Position numbers and translations under genes: made by a program. The notes under the pieces are model-generated. The model did not search any database. It was not told the DNA's origin and saw only the letters and a program-made list of their open reading frames with translations. Of a DNA stretch of 49,030 nucleotides, positions 1 through 49,030 are shown piece by piece. The stretch covers positions 1 through 49,030 of the forward strand of contig JAKLLB010000021.1 of NCBI GenBank assembly GCA_023150345.1, read 5' to 3'. This stretch comes from Aquabacterium sp. (GTDB lineage Bacteria > Pseudomonadota > Gammaproteobacteria > Burkholderiales > Burkholderiaceae_C). How positions within the stretch are numbered: position 1 is the stretch's first letter; each line of letters begins with the position of its first letter.

Positions 1-834
1 CAGCAGCTGCTCGCCGTCGGCGCTCTGGGCGTAGTCGCCCTGGAAGTCGAACAGCTCATGGTCGGGCAGGGAGTAGCTGCGCTGGGCGGTCAGGCCCACC
101 TTGAGCGAGCGGCCCGGGGCGGTGAAGTCGTAGCTGGTCAGGGCGACCTTGTTGGCACGCACCTCGCGCGAGCAGCGCCAGTCGGTGAGGTACTCGGCGT
201 CGGGGGGAACCTGCTCGCGGTTGGCGTAGTACGGCAGCGCCTCGTAGCCTGCGAGCGCCTCGTGCGAGCCCAGGTCGTCGACGACGATGAGCTTGTGGCG
301 TCCGCCCTGGTGCTCGAAGTACCAGTAGATGCCTTCGTCCTCGAGCAGCCGGGCGATGAAGTTGAAGTCGGTCTCGCGGTACTGCACGCAGTAGGTGCGT
401 TTGCGGTAGCTGCGCACGAGCTTGAGCTCGACGCTGGCGCCGTCGACATGCTCGGCCAGGACCGACTGCACGATGTCGGGCACGCTCTGGTCCTGGAAGA
501 TGCGGCAGTCGGCGCGGCGGGTGAGGAACCACAGCCAGGGGACGATCTCGACGCGATAGCGGTAGTAGCGGCCCTGGTGGCCCTCGAACTCGAAGCGGCG
601 CACGTAGCCCGACAGCTCGCGCTCGAGCTGCTCGTGGCGGTCGATGTGATGCTGGTGCAGGGTCAGCGAGACCAGCTGGCCCAGCACATCGTCGGCACCC
701 AGGTTGGCGTTGGGGCTGAGGATGCACAGCTGCAGGTCTTCGAGCATGCTCAGCCCGGCCGCATAGGTGAGCGAGCTGAAGTGCAGCTCCTGGCCACTGA
801 GCTGGGGAATGTTCAGCGTGACGAGGTTGGGCAT
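1..834 (-). CDS. vgrG: Type VI secretion spike protein VgrG, N-terminal part (cut by window edge)
   Basis: VgrG (TssI) forms the trimeric spike at the tip of the Hcp tube and often carries effectors. The visible 278 codons start at an ATG at 834 (MPNLVTLNIPQLSG) and read without a stop to the window edge. They match the gp27/Rhs-like head: a beta-rich start, the FEFEGHQGRYYRYRVEIVPW stretch, the RTYCVQYRETDFNF stretch near residues 125-138 and the LLEDEGIYWYFEH segment that follows. These are hallmark VgrG strings. The gp5-like needle and any C-terminal effector extension lie outside the window. It is the last visible gene of the minus-strand T6SS operon, 230 bp after clpV, so it might have its own promoter. 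Confidence in the family is high; the start is by similarity only. Confidence 0.93.
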   Translation of the reverse strand, partial: MPNLVTLNIPQLSGQELHFSSLTYAAGLSMLEDLQLCILSPNANLGADDVLGQLVSLTLHQHHIDRHEQLERELSGYVRRFEFEGHQGRYYRYRVEIVPWLWFLTRRADCRIFQDQSVPDIVQSVLAEHVDGASVELKLVRSYRKRTYCVQYRETDFNFIARLLEDEGIYWYFEHQGGRHKLIVVDDLGSHEALAGYEALPYYANREQVPPDAEYLTDWRCSREVRANKVALTSYDFTAPGRSLKVGLTAQRSYSLPDHELFDFQGDYAQSADGEQLL

Positions 835-1064
835 GGCGAACTGGGGCCTGGATAGGGCAGTGGCCTTGATGGTCGGGTATGCCCAACACGCCGGCCAGCG
901 CCTAAAGTCATGCGATCACTCGTCGTTCGCGGCATGTGCCACTGCTCCACACTTGCCCTCGCGCGCGCAGGTGATCGGCTTCGAACCACGGGTCACGCTG
1001 CCGCGGCAACGATCCGGCGGTTCGGTGTGAGGCCGCCGTCGACGCGTCGTCGGAAGCCCGGGTT
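835..1064. other. Intergenic gap between clpV and vgrG
   Basis: This 230-bp gap is the longest inside the T6SS operon. I see no convincing gene, no T-run terminator and no clear -35/-10 pair in it. It separates the conserved core from vgrG, so separate transcription of vgrG is possible but is not shown by the sequence. Confidence 0.4.
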
Positions 1065-3803
1065 TCAACCGAAGCCGTACTCGAATTGGGCGTCGTGCAC
1101 GCCCACGGTGACGGCACCGATGGGCTTGCCTTCCATCATGCGTCCAAGGAACTCGCGGCTGATGTCGGGCAGCATGGTGTTGGTGAGGATGGCGTCGATC
1201 ATGCGGCCGCCCGACTCGCTCTCGGTGCAGCGCGAGACGACGAGCCGAATGACGTCGTCGGTGTAGGAGAACGGGATCTTGTAGCGCTCCTCCACCCGCT
1301 TCTTGATGCGCCCGAGCTGCAGCCGCACGATGCGACCCAGCATCTCGTCGGACAGCGGGTAGTACGGAATCACGACCAGGCGACCGAGCAGGGCCGGCGG
1401 AAACACTTTGAGCAGGGGTTCGCGCAGCGCCTTGGCCATGCCCTCGGGATCGGGCATGAGATCGGGGTCCTTGCACAACCCGGCGATGAGGTCGGTGCCC
1501 GCGTTGGTGGTGAGCAGGATCAGGGTGTTCTTGAAATCGATGAAGCGACCCTCGCCGTCTTCCATGAAGCCCTTGTCGAACACCTGGAAAAAGATCTCGT
1601 GCACGTCGGGGTGGGCCTTCTCCACCTCGTCGAGCAGCACCACCGAGTAGGGCTTGCGTCGCACCGCCTCGGTCATCACGCCGCCCTCGCCATAGCCGAC
1701 ATAGCCGGGAGGCGCGCCCTTGAGCGAGGAGACGGTGTGCGCCTCCTGGTATTCGCTCATGTTGATCGTTATCAAGTTCTGCTCGCCGCCATACAGCGCT
1801 TCGGCCAGCGCGAGCGCCGTCTCGGTCTTGCCGACGCCGGAGGTACCGGCCAGCATGAACACGCCGATGGGCTTGTTCGGGTTGTCCAGACCGGCGCGCG
1901 AGGTCTGGATGCGCTTGGCGATCATCTCCATCGCATGGTCCTGGCCGATCACGCGCTGACCCAGCAGCTGCGGCAACCGCAGGATGGTGTCGATCTCGTT
2001 GGCGGCCATGCGGCCCACCGGGATGCCGGTCCAGTCGGCCACCACACTGGCCACGGCCTGGTAGTCCACCGTGGGCAGGATCAGCGGGGTTTCGCCCTGC
2101 AAGGTGGTGAGCTCGGCCTGCACCTGCTTCAACTCGGCCAACGTGGCCTCACGCTGCTCGGGCGTCAGTGCCGGGGCCTGCGCCTCGGCGCTCTGCGCGC
2201 TCTCGGCTTCGGTGGGCGCAGCGGCGCTGGCTTCGAGCGCGCTGCCGGTGCCCTCCACAGGGCGTGTGGCGCCGCGCAGCGTGGCACGCAGCGCCAACAG
2301 CCGGTCGACCAAGGTCTTCTCGGCTTGCCAGCGGGTGTTCAGCGCGTCCAGGCGCGCTCGCTCGGCGGTCAGCTGCTCCTCGACTGCAGCGGCGCGCGCC
2401 GCGGTGTCGATGCCGATGGCGGCCTCGCGGCCGATGATCTCCTGCTCGGTCTGCAGCGCCTCGATGCGCTTGGCGCAGTCGTCCACCTCCGGCGGCGTGG
2501 CATGCAGGCTCACGGCCACACGCGCGCAAGCGGTGTCGATCAGGCTCACGCTCTTGTCGGGCAACTGTCGGGCGGGGATGTAGCGGTGGCCGAGCTTGAC
2601 TGCGGCTTCCAGCGCCTCGTCGAGGATCTGCACCTTGTGGTGTCGTTCCATCGTCGAGGCCACACCGCGCATCATCAGCACCGCGCGCGGCTCGGTGGGC
2701 TCGTCGACCTGCACGCTCTGGAAGCGCCGGGTGAGCGCCGGATCCTTCTCGATGTACTTCTTGTACTCGGCAAAGGTGGTGGCACCGATGGTGCGCAACT
2801 GGCCTCGGGCCAGGGCGGGCTTGAGCAGGTTGGCCGCATCGCCTGTGCCGGCGGCGCCGCCCGCTCCCACCAGCGTGTGGGTTTCGTCGATGAACAGGAT
2901 GATGGGCCTGGCACTGGCCTGCACCTCGTCGATCACCGAGCGCAGGCGCTGCTCGAACTCGCCCTTCATGCTGGCGCCGGCCTGCAGCAGGCCGACGTCG
3001 AGCGCGCGCAACTCCACATCCTTCAGGCTGGGCGGCACATCGCCGCGGGCGATCCGTTGTGCGAAGCCCTCGACCACCGCCGTCTTGCCGACGCCGGCCT
3101 CGCCCACCAGGATGGGATTGTTCTGGCGCCGGCGCATCAGGATGTCGACCACCTGGCGGATCTCGTCGTCGCGGCCGACGATGGGATCCATCTTGCCTGA
3201 GCGCGCCTGCTCGGTGAGGTCGGTGGTGAAGCGCTTGAGCGCCTCCTGCTTGCCCATGGCGGCCGGGGCAATGGCGTCGCTGGCCTCGCCTGGCGCGGCA
3301 CCGGAGTCGCTGGGGCCCTGGCCTTCTTCGGGCGAGCCGGAGAGCAGGCTCGCGAATCGATCGCACAGGTCGTCGAGCTTGATGCGCTCGAATTGCTTGG
3401 AAATGGCCAGGAGCGCGCCGCGCAGCGAGGGCGTCTTGAGCATGCCCACCAGAAGGTGGCCGGTGCGGATCTGGCGCTCGCCGAACATGAGCGAACCGTA
3501 GACCCAGCCGCGCTCGACCGCGTTCTCGATGAAGCTGGACAGATCACTGATCGACGAGGCCCCGCGCGGAAGTCGATCGAGCGAGCGGGTGATGTCGGCG
3601 GCCAGCGCCGCAGCATCGAGCTCGTAGTGCCGAATGATGCGGTGCAGGTCGCTGTCGGGCGCATTGAGGATCTGGGTGATCCAGTGCTGCAGCTCGACAT
3701 ACGGATTGCCGCGTAATTTGCAAAATACTGTCGCACCCTCGATGGCCTTGTAGGCCAGCGGGCCGAGCTTGCCGAACAGTGCAGTGCGGGAGATTTCAGC
3801 CAT
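1065..3803 (-). CDS. tssH: T6SS sheath-recycling AAA+ ATPase ClpV (TssH)
   Basis: ClpV is the cytoplasmic hexameric Clp/Hsp100 ATPase that disassembles the contracted TssB-TssC sheath so it can be reused. The 912-aa product has the usual length and layout: an N-terminal Clp-N repeat domain (about residues 1-155), AAA domain 1 with Walker A GEAGVGKT (234-241) and Walker B IILFIDE (301-307), a glutamine- and arginine-rich middle coiled-coil region (about 440-570), and AAA domain 2 with Walker A GTSGVGKT (653-660). An alanine/glutamate-rich insert near 515-550 replaces a compact linker. The start overlaps the end of tssG by 8 bp. ClpV, TssE and TagJ in one operon fit a complete recycling module. 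Confidence 0.97.
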   Translation of the reverse strand: MAEISRTALFGKLGPLAYKAIEGATVFCKLRGNPYVELQHWITQILNAPDSDLHRIIRHYELDAAALAADITRSLDRLPRGASSISDLSSFIENAVERGWVYGSLMFGERQIRTGHLLVGMLKTPSLRGALLAISKQFERIKLDDLCDRFASLLSGSPEEGQGPSDSGAAPGEASDAIAPAAMGKQEALKRFTTDLTEQARSGKMDPIVGRDDEIRQVVDILMRRRQNNPILVGEAGVGKTAVVEGFAQRIARGDVPPSLKDVELRALDVGLLQAGASMKGEFEQRLRSVIDEVQASARPIILFIDETHTLVGAGGAAGTGDAANLLKPALARGQLRTIGATTFAEYKKYIEKDPALTRRFQSVQVDEPTEPRAVLMMRGVASTMERHHKVQILDEALEAAVKLGHRYIPARQLPDKSVSLIDTACARVAVSLHATPPEVDDCAKRIEALQTEQEIIGREAAIGIDTAARAAAVEEQLTAERARLDALNTRWQAEKTLVDRLLALRATLRGATRPVEGTGSALEASAAAPTEAESAQSAEAQAPALTPEQREATLAELKQVQAELTTLQGETPLILPTVDYQAVASVVADWTGIPVGRMAANEIDTILRLPQLLGQRVIGQDHAMEMIAKRIQTSRAGLDNPNKPIGVFMLAGTSGVGKTETALALAEALYGGEQNLITINMSEYQEAHTVSSLKGAPPGYVGYGEGGVMTEAVRRKPYSVVLLDEVEKAHPDVHEIFFQVFDKGFMEDGEGRFIDFKNTLILLTTNAGTDLIAGLCKDPDLMPDPEGMAKALREPLLKVFPPALLGRLVVIPYYPLSDEMLGRIVRLQLGRIKKRVEERYKIPFSYTDDVIRLVVSRCTESESGGRMIDAILTNTMLPDISREFLGRMMEGKPIGAVTVGVHDAQFEYGFG

Positions 3804-4917
3804 GGGAGGCTCCGTTTCGTCGCATCAGGAAGGCAGAGCCCGGCCGCAGCCGCAGCTCATCACGGTCGGTGGGCGGGCGGCGCTGGCCCTGGCGGCGGCC
3901 GCCGGGCCCCACCCAGCTGGTCAGCCCCAGCCGGATGCGCCGGTCCAGCCCCGGCTTGGGTACATGGTCGTGCCGCAGCACGAGCTGGACGTCCCAGCCG
4001 AGGTCGGGGCCGGCCATCAGGCGCACCCAGTCGCCCAGTGCAGACCAAGCAGGCCCGCCGGGCAGGAAGTCGAGGTACTGGGCCATGGTCAGCGGGCCCA
4101 GCCGCAGTCGAAAGCGATACTGCCGGTCCCACACCTTGTGCCCGGCGTTGGCGCTGCGCCCGAGCTCGGCATGCGGCACCTGCGAGCGCTCGGGGCGGTT
4201 GCGCGCATGGCCCAGGCGCGAGCGATCCTCGCGTTCGAGCACCAGCCAGTGGCCGATGTGCGACTGCAGCGTCACCGGTACGCCGAAGTACTGCCGAAGC
4301 ACCTTGCACAGCGCCTCAGGGTGGCGGCTGCGGCTGGCGATGAGCCCGGCCTGGAACAGCCGCGCCTGCTCCGGTACGGCGCTGCGGGGTTGCGGTCCAC
4401 GGCGCAGGCCGACCAGTGCGCCCAGCCAGGAGCCGTAGCGGTCGTCGTGCGGCCGATCTTGCTGCACCACCGGCTGGGCCTGCGCCCATGCGCGGTAGAA
4501 CAGGCTCAGCATGCGGTGGTGGAAGATGTCCAGGAAGCGCGCAGCGGTGGGGTCGTTGCGCTGGTGCAGCCGCTCGCGTACATATTCGGTCAGGTGCAGG
4601 GGCAGCGGCCCGTGCGGCCCCAGCAGGCCGAGAAACCGCACGCCCAGGCGCGGAGCGGCCGGTGGCGGATGGCCCGGGTGTCCCGCCTGGTTCAGCTCAG
4701 CCAGCGCCGCGGGGGCGAAGTCCAGCTCCGGCACCTGCGCCAGGCGGATCGCCTCCTGCGAGGGCCGTGCGGCACAACCGGTGGCCGGCAACTGCGGACG
4801 CATCGCATCGATGCGGCGCATCAGCGCATAGAAGTCGTAGGCCCAGGGCTGGGCCTGAACGGCGTCCAAAAGGGCCTGCAGTTCGGTCTTGGCGGCGTCG
4901 TGGCCCGGCTCGGTCAC
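3796..4917 (-). CDS. tssG: T6SS baseplate protein TssG
   Basis: TssG (ImpH/VasB) is a cytoplasmic baseplate wedge subunit that partners TssF, TssE and TssK. The 373-aa product shows the family pattern: the early WAYDFYALMRRIDAMRP segment, then RLGVRFLGLLGPHGPLP, then LPLHLTEYVRERLHQRNDP followed by FLDIFHHRMLSLFYRAW. The reading frame is open further upstream, but the natural start is a GTG at 4917 whose bases overlap the tssF stop (4-bp overlap), giving MTEPGHDAAKTEL. Its end overlaps clpV by 8 bp. The length is slightly above the usual 330-350 aa because of a basic C-terminal tail. No defect is seen. Confidence 0.95.
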   Translation of the reverse strand: MTEPGHDAAKTELQALLDAVQAQPWAYDFYALMRRIDAMRPQLPATGCAARPSQEAIRLAQVPELDFAPAALAELNQAGHPGHPPPAAPRLGVRFLGLLGPHGPLPLHLTEYVRERLHQRNDPTAARFLDIFHHRMLSLFYRAWAQAQPVVQQDRPHDDRYGSWLGALVGLRRGPQPRSAVPEQARLFQAGLIASRSRHPEALCKVLRQYFGVPVTLQSHIGHWLVLEREDRSRLGHARNRPERSQVPHAELGRSANAGHKVWDRQYRFRLRLGPLTMAQYLDFLPGGPAWSALGDWVRLMAGPDLGWDVQLVLRHDHVPKPGLDRRIRLGLTSWVGPGGRRQGQRRPPTDRDELRLRPGSAFLMRRNGASHG

Positions 4918-6800
4918 AGCGTGGGCCTTTGTCCGATGCGTGCGGGCCAGGTCTTGATCAGGCCGCGCTGCTGGCTGCGCAGCGTGAACTGGGTGTAGCT
5001 GTTGATCGCGGCGTGCCGCGCGTGGTAGCGCTCGAGCACGCTGGCCAGCAGGAACGCGCTGGAACCCTGGAACGCCAACTCGTTGACTTCGAGCGTGAGC
5101 TCGACACCGCTGCCGAAGCACAAGGGGCCGCGGAACGGCAGACGGCGCACGGAGGGCTTCACCTGCAGTGACAGCAGCCCGTCCACCTGGTGGCCCCAGG
5201 CCAGGTCACCTGGCGGGCCGTACAGGCGCAGCATGTCGCGCAGCGCGGCGCCCGCCTGCGCGGGCGAGCCCTCCAGGCTGAGGTGGTTCTGTGTGAGCTG
5301 GCTCACCAGGTGCCAGCCGATGTCGCCCAATGGCCGACGTGACACCGGTCGCGTGGGCCCGCGCATGCACTCGACCTGGGTGACCGGGCCGGGTGCATCG
5401 AGCCGCCAGGCGCTGGCCCCTGCGGTGCCGGCCTGTGGCAGCAGCGTGGGCAGGTCGCGGTTGGTCACCCAGGCCGTGACCGACAGCTGGCGCAGGCTCT
5501 CGCGGTAGGCACCATGCCCGGGATCGGACAGGCTGAGGAAGACCTCTTCGCCGATGTACGACGAGCGCGGGCCCTGCAGCCGCTGGCGGTCCGACATCAG
5601 CCGAGGCTCGCGACGCAGCGTGTAGTAGCCGTGCCCTTCGGCTGGCGGCACGTGATGGGCAGTGAACAGCGGCCTGAACTCGCGTTGCGGGTCGCGCCCG
5701 GCGGCGTGGCCCACCACCGTGGCAACGCTGTGCACTTCCAGGTCCATCGGCCGCGTGCGGTCGGGCACCAGGTGGTACTCCCAACTGCCCGGACCGAGTT
5801 GCACGCGGTCCAGCCTCTTCGGAAAGAGGTTGACCGCGGGCGTGCAGAAAAGCGCGAGGCTCCCGCCGTCCACCAGCGTTTCGAGTGCAGGATCCCCGCG
5901 TGAAAAGAGAATGACGAGCTCGACCTGATCGCCGGCGACCTGCGCCAGGCGGGGGGCCAGGTCGGTGAGCTCGAAGAACAGCAGGCGTTGCGGCAGGGCC
6001 GCCACCTCCTGCAGCAGGCGATGGCCCGAGAAGGCGCGCAACGACTCGGGAAGCAAGGCCTCGTCGGCTGCGCAGCCCACCGGTTGCACGCTCTGGTCAT
6101 CACGCCACAGACGCGCCGGATCGGCCAACCCCGCCGGACCTGGTGGCACGACCAGGGTGCCCAGGGCAGTGCCGAGCACCAGCTCGTGCAGGCGCATCGC
6201 GGTGTCATCGGGCGCCGCGATGTAGAAGCGCAGGCGGTCGATCGGCAGCTGAGCGAACGTCATGCCGCCGCCGGCGCGCAGCCGGATGCGAACGCCGCCA
6301 CGCGCCGGGCGTGCCTGGGGCAGGCGGGCCAGCGACAGGTCGGGTGCATGGGTGAAGTACTGCACGCCTGACAGCTCGATGGGCCACAGAGTCACCGCCA
6401 TGGCGGTGCGGAACTCGCAGGTCGTGTCCTGCCCGCGTGGCTGGAGCGACTGCACGGCGCTGTGGCGCGCCACCGTGTAGCCGCGCGCGAGGTTGGGGTC
6501 GGTCGGGTCGGCACCCAGCCGCGCCACCATCATCGATGGCACCGGCGCCAGGAAGTTCGGGTACATCGACTCCAGCAGGTGCGCGATCAGTCGCGGCTGC
6601 TCGGCTTCGAGCTTGAGTTGCACCCGTGCGGCCAGGAAGGCGAACCCTTCGAGCAGCCGTTCCACGTAAGGATCGGCCACCTCCATGCCGTCCATGCCCA
6701 GGCGGGCCGCGATCTTCGGAAACTCGGCTGCGAACTCGCCGCCCACCTCGCGCAGATGGGTCAGTTCATCCTGGTACAGGCGGACGAGTCGTGGATCCAT
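4914..6800 (-). CDS. tssF: T6SS baseplate protein TssF
   Basis: TssF (ImpG/VasA) is the large wedge subunit of the baseplate, made with TssG and TssE. The 628-aa product has the family start (MDPRLVRLYQDELTHLR), the EFPKIAARLGM and DPYVERLLEGFAFLAARVQ stretch (about residues 28-62), and the HLLESMYPNFLAPVPSM segment near 73-90. The length is normal for the family (about 590-630 aa). It lies 21 bp after tssE and overlaps the tssG start by 4 bp, so translation of the two is probably coupled. Confidence 0.97.
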   Translation of the reverse strand: MDPRLVRLYQDELTHLREVGGEFAAEFPKIAARLGMDGMEVADPYVERLLEGFAFLAARVQLKLEAEQPRLIAHLLESMYPNFLAPVPSMMVARLGADPTDPNLARGYTVARHSAVQSLQPRGQDTTCEFRTAMAVTLWPIELSGVQYFTHAPDLSLARLPQARPARGGVRIRLRAGGGMTFAQLPIDRLRFYIAAPDDTAMRLHELVLGTALGTLVVPPGPAGLADPARLWRDDQSVQPVGCAADEALLPESLRAFSGHRLLQEVAALPQRLLFFELTDLAPRLAQVAGDQVELVILFSRGDPALETLVDGGSLALFCTPAVNLFPKRLDRVQLGPGSWEYHLVPDRTRPMDLEVHSVATVVGHAAGRDPQREFRPLFTAHHVPPAEGHGYYTLRREPRLMSDRQRLQGPRSSYIGEEVFLSLSDPGHGAYRESLRQLSVTAWVTNRDLPTLLPQAGTAGASAWRLDAPGPVTQVECMRGPTRPVSRRPLGDIGWHLVSQLTQNHLSLEGSPAQAGAALRDMLRLYGPPGDLAWGHQVDGLLSLQVKPSVRRLPFRGPLCFGSGVELTLEVNELAFQGSSAFLLASVLERYHARHAAINSYTQFTLRSQQRGLIKTWPARIGQRPTL

Positions 6801-6821
6801 GGCTGCTGCTCAGTTACCTGT

Positions 6822-7352
6822 CTAGGCCACCGGTTGGCGAGAGGGCGTGCTGCCGGATGCGTCGCGCACTTCCACTTGTCCGGCTTCGAGATCGAGCTTG
6901 GTGCGCAGCAGCACTTCCAGCGGCACCGGCTGGGCCCACAGATGGCCCCGGATCTCGAACTCGATGGTGTTGTGGGTATCGAGCACATGGGTGGCCTCGA
7001 GCGCCACCACCTTGAGCGACTCCGGCAGCAACCGCGGCTCGAAGCGCAGGATGGCCTGGCGGATGGTGCGCTCGAGCTGGCTGATGTCCACACGCGACAC
7101 CAGTTGCCCGGACAGCGCGGGCAAGCCGAAGTTCAGCACGCTGTCGGCCAGCACCTGCGGCAGGTCGGCATGCGATCCGAGCGGCTGCGTGGCATTGAAC
7201 AGCCACCCCAGGTCGCGCAGCACCGCTTGGCGCAACTGCGCCTTGGACATCACCCGCCGCTCATCGGCCTCGACCTGCTGGCCGGGGTTGTCGTCGGTCA
7301 ACCGGTCGAGCAGCGCCGGTTGCAGGCGGTCGCGAACCTCGCCGGTGGCCAT
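6822..7352 (-). CDS. tssE: T6SS baseplate protein TssE (gp25-like)
   Basis: TssE is the phage gp25/lysozyme-like baseplate subunit that initiates sheath assembly. The 176-aa product contains the gp25 family signatures: an N-terminal PALLDRLTDD segment, the LRDLGWLFNATQPLG region (about residues 46-60), the VLNFGLPALSG stretch, and the RTIRQAILRFEPRLLPESL segment, which corresponds to the conserved ExR-type sheath-docking region of gp25. The C-terminal half is beta-rich as expected. It sits 13 bp after tagJ and 21 bp before tssF. Confidence 0.95.
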   Translation of the reverse strand: MATGEVRDRLQPALLDRLTDDNPGQQVEADERRVMSKAQLRQAVLRDLGWLFNATQPLGSHADLPQVLADSVLNFGLPALSGQLVSRVDISQLERTIRQAILRFEPRLLPESLKVVALEATHVLDTHNTIEFEIRGHLWAQPVPLEVLLRTKLDLEAGQVEVRDASGSTPSRQPVA

Positions 7353-7365
7353 CGGCGCGATCGGT

Positions 7366-8196
7366 TCAGTCGGCTGCCGCGTCTGCGGCGGGGGCGATGT
7401 CGAAGCGGATCTGGCGAACCTCCAGCAAGCCGGTCTCGAATTCGCCCGTGGCCAGCAGACGCTGGCCCAGGCCGCGGTACTGCGGCCCGCTCGGACCGTC
7501 GCCCAGTGCCAGCCACTCGGTCTTGCGCGACATCCTCAGGGCACCATCGGCCTGCGCCGCGGTGCCGCTGTAGCGCACGGGCAAGAGGGCCACCGTCTCG
7601 CCGCCGTTCGCGAAGACCAGATGCGCCGGCGCCCAGACCAGGTCACGCAGGTCGGCCGGTGGTTCGAGGTCGATCTGCGCCAGGTTGGCCATCGGAAGCC
7701 AGCCGTAGCGGCCATTGATGATCACCTCGAACACCGGGCCCAGGCGCGAGTCGGCGTCGGCCAACCACTCGAAGTGACGATCGTCGAGCATGCCAGCGCT
7801 GGCGGGCGCCTGCTCGAAGGCGCTCTCGCGCAGACGTGCCGCCGTGTGCGGGTCGCCCTGTGCGTCGGCTTGCAGCGCCTGCGCCAGCAGCGCCACCCAG
7901 GCCTGCGGCTGGCCGAACACATGTGGCAGCACCTTGCCGTCGAACACGGCCTCACGCACCGCTTCACACTGCAGGGCCGGGCGGTAGGTGTTCACCATGG
8001 CGAGCGTGCCAGCGTCGAGTTCGCCACACACCTGCAACTGATCGAGGGCGCGCTGCCACTGGCCCAGCACGCACAGCAGCTGGAACAGGAACACGCGCAG
8101 CTTGGGGTCGGCCGCATGGGCGCGCACCTGCTGCTGCAACGCGGCCAATGCGGCCTGCGGATCGCCTTGTGCGAGGAACTCCTGGGCAGTGGGCAT
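7366..8196 (-). CDS. tagJ: T6SS accessory protein TagJ (ImpE family)
   Basis: TagJ (ImpE/SciE) is an accessory cytoplasmic protein found in part of T6SS clusters; in Pseudomonas it binds TssB and ClpV and is thought to aid sheath recycling. The 276-aa product starts with a TPR-like helical region (AQEFLAQGDPQAALAALQQQ), followed by the KLRVFLFQLLCVLGQWQRAL segment characteristic of the ImpE family. The C-terminal half holds the conserved FEVIINGRYGWLPMANL stretch and a WAPAHLVFANG segment. It lies between hcp and tssE, the usual place in clusters that carry it. Confidence 0.92.
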   Translation of the reverse strand: MPTAQEFLAQGDPQAALAALQQQVRAHAADPKLRVFLFQLLCVLGQWQRALDQLQVCGELDAGTLAMVNTYRPALQCEAVREAVFDGKVLPHVFGQPQAWVALLAQALQADAQGDPHTAARLRESAFEQAPASAGMLDDRHFEWLADADSRLGPVFEVIINGRYGWLPMANLAQIDLEPPADLRDLVWAPAHLVFANGGETVALLPVRYSGTAAQADGALRMSRKTEWLALGDGPSGPQYRGLGQRLLATGEFETGLLEVRQIRFDIAPAADAAAD

Positions 8197-8225
8197 GGTG
8201 AACGATGTGTCTCGTTGGGGGTGGG

Positions 8226-8753
8226 TCAGATCGACACGAGCTCGTCGGTGAACGTGAAGCTGCCGCCGCGGCCGCCGGTCTGCTTTTGCGGCCGGTATTC
8301 CACCTCCACCTTGGTGAAGGCGAACTGCACGGTCTCGACCGTGGCACCGTCGGCGCCCGTGGCATGCGACACGCCGGTGATGCGTGCGTCCTTGAGCGTG
8401 AGGATGAAGTAGTCCTCCTGGTCGCCCCCGGCGCGGCGCATCGTCAGCCGGGCCTCCTTGACCGGGTCATTGGTGGCCAACGCCGACATCAGGGCGGTGG
8501 TGGCCTGGTCGATCGTCTTCTGCACCGTCAACGCGGTGTACGAGCGGCGCCCGGTGGCTTGCGTGCTGCCGATGGCCGACGCGGCGGAAAGGCCCCAGTT
8601 CCAGGAGATCACGAGGATGTCGTCCTCGTGGCCGCCGAGCGTGGACTCGCCCTTGATCTTGCCCGTGCGGCGTGTCTGCACATGCAGGAACACGTCGCTC
8701 GAGCTCTGTGACGCGCCAGCGCGCGCGGTTACCTCGGGTATGACGATCGCCAT
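8226..8753 (-). CDS. hcp: T6SS tube protein Hcp (first copy, 175 aa)
   Basis: Hcp (TssD) hexamers stack into the inner tube expelled by the T6SS. This 175-aa protein has the Hcp core: the GKIKGESTLGGHEDDILVIS start, the SWNWGL strand, a central helix (TIDQATTALMSALATND), then LTMRRAGG and the DYFILTLKDARITGV strand. The end (VEVEYRPQKQTG) also fits. It is clearly different from the neighbouring Hcp at 8901-9386; by eye they share only the fold pattern and scattered motifs. It lies 147 bp downstream of that second hcp and 29 bp before tagJ. Confidence 0.92.
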   Translation of the reverse strand: MAIVIPEVTARAGASQSSSDVFLHVQTRRTGKIKGESTLGGHEDDILVISWNWGLSAASAIGSTQATGRRSYTALTVQKTIDQATTALMSALATNDPVKEARLTMRRAGGDQEDYFILTLKDARITGVSHATGADGATVETVQFAFTKVEVEYRPQKQTGGRGGSFTFTDELVSI

Positions 8754-8811
8754 GGATCCACCTCGAATCGGCGCGACCCGGCCACACTGCGTGGTCGACG
8801 GGCCCTAACGT

Positions 8812-8840
8812 TGCATGCCATCGACCATCGACTGCATGCA
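8812..8840. repeat. Inverted repeat between the two hcp genes
   Basis: A perfect 7-bp inverted repeat (TGCATGC at 8812-8818 and GCATGCA at 8834-8840) surrounds a 15-base loop that itself contains the repeat CCATCGA-CCATCGA. In the minus-strand mRNA it would form a hairpin just after the upstream hcp. There is no U-run, so a complete intrinsic terminator is unlikely; an mRNA-stability or attenuation role is possible. Confidence 0.35.
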
Positions 8841-8900
8841 GCGACGGACGGCTCTCGATGGTTCGCCTGTTGCCAGGCTGCCATCGAGGCCGCGCCGCGG

Positions 8901-9386
8901 TCAGCGAGTCTCGGTGGTGGCCACGTTCCAGCCGAACTTCACTGCACCGCCCAGGCCGCCCTTGTCGTCTTGCGGCTTGTACTCGAACTCGATGTCCTTG
9001 TAGCTCATGGATACCGACTCCATGATGCCGCCGCTGCTCCCGCCGGTGGGGGCGGTCGAGGTGATGAAAGCTTCCTTCATCGTGACCTTGAGGAAGTCCT
9101 TCTGGCCTTCGCCAGCCTTGCGCGCGGTGAGGACGACCGTCGCGAAGTGCTTGCCATTGGCGCAGGTCTTGGCCAGGACCGGCGAGGCTTTGTCGTAGAC
9201 GTGCACGAAGTTGAAGTCGCCGGGCGTGGCCTTGCCCTTGCCCGAGCCACCGCCCGACGTTCCGCCGATGTTGGCATTGCTCACGTTCCAACCCCAGGAC
9301 AGGACCTCGATCTCGCCCTTGTGGTCCTTGTGGGTTGCCTCGCCTTCGACGCCGTCGAACTTGATATGGGTGTCTATGTCAGCCAT
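8901..9386 (-). CDS. hcp: T6SS tube protein Hcp (second copy, 161 aa)
   Basis: This 161-aa Hcp-family protein has a classical Hcp start (MADIDTHIKFDGVEGEA), the HKGEIEVLSWGWNV strand, a glycine/serine/lysine-rich loop (GGTSGGGSGKGKATPGD, about residues 41-57), the FNFVHVYDKASPVLAKTC helix region and the DFLKVTMKEAFITS strand, ending with IEFEYKPQDDKG. It resembles the Hcp normally encoded beside tssC. A strong ribosome binding site (AGGAG, 9 bases before the ATG) precedes it, fitting high expression of a structural tube protein. Both Hcp proteins lie in one operon, so they may form mixed or alternative tubes. Confidence 0.95.
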   Translation of the reverse strand: MADIDTHIKFDGVEGEATHKDHKGEIEVLSWGWNVSNANIGGTSGGGSGKGKATPGDFNFVHVYDKASPVLAKTCANGKHFATVVLTARKAGEGQKDFLKVTMKEAFITSTAPTGGSSGGIMESVSMSYKDIEFEYKPQDDKGGLGGAVKFGWNVATTETR

Positions 9387-9464
9387 GGTGATTCACTCCT
9401 GAATGCGGGAAATGGGGGGATTGGATGCTGGTTATGGACGTTAGGAAAGAGCGCGTGGCGGTGC

Positions 9465-10961
9465 TCAGGCCTGCTTCTGGGATGGCAGCTTGGACACCAG
9501 CCGCAGCGACACGGTCAGCCCTTCGAGCTGATAGTGCGGCCGCAGGAAGAACTTGGAGCTGTAGTAGCCGGGGTTGCCGGGGATTTCTTCGACGATGACT
9601 TCGGCCGCTGCGAGCGGCTTCTGGGCCTTGGTGGCCTGCGACGAGTTGGCGGGGTCGCCGTCGACGTAGTTCATGATCCAGTTGTTGAGCCACTTCTCCA
9701 TGTCGGAGCGCTCCTTGAACGAGCCCACCTTGTCGCGCACGATGCACTTGAGATAGTGGGCAAAGCGGCAGCACGCGAACAGGTACGGCAGCCGTGCCGC
9801 CAGGTTGGCGTTGGCGGTTGCGTCCGGATCGTCGTACTCCTGGGGCTTTTGCAGCGACTGCGCGCCGATGAAGGCCGCGAAGTCGCTGTTCTTGCGATGC
9901 ACCAGCGGCATGAAGCCGTTCTTGGCGAGCTCGGCCTCGCGGCGGTCGCTGATCGCGATCTCGGTCGGGCACTTCATGTCCACGCCGCCGTCGTCGGTGG
10001 GGAAGGTGTGGGTGGGCAGGCCCTCGACCGCGCCGCCGGACTCGATGCCGCGGATGCAGCTGCCCCAGCCATACAGCTTGTACGAACGGTTGATGTTGAC
10101 CGCCATCGCGTAGGCCGCGTTGGTCCAGGTGTACTTGCTGTGGTCGCCCCCGCCGGTCTCTTCCTCGAAGTTGAACTCCTCGACCGGGTTGGTCTTGGCG
10201 CCGTAAGGCAGGCGCGACAGGAAGCGCGGCATCGCCAGGCCCAGGTAGCGCGCATCGTCGGACTCGCGCAGCGAGCGCCAGCCGGCGTATTCCGGCGTGG
10301 AGAAGATCTTGGTCAGGTCGCGCGGGTTGGCCAGTTCCTGCCACGAACCCATCTGCATCAGCGACGGGTTGGCTGCGGCGATGAATGGCGCGTGCGCCGC
10401 CGCACAGACCTTGCTCATTTCGCCGAGGAACTCGACATCCTGCGGGCTCTGGTCGAAGTAGTAGTCGCCGACCAGGCAGCCGAAGGGTTCGCCACCGAAC
10501 TGGCCGTACTCCTCTTCGTAGACCTTCTTGAACAGCGGGCTCTGGTCCCACGCCGTGCCCTTGAAGCGCTTGAGCGTCTTGGCCACGTCGTTCTTCGAGA
10601 TGTTCATCACGCGGATCTTGAGCATCTCGTCGGTTTCGGTGTTATTGACGAGATAGTGCAGGCCGCGCCAGGCGCTCTCGAGCTTCTGGAAGTCCTCGTG
10701 ATGCATGATCGTGTTGACCTGCTCGGACAGCTTGCGGTCGAGCTCGGAGATCATGGCCTCGATCGACAGCAGCACGTCGCTGCCGATCACGTTGGCGTTG
10801 ACCAGTGCCTGCTGCGCCAGGGTGAGGACGGCCTGCTCGACGGCGGACTTGGCCTCGTCGCTCTTGGGCTTGAACTCCTTGTTCAGCAGCGAGGCGAACT
10901 CGTTGCCCTCGAATGTCAGGCCCTGCAGGGCGGCTGCGGGGTTGGTGGATGCGTCGGCCAT
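9465..10961 (-). CDS. tssC: T6SS sheath protein TssC (large subunit)
   Basis: TssC (EvpB/VipB) is the large subunit of the contractile sheath and pairs with TssB. The 498-aa product has normal length and strongly conserved blocks: FQKLESAWRGLHYLVNNTE (about residues 90-109), LFKKVYEEEYGQFGGEPFG, the LVGDYYFDQSPQDVE block, then APFIAAANPSLM and the GWRSLRESDDARYLGLAMPR segment. The C-terminal core includes the RFAHYLKCIVRDK block followed by the WLNNWIMNYVDGDP stretch. It lies 62 bp after tssB. Confidence 0.98.
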   Translation of the reverse strand: MADASTNPAAALQGLTFEGNEFASLLNKEFKPKSDEAKSAVEQAVLTLAQQALVNANVIGSDVLLSIEAMISELDRKLSEQVNTIMHHEDFQKLESAWRGLHYLVNNTETDEMLKIRVMNISKNDVAKTLKRFKGTAWDQSPLFKKVYEEEYGQFGGEPFGCLVGDYYFDQSPQDVEFLGEMSKVCAAAHAPFIAAANPSLMQMGSWQELANPRDLTKIFSTPEYAGWRSLRESDDARYLGLAMPRFLSRLPYGAKTNPVEEFNFEEETGGGDHSKYTWTNAAYAMAVNINRSYKLYGWGSCIRGIESGGAVEGLPTHTFPTDDGGVDMKCPTEIAISDRREAELAKNGFMPLVHRKNSDFAAFIGAQSLQKPQEYDDPDATANANLAARLPYLFACCRFAHYLKCIVRDKVGSFKERSDMEKWLNNWIMNYVDGDPANSSQATKAQKPLAAAEVIVEEIPGNPGYYSSKFFLRPHYQLEGLTVSLRLVSKLPSQKQA

Positions 10962-11023
10962 GGTGTTGGGACTCCGGTGGGCGATGGGTTCAGGTGGGGT
11001 CGCGTTCGGCGGTTCGGGCGTTC

Positions 11024-11542
11024 TCAGCTGCCGGAGCCGTCGCCATCGCCTGGCTTGGCGCGGGCCTGGGCCAGCGACTTCAGCAGCGCCTCGTCCTTGA
11101 TCACCTTGGCGATGAGCTCCTCGGCGCCAGTCTTGCCGTCCATGTAGGTGATCAGGTTGGCCAGTTGCTGGCGAGCCTCGAGCAGCTGCTTGAGGCCGTC
11201 GACCTTGGCCGCCACCGCCGCCGGCGAGAAGTCATCCATGCTGTCGAACGTGATGTCGACGGCGATGTTGCCCTCCCCCGTCATCGTGTTGGGCACCTGG
11301 AAGGCCACACGAGGCTTCATCGACTTCATCCGCGCATCGAAGTTGTCGACGTCGATCTCCACGAACTTGCGCTCGGCCACCGCGGGCAACGGCTCGCTGG
11401 GCTTGCCCGACAGGTCGGACAGCACGCCCATCACGAACGGCAGCTGCACCTTCTTCTCGGCCCCGTAGAGCTCGACGTCATATTCGATCTGCACCCGCGG
11501 CGCGCGGTTGCGGGCGATGAACTTCTGACTGCTGGTGGCCAT
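11024..11542 (-). CDS. tssB: T6SS sheath protein TssB (small subunit)
   Basis: TssB (VipA/ImpB) is the small sheath subunit; its heterodimer with TssC forms the contractile sheath, and the ClpV contact lies on TssC. The 172-aa product starts at ATG 11542 (MATSSQKFIARNRAPRVQI) behind an AGGAG ribosome binding site; the frame is open 28 codons further but that extension has no conservation. Family blocks are ELYGAEKKVQLPFVMGVLSD, the KFVEIDVDNFDARMKSMKPR block, FDSMDDFSPAAVA and LLEARQQLANLITYMDGK. A glycine/serine/aspartate tail ends the protein. Confidence 0.97.
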   Translation of the reverse strand: MATSSQKFIARNRAPRVQIEYDVELYGAEKKVQLPFVMGVLSDLSGKPSEPLPAVAERKFVEIDVDNFDARMKSMKPRVAFQVPNTMTGEGNIAVDITFDSMDDFSPAAVAAKVDGLKQLLEARQQLANLITYMDGKTGAEELIAKVIKDEALLKSLAQARAKPGDGDGSGS

Positions 11543-11594
11543 GATGAAGCGCTCCTGTGTGAGTGTGTCGACGGGGACGTTGGGCTGCGGAGGA

Positions 11595-12605
11595 TCAGTT
11601 GTTGATGTCGGCGTCAGGCCCGGCAAGCATCTGGACCTGGCTCATGCCGTCGGGCGCCAGGTCGCGGATGATCTCGACGAAGCTCTTGGTCATCAGCCGC
11701 TGCGCACGCCGAATGAGCAGCGGCGCCGGATGGCTGGGTTCGTTGCGCTCGATCCATTCGCACACGCGATCGAGCATGCGCAGGGCGTCGTCGCGGCTGG
11801 CTATGGTGCCCGGGGCTGCAACAGCCGTGCGAGCGGATGCGCCGCCCGGGTGTTCGCCATCGGCCGGCGTCTCTGCCGCACCTTCGCCCGACGGGGCCAT
11901 GGCGTCGGTCAGGGCCCTGAACAGCCGCCGCAGGGGCGTGAGGTCGGGCGCCGTGCCGCCGCCCACCCGTTCGTCGAGCAGACGGGCGCAACCAGCCAGC
12001 GCGTCGGCAGCACCCTGCACGCACGCAACCAGTTGCGGCCGGGTGGCGCTCAGCTCCGACACCGCCTGCCGCACCGCAGCTTCGCTGGGCACCCGTTCTT
12101 CGCCCGCCGGCTCGGCGCGTCCCAGGCCCAGCTCGACATCGCGGACCGTGAGGCTGGCGCGGTCGGCCGACAGTGTGGCGGCGCGCAAGTCGCCCAGGCC
12201 GGCGTCCATTGCCAGCAGCGGGGCCAGCGCGTTCAGGCGCATCGTCGGGTCGTTGTTGTCGCTGGCATCGAGCTGCGGATGCAGGGTGTCCCAGTGGCGT
12301 TCGAGCAGGCCGCACACCAGTTGCAACGCCCGCGCGGCGCCTTCCAGGCCGTGCAGCCGGGCCTGGCAACGCACCATCCAGACGGCCACGCGAAGATCGC
12401 GGGTGCGCTGTGCAAGGCCGTCGGCCAACTCCTCGACCCGGCGCCAATCGGCTGGTTCGGCCGGGATCACCGTGTCCCCGAACTGCTGTTCGGGCTTGCC
12501 GGCACCGGCTTGTTCCAGGGCCAGGAAGTCCGGGTCGTACTCGAGGTCGCTGCCGCTGGGGGCAGAGTCGCCGAGGGGGGCGATGAGCGACTCGATGTCC
12601 TGCAT
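11595..12605 (-). CDS. tssA: T6SS cap/assembly protein TssA (ImpA family)
   Basis: TssA primes and coordinates polymerisation of tube and sheath on the baseplate. The 336-aa product begins MQDIESLIAPLGDSAPSG, the conserved ImpA-N opening, with the DLEYDPDF segment right after. The WRRVEELADGL and DLRVAVWMVRC blocks and HWDTLHPQLD follow. The C-terminal part contains a helix ending in EPSHPAPLLIRRAQRLM, then the SFVEIIRDLAPDG segment typical of the family. A start 7 codons upstream at 12626 is possible, but the 12605 ATG matches the family better. It is the first gene of the minus-strand operon. Confidence 0.93.
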   Translation of the reverse strand: MQDIESLIAPLGDSAPSGSDLEYDPDFLALEQAGAGKPEQQFGDTVIPAEPADWRRVEELADGLAQRTRDLRVAVWMVRCQARLHGLEGAARALQLVCGLLERHWDTLHPQLDASDNNDPTMRLNALAPLLAMDAGLGDLRAATLSADRASLTVRDVELGLGRAEPAGEERVPSEAAVRQAVSELSATRPQLVACVQGAADALAGCARLLDERVGGGTAPDLTPLRRLFRALTDAMAPSGEGAAETPADGEHPGGASARTAVAAPGTIASRDDALRMLDRVCEWIERNEPSHPAPLLIRRAQRLMTKSFVEIIRDLAPDGMSQVQMLAGPDADINN

Positions 12606-12813
12606 GGTGGCGTGGTTCCGTGGCATGCGGCCGTGGGCCGGCGTTGCGATGGAGCGGACTCTAGGAGCGCCGGCCTGAGCGCACAGTGGTCGAAAGTCAT
12701 CTCGCCCCGGCAGGCGGCGCCTCGGTTGTGCAGTCCTGGGCGGCGCGGCGTCACGGGGGCGTCACCGCCGCCTTGCAGACTCGGGTGTTCCCAACCGCGA
12801 CGGATCGCCTGAG
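12606..12813. promoter_or_regulatory. Divergent intergenic region upstream of tssA
   Basis: These 208 bases separate the T6SS operon (leftward) from the dikinase-like pair (rightward), so both promoters should lie here. I see no convincing sigma-54 (-24/-12) or canonical sigma-70 pair on either strand; only weak matches are present. The role is inferred from gene orientation. Confidence 0.45.
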
Positions 12814-14625
12814 ATGGACAAGCAAAGTGCCGTGGCCGGGCTCGGCGAGACGGCCCTGCTGCAGCCGGCGCGTGTGCGCCAGGCGCTCAAGGCCAACGAC
12901 CGACTCAAGGTCTATCTGGGCCTGCTGCAGGCGGCGGCCGCGCATGCCCGTGCGCCGGACCAGGCACCGCAGGATCTGAGCCCCGAGATCGCCGCGGCTG
13001 ACATCCAGCCGCGTGACGAGGCAGCCTGGCTGCGCGAGCTGCCGGCGCAGGCGTCGCGGCGTGGCGACATGCTGCAACTGCCGCAATGGCCGCGCCTGGC
13101 GGGCCACCTGGATGATGACCTGCACGCGCTGTCCTGTCCGGTGCTCGCCGACCTGGATGCCGACCCCGAGGTCGGCCAGCGCGTGGAGCGCTGGAGTCGT
13201 GTGCTGCGCGCCTGTGCGAGCGACGAGCTGCCGCTGGAGCAGGTGTCCCAGCTGTGCCACGGGCAGCGCCCGCGCGGCGACAGCCTGCATCTGCTGGTGA
13301 TGGACCTGCACAAGGGGCTGAATCGCCTGGCCGCGCGGCTGGCGCCCGAGAACATCGACGGCGCGCACGTCTGGCAGCTCGGATCCGATCCGGCCGACCG
13401 GGCCCGGGTGGCGGCCTTCATGCGCGGCGTGCGCCGCACACGCGCGCTCAAGCTGGACCACCCGGGTCTCGAGACCGCGGCGACCCGCGATGGCGACCGC
13501 CTCCTGATCCAGAACGACATCGGGACCAACGACGCCCACGTGCTCGTGATCCAGGTCTGCCAGGCCAGATTGGCGCTGACGTATTCCGACCTGCACCGCC
13601 AACGCTACGCCTTCATGCAGGCGATGCTGCAGGAACTGGGTGCCACCTGGACCGGCAACGACGACCGCGTGTCGCAGGAGCTCAACGGCGGCCGCCCGTA
13701 CCAGGTGGGCGTGGCCACCTACGACGCGCCCGACGACACCGCGCTGGAAGCCATGCTCGAGGGCATCGGCGCGCGCATCGTGTTCCTGATCGACTGGAAC
13801 CGGGCGCGCAAGCGGCTGCTGCCTTTCGTCGACCGCGACCGCGCGGTCCAGGTGCTGCGCGAGGCGGCGCGCCGCGAGGTGGGCCACATGGCGTGGCTGC
13901 GCGCCGGCGGCGAACGCCTGGTGTGGGGGGCCATGGCGGCCCAGGGCGAAGGCGTGTTCCGCCTGGGCGACCGACTCGATGACCTGCTCGGCGGCGACGA
14001 GGCCGCGGCACTGCTGGTGGACCTGCTGGCGCTGGCCAGCCAGGCGCACGCGCGCGGCCAGCCGGTGGCGCTGGTGGCCGACGAGGCCCGACTGCTGGTG
14101 GCGCGCAGGGTGATGGGCCGCCGCAGCGAGTTCGAACTGCTCGACGAACATGCCGCGCTGTGCCATGCACTGGCGCAGGCGCTGCGCGACGCGCTGGTGC
14201 ATGGGCTGGAGCGCGACCCGGCGGCGGCCGAAGCGCTGGCCGTGCGGGCCAAAGGACATCACCACGGCTGGGGTGGCGCCGTGCGCACGGCGCTGCAGGC
14301 GCTGGCCGATGCGGTGCTCACCGCCACCCAGGACCACGTCAAGGCACTGGCCGTGGCTGGCACGCTGGGTGATGCGAGCAGTGCCGCGGACCATGAGGAC
14401 TACCTCGACGCGAGCTGGCGCGTGTTGCAGGCTGAGCGGCGTTGCGACGAGCTGCTGCGATCGGCCCGCCGGGCGCTGGCGCGAGAAGTGAAGGACGCGG
14501 CCTCGCTGGCCCTGGGCAACGATCTGGCGGCGGCCATGGAGGAAGCCTCGGACGGGCTGCTGGCACTGGGCCATGGTCTGCGCGAGCACGCGCTCAAGCG
14601 TGCCGTGCCGTGGGGGCGGCCGTGA
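12814..14625 (+). CDS. Unrecognised 603-aa protein coupled to a dikinase-like gene
   Basis: I do not recognise a named family for the whole protein. It is a 603-aa soluble product with no signal peptide or membrane segment. The N-terminal third is helical. The middle holds a conserved-looking patch: DRLLIQNDIGTNDAHVLVIQ, YSDLHRQRYAFMQAML, a TYDAPDD stretch and IVFLIDWNRARKRLLPF (about residues 225-350). The C-terminal about 130 residues are purely helical and, by eye, recall PhoU/DUF47-type bundles (ERRCDELLRSARRALAREV). Its stop overlaps the GTG start of the dikinase-like gene, so the two are probably translated together and may act together. It could supply the acceptor or binding site that the dikinase-like partner lacks; that is inference. 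Confidence 0.85.
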   Translation: MDKQSAVAGLGETALLQPARVRQALKANDRLKVYLGLLQAAAAHARAPDQAPQDLSPEIAAADIQPRDEAAWLRELPAQASRRGDMLQLPQWPRLAGHLDDDLHALSCPVLADLDADPEVGQRVERWSRVLRACASDELPLEQVSQLCHGQRPRGDSLHLLVMDLHKGLNRLAARLAPENIDGAHVWQLGSDPADRARVAAFMRGVRRTRALKLDHPGLETAATRDGDRLLIQNDIGTNDAHVLVIQVCQARLALTYSDLHRQRYAFMQAMLQELGATWTGNDDRVSQELNGGRPYQVGVATYDAPDDTALEAMLEGIGARIVFLIDWNRARKRLLPFVDRDRAVQVLREAARREVGHMAWLRAGGERLVWGAMAAQGEGVFRLGDRLDDLLGGDEAAALLVDLLALASQAHARGQPVALVADEARLLVARRVMGRRSEFELLDEHAALCHALAQALRDALVHGLERDPAAAEALAVRAKGHHHGWGGAVRTALQALADAVLTATQDHVKALAVAGTLGDASSAADHEDYLDASWRVLQAERRCDELLRSARRALAREVKDAASLALGNDLAAAMEEASDGLLALGHGLREHALKRAVPWGRP

Positions 14626-16313
14626 CGGCCCGCGCGGCGGCGTTGCTGCGGCAGGCCGATGCCCGCATCGGCATCGCCGGTGGTGTCACCGAATCCCGCT
14701 CGACCGCCGCGGACCCGCCAGCGGGGCCCGCGGCGGTGCTGATCGGCTGCGGCGCGGCCGCCCCCAGCCCCGGCCCCGAAGCCATCGGCTTCAAGGCGCA
14801 CAACCTGGCGCGCATGGCGGCCATGGGTCTGCCCGTGCCCGAGGCGTTCGTGCTCGGCACGGCCTGGTGCCGCCGCGAGAGGGTGTTGCCGCGCACGGCC
14901 TGGCAGCCCGCCTTGCAGGCGCTGCAGGATGCCACCGGCCTGGCACTGGGCGACGCGCGCCGGCCGCTGCTGCTGGCGGTGCGCTCAGGCGCGCCGGTGT
15001 CCATGCCCGGGATGATGGACACCGTGCTGAACATCGGGCTGAGCGATGCCACCGTGTGCGGCCTGGTGCGGCGCACCGGCAATCCACGCCTGGCTTGGGA
15101 CGCCTACCGGCGCCTGGTGGCCGGCTATGGCGAAGTCGTGCTGGGCATCGAGCCAGGCGCCTTCGAAGCCGACCTCGCGGCCGTGGCGGCTGGCCGTGAC
15201 GAGCGAACGCTCGACTTCGCCGAACTGCGCGCGCTGACCCGCCGGCACCTGGATACCGTGGCCCGGCTGCACGACCAGCCATTCCCGCAGGATCCGTTGG
15301 TGCAGCTCGAGTGCGCCATGCGCGCCGTGTTCGCGTGGTGGTGGAGCCGGCGCGCCACCACCTGGCGAGCCCTCCAGGGGCTGTCCGACGACTTGGGCAC
15401 CGCTGTCACCGTGCAGCGCATGGTGTTCGGCAACGCGGGCGGCACCTCCGGTGCCGGCGTGGGTTTCACCCGGCATCCGGCCACCGGCGAGCCGCAGCCG
15501 TGGATCGACTTCCTGTTCAACGCGCAGGGCGAGGATGTGGTCGCCGGACGGCGCCAGGTGGCCGTGTCCGATGACCTGGCCCATGTGGCGCCGCACGCGT
15601 GGCAGGCGCTTGCCGACGCGGCCCAGGCGCTGGAGCGAACGCTGGGCGACATGCAGGACTTCGAATTCACGGTCGAGGAGGGGCGGCTGTACCTGCTCCA
15701 AACGCGCAATGGCCGCCGCACGCCGCTGGCAGCGGCGCGCATCGCGCTCGACTTGCACGAGGCCGGCATCATCGACCGCGCGCAAGCGATCGAACGCACC
15801 CACGGCCTGGGTGTCGAGCAGTTGTCGGTCAGCCGCATCGCCGGGGACGATGGCCGCATGCCCGAACCGCTGGCGCGGGCGCAGAGCGCGTGCACGGGAG
15901 TGGCCAGCGGTCGCATCGCGCTGGACGAAGCCGCCGCGCGGCGCATGGCCGAGTCGGGCGAGCCGGTGGTGCTGGTGCGCGCCGATGCCCAGACCGACGA
16001 CATCGCAGCCCTGGAACTGGCCAGCGGCCTGCTCACCGCGCGGGGCGCGCGCACCTCGCATGCCGCGGTGGTGGCACGCGAGCTGGGCAAGGTTTGCCTC
16101 GTGGGCTGCGAGGCACTGCAGATCGATCTGCCGGCGCGCCGACTGCAACTGGCAGGCCGTGCCTTTGCCGAGGGCGACACGCTCAGCCTCGACGGCAACG
16201 ACGGCGGCGTGTACGCCGGCCGCCTGGGCACCGTGGACGAGGTGCCCGACGCCCTGCTGGCGCGACTGGCCGCGCTGCGCGCGGCACAGGCCGGCGACCC
16301 GCACGCGCCATAG
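14622..16313 (+). CDS. Pyruvate phosphate dikinase-like protein without the PEP/pyruvate domain
   Basis: PPDK converts ATP, phosphate and pyruvate to AMP, PPi and PEP through a swivelling phosphohistidine domain. This 563-aa protein has the ATP-grasp half (LLLAVRSGAPVSMPGMMDTV at residues 117-136, TSGAGVGFTRHPATGE at 275-290, DMQDFEFTVEEGRLYLLQTR at 343-362) and the phosphohistidine swivel domain with TSHAAVVAR (His480), ending at SLDGNDGGVYAGRLG. It then stops: the C-terminal TIM barrel of about 340 residues that binds PEP/pyruvate in the usual 870-900-aa enzyme is absent. The glycine-rich GGKG motif is GFKA here. The GTG start at 14622 overlaps the preceding stop; an upstream in-frame ATG at 14442 would lie inside the previous gene. 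It may phosphorylate another acceptor. Confidence 0.88.
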   Translation: MTARAAALLRQADARIGIAGGVTESRSTAADPPAGPAAVLIGCGAAAPSPGPEAIGFKAHNLARMAAMGLPVPEAFVLGTAWCRRERVLPRTAWQPALQALQDATGLALGDARRPLLLAVRSGAPVSMPGMMDTVLNIGLSDATVCGLVRRTGNPRLAWDAYRRLVAGYGEVVLGIEPGAFEADLAAVAAGRDERTLDFAELRALTRRHLDTVARLHDQPFPQDPLVQLECAMRAVFAWWWSRRATTWRALQGLSDDLGTAVTVQRMVFGNAGGTSGAGVGFTRHPATGEPQPWIDFLFNAQGEDVVAGRRQVAVSDDLAHVAPHAWQALADAAQALERTLGDMQDFEFTVEEGRLYLLQTRNGRRTPLAAARIALDLHEAGIIDRAQAIERTHGLGVEQLSVSRIAGDDGRMPEPLARAQSACTGVASGRIALDEAAARRMAESGEPVVLVRADAQTDDIAALELASGLLTARGARTSHAAVVARELGKVCLVGCEALQIDLPARRLQLAGRAFAEGDTLSLDGNDGGVYAGRLGTVDEVPDALLARLAALRAAQAGDPHAP

Positions 16314-16403
16314 GTCGCGGCGCGCCGGGCCACGGCTTCAACATGCCGTCACACGCGCCGCGCACACTGGCTTTCGTCGACCACCGCAACCCGGAACACG
16401 TCC

Positions 16404-16697
16404 ATGCGTACCGACGAAGTCAAGCAGCGCATGCGCGCACTGCGCCAGTTCTATGTCTCGAGCGCCATGCTCGATGTGGCCGTGCTGGCGCTGTGCGCGC
16501 TGGCCTGGTTGCGGCTGGCGCCGGGCCCGGCGGGACTGGCGGTGCTGGCCGCCTTGCTGGTGCCGCTGACCTTGTGGCACCAGCGATGGGTGAACACGCG
16601 CATGCGCTGCCCGGCCTGCGATGGCCAGCTCCAGGAGTGGGACGGCTTCGAGTCGCGCGCCCGCACCTGCCGACACTGCGGCATCGCGCTGCGCTGA
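16404..16697 (+). CDS. Small membrane protein with C-terminal zinc ribbon
   Basis: A 97-aa protein with a short basic start (MRTDEVKQRMRALRQFY), two hydrophobic segments (about residues 20-36 and 42-58) and a C-terminal cysteine pair-pair motif, CPAC about 21 residues before CRHC, which looks like a zinc ribbon facing the cytoplasm. No named family is recognised. The gene lies 90 bp after the dikinase-like gene and is convergent with the histidine kinase gene 30 bp away. Confidence 0.75.
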   Translation: MRTDEVKQRMRALRQFYVSSAMLDVAVLALCALAWLRLAPGPAGLAVLAALLVPLTLWHQRWVNTRMRCPACDGQLQEWDGFESRARTCRHCGIALR

Positions 16698-16727
16698 CCC
16701 GGTCGTTGCTGCGGGCAGCCGCAGCGG

Positions 16728-18671
16728 TCAGGCCAGCGCGTTGCGCAGGGCCTCGAACAGCCGGCGCGGCTGCACCGGCTTGAACAGCACCGGGTAGCCG
16801 GATGCCGTTACCCTCTGGATCTCGGCCTGTGCGGTGTCACCCGTCACCAGCACTGCCGGTACGTCGCGGCCGCACAGGCGCCGCACCTCGGCAATCGCCT
16901 CCAGCCCATCGGGGCCGTCTCCCAGGTGCAGGTCGGACAGCACGAGATCGACACGGCCCTCCAGCGCGGTGGCCGCATGTTCGGCCTGCGCGGCATCGGC
17001 CGCTGTCACCACGTGGTAGCCCCATTCCTCGAGCAGCAGGCGCAGGCCTTCGCGGATGGGCTCCTCGTCGTCGATCACCAGCACCATCTGCGAGCCATGC
17101 ACCTCCATGGGTACTGTGTCGGCCGGGGCCATGTCTTCCTGGATGCCCGGCAGCTGGCCCAGCGCGATGCCGATGCGAAACATGGTGCCGCGCCCCGGTC
17201 GCGAGGCCACCACCAGCCGGTGATCGAGTAGCCCGGCCAGCCGCTTGACGATCGCCAGGCCCATGCCCAGTCCGTGCGAGCGGTCGCGCTCGCCGCGGCC
17301 CACCTGGTAGAACTCCTCGAAGATGCGCGGCAGCACGTCGGGCGCAATGCCCGAGCCGGTGTCCCAGATCTCGACATTGACGTGGGTGCGCGTGGACCGC
17401 GCCAGCACCACGATGCCGCCACGCTCGGTGTACTTGATGGCGTTCTGGATCAGGTTGCCCACGATGCGCTCGAGCAGCTGCGGGTCGCTGGTGACGGACT
17501 TGCCGCCCGGCGAGAACCGCAGCCCCAGCCCGGCCAGCTCGGCCTGGCCGGCATAGTGCATGTGCAGGCGGCGGAACATGTCGCGCAGCGGGAAGGTCTG
17601 CAGACGCGGCGTCATCACCCCGGCATCGAGCCGGGAGATGTCGAGCATGGCGTTGAACGAGCGCTCCAGGCCATCGATGGCCCGCATCATGTTGCGCGCC
17701 AGCGGCTCGTCCGGTGTGTGGGCCAGGCGCTTGTGCAGCGTGGCGGCAAACAGGCCCAGCGCGTGCACGGGCTGGCGCAGGTCATGGCTGGCGATGGCCA
17801 GGAAGCGGCTCTTGTCCTGGTCGGCACGCCAGGCGGCGTCGCGCTCGGACTCCAGGTCGCGCAGGCGTGCACCCTGCTCGATCAGCGCGCGCGTGTTCTG
17901 GTGCCAGGCGTGGTGGCGATGGCGGGCCACGGCCACCAGGCCCGCCGCCGCGGCCATGGCCGCACCACCCACCAACGAGCGCAGGGGCCACTCGGCCAAC
18001 CCCCACGCCAAGGCTGCGCCGGCAGACAGCGGCAGCACCGCGAGCCCGAGCACCACCTGGCGCAGCGGGCCCAGCAGCACCACGCCCGCGAAGGCCAGGG
18101 CCGTGCACAGCACAGCCGCCACCGCATGTGCGGCACCGGCGGCGGCCAACCAAGGGCCGACAGCGGCCAGTGCGCCGGCCACTGCGGCCACCGCCAGCAC
18201 GCGGTGGCGTGTGCGGCGCGGGTCAGGGGTACCCGCCGGCGCATGGCGCGCGCGCCGCGGCATGCGCCACATCGTTGCCGCGCACGCTGCGGCGAGTGCG
18301 GCCCAAGCCAACCCCGCAGCCGGCCGCTGCAGGCCGATGGCCAGTGCCATCGGGGTGGCCGCCAGCGCCAGCGCCAGTGCCCAGATCGGCATGGCCACCA
18401 GGCTCGCCCGCAGAGCGGCATCGTCCATGCGGCGGTCGAGCGCGCGCCGTTCGGCCCAGCGCCGCTCCTGCGGGTCGGCCTGCGCGGCGCTGCTGCCGTC
18501 GACGGCGACGAACACACCCAGCGGCATTTCCCGGGGATCTGGCTGCGCGTGAACTGCGGGCGACCCGTCGACCGCAGCCCACCCCATGCCCGGTGGCGCC
18601 AGCGGAGCCGGCGACGTGGCGTCGTTGTCGGGCCCCGTGTCGCTGGCCGGGTCGTCGCCGCGCGGCTCCAC
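16728..18671 (-). CDS. Membrane-bound hybrid sensor histidine kinase
   Basis: The 647-aa product is a hybrid histidine kinase of the SHDLRQP type common in Burkholderiales. It starts at a GTG two bases after the stop of the response regulator gene. After a cytoplasmic-looking N-terminal stretch (1-90) come about six alanine/leucine-rich membrane segments (about 90-250), a coiled linker, the HisKA H-box FLAIASHDLRQP (His296), HATPase motifs (N410, DTGSG 437-441, GLGMGLA 467-473) and a C-terminal receiver domain (VLVIDDEEP; phospho-acceptor Asp580; LFKP near the end). The signal sensed is unknown; the membrane region has no obvious periplasmic domain. It probably controls the NarL-type regulator upstream. 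Confidence 0.94.
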   Translation of the reverse strand: MEPRGDDPASDTGPDNDATSPAPLAPPGMGWAAVDGSPAVHAQPDPREMPLGVFVAVDGSSAAQADPQERRWAERRALDRRMDDAALRASLVAMPIWALALALAATPMALAIGLQRPAAGLAWAALAAACAATMWRMPRRARHAPAGTPDPRRTRHRVLAVAAVAGALAAVGPWLAAAGAAHAVAAVLCTALAFAGVVLLGPLRQVVLGLAVLPLSAGAALAWGLAEWPLRSLVGGAAMAAAAGLVAVARHRHHAWHQNTRALIEQGARLRDLESERDAAWRADQDKSRFLAIASHDLRQPVHALGLFAATLHKRLAHTPDEPLARNMMRAIDGLERSFNAMLDISRLDAGVMTPRLQTFPLRDMFRRLHMHYAGQAELAGLGLRFSPGGKSVTSDPQLLERIVGNLIQNAIKYTERGGIVVLARSTRTHVNVEIWDTGSGIAPDVLPRIFEEFYQVGRGERDRSHGLGMGLAIVKRLAGLLDHRLVVASRPGRGTMFRIGIALGQLPGIQEDMAPADTVPMEVHGSQMVLVIDDEEPIREGLRLLLEEWGYHVVTAADAAQAEHAATALEGRVDLVLSDLHLGDGPDGLEAIAEVRRLCGRDVPAVLVTGDTAQAEIQRVTASGYPVLFKPVQPRRLFEALRNALA

Positions 18672-18673
18672 GA

Positions 18674-19315
18674 TCAGCGGAACAAGCTGATCAGGTGCGA
18701 GCGCGAACGCACATCCAGCGCCAGCAGCAGCGATGACACATAGTTCTTCACCGTGCCCAGCGACAGATGGGTGGAGTTGCTGATCTCCTGGTTGGTGCAG
18801 CCCGACAGCACCAGTTCCAGGATCTCGAGGTGGCGCGGCCCGAGCTCGGCCACCCGGTCGTACATCGCCGACGAGGGAAAGCGCGGGAACAGCGCACTGG
18901 CCGGCGCCGCGGGGCCGCGTTGCTCGGGGTTGCCGTTGGGAAACAGCAGCGCAGTCAGCGTGTCTCGCATCTGCGCCAGGTCGGTGCTCTTGCCCACGTA
19001 GCCCACAGCGCCCAGCGCGCGCGCCTGGCGCACCACGAACTCGTCCTGAGTGCCGCTGAACACCGCCACTCGCGCCTTCGGGTGCGCCTGCAGGAACTGC
19101 CGAAGGCCCTGCAGGCCCTTGCAGTCGGCCAGATTGAGGTCGAGCAGCACGGCATCCACCGGCGCCTGCGCCGTGTAGGTGTCGATCGCCTCCTGCAGCG
19201 TGCCGGCTTCCAGCCACTGGATCGGGCAGCCCATCAGCTCGGCGTACATCGACTTCACGCCGAAGCGCACGAGCTCGTGGTCATCGACGAGAAGGATCTT
19301 GCGGGTCTCGGGCAT
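18674..19315 (-). CDS. NarL/FixJ-type response regulator
   Basis: A 213-aa two-domain DNA-binding response regulator. The receiver domain has the acidic pair (LLVDDHE), the phospho-acceptor Asp59 (VLLDLNLAD), a Ser/Thr site (VFSG) and the conserved lysine (GYVGKS). A loop of proline/alanine residues leads to the C-terminal LuxR-type helix-turn-helix (LGPRHLEILELVLSG, then NQEISNSTHLSLGTVKNYVS). It is the first gene of a two-gene unit with the hybrid kinase, 2 bp apart. The targets are unknown. Confidence 0.95.
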   Translation of the reverse strand: MPETRKILLVDDHELVRFGVKSMYAELMGCPIQWLEAGTLQEAIDTYTAQAPVDAVLLDLNLADCKGLQGLRQFLQAHPKARVAVFSGTQDEFVVRQARALGAVGYVGKSTDLAQMRDTLTALLFPNGNPEQRGPAAPASALFPRFPSSAMYDRVAELGPRHLEILELVLSGCTNQEISNSTHLSLGTVKNYVSSLLLALDVRSRSHLISLFR

Positions 19316-19414
19316 GGCGTCACCGGTCGTGCCTGCGAAGCGCGCATCTTAGTGCGCCTGCGCGCCCGGCGTCACCGGGCCCGGCTGCAGGCCGATGCAG
19401 ACCCAGGCGCATGC

Positions 19415-19420
19415 TATACT
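19415..19420 (+). promoter_or_regulatory. -10 element of the tRNA-fMet promoter
   Basis: TATACT lies 12 bases before the tRNA 5' end, which is the right spacing for a tRNA transcription start. No good -35 hexamer is visible 16-18 bases upstream, so the promoter is only partly supported. Confidence 0.5.
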
Positions 19421-19432
19421 GCCAGCTTCAGT

Positions 19433-19509
<77 letters not shown>

Positions 19510-19533
19510 AGAAATATGTGTGCTGACAAGCAC

Positions 19534-20157
19534 CTACGAAGCCCGCCACGTGCGGGCTTCGTCGTTGTGCGCCCAGCATGGGCGCGATTTTCGGGGTGCA
19601 AGTCCCCGGCTGACGCGAATGTCGACCTTCTGCTCCAGCAGGTGCGTGGCAAAGGCATGGCGCAGGCCATGCGGCGTGATGCGCTCGCCGTCGATGTCGC
19701 CGACCTCGAGCGAGACCACCTCGCTGACGCGCAGGCCTGCACCGTAGGCCACCGACATGGCGGCCTGGTGCTTGAGGTTGGGCGCGGCGGCGATCAGGCG
19801 GCCGACCTCCTCTGGGCTCAGGATCACTGGCAGCTTGCGCGGTACGGCTACGTGCGTCATCTCGAGCATGAGTTCGGGCCGGCCCAACGTGACGTCGAAG
19901 AAGAACTTCAACCCGGTGATGTTGGCGTTGATGGTCACAGGGCCGGTGCCGGTGTCCATCAGGCGCAATTGGAAGCGGCGCACGTCGTCGGCAGTGGCGG
20001 TGTGCGGCGAGCGGCCGAGGAAGGTGGCGCGCTTGCGCACGGCGCGGATGCAGCCCTCCTGCGTGTACTCGGCGAACTGGCGCATGCGCATGTCGTCGAG
20101 CATGCGCTGGCGCAGCGGCGAGACGGCCGCGGATGGGGTCGGGATGGAAACGTCCAT
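19534..20157 (-). pseudogene. Broken tyrosine recombinase/integrase
   Basis: From an ATG at 20157 the frame encodes a clear N-terminal SAM-like domain and the start of the catalytic domain of a phage-type integrase similar to those that travel with IS91-like elements (YTQEGCIRAVRKRATFLGRS, PVILSPEEVGRLI, YGAGLRVSEVVSLEVGDID with the first catalytic Arg). After GDIDGER it jumps directly to ITPHGLRHAFATHLLEQ, so about 90-100 residues of the catalytic core are missing in frame. The homology then stops at about 19615 and the frame runs through unrelated sequence into the tRNA terminator, so the active-site tyrosine is absent. The 207-aa frame is therefore a decayed remnant and cannot be an active recombinase. 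Confidence 0.85.
19537..19561 (+). terminator. Hairpin terminator after tRNA-fMet
   Basis: A perfect 10-bp GC-rich inverted repeat (CGAAGCCCGC / GCGGGCTTCG, 5-base loop) lies 28 bases after the tRNA, followed by the T-containing TCGTTGT. It fits a rho-independent-like terminator, though the T-tract is weak. Confidence 0.7.
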
Positions 20158-20787
20158 GATCCTGCTCCTGTCGGTGACCGAGGCGGATTGCCTCGATCGC
20201 CAACATCGCAGAGTCACGGGCGCAACAACCCGCCACCAACCTTGCCGGAGCGCCTGCCGCGCAAGCGGTCTAGTCCTTCGCTGCGAAGCAGGCCCTCCTC
20301 GACGCGAAGGCCAGCGCTGCAGACCGTCTGGACATCCTCCACTGGGATAGACGCATTGACCCATTCGCGCTGACCGCGCTGATTCCTGCATATCGCGGAA
20401 GGGGGGAGGGCTGCCGCGGCGCGCTTCATCTGGGCAACGCAGGAAGTTCAGCTCTGCAGGCGAACGTATCGCGAGGCAGGCGGGGAACGCCATAGGGCGG
20501 CGTCGATCCTCACGCGTCAGCGGCCGGCTGTACCCTGGGTCTCGCTGGTGACCGCCGACAATCGGCGAAAACTGTGTGGGCCATGCCCCTAGAGGTCAGC
20601 GGCTCGCCGCCGATGTCATGGGCCACGGTGTCACGGTCGGTCGGGGTGGCGTGGGGTCTAGCGACGTGAGTCGTGACACGGCAAAAGGCTTGCAGAGACG
20701 CCGCGCTACGAGGGCGAATGGCTTGGGGGGCAGGTTTTCATAGGTGGTGCAGTGGGAGCCGCCGAGTGATTGAGTCAAACGGGTCCA
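20158..20787. other. Non-coding or decayed stretch next to the integrase remnant
   Basis: No intact gene is supported in these 630 bases. A short plus-strand frame from about 20274 to 20400 (containing DRLDILHWDRRIDPF) looks protein-like but begins after a stop and has no start codon, so it may be a scrap of a lost mobile-element gene. The rest shows no recognisable feature. Confidence 0.5.
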
Positions 20788-20858
20788 GGGGCTCATAACC
20801 CAAAGTGCCCCCGCAACCAACAAACATGAGTGCTGGCAAGCACTTGCGAAGCCCGCTG
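20788..20858 (+). repeat. Partial decayed copy of the tRNA-fMet 3' part and its downstream flank
   Basis: Bases 20788-20819 repeat the anticodon arm (GGGCTCATAACCCAAAG) and 3' end (TGCCCCCGCAACCA) of the tRNA at 19433-19509 but lack 17 bases of the T-arm, so this cannot be a working tRNA. The next about 39 bases also match the flank after the intact tRNA with about 7 mismatches, including the GTGCT/AGCAC mini-hairpin. The two copies are direct repeats about 1.3 kb apart around the integrase remnant. This fits either an old attachment-site duplication or a degenerated tandem tRNA. Confidence 0.8.
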
Positions 20859-21005
20859 AAGGTGTCGAGCCTGGCGCGCTTCGTCGACTCTGGGCCGCTT
20901 GGGCGCCTTTACCCAGCGTTCACATCGGGCGGTCAACGCGGGCTTCGGCGCACCCGTTGGGCAGCCATGAAGCGTAGCGACTTCACTCGATGCGAGAGGG
21001 CTGCC

Positions 21006-21224
21006 ATGAATTCGATCCGGATCACGCTCATCGCGGCACTGCCGCTGATCTTGGGTGCATGTGTCGTCGCGCCGGTGGGCCCGCATCACGGGGCGCCGGC
21101 CGGGGTGGTGTACGTGTCTCCCACCTATGCGCAGCCGGGCACTGGTTTCGTGTGGTCGTACCACGCGACGTTCGGTTGGGGCTGGCGCCACCCCCGCCAC
21201 GGCTGGCATCGCGGCTGGCGCTAA
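21006..21224 (+). CDS. Small predicted lipoprotein
   Basis: A 72-aa product with a short positive start, a hydrophobic stretch and a lipobox LGAC (Cys19), so it is probably lipid-anchored in the envelope. The mature part is rich in Gly, His, Trp, Tyr and Pro (the end is WRHPRHGWHRGWR) and has no recognised fold. ATG 21006 is preceded by GAGAGGG; an ATG at 20967 in the same frame would spoil the signal peptide. The ribosome binding site and lipobox make it more credible than chance. Confidence 0.7.
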   Translation: MNSIRITLIAALPLILGACVVAPVGPHHGAPAGVVYVSPTYAQPGTGFVWSYHATFGWGWRHPRHGWHRGWR

Positions 21225-21243
21225 GCGCTTGCGCGGCCGCGGG

Positions 21244-22149
21244 TCAGGGCGCAGCCGCCACCACCTCGTGCACCAGCCGCCGCAACCACACCAGACCGGG
21301 GTCGTGTGACTTGTAGCGGTGCCACTGCATCACGCACTCGAAGTCGGGGAACTCCACCGGCGGGCGCACCAGGCGCACCGGCAGGGCATGTGCGAGCAGT
21401 TGGGCCAGGCGGGTATGCACGGTGGCGATGCGCTGGGTGCCCACCACCAGGCGCATGGGCGAGGTGAGGTTGTAGGTGAGCACCTCGATGCGGCGCTCGA
21501 TGCCGTAGCGCTTCATGAACCAGTCTTCGAAAGTGGGCGCGCGCTCGGGCCCGAGCCAGGTGCTCACGTGCCCGGCTTCCAGGTACTGCGCCATGGTCAG
21601 GCGGCGCCCGACGTGGGTGTTGCCGTTCCAGACGACGCAGGTGTAGGTGTCGCGGATGGCCACTTCCGAGGGATGTGAATCGGCACCGAAGCGCGGCGGA
21701 ATGATCAGCAGGTCGATCTCGCCCTGGTCGAGCAGGGCCGGGCCCTTGTCCAGCGGCTCGAGCGCGAAGGTCACTCCGGGTGCCTCGGTGCAGGCGCGGG
21801 CGAGCACGCGGTCGAGCAGCACGGCCATGATGTAGTCGGAGGCGGCGATCACGAAGCGCCGCTTGGACTCGGCCGGCGCGAACTGCGGGCGGATGTCCAG
21901 CGCCGAGTCGATGCGCAGCAGGATGTCGCGCACCGCGGCCTCCAGGCCATCGGCCAGCGGCGTGCGCACCATCTTGCGGCCCACCTGCACGAACAGCGGA
22001 TCGTCGAAGTGCTCGCGCAGCCGCGCCAGCGCGCCGCTCATGGCCGATTGCGTCAGGTGCACCCGGTGCGCGGCACGGGTGATGCTGCCTTCGGCCAGCA
22101 GCGCATCCAGCGCCACCAGCAAGTTGAGATCGAGGCCGTTGAACCGCAT
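21244..22149 (-). CDS. LysR-family regulator, NodD-like
   Basis: A 301-aa LysR-type transcription factor. The start (MRFNGLDLNLLVALDALL) and the winged helix-turn-helix (SITRAAHRVHLTQSAMSGAL, residues about 21-40) resemble NodD-type regulators, followed by the HFDDPLFVQVGRKMVRTPLA stretch. The rest is the two-lobe effector-binding domain (about 90-295). It is divergent from the F420 operon, with a matching ATC-N9-GAT box between them, so it probably controls that operon in response to a small molecule. The frame stays open far upstream on this strand, but that extension is antisense to the F420 genes and is not counted. Confidence 0.95.
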   Translation of the reverse strand: MRFNGLDLNLLVALDALLAEGSITRAAHRVHLTQSAMSGALARLREHFDDPLFVQVGRKMVRTPLADGLEAAVRDILLRIDSALDIRPQFAPAESKRRFVIAASDYIMAVLLDRVLARACTEAPGVTFALEPLDKGPALLDQGEIDLLIIPPRFGADSHPSEVAIRDTYTCVVWNGNTHVGRRLTMAQYLEAGHVSTWLGPERAPTFEDWFMKRYGIERRIEVLTYNLTSPMRLVVGTQRIATVHTRLAQLLAHALPVRLVRPPVEFPDFECVMQWHRYKSHDPGLVWLRRLVHEVVAAAP

Positions 22150-22159
22150 GGCGCGCGAC

Positions 22160-22178
22160 GCATCGGTGCTATCGATGC
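22160..22178. promoter_or_regulatory. Candidate LysR/NodD-type operator (ATC-N9-GAT)
   Basis: The inverted repeat GCATCG-N7-CGATGC contains ATC-N9-GAT (22162-22176), the core known for NodD-type LysR boxes. It lies in the divergent region, centred about 65 bases upstream of the start point implied by the TTTACA-N17-TATCCT promoter, where LysR activators usually bind their recognition site. Binding itself is inferred. Confidence 0.6.
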
Positions 22179-22198
22179 GAAGGATCGGAACAACCCAT

Positions 22199-22227
22199 TT
22201 TACAGATGTGTGTCCGCTTCCTATCCT
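22199..22227 (+). promoter_or_regulatory. Candidate sigma-70 promoter of the F420 operon
   Basis: TTTACA (22199-22204) and TATCCT (22222-22227) are separated by exactly 17 bases and lie about 90 bases before the first gene. This is the best promoter-like pair in the region and fits the position of the upstream LysR box. Confidence 0.55.
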
Positions 22228-22317
22228 GCCGATCAATGGGGCGGGTGCAGGCATTGCCAGCACGGGCAACAGCCGTACCGCGCCCGGTACCACCACACCA
22301 CGCCGCGAGGGAATTTC

Positions 22318-23337
22318 ATGGACATCGGACTGGCCATCGCCGTACGCAACCTGCCGGGCAAGCCCCAGCACCTGCCCTCGCTGTATCGCGAGTTCCTCGC
22401 CGAGGCCGAGCTGGCCGAGCAGCTGGGCTTCGATGCCGTGTGGGTGTCGGAGCACCACTTCGCCGAGGACAACTGGAACAGCGCCACGCTGCCCATGCTG
22501 GCCGCAGTGGCCGCGCGCACCGAACGCGTGCGCCTGGGCACCTATGTGCTGCTGCTGGCGCTGCACGATCCGCTGCGCGTGGCCGAAGACCTCACCGGCA
22601 TCGATCTCATCTCCAACGGCCGGCTGGAAATCGCCGTCGGCGCCGGTCCGATGGAAGTCGAGTGCAAGGTGTTCGGCATCGACAAGAACGAGACCTTCGG
22701 CCGCACCTACGAGGCGCTGGAGTTCATGCAGCGCTGTTTCAGCGAGGACGGCCCGTTCACCCACGAGGGCAAGTACTACCACTACCCCAACGTGTGCATG
22801 CGGCCGCGGCCGGTGCAACAGCCCCATCCGCCGATCTGGATGGCGGCCATGGGTCCGCAGAGCATCCAGCGCGCCGCCCAGCGCGGCTACCACCTGGCCT
22901 CGGCGCTGCACTCGCCGCTGTGGAAAACCTACGCCGGTCAGCTGGAGGCGGCCGGTCGAAAGCGCAGCGACCACCGGGTGATGTCCGGGCCGCTGCTGGT
23001 GCACCTGGCGCCCACGCGTGAGCAGGCCTGGGACGAGGCCGAGCAGGGCATGCATTGGTGCGTCGATTTCTACAACCGGCGCGGCTGGACCGCCCCGCTG
23101 CCGCCGGTGGGCGAACTGCGTCGCACGCCAGACGCCGGCATCTACGGCATCCCCTTCGCCGTGGGCACGCCGCAGGACGTGGTGCGCATCCTGGGCCGCT
23201 ACCGCGAGGAGCCGCTGAACCAGATCTGCCTGCAGTTTCGCGCCCCGGGCATGGACTACGCCTGCGTCGAGCGCTCGCTGCGCATGTTCGCGGCCGAGGT
23301 CATGCCCGAGATGCGGCGCTGGGGCGCCCAGGCCTGA
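22318..23337 (+). CDS. Luciferase-like (LLM class) flavin/F420-dependent oxidoreductase
   Basis: A 339-aa TIM-barrel luciferase-like protein. Such proteins transfer hydride using FMN or, in one large subgroup, F420. Typical strings are FDAVWVSEHHFAEDNW (about residues 38-53), RVRLGTYVLLLALHDPLRVA, DLISNGRLEIAVGAG and PPIWMAAMGPQSIQRAA. The ATG at 22318 has GAGGGA at a good spacing; the frame is open further upstream but without family similarity. As the first gene of an operon that makes F420, use of F420 rather than FMN is plausible, but the sequence alone does not prove it. The substrate is unknown. Confidence 0.9.
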   Translation: MDIGLAIAVRNLPGKPQHLPSLYREFLAEAELAEQLGFDAVWVSEHHFAEDNWNSATLPMLAAVAARTERVRLGTYVLLLALHDPLRVAEDLTGIDLISNGRLEIAVGAGPMEVECKVFGIDKNETFGRTYEALEFMQRCFSEDGPFTHEGKYYHYPNVCMRPRPVQQPHPPIWMAAMGPQSIQRAAQRGYHLASALHSPLWKTYAGQLEAAGRKRSDHRVMSGPLLVHLAPTREQAWDEAEQGMHWCVDFYNRRGWTAPLPPVGELRRTPDAGIYGIPFAVGTPQDVVRILGRYREEPLNQICLQFRAPGMDYACVERSLRMFAAEVMPEMRRWGAQA

Positions 23338-23386
23338 CCGGGCCCGAACCCCCTTGGGCGATGGCGCGCAGCACCGGCGCACGGCG

Positions 23387-24169
23387 ATGACGACCTCCCA
23401 CGCCGCGCCGCGCCTGGAACTGGTCGCCCTGCCCGGCGTGCCCGAGGTCGGGGCCGGCACCGACCTGGCTGCGCTCGTCGTCGATGGCCTGGCGGCGGCC
23501 GGGCTGGACCTGCGCGACGGCGACGCGCTGGTGCTGGCGCAGAAGATCGTCTCCAAGGCCGAGGGCCGGCGCGTGGCGCTTGACAGCGTGCAGCCCTCGC
23601 CGCGCGCGCTCGAGGTGGCGGCCGCCGTGCGCAAGGACGCGCGCCTGGTGGAACTCATCCTGTCGGAGTCGCGCCGCATCGTGCGGCAGCGGCCCGACGT
23701 GCTCATCGTCGAGCATCGCCTTGGATTCGTCATGGCCAACGCCGGGGTCGACCAGTCCAACGTCGCGGGACCGGCTGGCTCCGAGGTGGCCCTGCTGCTG
23801 CCGCAGGATCCGGATGCCAGCGCCGCGCGCCTGCGCGAGGCACTCGCGCAGCGCCTGGGCGTGCGCGTGGCCGTCATCGTCAACGACAGCTTCGGGCGCC
23901 CGTGGCGCCGTGGCAGCGTCGGCGTGGCCATCGGTTGCGCCGGGTTGCCGGCGCTGCGCGACATGCGCGGGCTGCCCGACCGCCAGGGCCGGCGGTTGCG
24001 CGTGACCGAGGTGGCATTGGCCGACGAATTGGCAGCGGCCGCCTCGCTGCTGATGGGCCAGGCCGCCGAAGGGCTGCCCATCGTGCGCGTGCGCGGTGCG
24101 GTGCTCGAAGGCGCGGAAGTGGGCGCCGCCGCGCTCGTGCGCGCCGCGACGCAGGATCTGTTCCGATGA
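23387..24169 (+). CDS. cofE: Coenzyme F420-0:L-glutamate ligase CofE
   Basis: CofE adds glutamate residues to F420-0 with GTP. The 260-aa product has the family signatures LAQKIVSKAEGR (about residues 47-58), the VMANAGVDQSN stretch, and VIVNDSFGRPWRRGSVG (about residues 164-180). Its size matches stand-alone archaeal-type CofE; it lacks the C-terminal FMN-reductase-like domain that mycobacterial FbiB carries. The ATG at 23387 is preferred over the TTG at 23354. Its TGA overlaps the ATG of cofD (ATGA), so translation is coupled. Confidence 0.95.
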   Translation: MTTSHAAPRLELVALPGVPEVGAGTDLAALVVDGLAAAGLDLRDGDALVLAQKIVSKAEGRRVALDSVQPSPRALEVAAAVRKDARLVELILSESRRIVRQRPDVLIVEHRLGFVMANAGVDQSNVAGPAGSEVALLLPQDPDASAARLREALAQRLGVRVAVIVNDSFGRPWRRGSVGVAIGCAGLPALRDMRGLPDRQGRRLRVTEVALADELAAAASLLMGQAAEGLPIVRVRGAVLEGAEVGAAALVRAATQDLFR

Positions 24170-25110
24170 CCTCGGTGCTGGCGCTCACCGGTGGCGTGGG
24201 CGGTGCCAAGCTCGCGCTCGGCCTGGCGCGGGTCCTGCCGCCGGGCGAGCTGACGTGCGTGGTGAACACCGGGGACGACTTCCGTCACCTCGGCCTGGAC
24301 ATCTCGCCGGACATCGACACGCTGCTGTATACCCTGGCCGGTCTGGCCGACCCGGTGCACGGCTGGGGCCGGCGCGACGACACGGCCACCTTCATGCAGG
24401 CGCTCACGGCACTGGGTGGTGCCACCTGGTTCCACCTGGGCGATGCCGACCTGGCAATGCATGTCGAGCGCACGCACCGGCTGGCAGCCGGCCACTCGCT
24501 GGTGGCCATCAGCGACGACATGCGCCGCCGCCTGGGCATTGCCCAACGTGTGGTGCCGATGTGCAACGAAGCGGTGCGCACGCGGGTGCGCACCGCTGAG
24601 GGCTGGCTGGCCTTCCAGGACTACTTCGTGCGGCGCCGCTGCGAGCCGGCGGTGCGCGAGCTCGAGTACCTGGGGGCCGACGCGGCCACGCCGGTACGCG
24701 AACTGCAGACCCTGGCCACGCAGCCGGGGCTGCGCGCGGTGGTGATCTGCCCGTCCAACCCGTTCCTGAGCATCGGGCCCGTGCTCGCGTTGCGCGGGGT
24801 GCGCGAGGCGCTGGCGCGCTGCACCGCTCCGGTGATCGCGGTCTCGCCCATCGTCGCCGGCGGGGCGGTGAAAGGACCGACGGCCAAGCTGATGGGTGAA
24901 CTCGGCTTCGAGGTTGGTCATGCCGCGGTCGCCGCCCACTATGCCGGCCTGGTCGATGCCCTGCTCGTCGACGACGACAGCGGCTGCGCGCCCGGGCAGG
25001 CACCGTGGATCACCGCGCCTACGCTGATGCAGACCCTGGAAGACCGCGAGCGTCTGGCGCGCTGCGTGCTCGACATCGCCGACCGCCTGGCAGCGGCGCC
25101 ACGGCCATGA
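24166..25110 (+). CDS. cofD: F420 phospho-lactyl/phospho-glyceryl transferase CofD
   Basis: CofD (FbiA) joins the GDP- or GTP-activated three-carbon phospho-acid to the deazaflavin Fo to make F420-0 or its variant. The 314-aa product has the family opening LALTGGVGGAKLALGLARVL, VVNTGDDFRHLGLDISPDID (about residues 32-51), YTLAGLADPVHGWG, CPSNPFLSIGP and IVAGGAVKGPTAKLM. All are hallmark CofD strings. It overlaps cofE and cofC by ATGA. Confidence 0.97.
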   Translation: MTSVLALTGGVGGAKLALGLARVLPPGELTCVVNTGDDFRHLGLDISPDIDTLLYTLAGLADPVHGWGRRDDTATFMQALTALGGATWFHLGDADLAMHVERTHRLAAGHSLVAISDDMRRRLGIAQRVVPMCNEAVRTRVRTAEGWLAFQDYFVRRRCEPAVRELEYLGADAATPVRELQTLATQPGLRAVVICPSNPFLSIGPVLALRGVREALARCTAPVIAVSPIVAGGAVKGPTAKLMGELGFEVGHAAVAAHYAGLVDALLVDDDSGCAPGQAPWITAPTLMQTLEDRERLARCVLDIADRLAAAPRP

Positions 25111-25808
25111 CGGTGCACGCGCTTGTTCCCGTCAAGAGCCTGGCGCAGGCCAAGCAGCGCCTGCGCGGCTGCCTCACGCCGGCTCAGCGCCACGCCCTGG
25201 CCGCGCACATGCTGCTCGACGTGCTGCAGGTGCTGGCGCAGGTGCGTGGCCTGGGCCGCCTGGGCGGTGTGTGGGTGGTGACGGCCGATGCCGAGGTGGC
25301 CACGCTCGCCGGGCGCTGCGGCGCCACGGTGCTGGCCGAGCGTGGCGCCGACGGGCTCAATGCCGCGGTGGGCCAGGGTGCGCGCTGGCTGCAGGCGCAA
25401 GGCGCTGCCGGGATGCTGGTGCTGCCGTCCGATGTCCCCGGAGTCACCGCGGGCGAGCTGGATGCCGTGCTGCGCATGCATCGGTGCGGGCGCGCCATGA
25501 CCCTGGTGCCTTCGCGCGATGGCGACGGCACCAATGCCCTGCTGCTTACGCCCGCCACCGCGCTGCGCCCGGCCTACGGGCCCGGCAGCTGCGCCCGGCA
25601 CCGGCTCGCGGGCCATGCCGTCGGGCTGGCGCCGCGCGTGGTCGAGCTGCCCGGGCTGGGGCTCGATCTCGATCATCCACACGACCTGCACGCGTTCGTG
25701 GCGCGCTATCCCACCACGCGCACCGGTCGCATTCTCGGCGCTCTCGGCGCGCATCTGCCGCCGCGTTGCGTCACCTCGAAAGGAACCGAACACCATGACG
25801 TCCCATAG
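25107..25808 (+). CDS. cofC: Phospho-lactate/glycerate/PEP guanylyltransferase CofC
   Basis: CofC (FbiD) activates the three-carbon phospho-acid with GTP before CofD. The 233-aa product has the nucleotidyltransferase start VHALVPVKSLAQAKQRL (residues 3-19), the LPSDVPGVTAGELDAVL metal/nucleotide block, and the SRDGDGTNALLL and LGLDLDHPHDL segments. Whether it takes 2-phospholactate, PEP or 3-phosphoglycerate cannot be read here. No gene for a dehydro-F420-0 reductase is seen nearby, which would be needed for PEP. It overlaps cofD by ATGA and the next gene by 14 bp. Confidence 0.95.
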   Translation: MTVHALVPVKSLAQAKQRLRGCLTPAQRHALAAHMLLDVLQVLAQVRGLGRLGGVWVVTADAEVATLAGRCGATVLAERGADGLNAAVGQGARWLQAQGAAGMLVLPSDVPGVTAGELDAVLRMHRCGRAMTLVPSRDGDGTNALLLTPATALRPAYGPGSCARHRLAGHAVGLAPRVVELPGLGLDLDHPHDLHAFVARYPTTRTGRILGALGAHLPPRCVTSKGTEHHDVP

Positions 25809-28239
25809 GCACGCCGCACCGGTCGGCCAGATGCTGCAGGCGCTGGCCGAGCGCGCCATCGCCGGCGCTGAGCCTGGCGACGAGGAGGCCCTGGCGCTGG
25901 CCGAGGTCAGCGACCTGCCGGCGCTGATGGCCGCCGCGGCGGCGGTGCGCGATCACGGCCGCGGGCGGGTTGTCACGTTCTCGCGCAAGGTCTTCATCCC
26001 GCTGACGCGGCTGTGCCGCGACCAGTGCCACTACTGCACGTTTGCGCAAGGGCCTGTGCCTGGCCATGCCGCCTATCTCAGCCCCGACGAGGTGCTGGCC
26101 ATCGCGCGCGCCGGGCAGGCCGCCGGTTGCGACGAGGCGCTCTTCACGCTCGGGGATCAGCCCGAGCGCCGCTGGCCCCAGGCGCGCCGGGCGCTCGCCG
26201 AGCTTGGGCATGCGAGCACGCTGGACTATCTGCACGCCATGGCCCACCGCGTGCTCGAGGAAACCGGCCTGCTGCCGCACCTCAACCCGGGCGTGATGGG
26301 CGCCGAGGACATCGCCCGGCTGCGTCCGGCGTCGGCCTCGATGGGGCTGATGCTGGAGTCGGCCAGCGAGCGGCTGTGCGGACGCGGCGGTCCGCATCTG
26401 GGTTCGCCTGACAAGCAACCCGCGCTGCGCCTGGCCACGATCGAAGCCGCGGGTCGCGCGGCGGTGCCCTTCACCAGCGGCATCCTGATCGGCATCGGCG
26501 AGACGCGGCGTGAGCGCATCGAGTCGTTGCTGGCGCTGCGCGCACTGCACCGGCGCTACGGTCACCTGCAGGAGGTGATCGTGCAGAACTTCGTGCCCCA
26601 TCCGGGCACCCGCATGGCCGAGCACTCCGAGGCATCGCTGGCCGATCACCTGTGGAGCATTGCCGTGGCGCGGCTGGTGTTCGGCATGCGCACCGCGATC
26701 CAGGCACCGCCCAACCTGCGGGGCGATCACCTCGGCCAGTTGCTGGCTGCCGGCGTCGACGACTGGGGCGGGGTGTCGCCGGTCACACCCGACCATGTGA
26801 ATCCGGACCAGCCATGGCCGACGCTGCAGCGCCTGGCCGTGCTCACTGCCGATGCCGGGCACCGGCTGGTGCCGCGGCTGGCCGCCCACGCCCACCATGT
26901 GCGCGATGCGCAAACCTGGTTCGACCCCGCATTGCGGCCGCATGTGTGGCGGCGCAGCGATGCCCAGGGCCTGGCACGGCCCGACGACTGGACACCCGGC
27001 GGTGCCGTGGCGCCGCAATGGCCACCGCAGCTGGAGTCGCCCCCGGCTGCGCAACCGATCGCGGCCCCCGCCCTGGTGCTGCCCACGGCGGCACAGCAGG
27101 CCCTGGCGCGCTGCCTGCAGACGGGCGAGCCGGCGGCCGCGGACATTGCCACCCTGTTCGCGGCCCGAGGCGCGGATGCCCTGCAGGTGTGCGCGGCGGC
27201 CGATGCCCTGCGGCGCGAGGCCAACGGCGACGTCGTCGGCTATGTCGTCAACCGCAACATCACCTACACGAATGTGTGCGGCCACCGCTGCCAGTTCTGT
27301 GCCTTTGCGCGTGGGCGCCGGCATGAATCGCTGCGTGGCCCGTCCTACGAGTTCGACCTGGCCGAGATCGTGCGGCGCGCGGTCGAGGCCCAGGGGCGCG
27401 GCGCCACCGAGGTCTGCATCCAGGGTGGCATCCACCCGGGCTATGACGGCGGGCACTACCTGGACATCGTGCGCGCCGTGAAGGCCGCGGCGCCCGGCCT
27501 GCATGTGCATGCCTTCTCGCCGCAGGAGATCACACAGGGCGCGCGCACGCTGGGCCTGCCGGTGGTGGAGTTCCTGCGGTCGTTGCGCGCAGCCGGGCTG
27601 GGCAGCCTGCCGGGCACGGCGGCGGAGATCCTGCACGACGATGTACGCAGGCAGATCTGCCCCGACAAGATCGACACGGCGCAATGGCTGGCGGTGGTGG
27701 AAGCCGCGCACGACGCCGGCCTGCCGACCACGGCCACCATCATGTTCGGCCACGTCGAGCACGCCGGCCACTGGGCTGCACACCTGCTGGCCTTGCGCCG
27801 TCTGCAGGCCCGTACCGGGGGCTTCACCGAGTTCGTGCCGCTGCCGTTCGTCGCCGCCGAAACGCCGATGTTCCGCCAAGGTCGCTCGCGCAGCGGCCCC
27901 ACGCTGCGCGAGGCGGTGCTCATGCATGCGGTGGCGCGCATCGTGCTGCACCGGTACATCGACCACATCCAGGCCTCGTGGGTGAAGATGGGGCCGCAGG
28001 GCATGCGCATCTGCCTGGGTGCCGGCGCCGACGACTACGGCGGCACCCTGATGGACGAGTCGATCAGCCGCGCCGCGGGCGCCGGACACGGCCAGTGGCT
28101 GCAGCCCCAGGCCATCGAATCGTTGATCGTCGACGCCGGGCGCATTCCGGTGCAGCGCAGCACGCTGTACCAGCCGGCGCGCACGGTGCCCGCCTCGGTG
28201 ACGGCGCCGCAGATCGTCTCGCTGGTCGCGCATGCTTAG
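25795..28239 (+). CDS. fbiC: Fo synthase, fused CofG-CofH (FbiC)
   Basis: FbiC makes the deazaflavin core Fo from tyrosine and a riboflavin precursor, using two radical-SAM halves. The 814-aa product is a fused protein: the CofG-like half has the CxxxCxxC cluster motif at Cys74, Cys78 and Cys81 (TRLCRDQCHYCTF) and the CofH-like half has its own at Cys495, Cys499 and Cys502 (NVCGHRCQFCAFARG). Other supports are ASMGLMLESASERL, GLGSLPGTAAEILHD and FGHVEHAGHW. A proline/alanine-rich linker lies near residues 405-440. This is the mycobacterial-type fusion. The ATG at 25795 has AAAGGAAC upstream. Confidence 0.97.
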   Translation: MTSHRHAAPVGQMLQALAERAIAGAEPGDEEALALAEVSDLPALMAAAAAVRDHGRGRVVTFSRKVFIPLTRLCRDQCHYCTFAQGPVPGHAAYLSPDEVLAIARAGQAAGCDEALFTLGDQPERRWPQARRALAELGHASTLDYLHAMAHRVLEETGLLPHLNPGVMGAEDIARLRPASASMGLMLESASERLCGRGGPHLGSPDKQPALRLATIEAAGRAAVPFTSGILIGIGETRRERIESLLALRALHRRYGHLQEVIVQNFVPHPGTRMAEHSEASLADHLWSIAVARLVFGMRTAIQAPPNLRGDHLGQLLAAGVDDWGGVSPVTPDHVNPDQPWPTLQRLAVLTADAGHRLVPRLAAHAHHVRDAQTWFDPALRPHVWRRSDAQGLARPDDWTPGGAVAPQWPPQLESPPAAQPIAAPALVLPTAAQQALARCLQTGEPAAADIATLFAARGADALQVCAAADALRREANGDVVGYVVNRNITYTNVCGHRCQFCAFARGRRHESLRGPSYEFDLAEIVRRAVEAQGRGATEVCIQGGIHPGYDGGHYLDIVRAVKAAAPGLHVHAFSPQEITQGARTLGLPVVEFLRSLRAAGLGSLPGTAAEILHDDVRRQICPDKIDTAQWLAVVEAAHDAGLPTTATIMFGHVEHAGHWAAHLLALRRLQARTGGFTEFVPLPFVAAETPMFRQGRSRSGPTLREAVLMHAVARIVLHRYIDHIQASWVKMGPQGMRICLGAGADDYGGTLMDESISRAAGAGHGQWLQPQAIESLIVDAGRIPVQRSTLYQPARTVPASVTAPQIVSLVAHA

Positions 28240-29233
28240 GGTCGGATACAAGGCTTCGGCCGAGCAGTTCGCGCCGGCAGACCTGCTGCGCTTTGCCGTG
28301 CAGGCCGAGCGCGGCGGGCTCGACTCGGTCTTCATCAGCGACCACTTCCAGCCATTCCGGCACACCGGCGGCCATGCCCCGTTCTCGATGGCCTGGCTGG
28401 GCGCGCTGGGCGCATGCACCGAGCGCGTGGTGATGGGCACCAGCGCGCTCACGCCCACGCTGCGCTACCACCCGTCGGTGGTGGCGCATGCTTTCGCGAC
28501 GCTGGGCGCGATGTTTCCCGGGCGGGTGGTGCTCGGCGTGGGCACCGGTGAGTCGCTCAACGAAGTGGCGCCCACCGGCATCGACTGGCCGGCACCGGGC
28601 GAGCGCACCGCCCGGCTGCGCGAGTCGGTCGACCTGATCCACCGGCTGTGGAGCGGCGAGCGCGTGAGCTTCGAGGGCCAGCACTACCGCACGGTCGACG
28701 CCATGCTCTACGACCTGCCGCCGCGGCCGGTGCCGATCTACATTGCCGCGGCCGGACCGGTGGTGGCGCGCATGGCCGGCGCGCGCGGCGAGGGTTTCAT
28801 CTGCACCAGCGGCAAGCCGCCCGAGCTGTACCGGCAGACGCTGCTGCCTGCGCTGACGCAGGGGCTGGAGTCAGCCGGCCGCACGTTGCAGTCGATCGAC
28901 CGCATGATCGAGGTGAAGCTGTCCTACCACCGCGACCGCCAGCAGGCGCTGCATCACACGCGCTTCTGGGGTGCGCTGGCACTGGGCAAGGAAGAGAAAC
29001 TGGACGTGCAGGATGCGCGCGAGATGGAACGCCGCGCCGATGCGTTGCCGATCGAACGCGCCGCCAGTCGCTTCATCGTGACGAACGACGCCGACGAAGT
29101 CATCGAGCGCGTGCGGCCGTATGTCGAACTCGGCTTCGGGCACCTGGTGTTTCACTCGCCGCAGCCCAATCAGGCGCGCTTTGTCGAGGACTTCTGCGCG
29201 CAGGTGCTGCCGCGGCTGCGGCGCGCCTTCTAA
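28232..29233 (+). CDS. fgd: F420-dependent glucose-6-phosphate dehydrogenase-like enzyme
   Basis: FGD oxidises glucose-6-phosphate to 6-phosphogluconolactone and makes reduced F420. The 333-aa product aligns by eye with mycobacterial FGD along its whole length: GYKASAEQFAP, SDHFQPFRHTGGHAPFS, LGVGTGESLNE, EGFICTSGK and EMERRADALPIERA. Known active-site Asp39, His40 and Glu109 map to Asp37, His38 and Glu107; the phosphate-binding Lys198, Lys259 and Arg283 map to Lys195, Lys256 and Arg280. The mycobacterial Trp44 is Phe42 here. The start overlaps the fbiC end by 8 bp. It is the best single clue that this cell uses F420H2. The substrate may differ from glucose-6-phosphate, but the phosphate ligands are kept. 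Confidence 0.93.
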   Translation: MLRVGYKASAEQFAPADLLRFAVQAERGGLDSVFISDHFQPFRHTGGHAPFSMAWLGALGACTERVVMGTSALTPTLRYHPSVVAHAFATLGAMFPGRVVLGVGTGESLNEVAPTGIDWPAPGERTARLRESVDLIHRLWSGERVSFEGQHYRTVDAMLYDLPPRPVPIYIAAAGPVVARMAGARGEGFICTSGKPPELYRQTLLPALTQGLESAGRTLQSIDRMIEVKLSYHRDRQQALHHTRFWGALALGKEEKLDVQDAREMERRADALPIERAASRFIVTNDADEVIERVRPYVELGFGHLVFHSPQPNQARFVEDFCAQVLPRLRRAF

Positions 29234-29270
29234 CGCACGTGGATGTGTCAGGGGCCGGCGCCCCTCATCC

Positions 29271-30125
29271 TCAGAGCGGTCGCGGCACGTTCCAGCCGCC
29301 CAGTCCCTGGGCGTAGATGCGGCCTTCGAGGGTCTCGGGGTCGAGCACCGCCGCCTTCGGGCTGCTGCGTCCGCCCAGGGTGTAGTCGTAGATCACGCGT
29401 TCGGTGGTGACCATCGAGAAGCTGCCGGCGGAGTCGACGAACCCGGCCTCGCTGTCGGTGATGGCGTGGTGCCACTCGGGGTCGCGCCGCAGGGCGGCCA
29501 GGTCGTCGAGGTTGCGGAACCAGAACTCCTCGATGCCGGAGACGGCCGACGTGTCACCGCGCTCGAACAGCGAACCCGCGAAGTTGGCGGCGTCTATGGC
29601 CACCGGGTGGTTGCGGATGGCCTTGCGAAGCAGCGGCCGCCGGGCGTTGAGCTGGCGGTAGGTGTCGGCGTGCGGACCGCGCCACGCGGCCTCGAACTGC
29701 GCCTGGGTGAGCCCGGGCTTGCGCTTGAGGAAGTGGATGAGCTTGACGCCGCCGCAACCGCCCTCGAAGCCAGGCTCCTCGAGCACGGTCTCGTCAGTGG
29801 CCAGCGTGATGACGAAGTTCGAATCGCCGAACTTGTGCGGCTGCATGCGCACCACGTAGTCGCGCACGCGGGTCGAGGCCAGCACGTCGTCGTAGCTGTC
29901 CACCACATGCTCGGCGTAGTTGTCCCACTGCATGTCCGACAGCGGGTGGATGAGCATGCCGGGATCGATGTCGCTGACCGAGTAGTGCTGCACGTAGCGG
30001 CGGAACAGCCGCATCACGTCAGGCGTGCTGATCATCAGGGCGACGTGAATGATGCCCCACTCGTAGAAGTACCGCTCCTGGGTGTCCTCGCGCTTGCGCC
30101 GCGCGGCGAGTAGGAACTTGATCAA
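29271..30125 (-). CDS. EthD-like two-domain protein
   Basis: A 284-aa protein with two EthD/dimeric alpha-beta-barrel-like repeats: VTLIKFLLAARRKRED followed by a WGIIHVALM strand at the start, and VKLIHFLKRKPGLTQAQFEA at about residues 144-163, with a WRGPHADTYRQL stretch after it. Such proteins are small ferredoxin-like-fold modules of uncertain role, often beside degradative genes. The start is taken as TTG at 30125, because an excellent AGGAGG lies 7 bases upstream and no better ATG or GTG is present; the open frame upstream lacks conservation. It is convergent with the fgd gene and downstream of the IclR gene (110 bp). Confidence 0.82.
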   Translation of the reverse strand: MIKFLLAARRKREDTQERYFYEWGIIHVALMISTPDVMRLFRRYVQHYSVSDIDPGMLIHPLSDMQWDNYAEHVVDSYDDVLASTRVRDYVVRMQPHKFGDSNFVITLATDETVLEEPGFEGGCGGVKLIHFLKRKPGLTQAQFEAAWRGPHADTYRQLNARRPLLRKAIRNHPVAIDAANFAGSLFERGDTSAVSGIEEFWFRNLDDLAALRRDPEWHHAITDSEAGFVDSAGSFSMVTTERVIYDYTLGGRSSPKAAVLDPETLEGRIYAQGLGGWNVPRPL

Positions 30126-30235
30126 GGTAACGCCTCCTGGCCATGCGTTGTCGGTGTGCACGCATGGTAGGCAGCGCCCTGCCCGCGGAGAAATCGAATC
30201 TGGCGATGGCCAGGATCGGTTTCGACGGTGGCTGA

Positions 30236-31054
30236 TCAGCGCTGCGTGCGCACACCGGCGATGGATTGCTGCAGCCGGTCGCAGTGGGCGACGAGCAGGC
30301 GCTCGAGGTGGGCGCGGGCATCGGCGAAGCGCGGCGTGGGCACGGGCACCGACACCGCCGCGAGTTCGCCGTTGGGCAGGACGATGGCGCGCGATACGGC
30401 GCAGATGCCCAGCGAGTTTTCTTCGAGGTCGCTGGCCACGCCGCTGGCGCGCACCCGGTCGAGCTCGGCGGCCAGCACATCCCACGAGGTGATGGTGCGC
30501 GCCGTCAGGCGCAGCAGCCGCAGGCGCGAGCGCAGGTTGTGCAGAGTCTGCAGCGGCAGGGCGGCCAGCATCGCCTTGCCCGGCGCCGTGGAGTGCAGCG
30601 CGAAGGACACGCCGATGGCCGACTCGGCGCGCAGCCGGTGCACGCCCGCGGCGATCTGGTCGACGAACACCAGCTTGTCGCCATCGAGCACCGAGAGGTC
30701 CACGGTTTCACCGCACTCGCGCGAGATCTCCTGCAGCGTCGGCCGCGCGAGCTCGGCGATCTCGAAGCGGGTGGCGGCGGCCAGCGCGAGCAGGGCCGGG
30801 CCCAGGCGCACGCCTCGCGTGGGCGACGCGGCGATGACGAGGTTCTCGGCGTCCAGCGCGTCGACGATGCGTTGGATGGTCGAGCGCGGCAGCGCCAGCA
30901 GCTTGGCCAGCTCTCCCAGCGACAGGCCATCCGGGTGGTCTTTCAGTGCACGCAGCACCGCCGCGGCGCGGGCGATCACCTGCACGCCGTGGCGTGGCTC
31001 CGGCGGCTCGCTGGCTTTGCCGGTGGTGAGTGGTGGGTCGGAAGGTCGGGCCAT
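30236..31054 (-). CDS. IclR-family transcription regulator
   Basis: A 272-aa IclR-type regulator. The winged helix-turn-helix is at about residues 23-85 (GVQVIARAAAVLRALKDHP, LSLGELAKLLALPRSTIQRI) and the effector-binding domain follows, with the typical FALHSTAPGKAMLAALP and LGICAVSRAIV strings. It is divergent from the cyclase operon, with palindromes in between (see 31091-31189), so it probably regulates the catabolic operon and possibly itself, responding to an aromatic or organic acid. Confidence 0.95.
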   Translation of the reverse strand: MARPSDPPLTTGKASEPPEPRHGVQVIARAAAVLRALKDHPDGLSLGELAKLLALPRSTIQRIVDALDAENLVIAASPTRGVRLGPALLALAAATRFEIAELARPTLQEISRECGETVDLSVLDGDKLVFVDQIAAGVHRLRAESAIGVSFALHSTAPGKAMLAALPLQTLHNLRSRLRLLRLTARTITSWDVLAAELDRVRASGVASDLEENSLGICAVSRAIVLPNGELAAVSVPVPTPRFADARAHLERLLVAHCDRLQQSIAGVRTQR

Positions 31055-31090
31055 GGGATGCGGGGCATTGTGCCGGCAGCCCGCAGTCTA

Positions 31091-31189
31091 GGGTTAACCC
31101 CGGTGTGCAGCGGCCGCGTTGTCGTCCAAAGTTCATCTCACAGAACCGAGTAGCGATACAGCTGTACCGCAATATGGTTCAGTATAACC
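31091..31189. promoter_or_regulatory. Cluster of palindromes between iclR-type gene and the catabolic operon
   Basis: Three palindromes occur in the 176-bp divergent region: GGGTTAACCC at 31091-31100, TACAGCTGTA at 31157-31166, and GGTT-N6-AACC at 31176-31189. The first and third share the half-site GGTT/AACC. A TATAAC at 31183-31188 inside the third could be a -10 element of the rightward operon, but no convincing -35 is seen. They are candidate IclR operators; this is inferred from position and symmetry. Confidence 0.5.
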
Positions 31190-31230
31190 CCCTGACCCGC
31201 GCGGCGAGCTGCCGCGCACAAGGAGCACCG

Positions 31231-32070
31231 ATGGTCCGTATCCGCGGCGTGAAATTCCAGGAGAACCTCAAGAACGACATGGGGCTCGAGTTCTACGACC
31301 TGAGCCACCCCTGGGGCCTGGGGCAACCGTGCTGGCCCTACTTCGAGGATGTGAAGATCGAGCGGCTGCACAACATGGCCAAGTCCGGCGTGCTCACGCA
31401 GCGCATCACCACCGTGATGCACTCGGGCACGCACATCGACGCACCGGCGCACGTGGTCGAGGGCACGCCCTTCATGGACGAAGTGCCGCTGCCGCACTTC
31501 TTCGGCACGGGCGTGGTGGTGTCGATCCCGAAGAAGAAGTGGGAAGTCATCACCGCGGCCGACCTCGAGGCCGCCAGCCCGCAGATCCGCGAGGGCGACA
31601 TCGTCATCGTCAACACCGGCTGGCACAAGTACTACGCCGACAGCCGCATGTACTACGCCTACTCGCCGGGCTTCTACAAGGAAGCCGGCGAGTGGTTCGC
31701 CAAGAAGAAGGTCAAGATGATCGGCACCGACACCCAGGCGCTCGACCATCCGCTGGGCACGGCCATCGGCCCGCACGGCCCCGGCTGGCCCAACGGCCTG
31801 CTGCCGCAGGTCAACCAGGAATACGAGAAGCTCACCGGCCGCAAGGTCATCGAGGACTTCCCCGAGTGGGAGCCCTGCCACCAGGCGATCTTGAAGCACG
31901 GCATCTGCGGTATCGAGAACGTCGGCGGCGAGATCGACAAGGTCACCGGCATGCGCGTCACCTTCGCCGCGTTCCCGTGGCGCTGGGTGGGTGGCGACGG
32001 CTGCATCGTGCGCCTGGTGGCCATCGTCGACCGCAGCGGCAAGTACCGCTTCGAGAACGGCAAGGGCTGA
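31231..32070 (+). CDS. Cyclase/kynurenine formamidase-like metal hydrolase
   Basis: A 279-aa member of the cyclase family (PF04199-type), which contains amide and ester hydrolases such as kynurenine formamidase. The metal-binding signature HSGTHIDAPAH lies at residues 64-74 (His64, His68, Asp70, His74). The mid-region NTGWHKYYADSR and the DTQALDHPLGTAIGPHGP stretch are also characteristic. ATG 31231 is preceded by AAGGAG. It heads the plus-strand operon, 5 bp before the cupin gene. The substrate is unknown; opening of an amide, ester or lactone bond is plausible. Confidence 0.9.
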   Translation: MVRIRGVKFQENLKNDMGLEFYDLSHPWGLGQPCWPYFEDVKIERLHNMAKSGVLTQRITTVMHSGTHIDAPAHVVEGTPFMDEVPLPHFFGTGVVVSIPKKKWEVITAADLEAASPQIREGDIVIVNTGWHKYYADSRMYYAYSPGFYKEAGEWFAKKKVKMIGTDTQALDHPLGTAIGPHGPGWPNGLLPQVNQEYEKLTGRKVIEDFPEWEPCHQAILKHGICGIENVGGEIDKVTGMRVTFAAFPWRWVGGDGCIVRLVAIVDRSGKYRFENGKG

Positions 32071-32075
32071 GCTTC

Positions 32076-32420
32076 ATGCGCGTCACCCGCTTCGGCGAGG
32101 CGCCGCCGTACGAGGCGCCCAACCACTTCGATGTGCGTTCGCTGCGACTGCAGGGCTTTGCGCCGGGCGGACCCGAGAAGTTCTGGGTCGGCCTGTCGCA
32201 CTACCTGCCCGGTGCCTCGGCCGGCCCCGACAGCTCGCCGCTGGAGAAGGTCTACGTCGTGCTCGCCGGCGCCCTCACGGTGCAGTCCGGCGACCAGGAG
32301 GTGGTGCTAGGCCCGATGGACAGCTGCTGCATTCCGCCCAACGAGACGCGCACGGTGAAGAACCACGGCAACGAGGTGGCCACCATGCTGGTGGCGATGC
32401 CCTACCCGGAGAAGAAGTGA
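32076..32420 (+). CDS. Small cupin-domain protein
   Basis: A 114-aa single cupin. The core strands LEKVYVVLAGALTVQSGDQE and LGPMDSCCIPPNETRTVKNHG give the usual beta-barrel pattern, but the usual His-X-His/Glu metal motif is poor (EKVY; late His95), so metal binding is uncertain. It lies between the cyclase and the SDR, 5 bp after the cyclase; its stop overlaps the next start (TGATG). It probably serves the same pathway. Confidence 0.85.
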   Translation: MRVTRFGEAPPYEAPNHFDVRSLRLQGFAPGGPEKFWVGLSHYLPGASAGPDSSPLEKVYVVLAGALTVQSGDQEVVLGPMDSCCIPPNETRTVKNHGNEVATMLVAMPYPEKK

Positions 32421-33229
32421 TGGTGGGCAACCCCGACTGGCTGACCCACCCCGCATCGTTGTTCGATGTGCGCGGCAAGGTCGCGGTGGTCACCGGCGCC
32501 TCGGGCGCCTTCGGCAGCCTGGCGGCCAAGGTGCTGGCCGGTGCCGGCGCCCGGCTGGTGCTGGCCGCGGGCAACGAGAAGTCAATGGCCGAAACGGCGC
32601 AGGCCTGCCGCGCACTGGGCGCCGAGGTCCACACCGTGGCGCGCCGCCCCGGCACCGAGGCCGACTGCGATGCCATCATGGATGCCGCCATCCAGGCCTA
32701 CGACGCCCTGGACATCCTCGTCGTCGGCTCGGGGCTGAACGATCCGTGCCCCGTCACCGAGCAGTCGCTCGAGCGCTTCGAGAACGTGATGGACGGCAAC
32801 CTGACCAGCGCCTGGTTGCTGTGCCGCGCCTTCGGCCAGCGGGTGATTCCGCGCGGCATCAAGGCCAAGGTGGTGCTGATGAGCTCGGCGCGGGGCAAGC
32901 TGGGCCACCCGGCGGGATACACCGCGTATTGCGCGTCCAAGGCCGCCACCGACGGCCTGACGCGCGCGCTGGGCTGCGAGTGGGGCAAGCACGGCATCAC
33001 CGTCAACGCCATCGCACCCACGGTCTTCCGATCGCCATTGACGGCCTGGATGTTCGAGGACAACGAGCGGGCCAACGCGGTGCGCGCCGGCTTCCTCGCG
33101 CGCGTGCCGATGGGCCGCCTGGGCGAGCCCGAAGACCTGGCTGGCCCCCTGCTGTTCCTGTGCTCGCGGGCCAGCGACTTCCACACCGGCCACACGGTTT
33201 ACGCCGATGGTGGCTACACCGCAGGATGA
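32420..33229 (+). CDS. Short-chain dehydrogenase/reductase
   Basis: A 269-aa classical SDR that reduces or oxidises a carbonyl/alcohol with NAD(P). The glycine-rich cofactor motif TGASGAFG is at residues 25-32 and the catalytic Tyr170 and Lys174 (AYCASK) follow Ser155/156 (LMSSARG). The ADGGYTAG end is typical. The usual NNAG motif is replaced by GSGLND, a minor oddity. TGATG coupling with the cupin and ATGA coupling with the next dehydrogenase place it firmly in the operon. Confidence 0.93.
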   Translation: MVGNPDWLTHPASLFDVRGKVAVVTGASGAFGSLAAKVLAGAGARLVLAAGNEKSMAETAQACRALGAEVHTVARRPGTEADCDAIMDAAIQAYDALDILVVGSGLNDPCPVTEQSLERFENVMDGNLTSAWLLCRAFGQRVIPRGIKAKVVLMSSARGKLGHPAGYTAYCASKAATDGLTRALGCEWGKHGITVNAIAPTVFRSPLTAWMFEDNERANAVRAGFLARVPMGRLGEPEDLAGPLLFLCSRASDFHTGHTVYADGGYTAG

Positions 33230-34158
33230 GCGCCGCCGTGTTCACGCCACCCAGCAAGCGCATTGCCGTCATCGGTGCCGGACTGATGGGCCACGGCATC
33301 GCCCAGGTCTTCGCTGCCGCCGGCCACCGGGTGCAGGTGCACGACGTCGACGAGCGCGCACTGGCCACGCTGCGCGAGCGCGTCGCCCGCAACCTGGCCG
33401 ACCTGGGCCAGGACGTGAACGCCGCCCAACGCGTGCAGCCCGAGGGTGAACTGGCAGAGGCAGTGGCGCAGGCCGATGTCGTCTTCGAGGCGGGCCCCGA
33501 GAACCTCGGCTGGAAGCGCGAACTGTTCCAGCGCCTGGAAAAGCTCGCACCGGCCTCGGCGCTGCTGGCCAGCAACACCTCGGTCATCCCCATCACGCAG
33601 ATCATGGACGGTCTGCGCACCGGCCGCCGGGCCATGGGCACACATTGGTGGAACCCGCCCTACCTGGTCCCGCTGGTGGAGGTGATCAAGACTCCGCACA
33701 CCGACCCGGCCCTGGCTCAAGGCATGGCCGACCTGCTGGCCGCTGTTGGCAAGACACCGGCCATGGTGGAAAAGGACGTGCCCGGCTTCATCGGCAACCG
33801 CCTGCAGCATGCGCTGTGGCGCGAGGCCATTGCGCTGGTGGAAGCCGGCGTGTGCGACGCACGCACGGTCGACACGGTGGTCAAGGCCAGCTTCGGCCGC
33901 CGCCTGCCGGTGCTGGGCCCGCTGGAGAACGCCGACCTCGTGGGCACCGACCTCACGCTGGCCATCCACGGCACCGTGCTGCCGGCCATCGACAGCCGCC
34001 CCGCGCCATCGCCTTACCTGGCGCAGCTCGTGGAGCAAGGGCGCCTGGGCATGAAAAGCGGCGAAGGCTTCATGCGCTGGACACCGCAGGAGCAGGCGGC
34101 GCTGCGCGCGCGCGTGCTGGCCCACCTGAAGGCCATGAACGCCGCCGACGAGCGCTGA
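33226..34158 (+). CDS. 3-hydroxyacyl-CoA/carnitine dehydrogenase-like enzyme
   Basis: A 310-aa single-function dehydrogenase of the 3-hydroxyacyl-CoA dehydrogenase family. The Rossmann motif GAGLMGHG is at residues 17-24, the catalytic-region ASNTSVIPIT at about 115-124 and the catalytic His140 within GTHWWNPPYLVPLVEV. This sequence style also includes L-carnitine dehydrogenases, which oxidise a free beta-hydroxy acid. As the very next gene is a beta-keto acid cleavage enzyme, the likely role is oxidation of a beta-hydroxy acid or CoA ester to the beta-keto form. The exact substrate is unknown. Confidence 0.9.
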   Translation: MSAAVFTPPSKRIAVIGAGLMGHGIAQVFAAAGHRVQVHDVDERALATLRERVARNLADLGQDVNAAQRVQPEGELAEAVAQADVVFEAGPENLGWKRELFQRLEKLAPASALLASNTSVIPITQIMDGLRTGRRAMGTHWWNPPYLVPLVEVIKTPHTDPALAQGMADLLAAVGKTPAMVEKDVPGFIGNRLQHALWREAIALVEAGVCDARTVDTVVKASFGRRLPVLGPLENADLVGTDLTLAIHGTVLPAIDSRPAPSPYLAQLVEQGRLGMKSGEGFMRWTPQEQAALRARVLAHLKAMNAADER

Positions 34159-34198
34159 CCCCGACCCCAAGCCCCGCGTGGCCGCAAGGAGCATACCC

Positions 34199-35137
34199 AT
34201 GGCAAAGAAGCCCAACAAGGTGATCATCACCTGCGCCGTCACCGGTGCGATCCACACGCCGACGATGTCGGAGTACCTTCCGCTCACCCCGGCGCAGATC
34301 GCCGAGCAGGCGATCGACGCCGCCCAGGCCGGCGCGGCCATCCTGCACCTGCATGCACGCGACCCGAACGACGGCCGCCCGAGCGCAGACCCCGAGGTGT
34401 TCGCGCAGTTCCTCGGGCCGATCAAGCGCGCCACCGACGCGGTCATCAACATCACCAGCGGCGGCTCGACCAAGATGACGTTGGCCGAGCGGCTGGCGCC
34501 GCCGCTGCGCTTCAAGCCCGAGATGGCCTCGCTGAACATGGGCTCGATGAACTTCTCGATCCACCCCGCGGCGCAGAAGATCAAGACCTGGAAGTACCCC
34601 TGGGAGCAGGCCTACGTGGAAGGCACCGAGGACATCATCTTCCGCAACACCTTCCGCGACATCCGCCACATCCTGGCCGACCTGGGCGAAGGTTGCGGCA
34701 CCCGCTTCGAGTTCGAGTGCTACGACGTCGGCCACCTGTACAACCTGGCGCACTTCGTCGACGCCGGGCTGGTCAGGCCGCCGTTCTTCATCCAGACCAT
34801 CTTCGGCATCCTCGGCGGCATCGGCCCCGATCCGCAGTGCGTGACCTTCATGCGAGACACCGCCAACCGGCTGTTCGGCGACGCCTACCACTGGTCGGTG
34901 CTGGCCGCCGGCCGCCACCAGATGGGGCTGCTGACGTACGCCGCCATCATGGGCGCCAATGTACGCGTCGGTCTGGAAGACAGCCTCTACCTCGGTCGTG
35001 GCCAGATGGCCACCAGCAACGCCGCGCAGGTGCGCAAGATCCGTCACCTGCTCGAGGAACTCGGCTACGAGATCGCAACGCCCGAGGAGGCGCGCGCGAT
35101 GCTGGCGCTCAAGGGCGCGGCGAACGTGGCGTTCTGA
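34199..35137 (+). CDS. Beta-keto acid cleavage enzyme (BKACE, DUF849)
   Basis: BKACE enzymes are zinc-dependent TIM-barrel proteins that condense a beta-keto acid with acetyl-CoA and split it into acetoacetate and a new CoA ester. The 312-aa product shows the family start VIITCAVTGAIHTP, the zinc ligand pair His50/His52 in ILHLHARDP, the INITSGGST loop and the third zinc ligand Glu260 in VRVGLEDSLYLGRGQ. Length is normal. The start ATG at 34199 has AAGGAG upstream. With the dehydrogenase upstream and the importer downstream it suggests catabolism of an imported beta-hydroxy/keto acid. Confidence 0.95.
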   Translation: MAKKPNKVIITCAVTGAIHTPTMSEYLPLTPAQIAEQAIDAAQAGAAILHLHARDPNDGRPSADPEVFAQFLGPIKRATDAVINITSGGSTKMTLAERLAPPLRFKPEMASLNMGSMNFSIHPAAQKIKTWKYPWEQAYVEGTEDIIFRNTFRDIRHILADLGEGCGTRFEFECYDVGHLYNLAHFVDAGLVRPPFFIQTIFGILGGIGPDPQCVTFMRDTANRLFGDAYHWSVLAAGRHQMGLLTYAAIMGANVRVGLEDSLYLGRGQMATSNAAQVRKIRHLLEELGYEIATPEEARAMLALKGAANVAF

Positions 35138-35173
35138 TCGCGCATCACCGCTACCACAGCGCAGGAGCAGGCC

Positions 35174-36382
35174 ATGACGACGAACACGATGATGACCGCG
35201 CGATGCCGCTTGCTGGCCGCTGCGGCATTCGGGCTGGCTGCCGGCAGCGCGGCGCTGGCAGCCGATGAGGTGCTGATCGGCGCGTCCTTGCCGCTGTCGG
35301 GGCCGCTGGCGGGATTCGGTGCCTACCAGAAGTGGGGCTACGAAACCGCGGTCAAGGACGTCAACAAGGACGGCGGCCTCACCGTGGACGGCAAGAAGCG
35401 GCCGGTTCGCCTGGTCGTGCGCGACGACAAGACCGACCCGAACGTCACGGCGAGCAATACCGAGTCGCTGCTCTCGCGCGACAAGGTCGTCGCCATGCTC
35501 GGCTCGTGCACCCCGGCACTGGTGAATGCCGGCGCGTTGGTGGCCGAACGCCGCAAGGTGCCGCTGGTCACCGGCTGCAACCCGCTGCAGGCGTTCAAGG
35601 CGGTGCGCAAGTGGCACTACGCCTGGAGCATCTTCTTCGACGAGCCCGATCTTGCCTTGGCACCGTTTCGCATGATGGCCGACCTGGGCCTGGCGACGAA
35701 CAAGAAGATCGCCATCCTGGCCGACAACGGCCCCGACGGCGCGGTGGTCGGCGGCAAGCTCTGGCCCGAGGCAGCCAAGGCCGGCGGCTACGAGGTGGTG
35801 CAGAACACCGCGTTCCCGGTCGACACCCAGCAGTTCACGGCCATGGTGGCGCAGGCCAAGGCATCGGGGGCCGAGATCGCGTTGGTCGATGCCATCCCGC
35901 CGCAGGCCATCGCGATGCGCAAGCAGATAGCTGCGGCCGGCTTCATGCCCAAGCTGCTGGTGATGGAGAAAGGCGCGGAGCCCGAGTACTTTGCGCAGGC
36001 CACGGGCAAGCTGGCCGACGGTGTGCTGGTTGGTGGCTACTGGGACCCGAGCTTCCCGTACCCCGGCGCGGCCGAGCTGGCCAAGCGCTTCGAGACCGAG
36101 ATGCGGCAGTCGCAGAGCCAGCACATCGCCGATTCGCATGCCGCAGCGCAGGTGCTGCTCGATGCGATCGCCGCGGCCGGCTCGCTCGACCGCGAGAAAA
36201 TCAACGCCGCCATTGCGAGGACCCAGAAAACCTACGTCGTCGGTCCGGTGAAGTTCGACGCTGCGAACGCGTCGGCGATCCCGATCACGCTGATGCAGTG
36301 GCAGGGCGGGAAGTCGGTCGTCGTCTGGCCCAAGGACCGCGCCAACGGCAAGCTGATCTTCCCGCTGCCGGCATCCAAGTGA
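35174..36382 (+). CDS. Periplasmic substrate-binding protein of a Liv-type ABC importer
   Basis: A 402-aa extracellular ligand-receptor (type I periplasmic binding protein, LivK/UrtA-like). A signal peptide (residues 1-29, cleavage near ALA/ADEV) is followed by the family opening VLIGASLPLSGPLAGFGA and the EAAVKDVNKDGG-like region. It is the first of four genes of a complete importer; many relatives in Burkholderiales bind aromatic acids or amides instead of branched amino acids. The gene lies 36 bp after the BKACE gene in the same operon, so its ligand is probably the pathway substrate. Confidence 0.93.
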   Translation: MTTNTMMTARCRLLAAAAFGLAAGSAALAADEVLIGASLPLSGPLAGFGAYQKWGYETAVKDVNKDGGLTVDGKKRPVRLVVRDDKTDPNVTASNTESLLSRDKVVAMLGSCTPALVNAGALVAERRKVPLVTGCNPLQAFKAVRKWHYAWSIFFDEPDLALAPFRMMADLGLATNKKIAILADNGPDGAVVGGKLWPEAAKAGGYEVVQNTAFPVDTQQFTAMVAQAKASGAEIALVDAIPPQAIAMRKQIAAAGFMPKLLVMEKGAEPEYFAQATGKLADGVLVGGYWDPSFPYPGAAELAKRFETEMRQSQSQHIADSHAAAQVLLDAIAAAGSLDREKINAAIARTQKTYVVGPVKFDAANASAIPITLMQWQGGKSVVVWPKDRANGKLIFPLPASK

Positions 36383-36407
36383 GCCCTGGTTCCCCGCCTG
36401 CCGACCC

Positions 36408-37286
36408 ATGCTGAGCGTCGATGTCATCGCCAGCAGCCTGGCCAGCGGCTTCCTGCTGGGCGGCATCCTCGCGCTGATTGCGCTGGGGTTGTCGGTGGCG
36501 CTGGGCGTGATGCGCCTGGTCAACCTGGCCCATGGCGAGTTGCTGATCTGCGGGGCCTACCTCAGTTCGTTCCTGATGGCGACCACCGGCGTCGATCCAC
36601 TGGCGGGCCTGCTCGTGGTCGGCGCGGTCATGGCGCTGCTGGCGCTGCCACTGCAGCGGCTGCTGATCGCGCCGCTGGCCGGCAAGGGCATGGAGGCACC
36701 GATGATGACGATGTTCGGCCTGTCCATCATCGTGCAGAACCTGCTGCAGCTGTCCTTCAGCGCCGACACTCGCACGCTCGAAGCCCCATACACGGCGCGG
36801 CCGGTGTCGCTCGGGCCGATCACGGTGCCGGAGGTCTACCTCATCGGCTTCGTGTTGTCGGTGCTGATCGTCGGCGCCGTACACCTGCTGGTGGCGCACA
36901 CCGCTTTCGGGCGTGCGCTGCGTGCCAGTTCGGCCGATCCGCAGGCCGCGGCGGTGATGGGCGTGGACGTGCGCAAGGTCCACGCCTGGACCTTCGCGCT
37001 CGGCGCGGCGTGCGCGGCGATGGGCGGAGTGCTGATCGGCACCGCCTTCTCGTTCACGCCCAGCTCCGGCGGCAGCTACCTGCTGATCAGCTTCGCGATC
37101 GTGGTGCTCGGTGGCGTGGGCCACATCTTCGGCACGCTGGTGGCGGGCATCGCGATGGGGCTGCTGCAGAGCGTCGGGGCCGTGGTGTTCGGTGACGGTT
37201 ACCGCGATCTGGTGGGGTTGTGGCTCTTCCTTCTCGTGCTGGCCCTGCGGCCCGAGGGCATCGCCCGGGCCGGGAGGACCCGATGA
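36408..37286 (+). CDS. livH: Liv-type ABC importer permease 1
   Basis: A 292-aa inner-membrane permease of the LivH type with about eight hydrophobic segments. Recognisable strings are LIALGLSVALGVMRLVNLAHGE near the start, AFGRALRASSADPQAAAVMG (the loop that contacts the ATPase) and FAIVVLGGVGHIFGTLVAGI. Its stop overlaps the livM start (ATGA). Confidence 0.95.
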   Translation: MLSVDVIASSLASGFLLGGILALIALGLSVALGVMRLVNLAHGELLICGAYLSSFLMATTGVDPLAGLLVVGAVMALLALPLQRLLIAPLAGKGMEAPMMTMFGLSIIVQNLLQLSFSADTRTLEAPYTARPVSLGPITVPEVYLIGFVLSVLIVGAVHLLVAHTAFGRALRASSADPQAAAVMGVDVRKVHAWTFALGAACAAMGGVLIGTAFSFTPSSGGSYLLISFAIVVLGGVGHIFGTLVAGIAMGLLQSVGAVVFGDGYRDLVGLWLFLLVLALRPEGIARAGRTR

Positions 37287-38245
37287 CTGTGCGCAACATG
37301 GATCTCATGGTCGCGGGCGGCCCGCGCCGCCAGATGCCGCGGCTGATCGTGCCCGCGGCAATGCTGGCGCTGGTGCTGGTCACGCCGATGCTGTCGGACT
37401 ACGCACTGGAGATCGGCTTTCGCCTGCTCATCCTGCTGACGCTGGCCGAGGCCTGGAACCTGCTGGCCGGCTATGGCGGCCTGGTGTCGCTGGGCACGGC
37501 CTCGTTCCTCGGCATCGGCGCGTATGCGATGACGGGCGCCGTCAACCGGCTCGGGTGGCCGTTCTGGGCGGCCATTGCCGCGGGCGGCGGCGTTGCGGCT
37601 CTGCTGGCGCTGGGGGTGTCCAAGGCGGTGTTCCGCCTGCGTGGGCTCTACTTCACGGTGGGCACGCTGGCGTTGGCCGAGGCACTGCGCCTGTTCATGG
37701 TGAACCATCAGGGCTTCGGTGGTGCTACCGGGCTGTTCCTGGCTGTCGATCCGCCCGGGCCGCGACCCTTGTTCTGGATCGCGCTGGGCCTGGTCGCGCT
37801 CACCACCGCCGTGATGACGGCGGCCACCGGCTCGCGCTTTTCCATCCTGCTGCGCGCAGTGCGCGACGACGAAGACGCCGCGGCACAGATCGGCGTGCGG
37901 CCGTTCCGCATCAAGCTCGCGGTGTTCATGCTCGCCAGCTTCCTGACGGGACTGGCCGGGGCGACACAGGGCCTGAAGCTCGGCGCGGTCGAGCCCTACG
38001 GCATGTTCGGCCTGCAGTGGACCGTCAATGTCCTGTCGGTGGTGATCATCGGTGGGCAGGGGCTGCGCGCCGGGCCCGCGGTGGGCGCGGTGTTCGTGGT
38101 TGCCCTGTCCGAAGCGCTGGCCGACACCCCGGCGCTGCACATCGCCATCACCGGACTGATCCTGATCGTCGTTATCCGCTACGCCCCGCGCGGTCTGGTC
38201 GGCCTTGCGTCCGCCCGCGGTCACCGCAGCGCGCCCGCGCCATGA
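37283..38245 (+). CDS. livM: Liv-type ABC importer permease 2
   Basis: A 320-aa inner-membrane permease of the LivM type with about eight to ten hydrophobic segments. Family strings are EAWNLLAGYGGLVSLGTASF, the GLYFTVGTLALAEALR segment, the ATPase-contact loop SILLRAVRDDEDAAAQIGV and a VVIIGGQGLRAGPAVGAV segment. It is coupled by ATGA to livH upstream and to the fused ATPase gene downstream. Confidence 0.95.
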   Translation: MTVRNMDLMVAGGPRRQMPRLIVPAAMLALVLVTPMLSDYALEIGFRLLILLTLAEAWNLLAGYGGLVSLGTASFLGIGAYAMTGAVNRLGWPFWAAIAAGGGVAALLALGVSKAVFRLRGLYFTVGTLALAEALRLFMVNHQGFGGATGLFLAVDPPGPRPLFWIALGLVALTTAVMTAATGSRFSILLRAVRDDEDAAAQIGVRPFRIKLAVFMLASFLTGLAGATQGLKLGAVEPYGMFGLQWTVNVLSVVIIGGQGLRAGPAVGAVFVVALSEALADTPALHIAITGLILIVVIRYAPRGLVGLASARGHRSAPAP

Positions 38246-39774
38246 CACCGGCCCTGCTCGAAGCCGATGGTCTGGTCATGCGCTATGGCGGCGTCACCGC
38301 CATCGACCACGTCAGCCTGCGGCTGGACCGCGGCGAGGTGCTGGGCGTCATTGGCCCGAACGGCGCCGGCAAGTCCACCCTCATCGGACTGCTCGGCGGC
38401 GCGCTGCGCCCGCGCGAGGGTCGCATCCGCTTCGACGGCGAGGACGTGACGGCGCTGGCGGCCAGCGAACGCGCGCGCAAGGGGATCGGCCGCACCTACC
38501 AGATCCCGCGGCCCTTTCTCGACATGACGGTGCGCGAGAACCTGCTCGCTGCGCGCTTCTCACTGCATCCGTTCGGCTCGGGCGCACAGGCGCGCCAGGC
38601 CTGCGATGCCATTCTCGAGCGCAGCGGCCTGGCCGACGCTGCGCAGTGGCCCTGCCGCGAACTGCCGCTGCTGCGTCGCAAGCGACTCGAGGTGGCGCGC
38701 GCGCTGGCGCTGGAGCCCAAGGTGCTGCTGCTCGACGAGGTCGGCGCCGGACTGGTGGACCACGAGGTGAGCGAACTCATCGAACTCATCGGCTCGCTGC
38801 GCTCGCAGGTGCAGGGCATCGTCATCATCGAGCACGTGCTGCGCGTGGTGCGCGAGTGCTGCGAGCGGCTGCTGGTCATCCACTTCGGCAAGACGTTCGC
38901 CGAGGGCAGCACGCGCGAAGTGCTGGCCAGCGACGAGGTGGCCGCGGTCTACCTCGGCACGGCGCATGCCTCGCCGCGCGCCCACGATGCGGCCACCGCG
39001 TTGCCGGACGACACCACGGGACACGCCTGCGCCGCCCCTGTCGCCACTGGTGCCGTGCGGGCACCCGTGCTCGAACTGCGAGGCATCTGCGCCGGCTACG
39101 GCCAGGCACGGGTGCTCGATGGCGTCGATCTCGCGGTGTGGCCCGGCCAGGTGGTCGCCATCCTGGGCACGAACGGCGCGGGCAAGACGACGTTGTCGCA
39201 GGTGATCAGCGGCACCATCCGACCCACGGCCGGTACGCTGCTCGTCGACGGTCAGGACGTGACCGGCAGGCCCGCGCACCACATAGCCCGCCTGGGACTG
39301 GCGCAGTGCCTGGAGGGCCGGCGCATCTTCGCGCCGTTGTCGGTCGAGGAGAACCTGCTGCTACCGGCGCGCTCGGTGACCGCGGCAGTGCGCGCCGAAC
39401 GGCTCGAGCGTGTGTACGCGCTGTTCCCCGACCTGAAGGAGCGTCGCTACCACGCCGGCACCTCGATGTCGGGTGGCCAGCAGCAGATGCTGGCCATCGG
39501 CCGTGCACTGATGTCGCAGCCCCGGCTGGTCGTGTTCGACGAGATCAGCCTGGGCCTGGCGCCGATCATGATGGACCGCCTGTACCTGGCACTGGCGCAG
39601 TTGCGTCAGGCCGGCATGACGATGCTCATCGTCGAGCAGGACGTGGAGCGGGCGCTGGACCTGGCGGACGAAGTCCACATCATGGAGCACGGGCGCTTCG
39701 CCCTGTCCGGCCCTGCCGCGCCCATCCGCCGCGACCCGCGCCTGCGGCACCTGTACGTCGGAACCGCGGACTGA
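38242..39774 (+). CDS. Fused LivG-LivF ATPase of a Liv-type importer
   Basis: A 510-aa protein joining the two ATPases normally encoded separately. The LivG-like half (about 1-245) has Walker A GPNGAGKST (38-46), Walker B VLLLDE (161-166) and the switch His198, but its ABC signature is LPLLRRKR (141-148) instead of a canonical LSGGQ-type sequence. The LivF-like half (about 275-510) has Walker A GTNGAGKTT (309-317), intact signature SGGQQQ (410-415) and Walker B VVFDE (430-434). An alanine/proline-rich linker joins them at about 246-275. The complete fused arrangement suggests an asymmetric ATPase with one degenerate site. Confidence 0.94.
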   Translation: MTPALLEADGLVMRYGGVTAIDHVSLRLDRGEVLGVIGPNGAGKSTLIGLLGGALRPREGRIRFDGEDVTALAASERARKGIGRTYQIPRPFLDMTVRENLLAARFSLHPFGSGAQARQACDAILERSGLADAAQWPCRELPLLRRKRLEVARALALEPKVLLLDEVGAGLVDHEVSELIELIGSLRSQVQGIVIIEHVLRVVRECCERLLVIHFGKTFAEGSTREVLASDEVAAVYLGTAHASPRAHDAATALPDDTTGHACAAPVATGAVRAPVLELRGICAGYGQARVLDGVDLAVWPGQVVAILGTNGAGKTTLSQVISGTIRPTAGTLLVDGQDVTGRPAHHIARLGLAQCLEGRRIFAPLSVEENLLLPARSVTAAVRAERLERVYALFPDLKERRYHAGTSMSGGQQQMLAIGRALMSQPRLVVFDEISLGLAPIMMDRLYLALAQLRQAGMTMLIVEQDVERALDLADEVHIMEHGRFALSGPAAPIRRDPRLRHLYVGTAD

Positions 39775-39835
39775 CCCGACCGTGCCGGAGTCCACCACGC
39801 CAGACAGCGATCGCTTCCACCGAAGGCCCCACATC

Positions 39836-40594
39836 ATGCTCAAGAGCATCGTCATGCACGACATCGCGATGGAACACGTCGCGGCAATGGAGCGCTGGTA
39901 CTGGCGCGAGCACGCACCCGAAATCAACCGCCGCTTCGGCCCCTGGCTGGTGCGCCACGACAGCTACCTGCCGGTCGATGCCCCACCCGACGCACGAGGC
40001 GCGGGCTACTTCAACTGGCGCGTCACCGAAGGTTGGTGGCGCGAGATGCCCGAGCCGGGGCCCCGGGGCAACCTCGCGTTCAGCGTACCGCCTCAGTGGC
40101 CACGCGTGGCCGCTGGCTTCTTCGCGGCGCAGCCGACCGACGATTTCGTCGGCGCCGACGTGCAGCCGGGCGAGCGCCAGGTGCTGCGCTGGACCACCTT
40201 GTCGGCCTATCCGGCCGGGGTGTTGCCGGCGGAGGGCGAGCGCTGGTTTCTCGAGACGCTGGTGCCGCAGCTGGTGCGCGCCGGTGGTGCCTGGCGCATC
40301 TTCAGCACCTTGGCGCACAAGCAGCCCTTGCCGCTGCCGGGTGAGTGGCCAGCGGGGCGCCGCCCACCCCCCGAGAGCGTGCTGCACCACTGGGACCGCC
40401 TGACCGAGTTGTGGTTCGAGACCTTCGCCGATTGGCGGCAGTGGATGCGCGAGGTGGCGCCCACGCTCACGCCGCCGCCTTGGGCCACCCAGACGGCATT
40501 CCCGTTCGTGCAGCCAGGGCGCGACTTCGTCGGCACCTTCTTGCTCGAGCGACCGACCGACGAGTTCGCGCGCGATGCGCGTGGCACGCTGTAG
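39836..40594 (+). CDS. EthD/dimeric alpha-beta-barrel-like protein
   Basis: A 252-aa protein with an EthD-like pattern: IVMHDIAMEHVAAMERWYWR with the HAPEINRRFGPWL helix near the start, and a second such unit later (LTELWFETFADWRQWMREV and a DFVGTFLLERPTDEF tail). It resembles small ferredoxin-like-fold proteins, sometimes cyclases, near degradative genes. The preferred ATG is at 39836; a GTG at 39782 is also in frame. It follows the importer by 61 bp and precedes the PhlG-like gene, so it is likely part of the same pathway. Confidence 0.7.
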   Translation: MLKSIVMHDIAMEHVAAMERWYWREHAPEINRRFGPWLVRHDSYLPVDAPPDARGAGYFNWRVTEGWWREMPEPGPRGNLAFSVPPQWPRVAAGFFAAQPTDDFVGADVQPGERQVLRWTTLSAYPAGVLPAEGERWFLETLVPQLVRAGGAWRIFSTLAHKQPLPLPGEWPAGRRPPPESVLHHWDRLTELWFETFADWRQWMREVAPTLTPPPWATQTAFPFVQPGRDFVGTFLLERPTDEFARDARGTL

Positions 40595-40747
40595 CGCCAG
40601 CTGTGGCGCCGTCTGCGCCAGCCATCGCCGCCAGGAATGCCAGCCAGCGCGATTCGCGCTTGGTCAATGACGCGCGAGCGCGCTAGGCTGAATGCCCGGC
40701 CCCTGGCCCCAACGAACCAACGCTGGAAACTGCACGAGAGGACGACC

Positions 40748-41368
40748 GTGGAAATCACCACCACCTACGATGCCCTGGGCACGCATTTCGACTGGCAGCT
40801 CGACGGCGTGACGCCGCGCATGATCGACTGGTTCTGGATGAACATGGAAAAGGGCTTCATCCTCTGGCACCCAGAGCAGCACGAGCCGTTGGAATGGCCC
40901 GTGCCGCCCAGGCACGGCAATCCCATCGGCGCCATCCACAACGCACCACAGACCTGGAACGACGGTCGGCGCCAGAACCTGTACATCCGCTTCGAGCGCT
41001 TGGACGATGTGCCAGCAGCGGTGCGCGATGTCATCGAATACCGCCATGTCATGATCGTGGCAGGGCTGGGGCTTACGGAGGAGGAAATGCGAGCCGGCGA
41101 TCCCATGGGCTACCGGGTGCACCAATGGTCGGCCAGCGACGCCGGCGTGGTCGGGCGCAGTTCGGCCATTGGCGGCCGCAAGAAGGAAGACGAAGCCGCG
41201 GGCAAGGTATGGGCCGCCCACGCCTGCCAGGAAATCGCCAACTGGGCGGTGTTCCTGCCGCAGCTCTACAAGCTCTACCAGGTGGTGACCGATACGCGCC
41301 GCAACCCCTTTGCCGACCTCAGCGTCGAAGGCACGGGGCGCGCCGCGCGCTACCTGCACATCGTCTAG
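40748..41368 (+). CDS. Short DAPG hydrolase (PhlG)-like protein
   Basis: A 206-aa protein resembling the 2,4-diacetylphloroglucinol hydrolase family, zinc enzymes that split a C-C bond of acylphloroglucinols. The string FILWHPEQHEPLEW (residues 37-50, His41/His45) is the family hallmark, and HACQE (His158-Glu162) provides the HxxxE zinc pair. At 206 aa it is much shorter than PhlG (about 290 aa). A GTG start at 40748 has GAGAGGA upstream; upstream in-frame codons lack a ribosome site. Its role could be a retro-Claisen hydrolase in the same pathway as the BKACE. Confidence 0.68.
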   Translation: MEITTTYDALGTHFDWQLDGVTPRMIDWFWMNMEKGFILWHPEQHEPLEWPVPPRHGNPIGAIHNAPQTWNDGRRQNLYIRFERLDDVPAAVRDVIEYRHVMIVAGLGLTEEEMRAGDPMGYRVHQWSASDAGVVGRSSAIGGRKKEDEAAGKVWAAHACQEIANWAVFLPQLYKLYQVVTDTRRNPFADLSVEGTGRAARYLHIV

Positions 41369-41375
41369 GAGCGAG

Positions 41376-42311
41376 ATGGCCGAGCGCGGACCCGCCCCAT
41401 CCGTTACCGGTGGGCCCGCTCGCCACCGCCTGGCTGCGGTGCTGTTCTGGCTGCTGCCCGCGGTCTGGTCGTCGAACTACCTGATCGCGCGCGCGGCCGG
41501 GCCCATCGTGCCGCCGCACATCCTCGCCTTCGGCCGTTGGGGCATCGTCTGCGGCGTGCTGCTGGCGATGTGCCTGCGCTCTCTGCGCGCACGCCCCGGG
41601 CGCATGCGCGCCGAGGCGGGCCAGATGCTGGTGTTGGGTGCGCTGGGCATGTGGATCTGCGGCGCCTGGGTGTACCTGGGCGGGCGCAGCACCACCGCCA
41701 CCAACATCGGTCTGATCTACGCCGCCGCGCCGATCGGCATTGCCCTGGGCAGCCAGCGCCTGCTCGGCGAGCACCTGGGACGCGCGCAGCACCTGGCCAT
41801 GGCGATGGCCCTGGCCGGGGTGCTGTTCGTCGTTGCGCGCGGCGACCCGGCGGTGCTGCTGGCGGTGCGGTTCACCGCGGGCGACCTGTGGATTGTCGCC
41901 GCCACCGCGTCGTGGATCGGCTACTCGCTGCTGCTGCGCCGCTGGACGACACGGCTCAACGATGTCGAACGCTTGTGCGGCATCTCGGCCGGCGGCCTCG
42001 TGATCCTGCTGCCGTTCGCCGCCTGGGAGTGGTGGGCGCTGCCCAACGGCCTCGATGGGCGCGCACTCGGTCTGATCGTGCTGGCCGGCTTGCTGCCAGG
42101 CTTGTTCTCGTATCTGGCCTATGGCTTCCTGCAGCGCGAACTGGGTGCGGCGCGGGCGGCGCTGGTGATGTACCTCGCCCCCATCTACGGTGCGCTGCTG
42201 GCCTGGTGGCTGCTGGACGAGCCGCCGCAGGGCTACCACGTCGTGGGAGCCCTGCTGATCCTGCCTGGCATGTACGTCGCGACCCGGCGCCCGCGCCGCG
42301 CGCCGCGGTAG
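41376..42311 (+). CDS. EamA/DMT-family transporter
   Basis: A 311-aa inner-membrane protein with about ten hydrophobic segments in two EamA repeats (WLLPAVWSSNYLIARAAG with an ILAFGRWGIVCGVLLAM follow-up; later AALVMYLAPIYGALLAWWLL then LDEPPQGYHVVGALLIL). Such proteins export small metabolites. AGGAG lies 5 bases before ATG 41376, 7 bp after the PhlG-like gene, so it is the last gene of this plus-strand run. The substrate is unknown; export of an end product or intermediate is plausible. Confidence 0.92.
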   Translation: MAERGPAPSVTGGPARHRLAAVLFWLLPAVWSSNYLIARAAGPIVPPHILAFGRWGIVCGVLLAMCLRSLRARPGRMRAEAGQMLVLGALGMWICGAWVYLGGRSTTATNIGLIYAAAPIGIALGSQRLLGEHLGRAQHLAMAMALAGVLFVVARGDPAVLLAVRFTAGDLWIVAATASWIGYSLLLRRWTTRLNDVERLCGISAGGLVILLPFAAWEWWALPNGLDGRALGLIVLAGLLPGLFSYLAYGFLQRELGAARAALVMYLAPIYGALLAWWLLDEPPQGYHVVGALLILPGMYVATRRPRRAPR

Positions 42312-42335
42312 CGCGAGCGGCCACGCCACCGGTGT

Positions 42336-43796
42336 CTACTGCACCAGCAGCGTGCCGCCACCGGGCAGCGCATGGCGGCCGCGCGGCGCGCCGCTGTTGC
42401 CGGCGGCGGCCTCTATCGTCACGCCGGAGCGGGCGTCCACTCGAGCGAGGTCGAATGGCGCAGCCAATGTCACCTTCGAGTCGGCGGTGGCTATCCAGCG
42501 GCTGCGCTCGTCCAGGCTCACTGTGGCCTCGTGGATGCGCCCTTCGAGCGTGCTGTCCACGAAGGCCACCGCGAGCGCACGCTCGGTGTCCAGGTTCAGC
42601 ACGTTGCCCTGCAGTCGGGTTTGGCGCAAGTGCGCTCGCGTGCCGGGCACGGCCACGCCGGCGGCCGCACGCGAGCGGTGGGTGTCGTCGTTGACGACAG
42701 CCAGCAGCAGGTCGCCGTTGTCGGCGCGCAACCTGGTGCGCTTGATGGTGATGTCGGCGTTGGCGCTCTTGACCAGGATGGCGGCGTTGGTGGAGGCCAG
42801 AGCGCCACCCTCGAGCGTGAGCGTGGCCAGCTCGGTGCCGCTGCCCATCACGCTGTGAATCATCACGGTATTGCCGCGCGAGAGACTGGTGACGTCGTTC
42901 ATCGCCAGCGTGGCCTGCCCGGCAATGACGCCGCCGAACGTGGCCACGTCGAGCACGGAACGGTTGAGCGTCACGCTCGCGCCGTTGTCGGCGTAGGCAC
43001 CGTAACCGCTGCGGCGAACGACGATGCGGCTGTCGTTGACCACTAGGGTGGCGCCGCGCGCGGCGTCGGTGGACATCGCACCCCAGCCGTCGGCCTCGAT
43101 GTGGCAGCGGTCGTACGTGGCGTGCGCGCTGCCCATCACCAGCGTGGTGCGGGCGGTGCCGACGATGCCCAGCGGCGTGGGCGGCTCCATCATGCCCGGG
43201 CCGATGCGACGAACATAGCCGCTGGGGGCGGCGCCGCCCATCGCCACGAGCCGCGCGTGCTGCACGTGCAGGGTCGAGCGGTCGGTGGCCGTCACCGCGC
43301 TGGAGACGATCCCGCGGGTGACGATCGTCACGCGCCGCAGCGTCAGCGCGGCGTCGTCCTTGGCCAGCGCGCCGGCGGCGATGCCGGCGAAGTCGTTCTT
43401 TCCCTTGCCGGCAAGGTCGATGGTGGAGTCGGCCAGCGTGAAGCGCGCGCGTCCCTGGACGACCAGACCGTTGACCTGATCCGCGGTGCCGACGATGCGC
43501 ACCTGGCGCCCGCCCTCGGGCGTGACGCTGCGCGCCTGCACGCGGGCCACGGCGCCGCGGTGCACGTGGGCCTCGTCGATCGCCAGCGCGATGCGGGTCA
43601 ACGGCTCGGGCGCCATCATCGGCGGCATGCCCGGCGGGCCGCCGGGTGGGCCATCGGGCGCAGCCGCGCCAGGCGGCGGCCCGGGCGGCATGCCCGCAGG
43701 TGCCGAAGCGGGCAGCGGTTGCGTCGACGCGCCGGTCGAGACGAGCGCGGCGGCCCAGAGGGTCAGGTAGGCGAGGGGGCGTTGTGCAGGCGTCAT
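42336..43796 (-). CDS. Exported beta-helix-type repeat protein
   Basis: A 486-aa secreted protein. ATG 43796 gives a signal peptide (about 1-24), then a flexible proline/glycine/methionine-rich segment (about 25-60) and a long run of short beta-strand turns typical of right-handed beta-helices: repeated patterns such as LTLRRVTIVTRG, LVVNDSRIVVRR and VTLNRSVLDVATFGG, about 15-20 turns. No catalytic motif is recognised, so I cannot tell enzyme from adhesin. It lies 10 bp after the MaoC-like gene in the envelope operon. Confidence 0.75.
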   Translation of the reverse strand: MTPAQRPLAYLTLWAAALVSTGASTQPLPASAPAGMPPGPPPGAAAPDGPPGGPPGMPPMMAPEPLTRIALAIDEAHVHRGAVARVQARSVTPEGGRQVRIVGTADQVNGLVVQGRARFTLADSTIDLAGKGKNDFAGIAAGALAKDDAALTLRRVTIVTRGIVSSAVTATDRSTLHVQHARLVAMGGAAPSGYVRRIGPGMMEPPTPLGIVGTARTTLVMGSAHATYDRCHIEADGWGAMSTDAARGATLVVNDSRIVVRRSGYGAYADNGASVTLNRSVLDVATFGGVIAGQATLAMNDVTSLSRGNTVMIHSVMGSGTELATLTLEGGALASTNAAILVKSANADITIKRTRLRADNGDLLLAVVNDDTHRSRAAAGVAVPGTRAHLRQTRLQGNVLNLDTERALAVAFVDSTLEGRIHEATVSLDERSRWIATADSKVTLAAPFDLARVDARSGVTIEAAAGNSGAPRGRHALPGGGTLLVQ

Positions 43797-43806
43797 GTCG
43801 GCACGC

Positions 43807-45357
43807 TCACGATGAACGTTTGGAAGGCAGCCGCACCAGCGCACCGCCTTCTTCCCAGATGTGGCCGTCTATGGTCTCGATCCACCACACCAGCTCCACC
43901 AGGAAGGCACCGTCGACCACCCGCTTGCCCACCACTTCCGACTGCACCAGCGCCACGTCCTGCGTCAGGCCGTGCTCGCTGACGTAGCGGCCCTTGAGCG
44001 CGGGCACGCGCTCGAGGTAGCGCACCGCGGCCGGGTTGGCAGGCACCGGCTTGCCGCGTGCGGCATGGCCACGCGGATCCATGATCGACCAGCCGATCTG
44101 CTGCAGCCAGCCATGGTCGCCCATCCAGTTGCCCAGATGGCGGATGGCGATGTCGCGGCCCATGTAGTTGACCAGCGGGCTGCGCCGTTCGCCGTCGCGG
44201 TGGATGTCGGTGGTGGTGATGGCACCGGCGTCGGGCATCGGCGGCAGTGCGCCAGCCCCTGCCGGTTGCGGCGGCGGCGTGGCTACGTAGTCGGAACGTT
44301 TGGGCAGGCGCCAGATGCCGTCCTGGCGGCCGCGGATCAGCGTGCGGTCCTGGGCCAGGATCTCGCGCTTGAGCGTGCGGCTGCCGCCCGCGCCCATGCC
44401 CCAGGGCGGCACCGGCGACACCGAGGCGAGAATGGGGCCGTCGAGCGTGGGCGTGGGCCGCTCGCCGATCTGCACGTCCTCCCAGTAGCGCGGCATGGCG
44501 CCGCGACGCTGCTCCTGGCGCCAGACGGTCTTGATGCGCTCCCAGTCGGCGTCGGTGTAGACATGGGCCGGGCGCGACTGCCAGTCGGGGGCCTCCCACA
44601 TGTCGAAGAAGCCGGGGTTGCGGGGCGCGTCGGCCGGGTCGCGGTAGAGCTTCACGCTTTCGGTGACGCGAAACACCACCTCGTTGACCTTCTCGCCCCG
44701 CTGGTTGTAGACGCTGCCGCGGGTGTTGATGGCCACGCTGCGGTAGATCGAGCCCGCGCTGGGCGTGAGGTCGATCAGCTCGCGCTCGTCGGCCACCAGG
44801 TACAGCGTGTCACCGGGGTGGATGGGGCGCAGGTTCGTGACGACGTGGTTGAGGTCGCTCACCAGCAGGGTGTCGCGCGCCGCCGGCGGGTAGGGCACCA
44901 TGAAGGTGTCGTCGTGCGCACCGAAGGTCGGGTAGGCCAGGATGTCGGCGTGGCCCGCCGCGCGAGCGGCCGCGCGGTCGTGGCGCAGCGGGTTTTCGGG
45001 GTCGACGCGCGCGTTCTGGTAGCGCACCCAGTCCTCGGTCACCCGGATCACCGGTCCCAGGCCGGGGGTGTCCGGGGGCAGTTCGCCGCGCACCAGCCTG
45101 GCCACGTCGATCGGCCCGCGCGCCTTCAGCGCGGCATTGGCGGCGCGGTAGGCGCGCACGCGCTCGGCTTCGCGCGTGGAGTCGATGCCCGGGTACAGCG
45201 TCAGGAACGCCGAGGCCGCGGGCGTGGCGCGGGCGGTGGCCGGCGGCGCCGGCGGCACCTGGGCGGTGGACGCGAGCGCTGTCGCCAGCAGCAGCGCCAG
45301 GGCGGCGACCCGAACGGTGGCGCGCGCGCTGGGGTGGAGTGTGTGTTGGATGGTCAT
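43807..45357 (-). CDS. Exported double-hotdog (MaoC-like) protein
   Basis: A 516-aa protein with a signal peptide (about 1-32, TALASTAQ near the cleavage) and two hotdog-like halves. The first half has NHVVTNLRPIHPGDTLYLV followed by VYNQRGEKVNEVVFRVTES, as in MaoC-type hydratases. The second starts at YWEDVQIGERPTPTLDGPI and ends VELVWWIETIDGHIWEEGG. Such domains normally act on CoA thioesters in the cytoplasm, so a secreted version is unusual. ATG 45357 is chosen; a GTG at 45360 is in frame. It lies 7 bp after the TonB-dependent receptor. Function is unknown. Confidence 0.72.
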   Translation of the reverse strand: MTIQHTLHPSARATVRVAALALLLATALASTAQVPPAPPATARATPAASAFLTLYPGIDSTREAERVRAYRAANAALKARGPIDVARLVRGELPPDTPGLGPVIRVTEDWVRYQNARVDPENPLRHDRAAARAAGHADILAYPTFGAHDDTFMVPYPPAARDTLLVSDLNHVVTNLRPIHPGDTLYLVADERELIDLTPSAGSIYRSVAINTRGSVYNQRGEKVNEVVFRVTESVKLYRDPADAPRNPGFFDMWEAPDWQSRPAHVYTDADWERIKTVWRQEQRRGAMPRYWEDVQIGERPTPTLDGPILASVSPVPPWGMGAGGSRTLKREILAQDRTLIRGRQDGIWRLPKRSDYVATPPPQPAGAGALPPMPDAGAITTTDIHRDGERRSPLVNYMGRDIAIRHLGNWMGDHGWLQQIGWSIMDPRGHAARGKPVPANPAAVRYLERVPALKGRYVSEHGLTQDVALVQSEVVGKRVVDGAFLVELVWWIETIDGHIWEEGGALVRLPSKRSS

Positions 45358-45364
45358 CACGGAT

Positions 45365-47461
45365 TCAGAATCGGGTGGTCAGCACGGCGCCATAGGTGCG
45401 CGGATTGCCCACCAGGGTCCAGCCCACGAAGTTGGCCACCTTGGGCACGTAGTCGGTGGCGTTCTTCACGTAGAGGTTCAGGCCCCAGCGGTCGTCGGCG
45501 CTGCGCCATTGCGCCGACAGGTCGGCCTGGCTGTAAGCCGGCTGCAGCGTGGCGTCGGACTCGTTGAGCGACACGTACTGCCGCGCCGTGTAGCGGGCGT
45601 CGGCGCGCAGGGTGAGCGTCGAGCCGCCGGGCAGGGCGATCGGGAACTCGGTGCCCAGCTTCACCGAGGTCTTGGGCGCATGCGGCAGCGGCAGGCCGGC
45701 CAGCGAGGTGGTGCTGTTGTCGAAGTTGGTCACGCGCAGGTCGCCCAGCGTCGCGTCCAGGACGTTCAGTGCCAGCCGCAGGCTCGCGCCGTTGTCGAAC
45801 ACGGCGCGCACCTCGCCCTCGGCGCCCTGGATGGTCTGCTTGGGTACGTTGCGGAAGTTGGCGGCCAGGCCGGTGACGGTGAACGCGAAGTCGACCGCCT
45901 GGTAGTCGCGGTAGTCGTAGCGGAACAGCGCGCCGTTGAACTGCAGGCGGTTGCCGAGCCAGCGGCTCTTCAAGCCCAGCTCGATCGACTTGAGCTTCTC
46001 GGAGTTGAAGGTGCCACTGGCGCCCGGCAAAGAATTGAAGCCGCCGGGCCGATAGGCCGTGGCATAGGTGAGGTAGGTCATGGCGTTGGCGCCGAGGTCG
46101 AGCTCGGCACCGAGCTTGCCGTCGGTGCTGCGCCAGTGGCCGTCCAGGCCGCCGATGGCCGTCTTGTGGTCGCGGGTGTGGCGGACGCCGGCCACGGCGC
46201 GCAGGCCCGCACCCAGCGGCACGCTCCCCTGGCCGAATATCGCCTTCGAGGTGGTGGTGTCGCGCGTACCCAGGCTGCTGGTGCAGCTGATGTTGGCCAG
46301 GCAGTTCTGCACGTTGAGCATGTCGTATCCGTAGAGTCCGGCCACCCACTCGAGCGACGCGCCAGGCCGCGAGGCCAGGCGGGCCTCGATGCTGTTCTGG
46401 CGCGCCACGGCAGGATCCGCATTGAACTGCTCCTCCGAGCCCGGCGGGCGCGAGGAGTCGTACTTGCGGTAGACGATGCCCGAACCGCTCTGGTGCGCCG
46501 GGATCAAGGTGAGCGTGGCGAAACCGAGGTTCTGGTCCAGTTGCAGCCAGGTCTTGTCGGCGCTGTAGTTCTGGTAACCGACCTGCTCCAGACCGGGCGT
46601 GGGCGCCACGGCGGCCTGCAGGCGGGTGCCTGCGTTGTTCCAGTTGTCCTGTGCGATGAAGCCCGGGCCTTTGCCGCCCAGGCGGAGGTGCTCAAGCCCG
46701 GCCACCAGTCGCGTGTCCGCGCTGGGTTGGTAGAGCGCCTTGATGCGCACCGCGCTGGCCTGGGCGTCGTTGAAGCCGTCGGAGAGAAAGCCGTCGCGGC
46801 TGATCGATGCCCCCGAGATGCGCAGTGCGACGGACTTGCCCAGCTTCGCATTGGCACCGAACTCGCCGCGGAACAGGCCATGGCTGCCCAGTTCCAGCGC
46901 GGCCTGGCCATCAGTGCCGCCCTTCAGGCTGGGATCGCGGGTGATGAAGTTCACTGCGCCCGCGGCGGCGTTGCGGCCGTAGAGCGTGCCCTGCGGGCCT
47001 CGCAGCACCTCCACCCGGTCGAGATCGAACAGGCCGAGCGTGGTCATCTCGGCGCGGAAGTTGTAGATGCCGTCGTAGTTGGTCGACACCGCCGACTCGC
47101 CCATGCCCGGCGGCAGGTCCGAGCCGATGCCGCGGATGGCGATCATGCTGCCGCGCGCGGCGCCCTGGACCTCGACGTTGGCGACGTTCTTCAGGATCTC
47201 GGCACCGCTGGACAGCCCCTGCTCGGCGATGTCGGTGCCGGAAACCGCCTCCAGCGCGATCGAGGTCTTCTGGATGCTCTTGGCCTTGCGCTCGGCTGTG
47301 ACGGTGACCGTCTGCAGTTCACCCTTGGGTGCGTCGCCGCGGCTGTCCGCGGCCACCGCAGCGGTCTGGGCGTGCGAGGCCGGGTGCAGCCACAGGGCGC
47401 CGCAGGCCGCGAAGGCGGCTGCGGCGATGCGACGGATGGGCGATGGATGATGGGTGTTCAT
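45365..47461 (-). CDS. TonB-dependent outer-membrane receptor
   Basis: A 698-aa outer-membrane receptor that imports large or scarce ligands using TonB energy. Signal peptide about 1-31 (ASHA/QT), then plug domain (TVTVTAERKAKSIQ as the TonB-box-like start, EILKNVANVEVQGAARG, DRVEVLRGPQGTLYGRNAAA), then a beta-barrel of alternating strands ending in aromatic TTRF. ATG 47461 has GAGGAG 6 bases upstream. It is followed closely by the MaoC-like and beta-helix genes, so the three probably form an operon. The ligand is unknown. Confidence 0.95.
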   Translation of the reverse strand: MNTHHPSPIRRIAAAAFAACGALWLHPASHAQTAAVAADSRGDAPKGELQTVTVTAERKAKSIQKTSIALEAVSGTDIAEQGLSSGAEILKNVANVEVQGAARGSMIAIRGIGSDLPPGMGESAVSTNYDGIYNFRAEMTTLGLFDLDRVEVLRGPQGTLYGRNAAAGAVNFITRDPSLKGGTDGQAALELGSHGLFRGEFGANAKLGKSVALRISGASISRDGFLSDGFNDAQASAVRIKALYQPSADTRLVAGLEHLRLGGKGPGFIAQDNWNNAGTRLQAAVAPTPGLEQVGYQNYSADKTWLQLDQNLGFATLTLIPAHQSGSGIVYRKYDSSRPPGSEEQFNADPAVARQNSIEARLASRPGASLEWVAGLYGYDMLNVQNCLANISCTSSLGTRDTTTSKAIFGQGSVPLGAGLRAVAGVRHTRDHKTAIGGLDGHWRSTDGKLGAELDLGANAMTYLTYATAYRPGGFNSLPGASGTFNSEKLKSIELGLKSRWLGNRLQFNGALFRYDYRDYQAVDFAFTVTGLAANFRNVPKQTIQGAEGEVRAVFDNGASLRLALNVLDATLGDLRVTNFDNSTTSLAGLPLPHAPKTSVKLGTEFPIALPGGSTLTLRADARYTARQYVSLNESDATLQPAYSQADLSAQWRSADDRWGLNLYVKNATDYVPKVANFVGWTLVGNPRTYGAVLTTRF

Positions 47462-47592
47462 GCCGTACTCCTCGGGCTGGACATGCGTTGCGTGTACCGG
47501 CCCGATGATTGGCATCCATGGCTCGCCCGTCAGCGGGGATAGACCTGTGAACTGCGTTAAGACGCGTTAAGGGCACGTCAGGGGACGGGCGA

Positions 47593-47630
47593 ATCGCCGA
47601 TCCCGCCCCAGTGGGCTGCGGATCGGCGAT
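47593..47630. repeat. Inverted repeat between the two TonB receptor genes
   Basis: A perfect 10-bp inverted repeat (ATCGCCGATC at 47593-47602, GATCGGCGAT at 47621-47630; 18-base GC-rich loop) follows the stop of the upstream receptor. It could be a terminator without a T-tract, or a regulator site for the downstream receptor gene. Confidence 0.5.
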
Positions 47631-47698
47631 GAGTGGACACCGCGCCGTGGCGGTTCGGCGCAGTCCTGGGTGCGGCCAGGCCCGGCGTTGCGCGCGGG

Positions 47699-49030
47699 TC
47701 AGTAAGTGAAGCGCAGGCCGGCCGCCCAGGCGCGGCCGACCAGGTCCCAGAACACGAAGTTGGTGGCGCGCGGGGCGTTCAGGCTCTCCGCGATGATGGG
47801 CGGCGTCACGTCGAACAAGTTGTTCACCTTGCCGAACAGTGTGAGCGAGCCGCGGTCGCCGCCCTCCCAAAGCGTGTAGGCCACCGAGGCGTCGACATAA
47901 GTCTTGGATGGAACCTTGTTGTCATACAGGGTGCGCTGGGTCGTCGGGTTGGCGTCGATCACACCGCCCCCCACATGGCGCACCTGGGCGAAGCCGACCC
48001 ATGGGCCGCGGCGGTAGGTGCCCGAGAGCGTGGCGCGGTTCTTCGGTCCGCCCTTGGCCGCGCCCTGGGTGGTGCCCACCGACATTTCACCCGCCCGATC
48101 GATGGCCGCGACACCGTCGCTGATGATGAACTCGCGCACATGGGACCCGAGCAGGCGCAGCATCATGTCGCCGCCGGCCAGCTTGAAGCGGTAGGCCAGC
48201 TCCAGGTCGGCACCCGAGGTCTTGATGCGCTGCAGGTTCACGTAGGGCACGCGGATCAGGCTGAGCGTGCCGTTCGCATCCCGCGAGATGAAGTCGCACA
48301 GCTGTTCGTTCTTCGTTGCACCCACGCCATAGCAGCCGTTGAGCACGGCCTGCGGCGTGACCTGCGCGATCGCGTCGCCCAGGTCGATCCGGTACAGGTC
48401 CAGCGACGCCCTCAGTCCTTGTACGCCCACGTTCTGCAGCGTCACGCCCAGCGTGTCCGACTTGGCGATCTCCGGGCGCAGATTCGGATTGCCGGTTTGT
48501 GCCTGCACGACGGGCACGGTGGGCGCCGTGCCATTGACCATGGAGCCGTGATCGATGACCGATGCGCTGTTGTTCTGGCCTTGCAGGAACATCTCGTTGA
48601 AGCTCGCCGCGCGGATGTCGCGCGAACGCGTGCCGCGCAACAGCACGCCGTCCGTGGGGGTGTAGCTCAGGCCGAGCTTCCACGTGTTGACTCGGCCGCT
48701 GGTGGAGTAGTCGGTGTCGCGCAACGCAGCATTCAGGTCCAGCGCCTTGGCCGCCCGGACGTTGGCCAGCAGCGGCACCACGGTCTCGGCGAAGACTTCG
48801 GTGACCGTGTAGTTGCCGTTGATGGGCTTGTTGTTGCCCTCCTGCCAGCCGCCCTGGCGATAGCTGCTGGTGCTGCGCTTGGAGGTGGCGTCGACATCGC
48901 CGTGGATGCTCTCGTGCCGGGCCTCGATACCGCCGACCAGCGACACCTTGCCGGCCCAGGTCGAGAATGGGTCGGCCTGGATCGAGGCGCCGCCGGCATC
49001 CTGCTGCATGGTGATGCCCTGCCACATGGT
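47699..49030 (-). CDS. TonB-dependent receptor, C-terminal part (cut by window edge)
   Basis: The last 444 codons of a second TonB-dependent receptor; the frame stays open to the right edge, so the plug and start are outside. Barrel strings are GLSYTPTDGVLLRGTRSRDI, GNPNLRPEIAKSDTLGV (the LRPE signature) and VNLQRIKTSGADLELAY, with a typical terminal aromatic strand (LRFTY). It precedes the other receptor by 237 bp on the same strand. The sequence shows no close similarity to the first receptor by eye. Confidence 0.93.
   Translation of the reverse strand, partial: TMWQGITMQQDAGGASIQADPFSTWAGKVSLVGGIEARHESIHGDVDATSKRSTSSYRQGGWQEGNNKPINGNYTVTEVFAETVVPLLANVRAAKALDLNAALRDTDYSTSGRVNTWKLGLSYTPTDGVLLRGTRSRDIRAASFNEMFLQGQNNSASVIDHGSMVNGTAPTVPVVQAQTGNPNLRPEIAKSDTLGVTLQNVGVQGLRASLDLYRIDLGDAIAQVTPQAVLNGCYGVGATKNEQLCDFISRDANGTLSLIRVPYVNLQRIKTSGADLELAYRFKLAGGDMMLRLLGSHVREFIISDGVAAIDRAGEMSVGTTQGAAKGGPKNRATLSGTYRRGPWVGFAQVRHVGGGVIDANPTTQRTLYDNKVPSKTYVDASVAYTLWEGGDRGSLTLFGKVNNLFDVTPPIIAESLNAPRATNFVFWDLVGRAWAAGLRFTY

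Follow-up and report, generated by a model that had tools for sequence, protein, structure and literature searches.

A coenzyme F420 operon with a predicted F420-dependent glucose-6-phosphate dehydrogenase in a Burkholderiales genome

Introduction

F420-dependent glucose-6-phosphate dehydrogenase (FGD) is best known in actinobacteria. Betaproteobacterial producers of F420 are stated to encode only Fno, the NADPH:F420 oxidoreductase, in the available part of a 2021 review (PMC8498797, citing Ney 2017). The contig of Aquabacterium sp. analysed here carries an apparent F420 operon with an fgd homologue at its 3′ end, which raises the question of how such an operon would recharge its cofactor and where its genes came from. 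We refer to the entire contig (C133; JAKLLB010000021.1, 49,030 nucleotides) as the window and give positions in its coordinates.

Results

A complete F420 biosynthesis set followed by fgd

The window contains a single plus-strand run of six genes in the order LLM1-cofE-cofD-cofC-fbiC-fgd, spanning 22318-29233 (Table 1), as an earlier note on this DNA had proposed. The overlaps of ATGA or longer that it described from cofE through fgd are present as well, measuring 4 nt (cofE/cofD), 4 nt (cofD/cofC), 14 nt (cofC/fbiC) and 8 nt (fbiC/fgd). A gap of 49 nt separates the end of LLM1 from the start of cofE, for which an alternative in-frame TTG start is possible at 23354.

Table 1. Predicted features of the operon and its upstream region
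Feature	Position	Strand	Profile support (bits)
LysR-family regulator gene, divergent from the operon	21244-22176	-	PF00126 and PF03466
Intergenic region lysR/LLM1, presumed promoter site	22177-22317	.	position only
LLM1, luciferase-like oxidoreductase	22318-23337	+	PF00296, 197
cofE, F420-0:L-glutamate ligase	23387-24169	+	TIGR01916, 275.4 (cut-off 180.65)
cofD, transfers the GDP-bound phospho-C3 acid to FO	24166-25110	+	TIGR01819, 272.8 (cut-off 257.45)
cofC, guanylyltransferase with a PEP/2-phospholactate-type residue	25107-25808	+	TIGR03552, 151.8 (cut-off 105)
fbiC (fused cofGH), FO synthase	25795-28239	+	NF006687, 1086.4 (cut-off 1018)
fgd (FGD)	28232-29233	+	TIGR03554, 443.3 (cut-off 420)

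Five of the six genes exceed curated NCBIfam cut-offs, LLM1 being the exception, and the claim that a Burkholderiales genome holds an F420 synthesis set together with an FGD is borne out by those for cofE, cofD, cofC, fbiC and fgd. In fact, CofE, CofD, CofC and CofG/CofH all lie above a curated cut-off, the set by which we recognize an F420 biosynthesis operon; CofE passes one of the three CofE models shown and stays below NF009809 (260.9 of 274) and NF009810 (229.6 of 304). FbiC contains two CxxxCxxC radical-SAM motifs, CofD has the solved relatives 3c3d and 6uvx, and a relative of the LysR regulator (49%) lies divergent from cofE in the sampled genome G340. It is a real and well-formed operon, of a kind unusual in this group.

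Genomic context

The genome (4.58 Mb) is 94.37% complete and its assembly is in 251 contigs, a fragmentation that could favor a binning or assembly artefact over a betaproteobacterial locus. We give this reading almost no credence. The stated contamination is 0.11%, a profile-confirmed type VI secretion gene (TssG) lies on the same contig, and cofD and fbiC are proteobacterial. Furthermore, window positions 27057-39225 align colinearly with contig JABWBN010000076.1 ("Burkholderiaceae bacterium isolate MAG_31") at 95.7% over 12,179 alignment columns; the match takes in fgd, a portion of fbiC and genes downstream but not cofE, cofD or cofC. In addition, an FGD over the cut-off is found in two other genomes of the order.

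Around the operon, a gene set similar to a type VI secretion cluster occupies approximately 1065-14625; apart from TssG, its members were seen in the gene list only. At 19433-20856 there is a tRNA-Met, with a tyrosine recombinase ORF enclosed by two 51-nt copies (88% alike) of the 3′ end of the tRNA and its flank. This may be what is left of an integration site, approximately 1.5 kb to the left of the operon. Mobility of the operon through this repeat was rejected: the two copies found within 19300-44000 do not bracket it. A 91-nt tRNA-Val called by ARAGORN at 43291-43381, inside a long ORF, is probably spurious.

Downstream, 31030-35134 holds genes of the cyclase, cupin, SDR, 3-hydroxyacyl-CoA dehydrogenase and BKACE (NF053538, 524.7 vs 430) families. 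The SDR has as its best solved relative 5g4k, which we take to be a phloroglucinol reductase. Further along (35174-42308) are two permease genes that resemble those of Liv/Urt ABC transporters but score below the model cut-offs, and an ORF whose chalcone isomerase domain falls short of the threshold (24.2 of 25 bits). Taken together, the 31030-42308 set resembles the phloroglucinol cluster of Clostridium scatologenes as given in the accessible part of PMC10470551.

FGD is rare in this lineage

FGD was searched with TIGR03554 at E 1e-60 and CofD at E 1e-40, in genome samples that overlap. With the window's genome included, FGD occurs in 1/399 sampled genomes of the family, in 4/399 of the order (3/399 over the cut-off) and, at E 1e-60, in 2/398 of the phylum sample; the class of G920, a sample outside which the window's genome lies, gave 5/142 at the same threshold. 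The earlier note's view that an FGD is unusual here agrees with the family count, with the order count over the cut-off and with the part of the review available (PMC8498797). CofD itself was detected in 10/399 family genomes and, at E 1e-40, in none of the five same-genus genomes of the sample, because of which the operon looks sporadic in its genus.

A scan of named genomes, which covers close relatives only, returned six loci: MAG_31 and five from actinobacteria. Among the 30 plasmid matches listed of 465, those annotated as fgd are all from Rhodococcus (55.7-58.4% identity) and one unannotated match is from Nocardia (57.7%); 54 Burkholderia records matched overall, none of them among the 30 listed. 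In the literature searched, most subscription papers lying outside its reach, we came across no paper that describes a betaproteobacterial operon with FGD. As predicted from its genes, the window locus is an exception to the Fno-only statement in the available part of PMC8498797, and with it a known system reaches a lineage from which it was said to be absent.

Origin of fgd and the cof genes

The FGD tree (20 rows) places the window and MAG_31 in one group (88/90) with G481 and G414, both of the same order. This beta group is nested in a larger one (84/94) that also contains four FGDs from another class, and neither node is starred; the window branch is long (0.61), and G920 falls outside the proteobacterial group. 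In quick trees, the window is sister to G340 for cofD (17 rows; SH-aLRT 95), and the window with MAG_31 is sister to G340 for fbiC (19 rows; SH-aLRT 99). G340 belongs to the window's own family and stands apart from the actinobacterial rows in both trees. Partial fbiC or cofE rows (G481, G329, G090, MAG_31) were kept in the trees where present.

The earlier note had suggested testing by phylogeny whether the genes were transferred from actinobacteria, and the trees speak against a direct transfer. In the actinobacterial contigs L004-L007, fgd adjoins cofC and fbiC, which would agree with the operon and fgd having been taken directly from an actinobacterium. However, the FGD groups, with moderate support and despite the outlying G920, with proteobacterial FGDs, to which it is also closer (62-65% identity) than to five actinobacterial rows (56-59%); for cofD and fbiC, the sister row, G340, is from the window's family. 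We thus regard this origin as very unlikely; an older transfer into Proteobacteria is possible from these sequences. Separate histories of fgd and the cof genes would fit as well, because FGD-linked rows are scattered through the trees of cofD and fbiC and fail to form a single clade in either.

FGD and Fno in proteobacterial F420 operons

Fno (npdG, TIGR01915) does not reach the cut-off in the window's genome (best match 72.5 vs 149.8 bits). Among the ten family genomes with CofD, six have Fno over the cut-off (G105, G272, G393, G382, G142 and G094), all without FGD; the window's genome (G000) has FGD without Fno over the cut-off, and G340, G090 and G329 have neither. The absence of both beside the cof genes of G090 and G329 says little, because the G090 contig measures 3,157 bases and the locus of G329 lies at a contig end. 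Fno is likewise over the cut-off in none of the seven other FGD genomes. Fno is therefore over the cut-off in 0/8 FGD genomes versus 6/9 FGD-less CofD genomes (Fisher two-sided p 0.009, kinship ignored), a distribution that makes the two look interchangeable.

The positions of the genes point the same way in part. The six Fno loci share homologous cofE, cofD and fbiC with the window, but in all of them Fno immediately precedes cofE, on its strand, and FGD is absent at E 1e-60. In G1257, G1208 and G481, fgd occupies this very place; elsewhere it is beside cofE but divergent (G920), before cofC (G414) or, in the window, at the 3′ end. The last position, outside the Fno place, counts against substitution of Fno by FGD in this operon, as does G340, the nearest relative by cof genes, which by profile search carries neither FGD nor Fno over the cut-off.

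For the seven other FGD genomes, cof content was scored within the stretches fetched around fgd. All five genes, counting fgd, are present in the stretches of G920 and G1257 only; fbiC was not found in that of G1208, cofD in that of G481, cofD and cofE in that of G414, and the G1165 and G1219 stretches yielded no cof gene. The G1257 locus (fgd-cofE-cofD-cofC-fbiC), from another class of the phylum, has the same five genes in a row at 42-63% identity and likewise a divergent LysR-family gene upstream. In contrast to the window, its fgd comes first and not last, its LysR has no match to the window LysR at 1e-3, and its nearby LLM gene is 4 kb away and of another subfamily. In sum, this small sample suggests that the recharging module, Fno or FGD, has been exchanged.

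The FGD protein and its substrate

The structure model of the window FGD (pLDDT 89.0) matches FGD1 of M. tuberculosis (3b4y) with a TM of 0.94 and 56% identity in the structural match. Compared with FGD1 of Mycobacterium/Rhodococcus (3b4y, 5lxe), the fold, about 56% identity and, by alignment, the equivalents of the G6P-phosphate-binding residues K198, K259 and R283 and of D39, H40 and E109 are kept. We count the latter three as catalytic in FGD and presume that Trp44 and His260 are positions of interest; a literature search on W44 and H260 gave nothing relevant. The window protein differs by Trp44->Phe, His260->Leu, Val74->Ala and Gly177->Ala, and by its location in a proteobacterial cof operon. 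Phe44 is also present in five Thermoleophilia-type rows, His at 260 is absent in 8/8 proteobacterial FGD genomes, and position 177 is Ala or Ser in seven of these eight, Gly being found only in G920. Because of the four substitutions and the long branch, the rate or substrate range of this FGD may differ from that of FGD1. Between the window and MAG_31, the dN/dS values of 0.29 (fgd) and 0.22 (part of fbiC) come from few changes.

The triad is strictly conserved in FGD-active proteins, and mutation shows its necessity in Rhodococcus FGD1, according to the part of PMC5352752 available. In the accessible text of PMC6279831, Gly177 marks FGD and Ser marks the broader F420-dependent sugar-6-phosphate dehydrogenase (FSD), both families having the same phosphate-binding residues, so that these residues do not decide between the two. 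With Ala at this position, the window enzyme may or may not be strict for glucose-6-phosphate. The homologue could thus resemble the FSDs and act mainly on a different sugar phosphate, a reading to which the Ala in the window and the Ala or Ser in most proteobacterial FGD genomes lend weight, whereas the score above the FGD equivalog cut-off (TIGR03554) argues against it; we consider it rather unlikely.

Next to fgd of G414, and divergent from it, is a gene of the gluconolactonase family (PF08450, 190 bits; L041 8116-9255), which fits a sugar-lactone product. Zwf is above the cut-off in the window's genome, where FGD would therefore be a second glucose-6-phosphate dehydrogenase. At E 1e-20, Zwf is present in the FGD genomes G000 (window), G481 and G920, missing in one of nine FGD-less CofD genomes (G142), and not detected in five of the seven other FGD genomes (G414, G1165, G1208, G1219 and G1257), in which FGD may be the main glucose-6-phosphate dehydrogenase.

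The type of F420

According to the part of Hasan and colleagues available (PMC8764529), Ser or Thr at the position of Mycetohabitans CofC S162 is the mark of 3-PG use, and a dehydro-F420 reductase is unnecessary if 3-PG is used. The window CofC has Gly at this position (Mtb FbiD G163), where the 3-PG enzyme has Ser; across the window and the compared loci, 18 of 19 rows have Gly and one has Ala, G393 contributing none. This residue points to PEP or 2-phospholactate as the expected substrate. A 3PG-F420 like that of Mycetohabitans would suit another betaproteobacterium and would remove the need for the reductase, but in view of the Gly in place of Ser or Thr we judge this variant highly improbable. 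The window shares with the Mycetohabitans locus, as far as PMC8764529 and PMC8498797 are available, betaproteobacterial F420 synthesis through CofC and CofD, and differs in this residue and in having FGD.

If CofC uses PEP, the resulting dehydro-F420 must be reduced, yet the best match to the FbiB C-terminal profile in the window's genome (94.37% complete) scores 33.1 vs 249.55 bits, and the cut-off is reached in none of the 15 genomes searched. Below the cut-off, at 153-155 bits, G340 (L021 18-797) and G094 (L029) each encode a nitroreductase-type protein similar to the C-terminal domain of FbiB. The two are 77% alike over 196 residues, and that of G340 lies 6 kb from its cof genes. On similarity, both are candidate dehydro-F420 reductases of Burkholderiales.

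Possible users of F420H2

The luciferase-like gene that the earlier note had offered as a candidate F420 user is present, while its candidacy is weak. LLM1 passes no cut-off among the 25 families shown of 32 matched; the best NCBIfam among those 25 is the F420 subfamily TIGR03619, at 134.3 of the 166.9 needed. Its AlphaFold model (pLDDT 90.3) is closest to 2i7g, RslO1 and luciferases; in Foldseek, monooxygenases and luciferases, which we take to be FMN users, fill ranks 1-13, and F420 enzymes follow from rank 14. LLM1 may be an F420 user, its cofactor being ambiguous. Besides itself, its nearest relative in 18 genomes searched (37%) is in G340, on the contig of the cof genes.

Because LLM genes adjoin fgd in G481 and in G1208 as well, the association may be a recurrent one. 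In G481 (L040 7158-11411), fgd has as its immediate neighbor an F420-dependent LLM gene of TIGR03842 (482.4 vs 295.45), and an amidase of the hydantoinase/carbamoylase family follows cofE. No FDOR-B is over the cut-off in the window's genome, G414 alone among the 18 genomes having one, and with LLM1 ambiguous the window's genome offers no firm F420H2 user. The Mycetohabitans genome is described, in the part of the review available, as lacking homologues of known F420-dependent enzymes (PMC8498797), whereas the window has an FGD.

Discussion

Our preferred reading, in which we have good confidence, is that the operon makes an F420-type cofactor that is recharged with glucose-6-phosphate through an FGD standing in for Fno. 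It draws on gene content, order and families, on the catalytic and phosphate-binding residues, and on an Fno score below the cut-off, all of which are read from the sequence. In the proposed cycle, FbiC would build FO, CofC would activate PEP or 2-phospholactate using GTP, CofD would join the activated product to FO, and CofE would add glutamates. FGD would then transfer a hydride from glucose-6-phosphate to the cofactor, substituting for the Fno that lies beside cofE in 6/9 sampled FGD-less F420 loci of the family. We infer cofactor production, activity with glucose-6-phosphate, control by the divergent LysR regulator and the users of F420H2.

A more ambitious version combines Fno and FGD as interchangeable parts of proteobacterial F420 operons, a glucose-6-phosphate-driven cycle on classical or dehydro-F420 without an FbiB-type reductase, and a reductive step for the neighboring phloroglucinol/flavonoid-like catabolic cluster; as a whole, we hold it to be speculative and very unlikely.

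With this locus it becomes testable how a Gram-negative producer obtains a stable cofactor when its CofC is not of the 3-PG type and no FbiB-type reductase is over the cut-off. If the preferred reading is true, F420 reduction in these bacteria would be coupled to sugar phosphate instead of NADPH.
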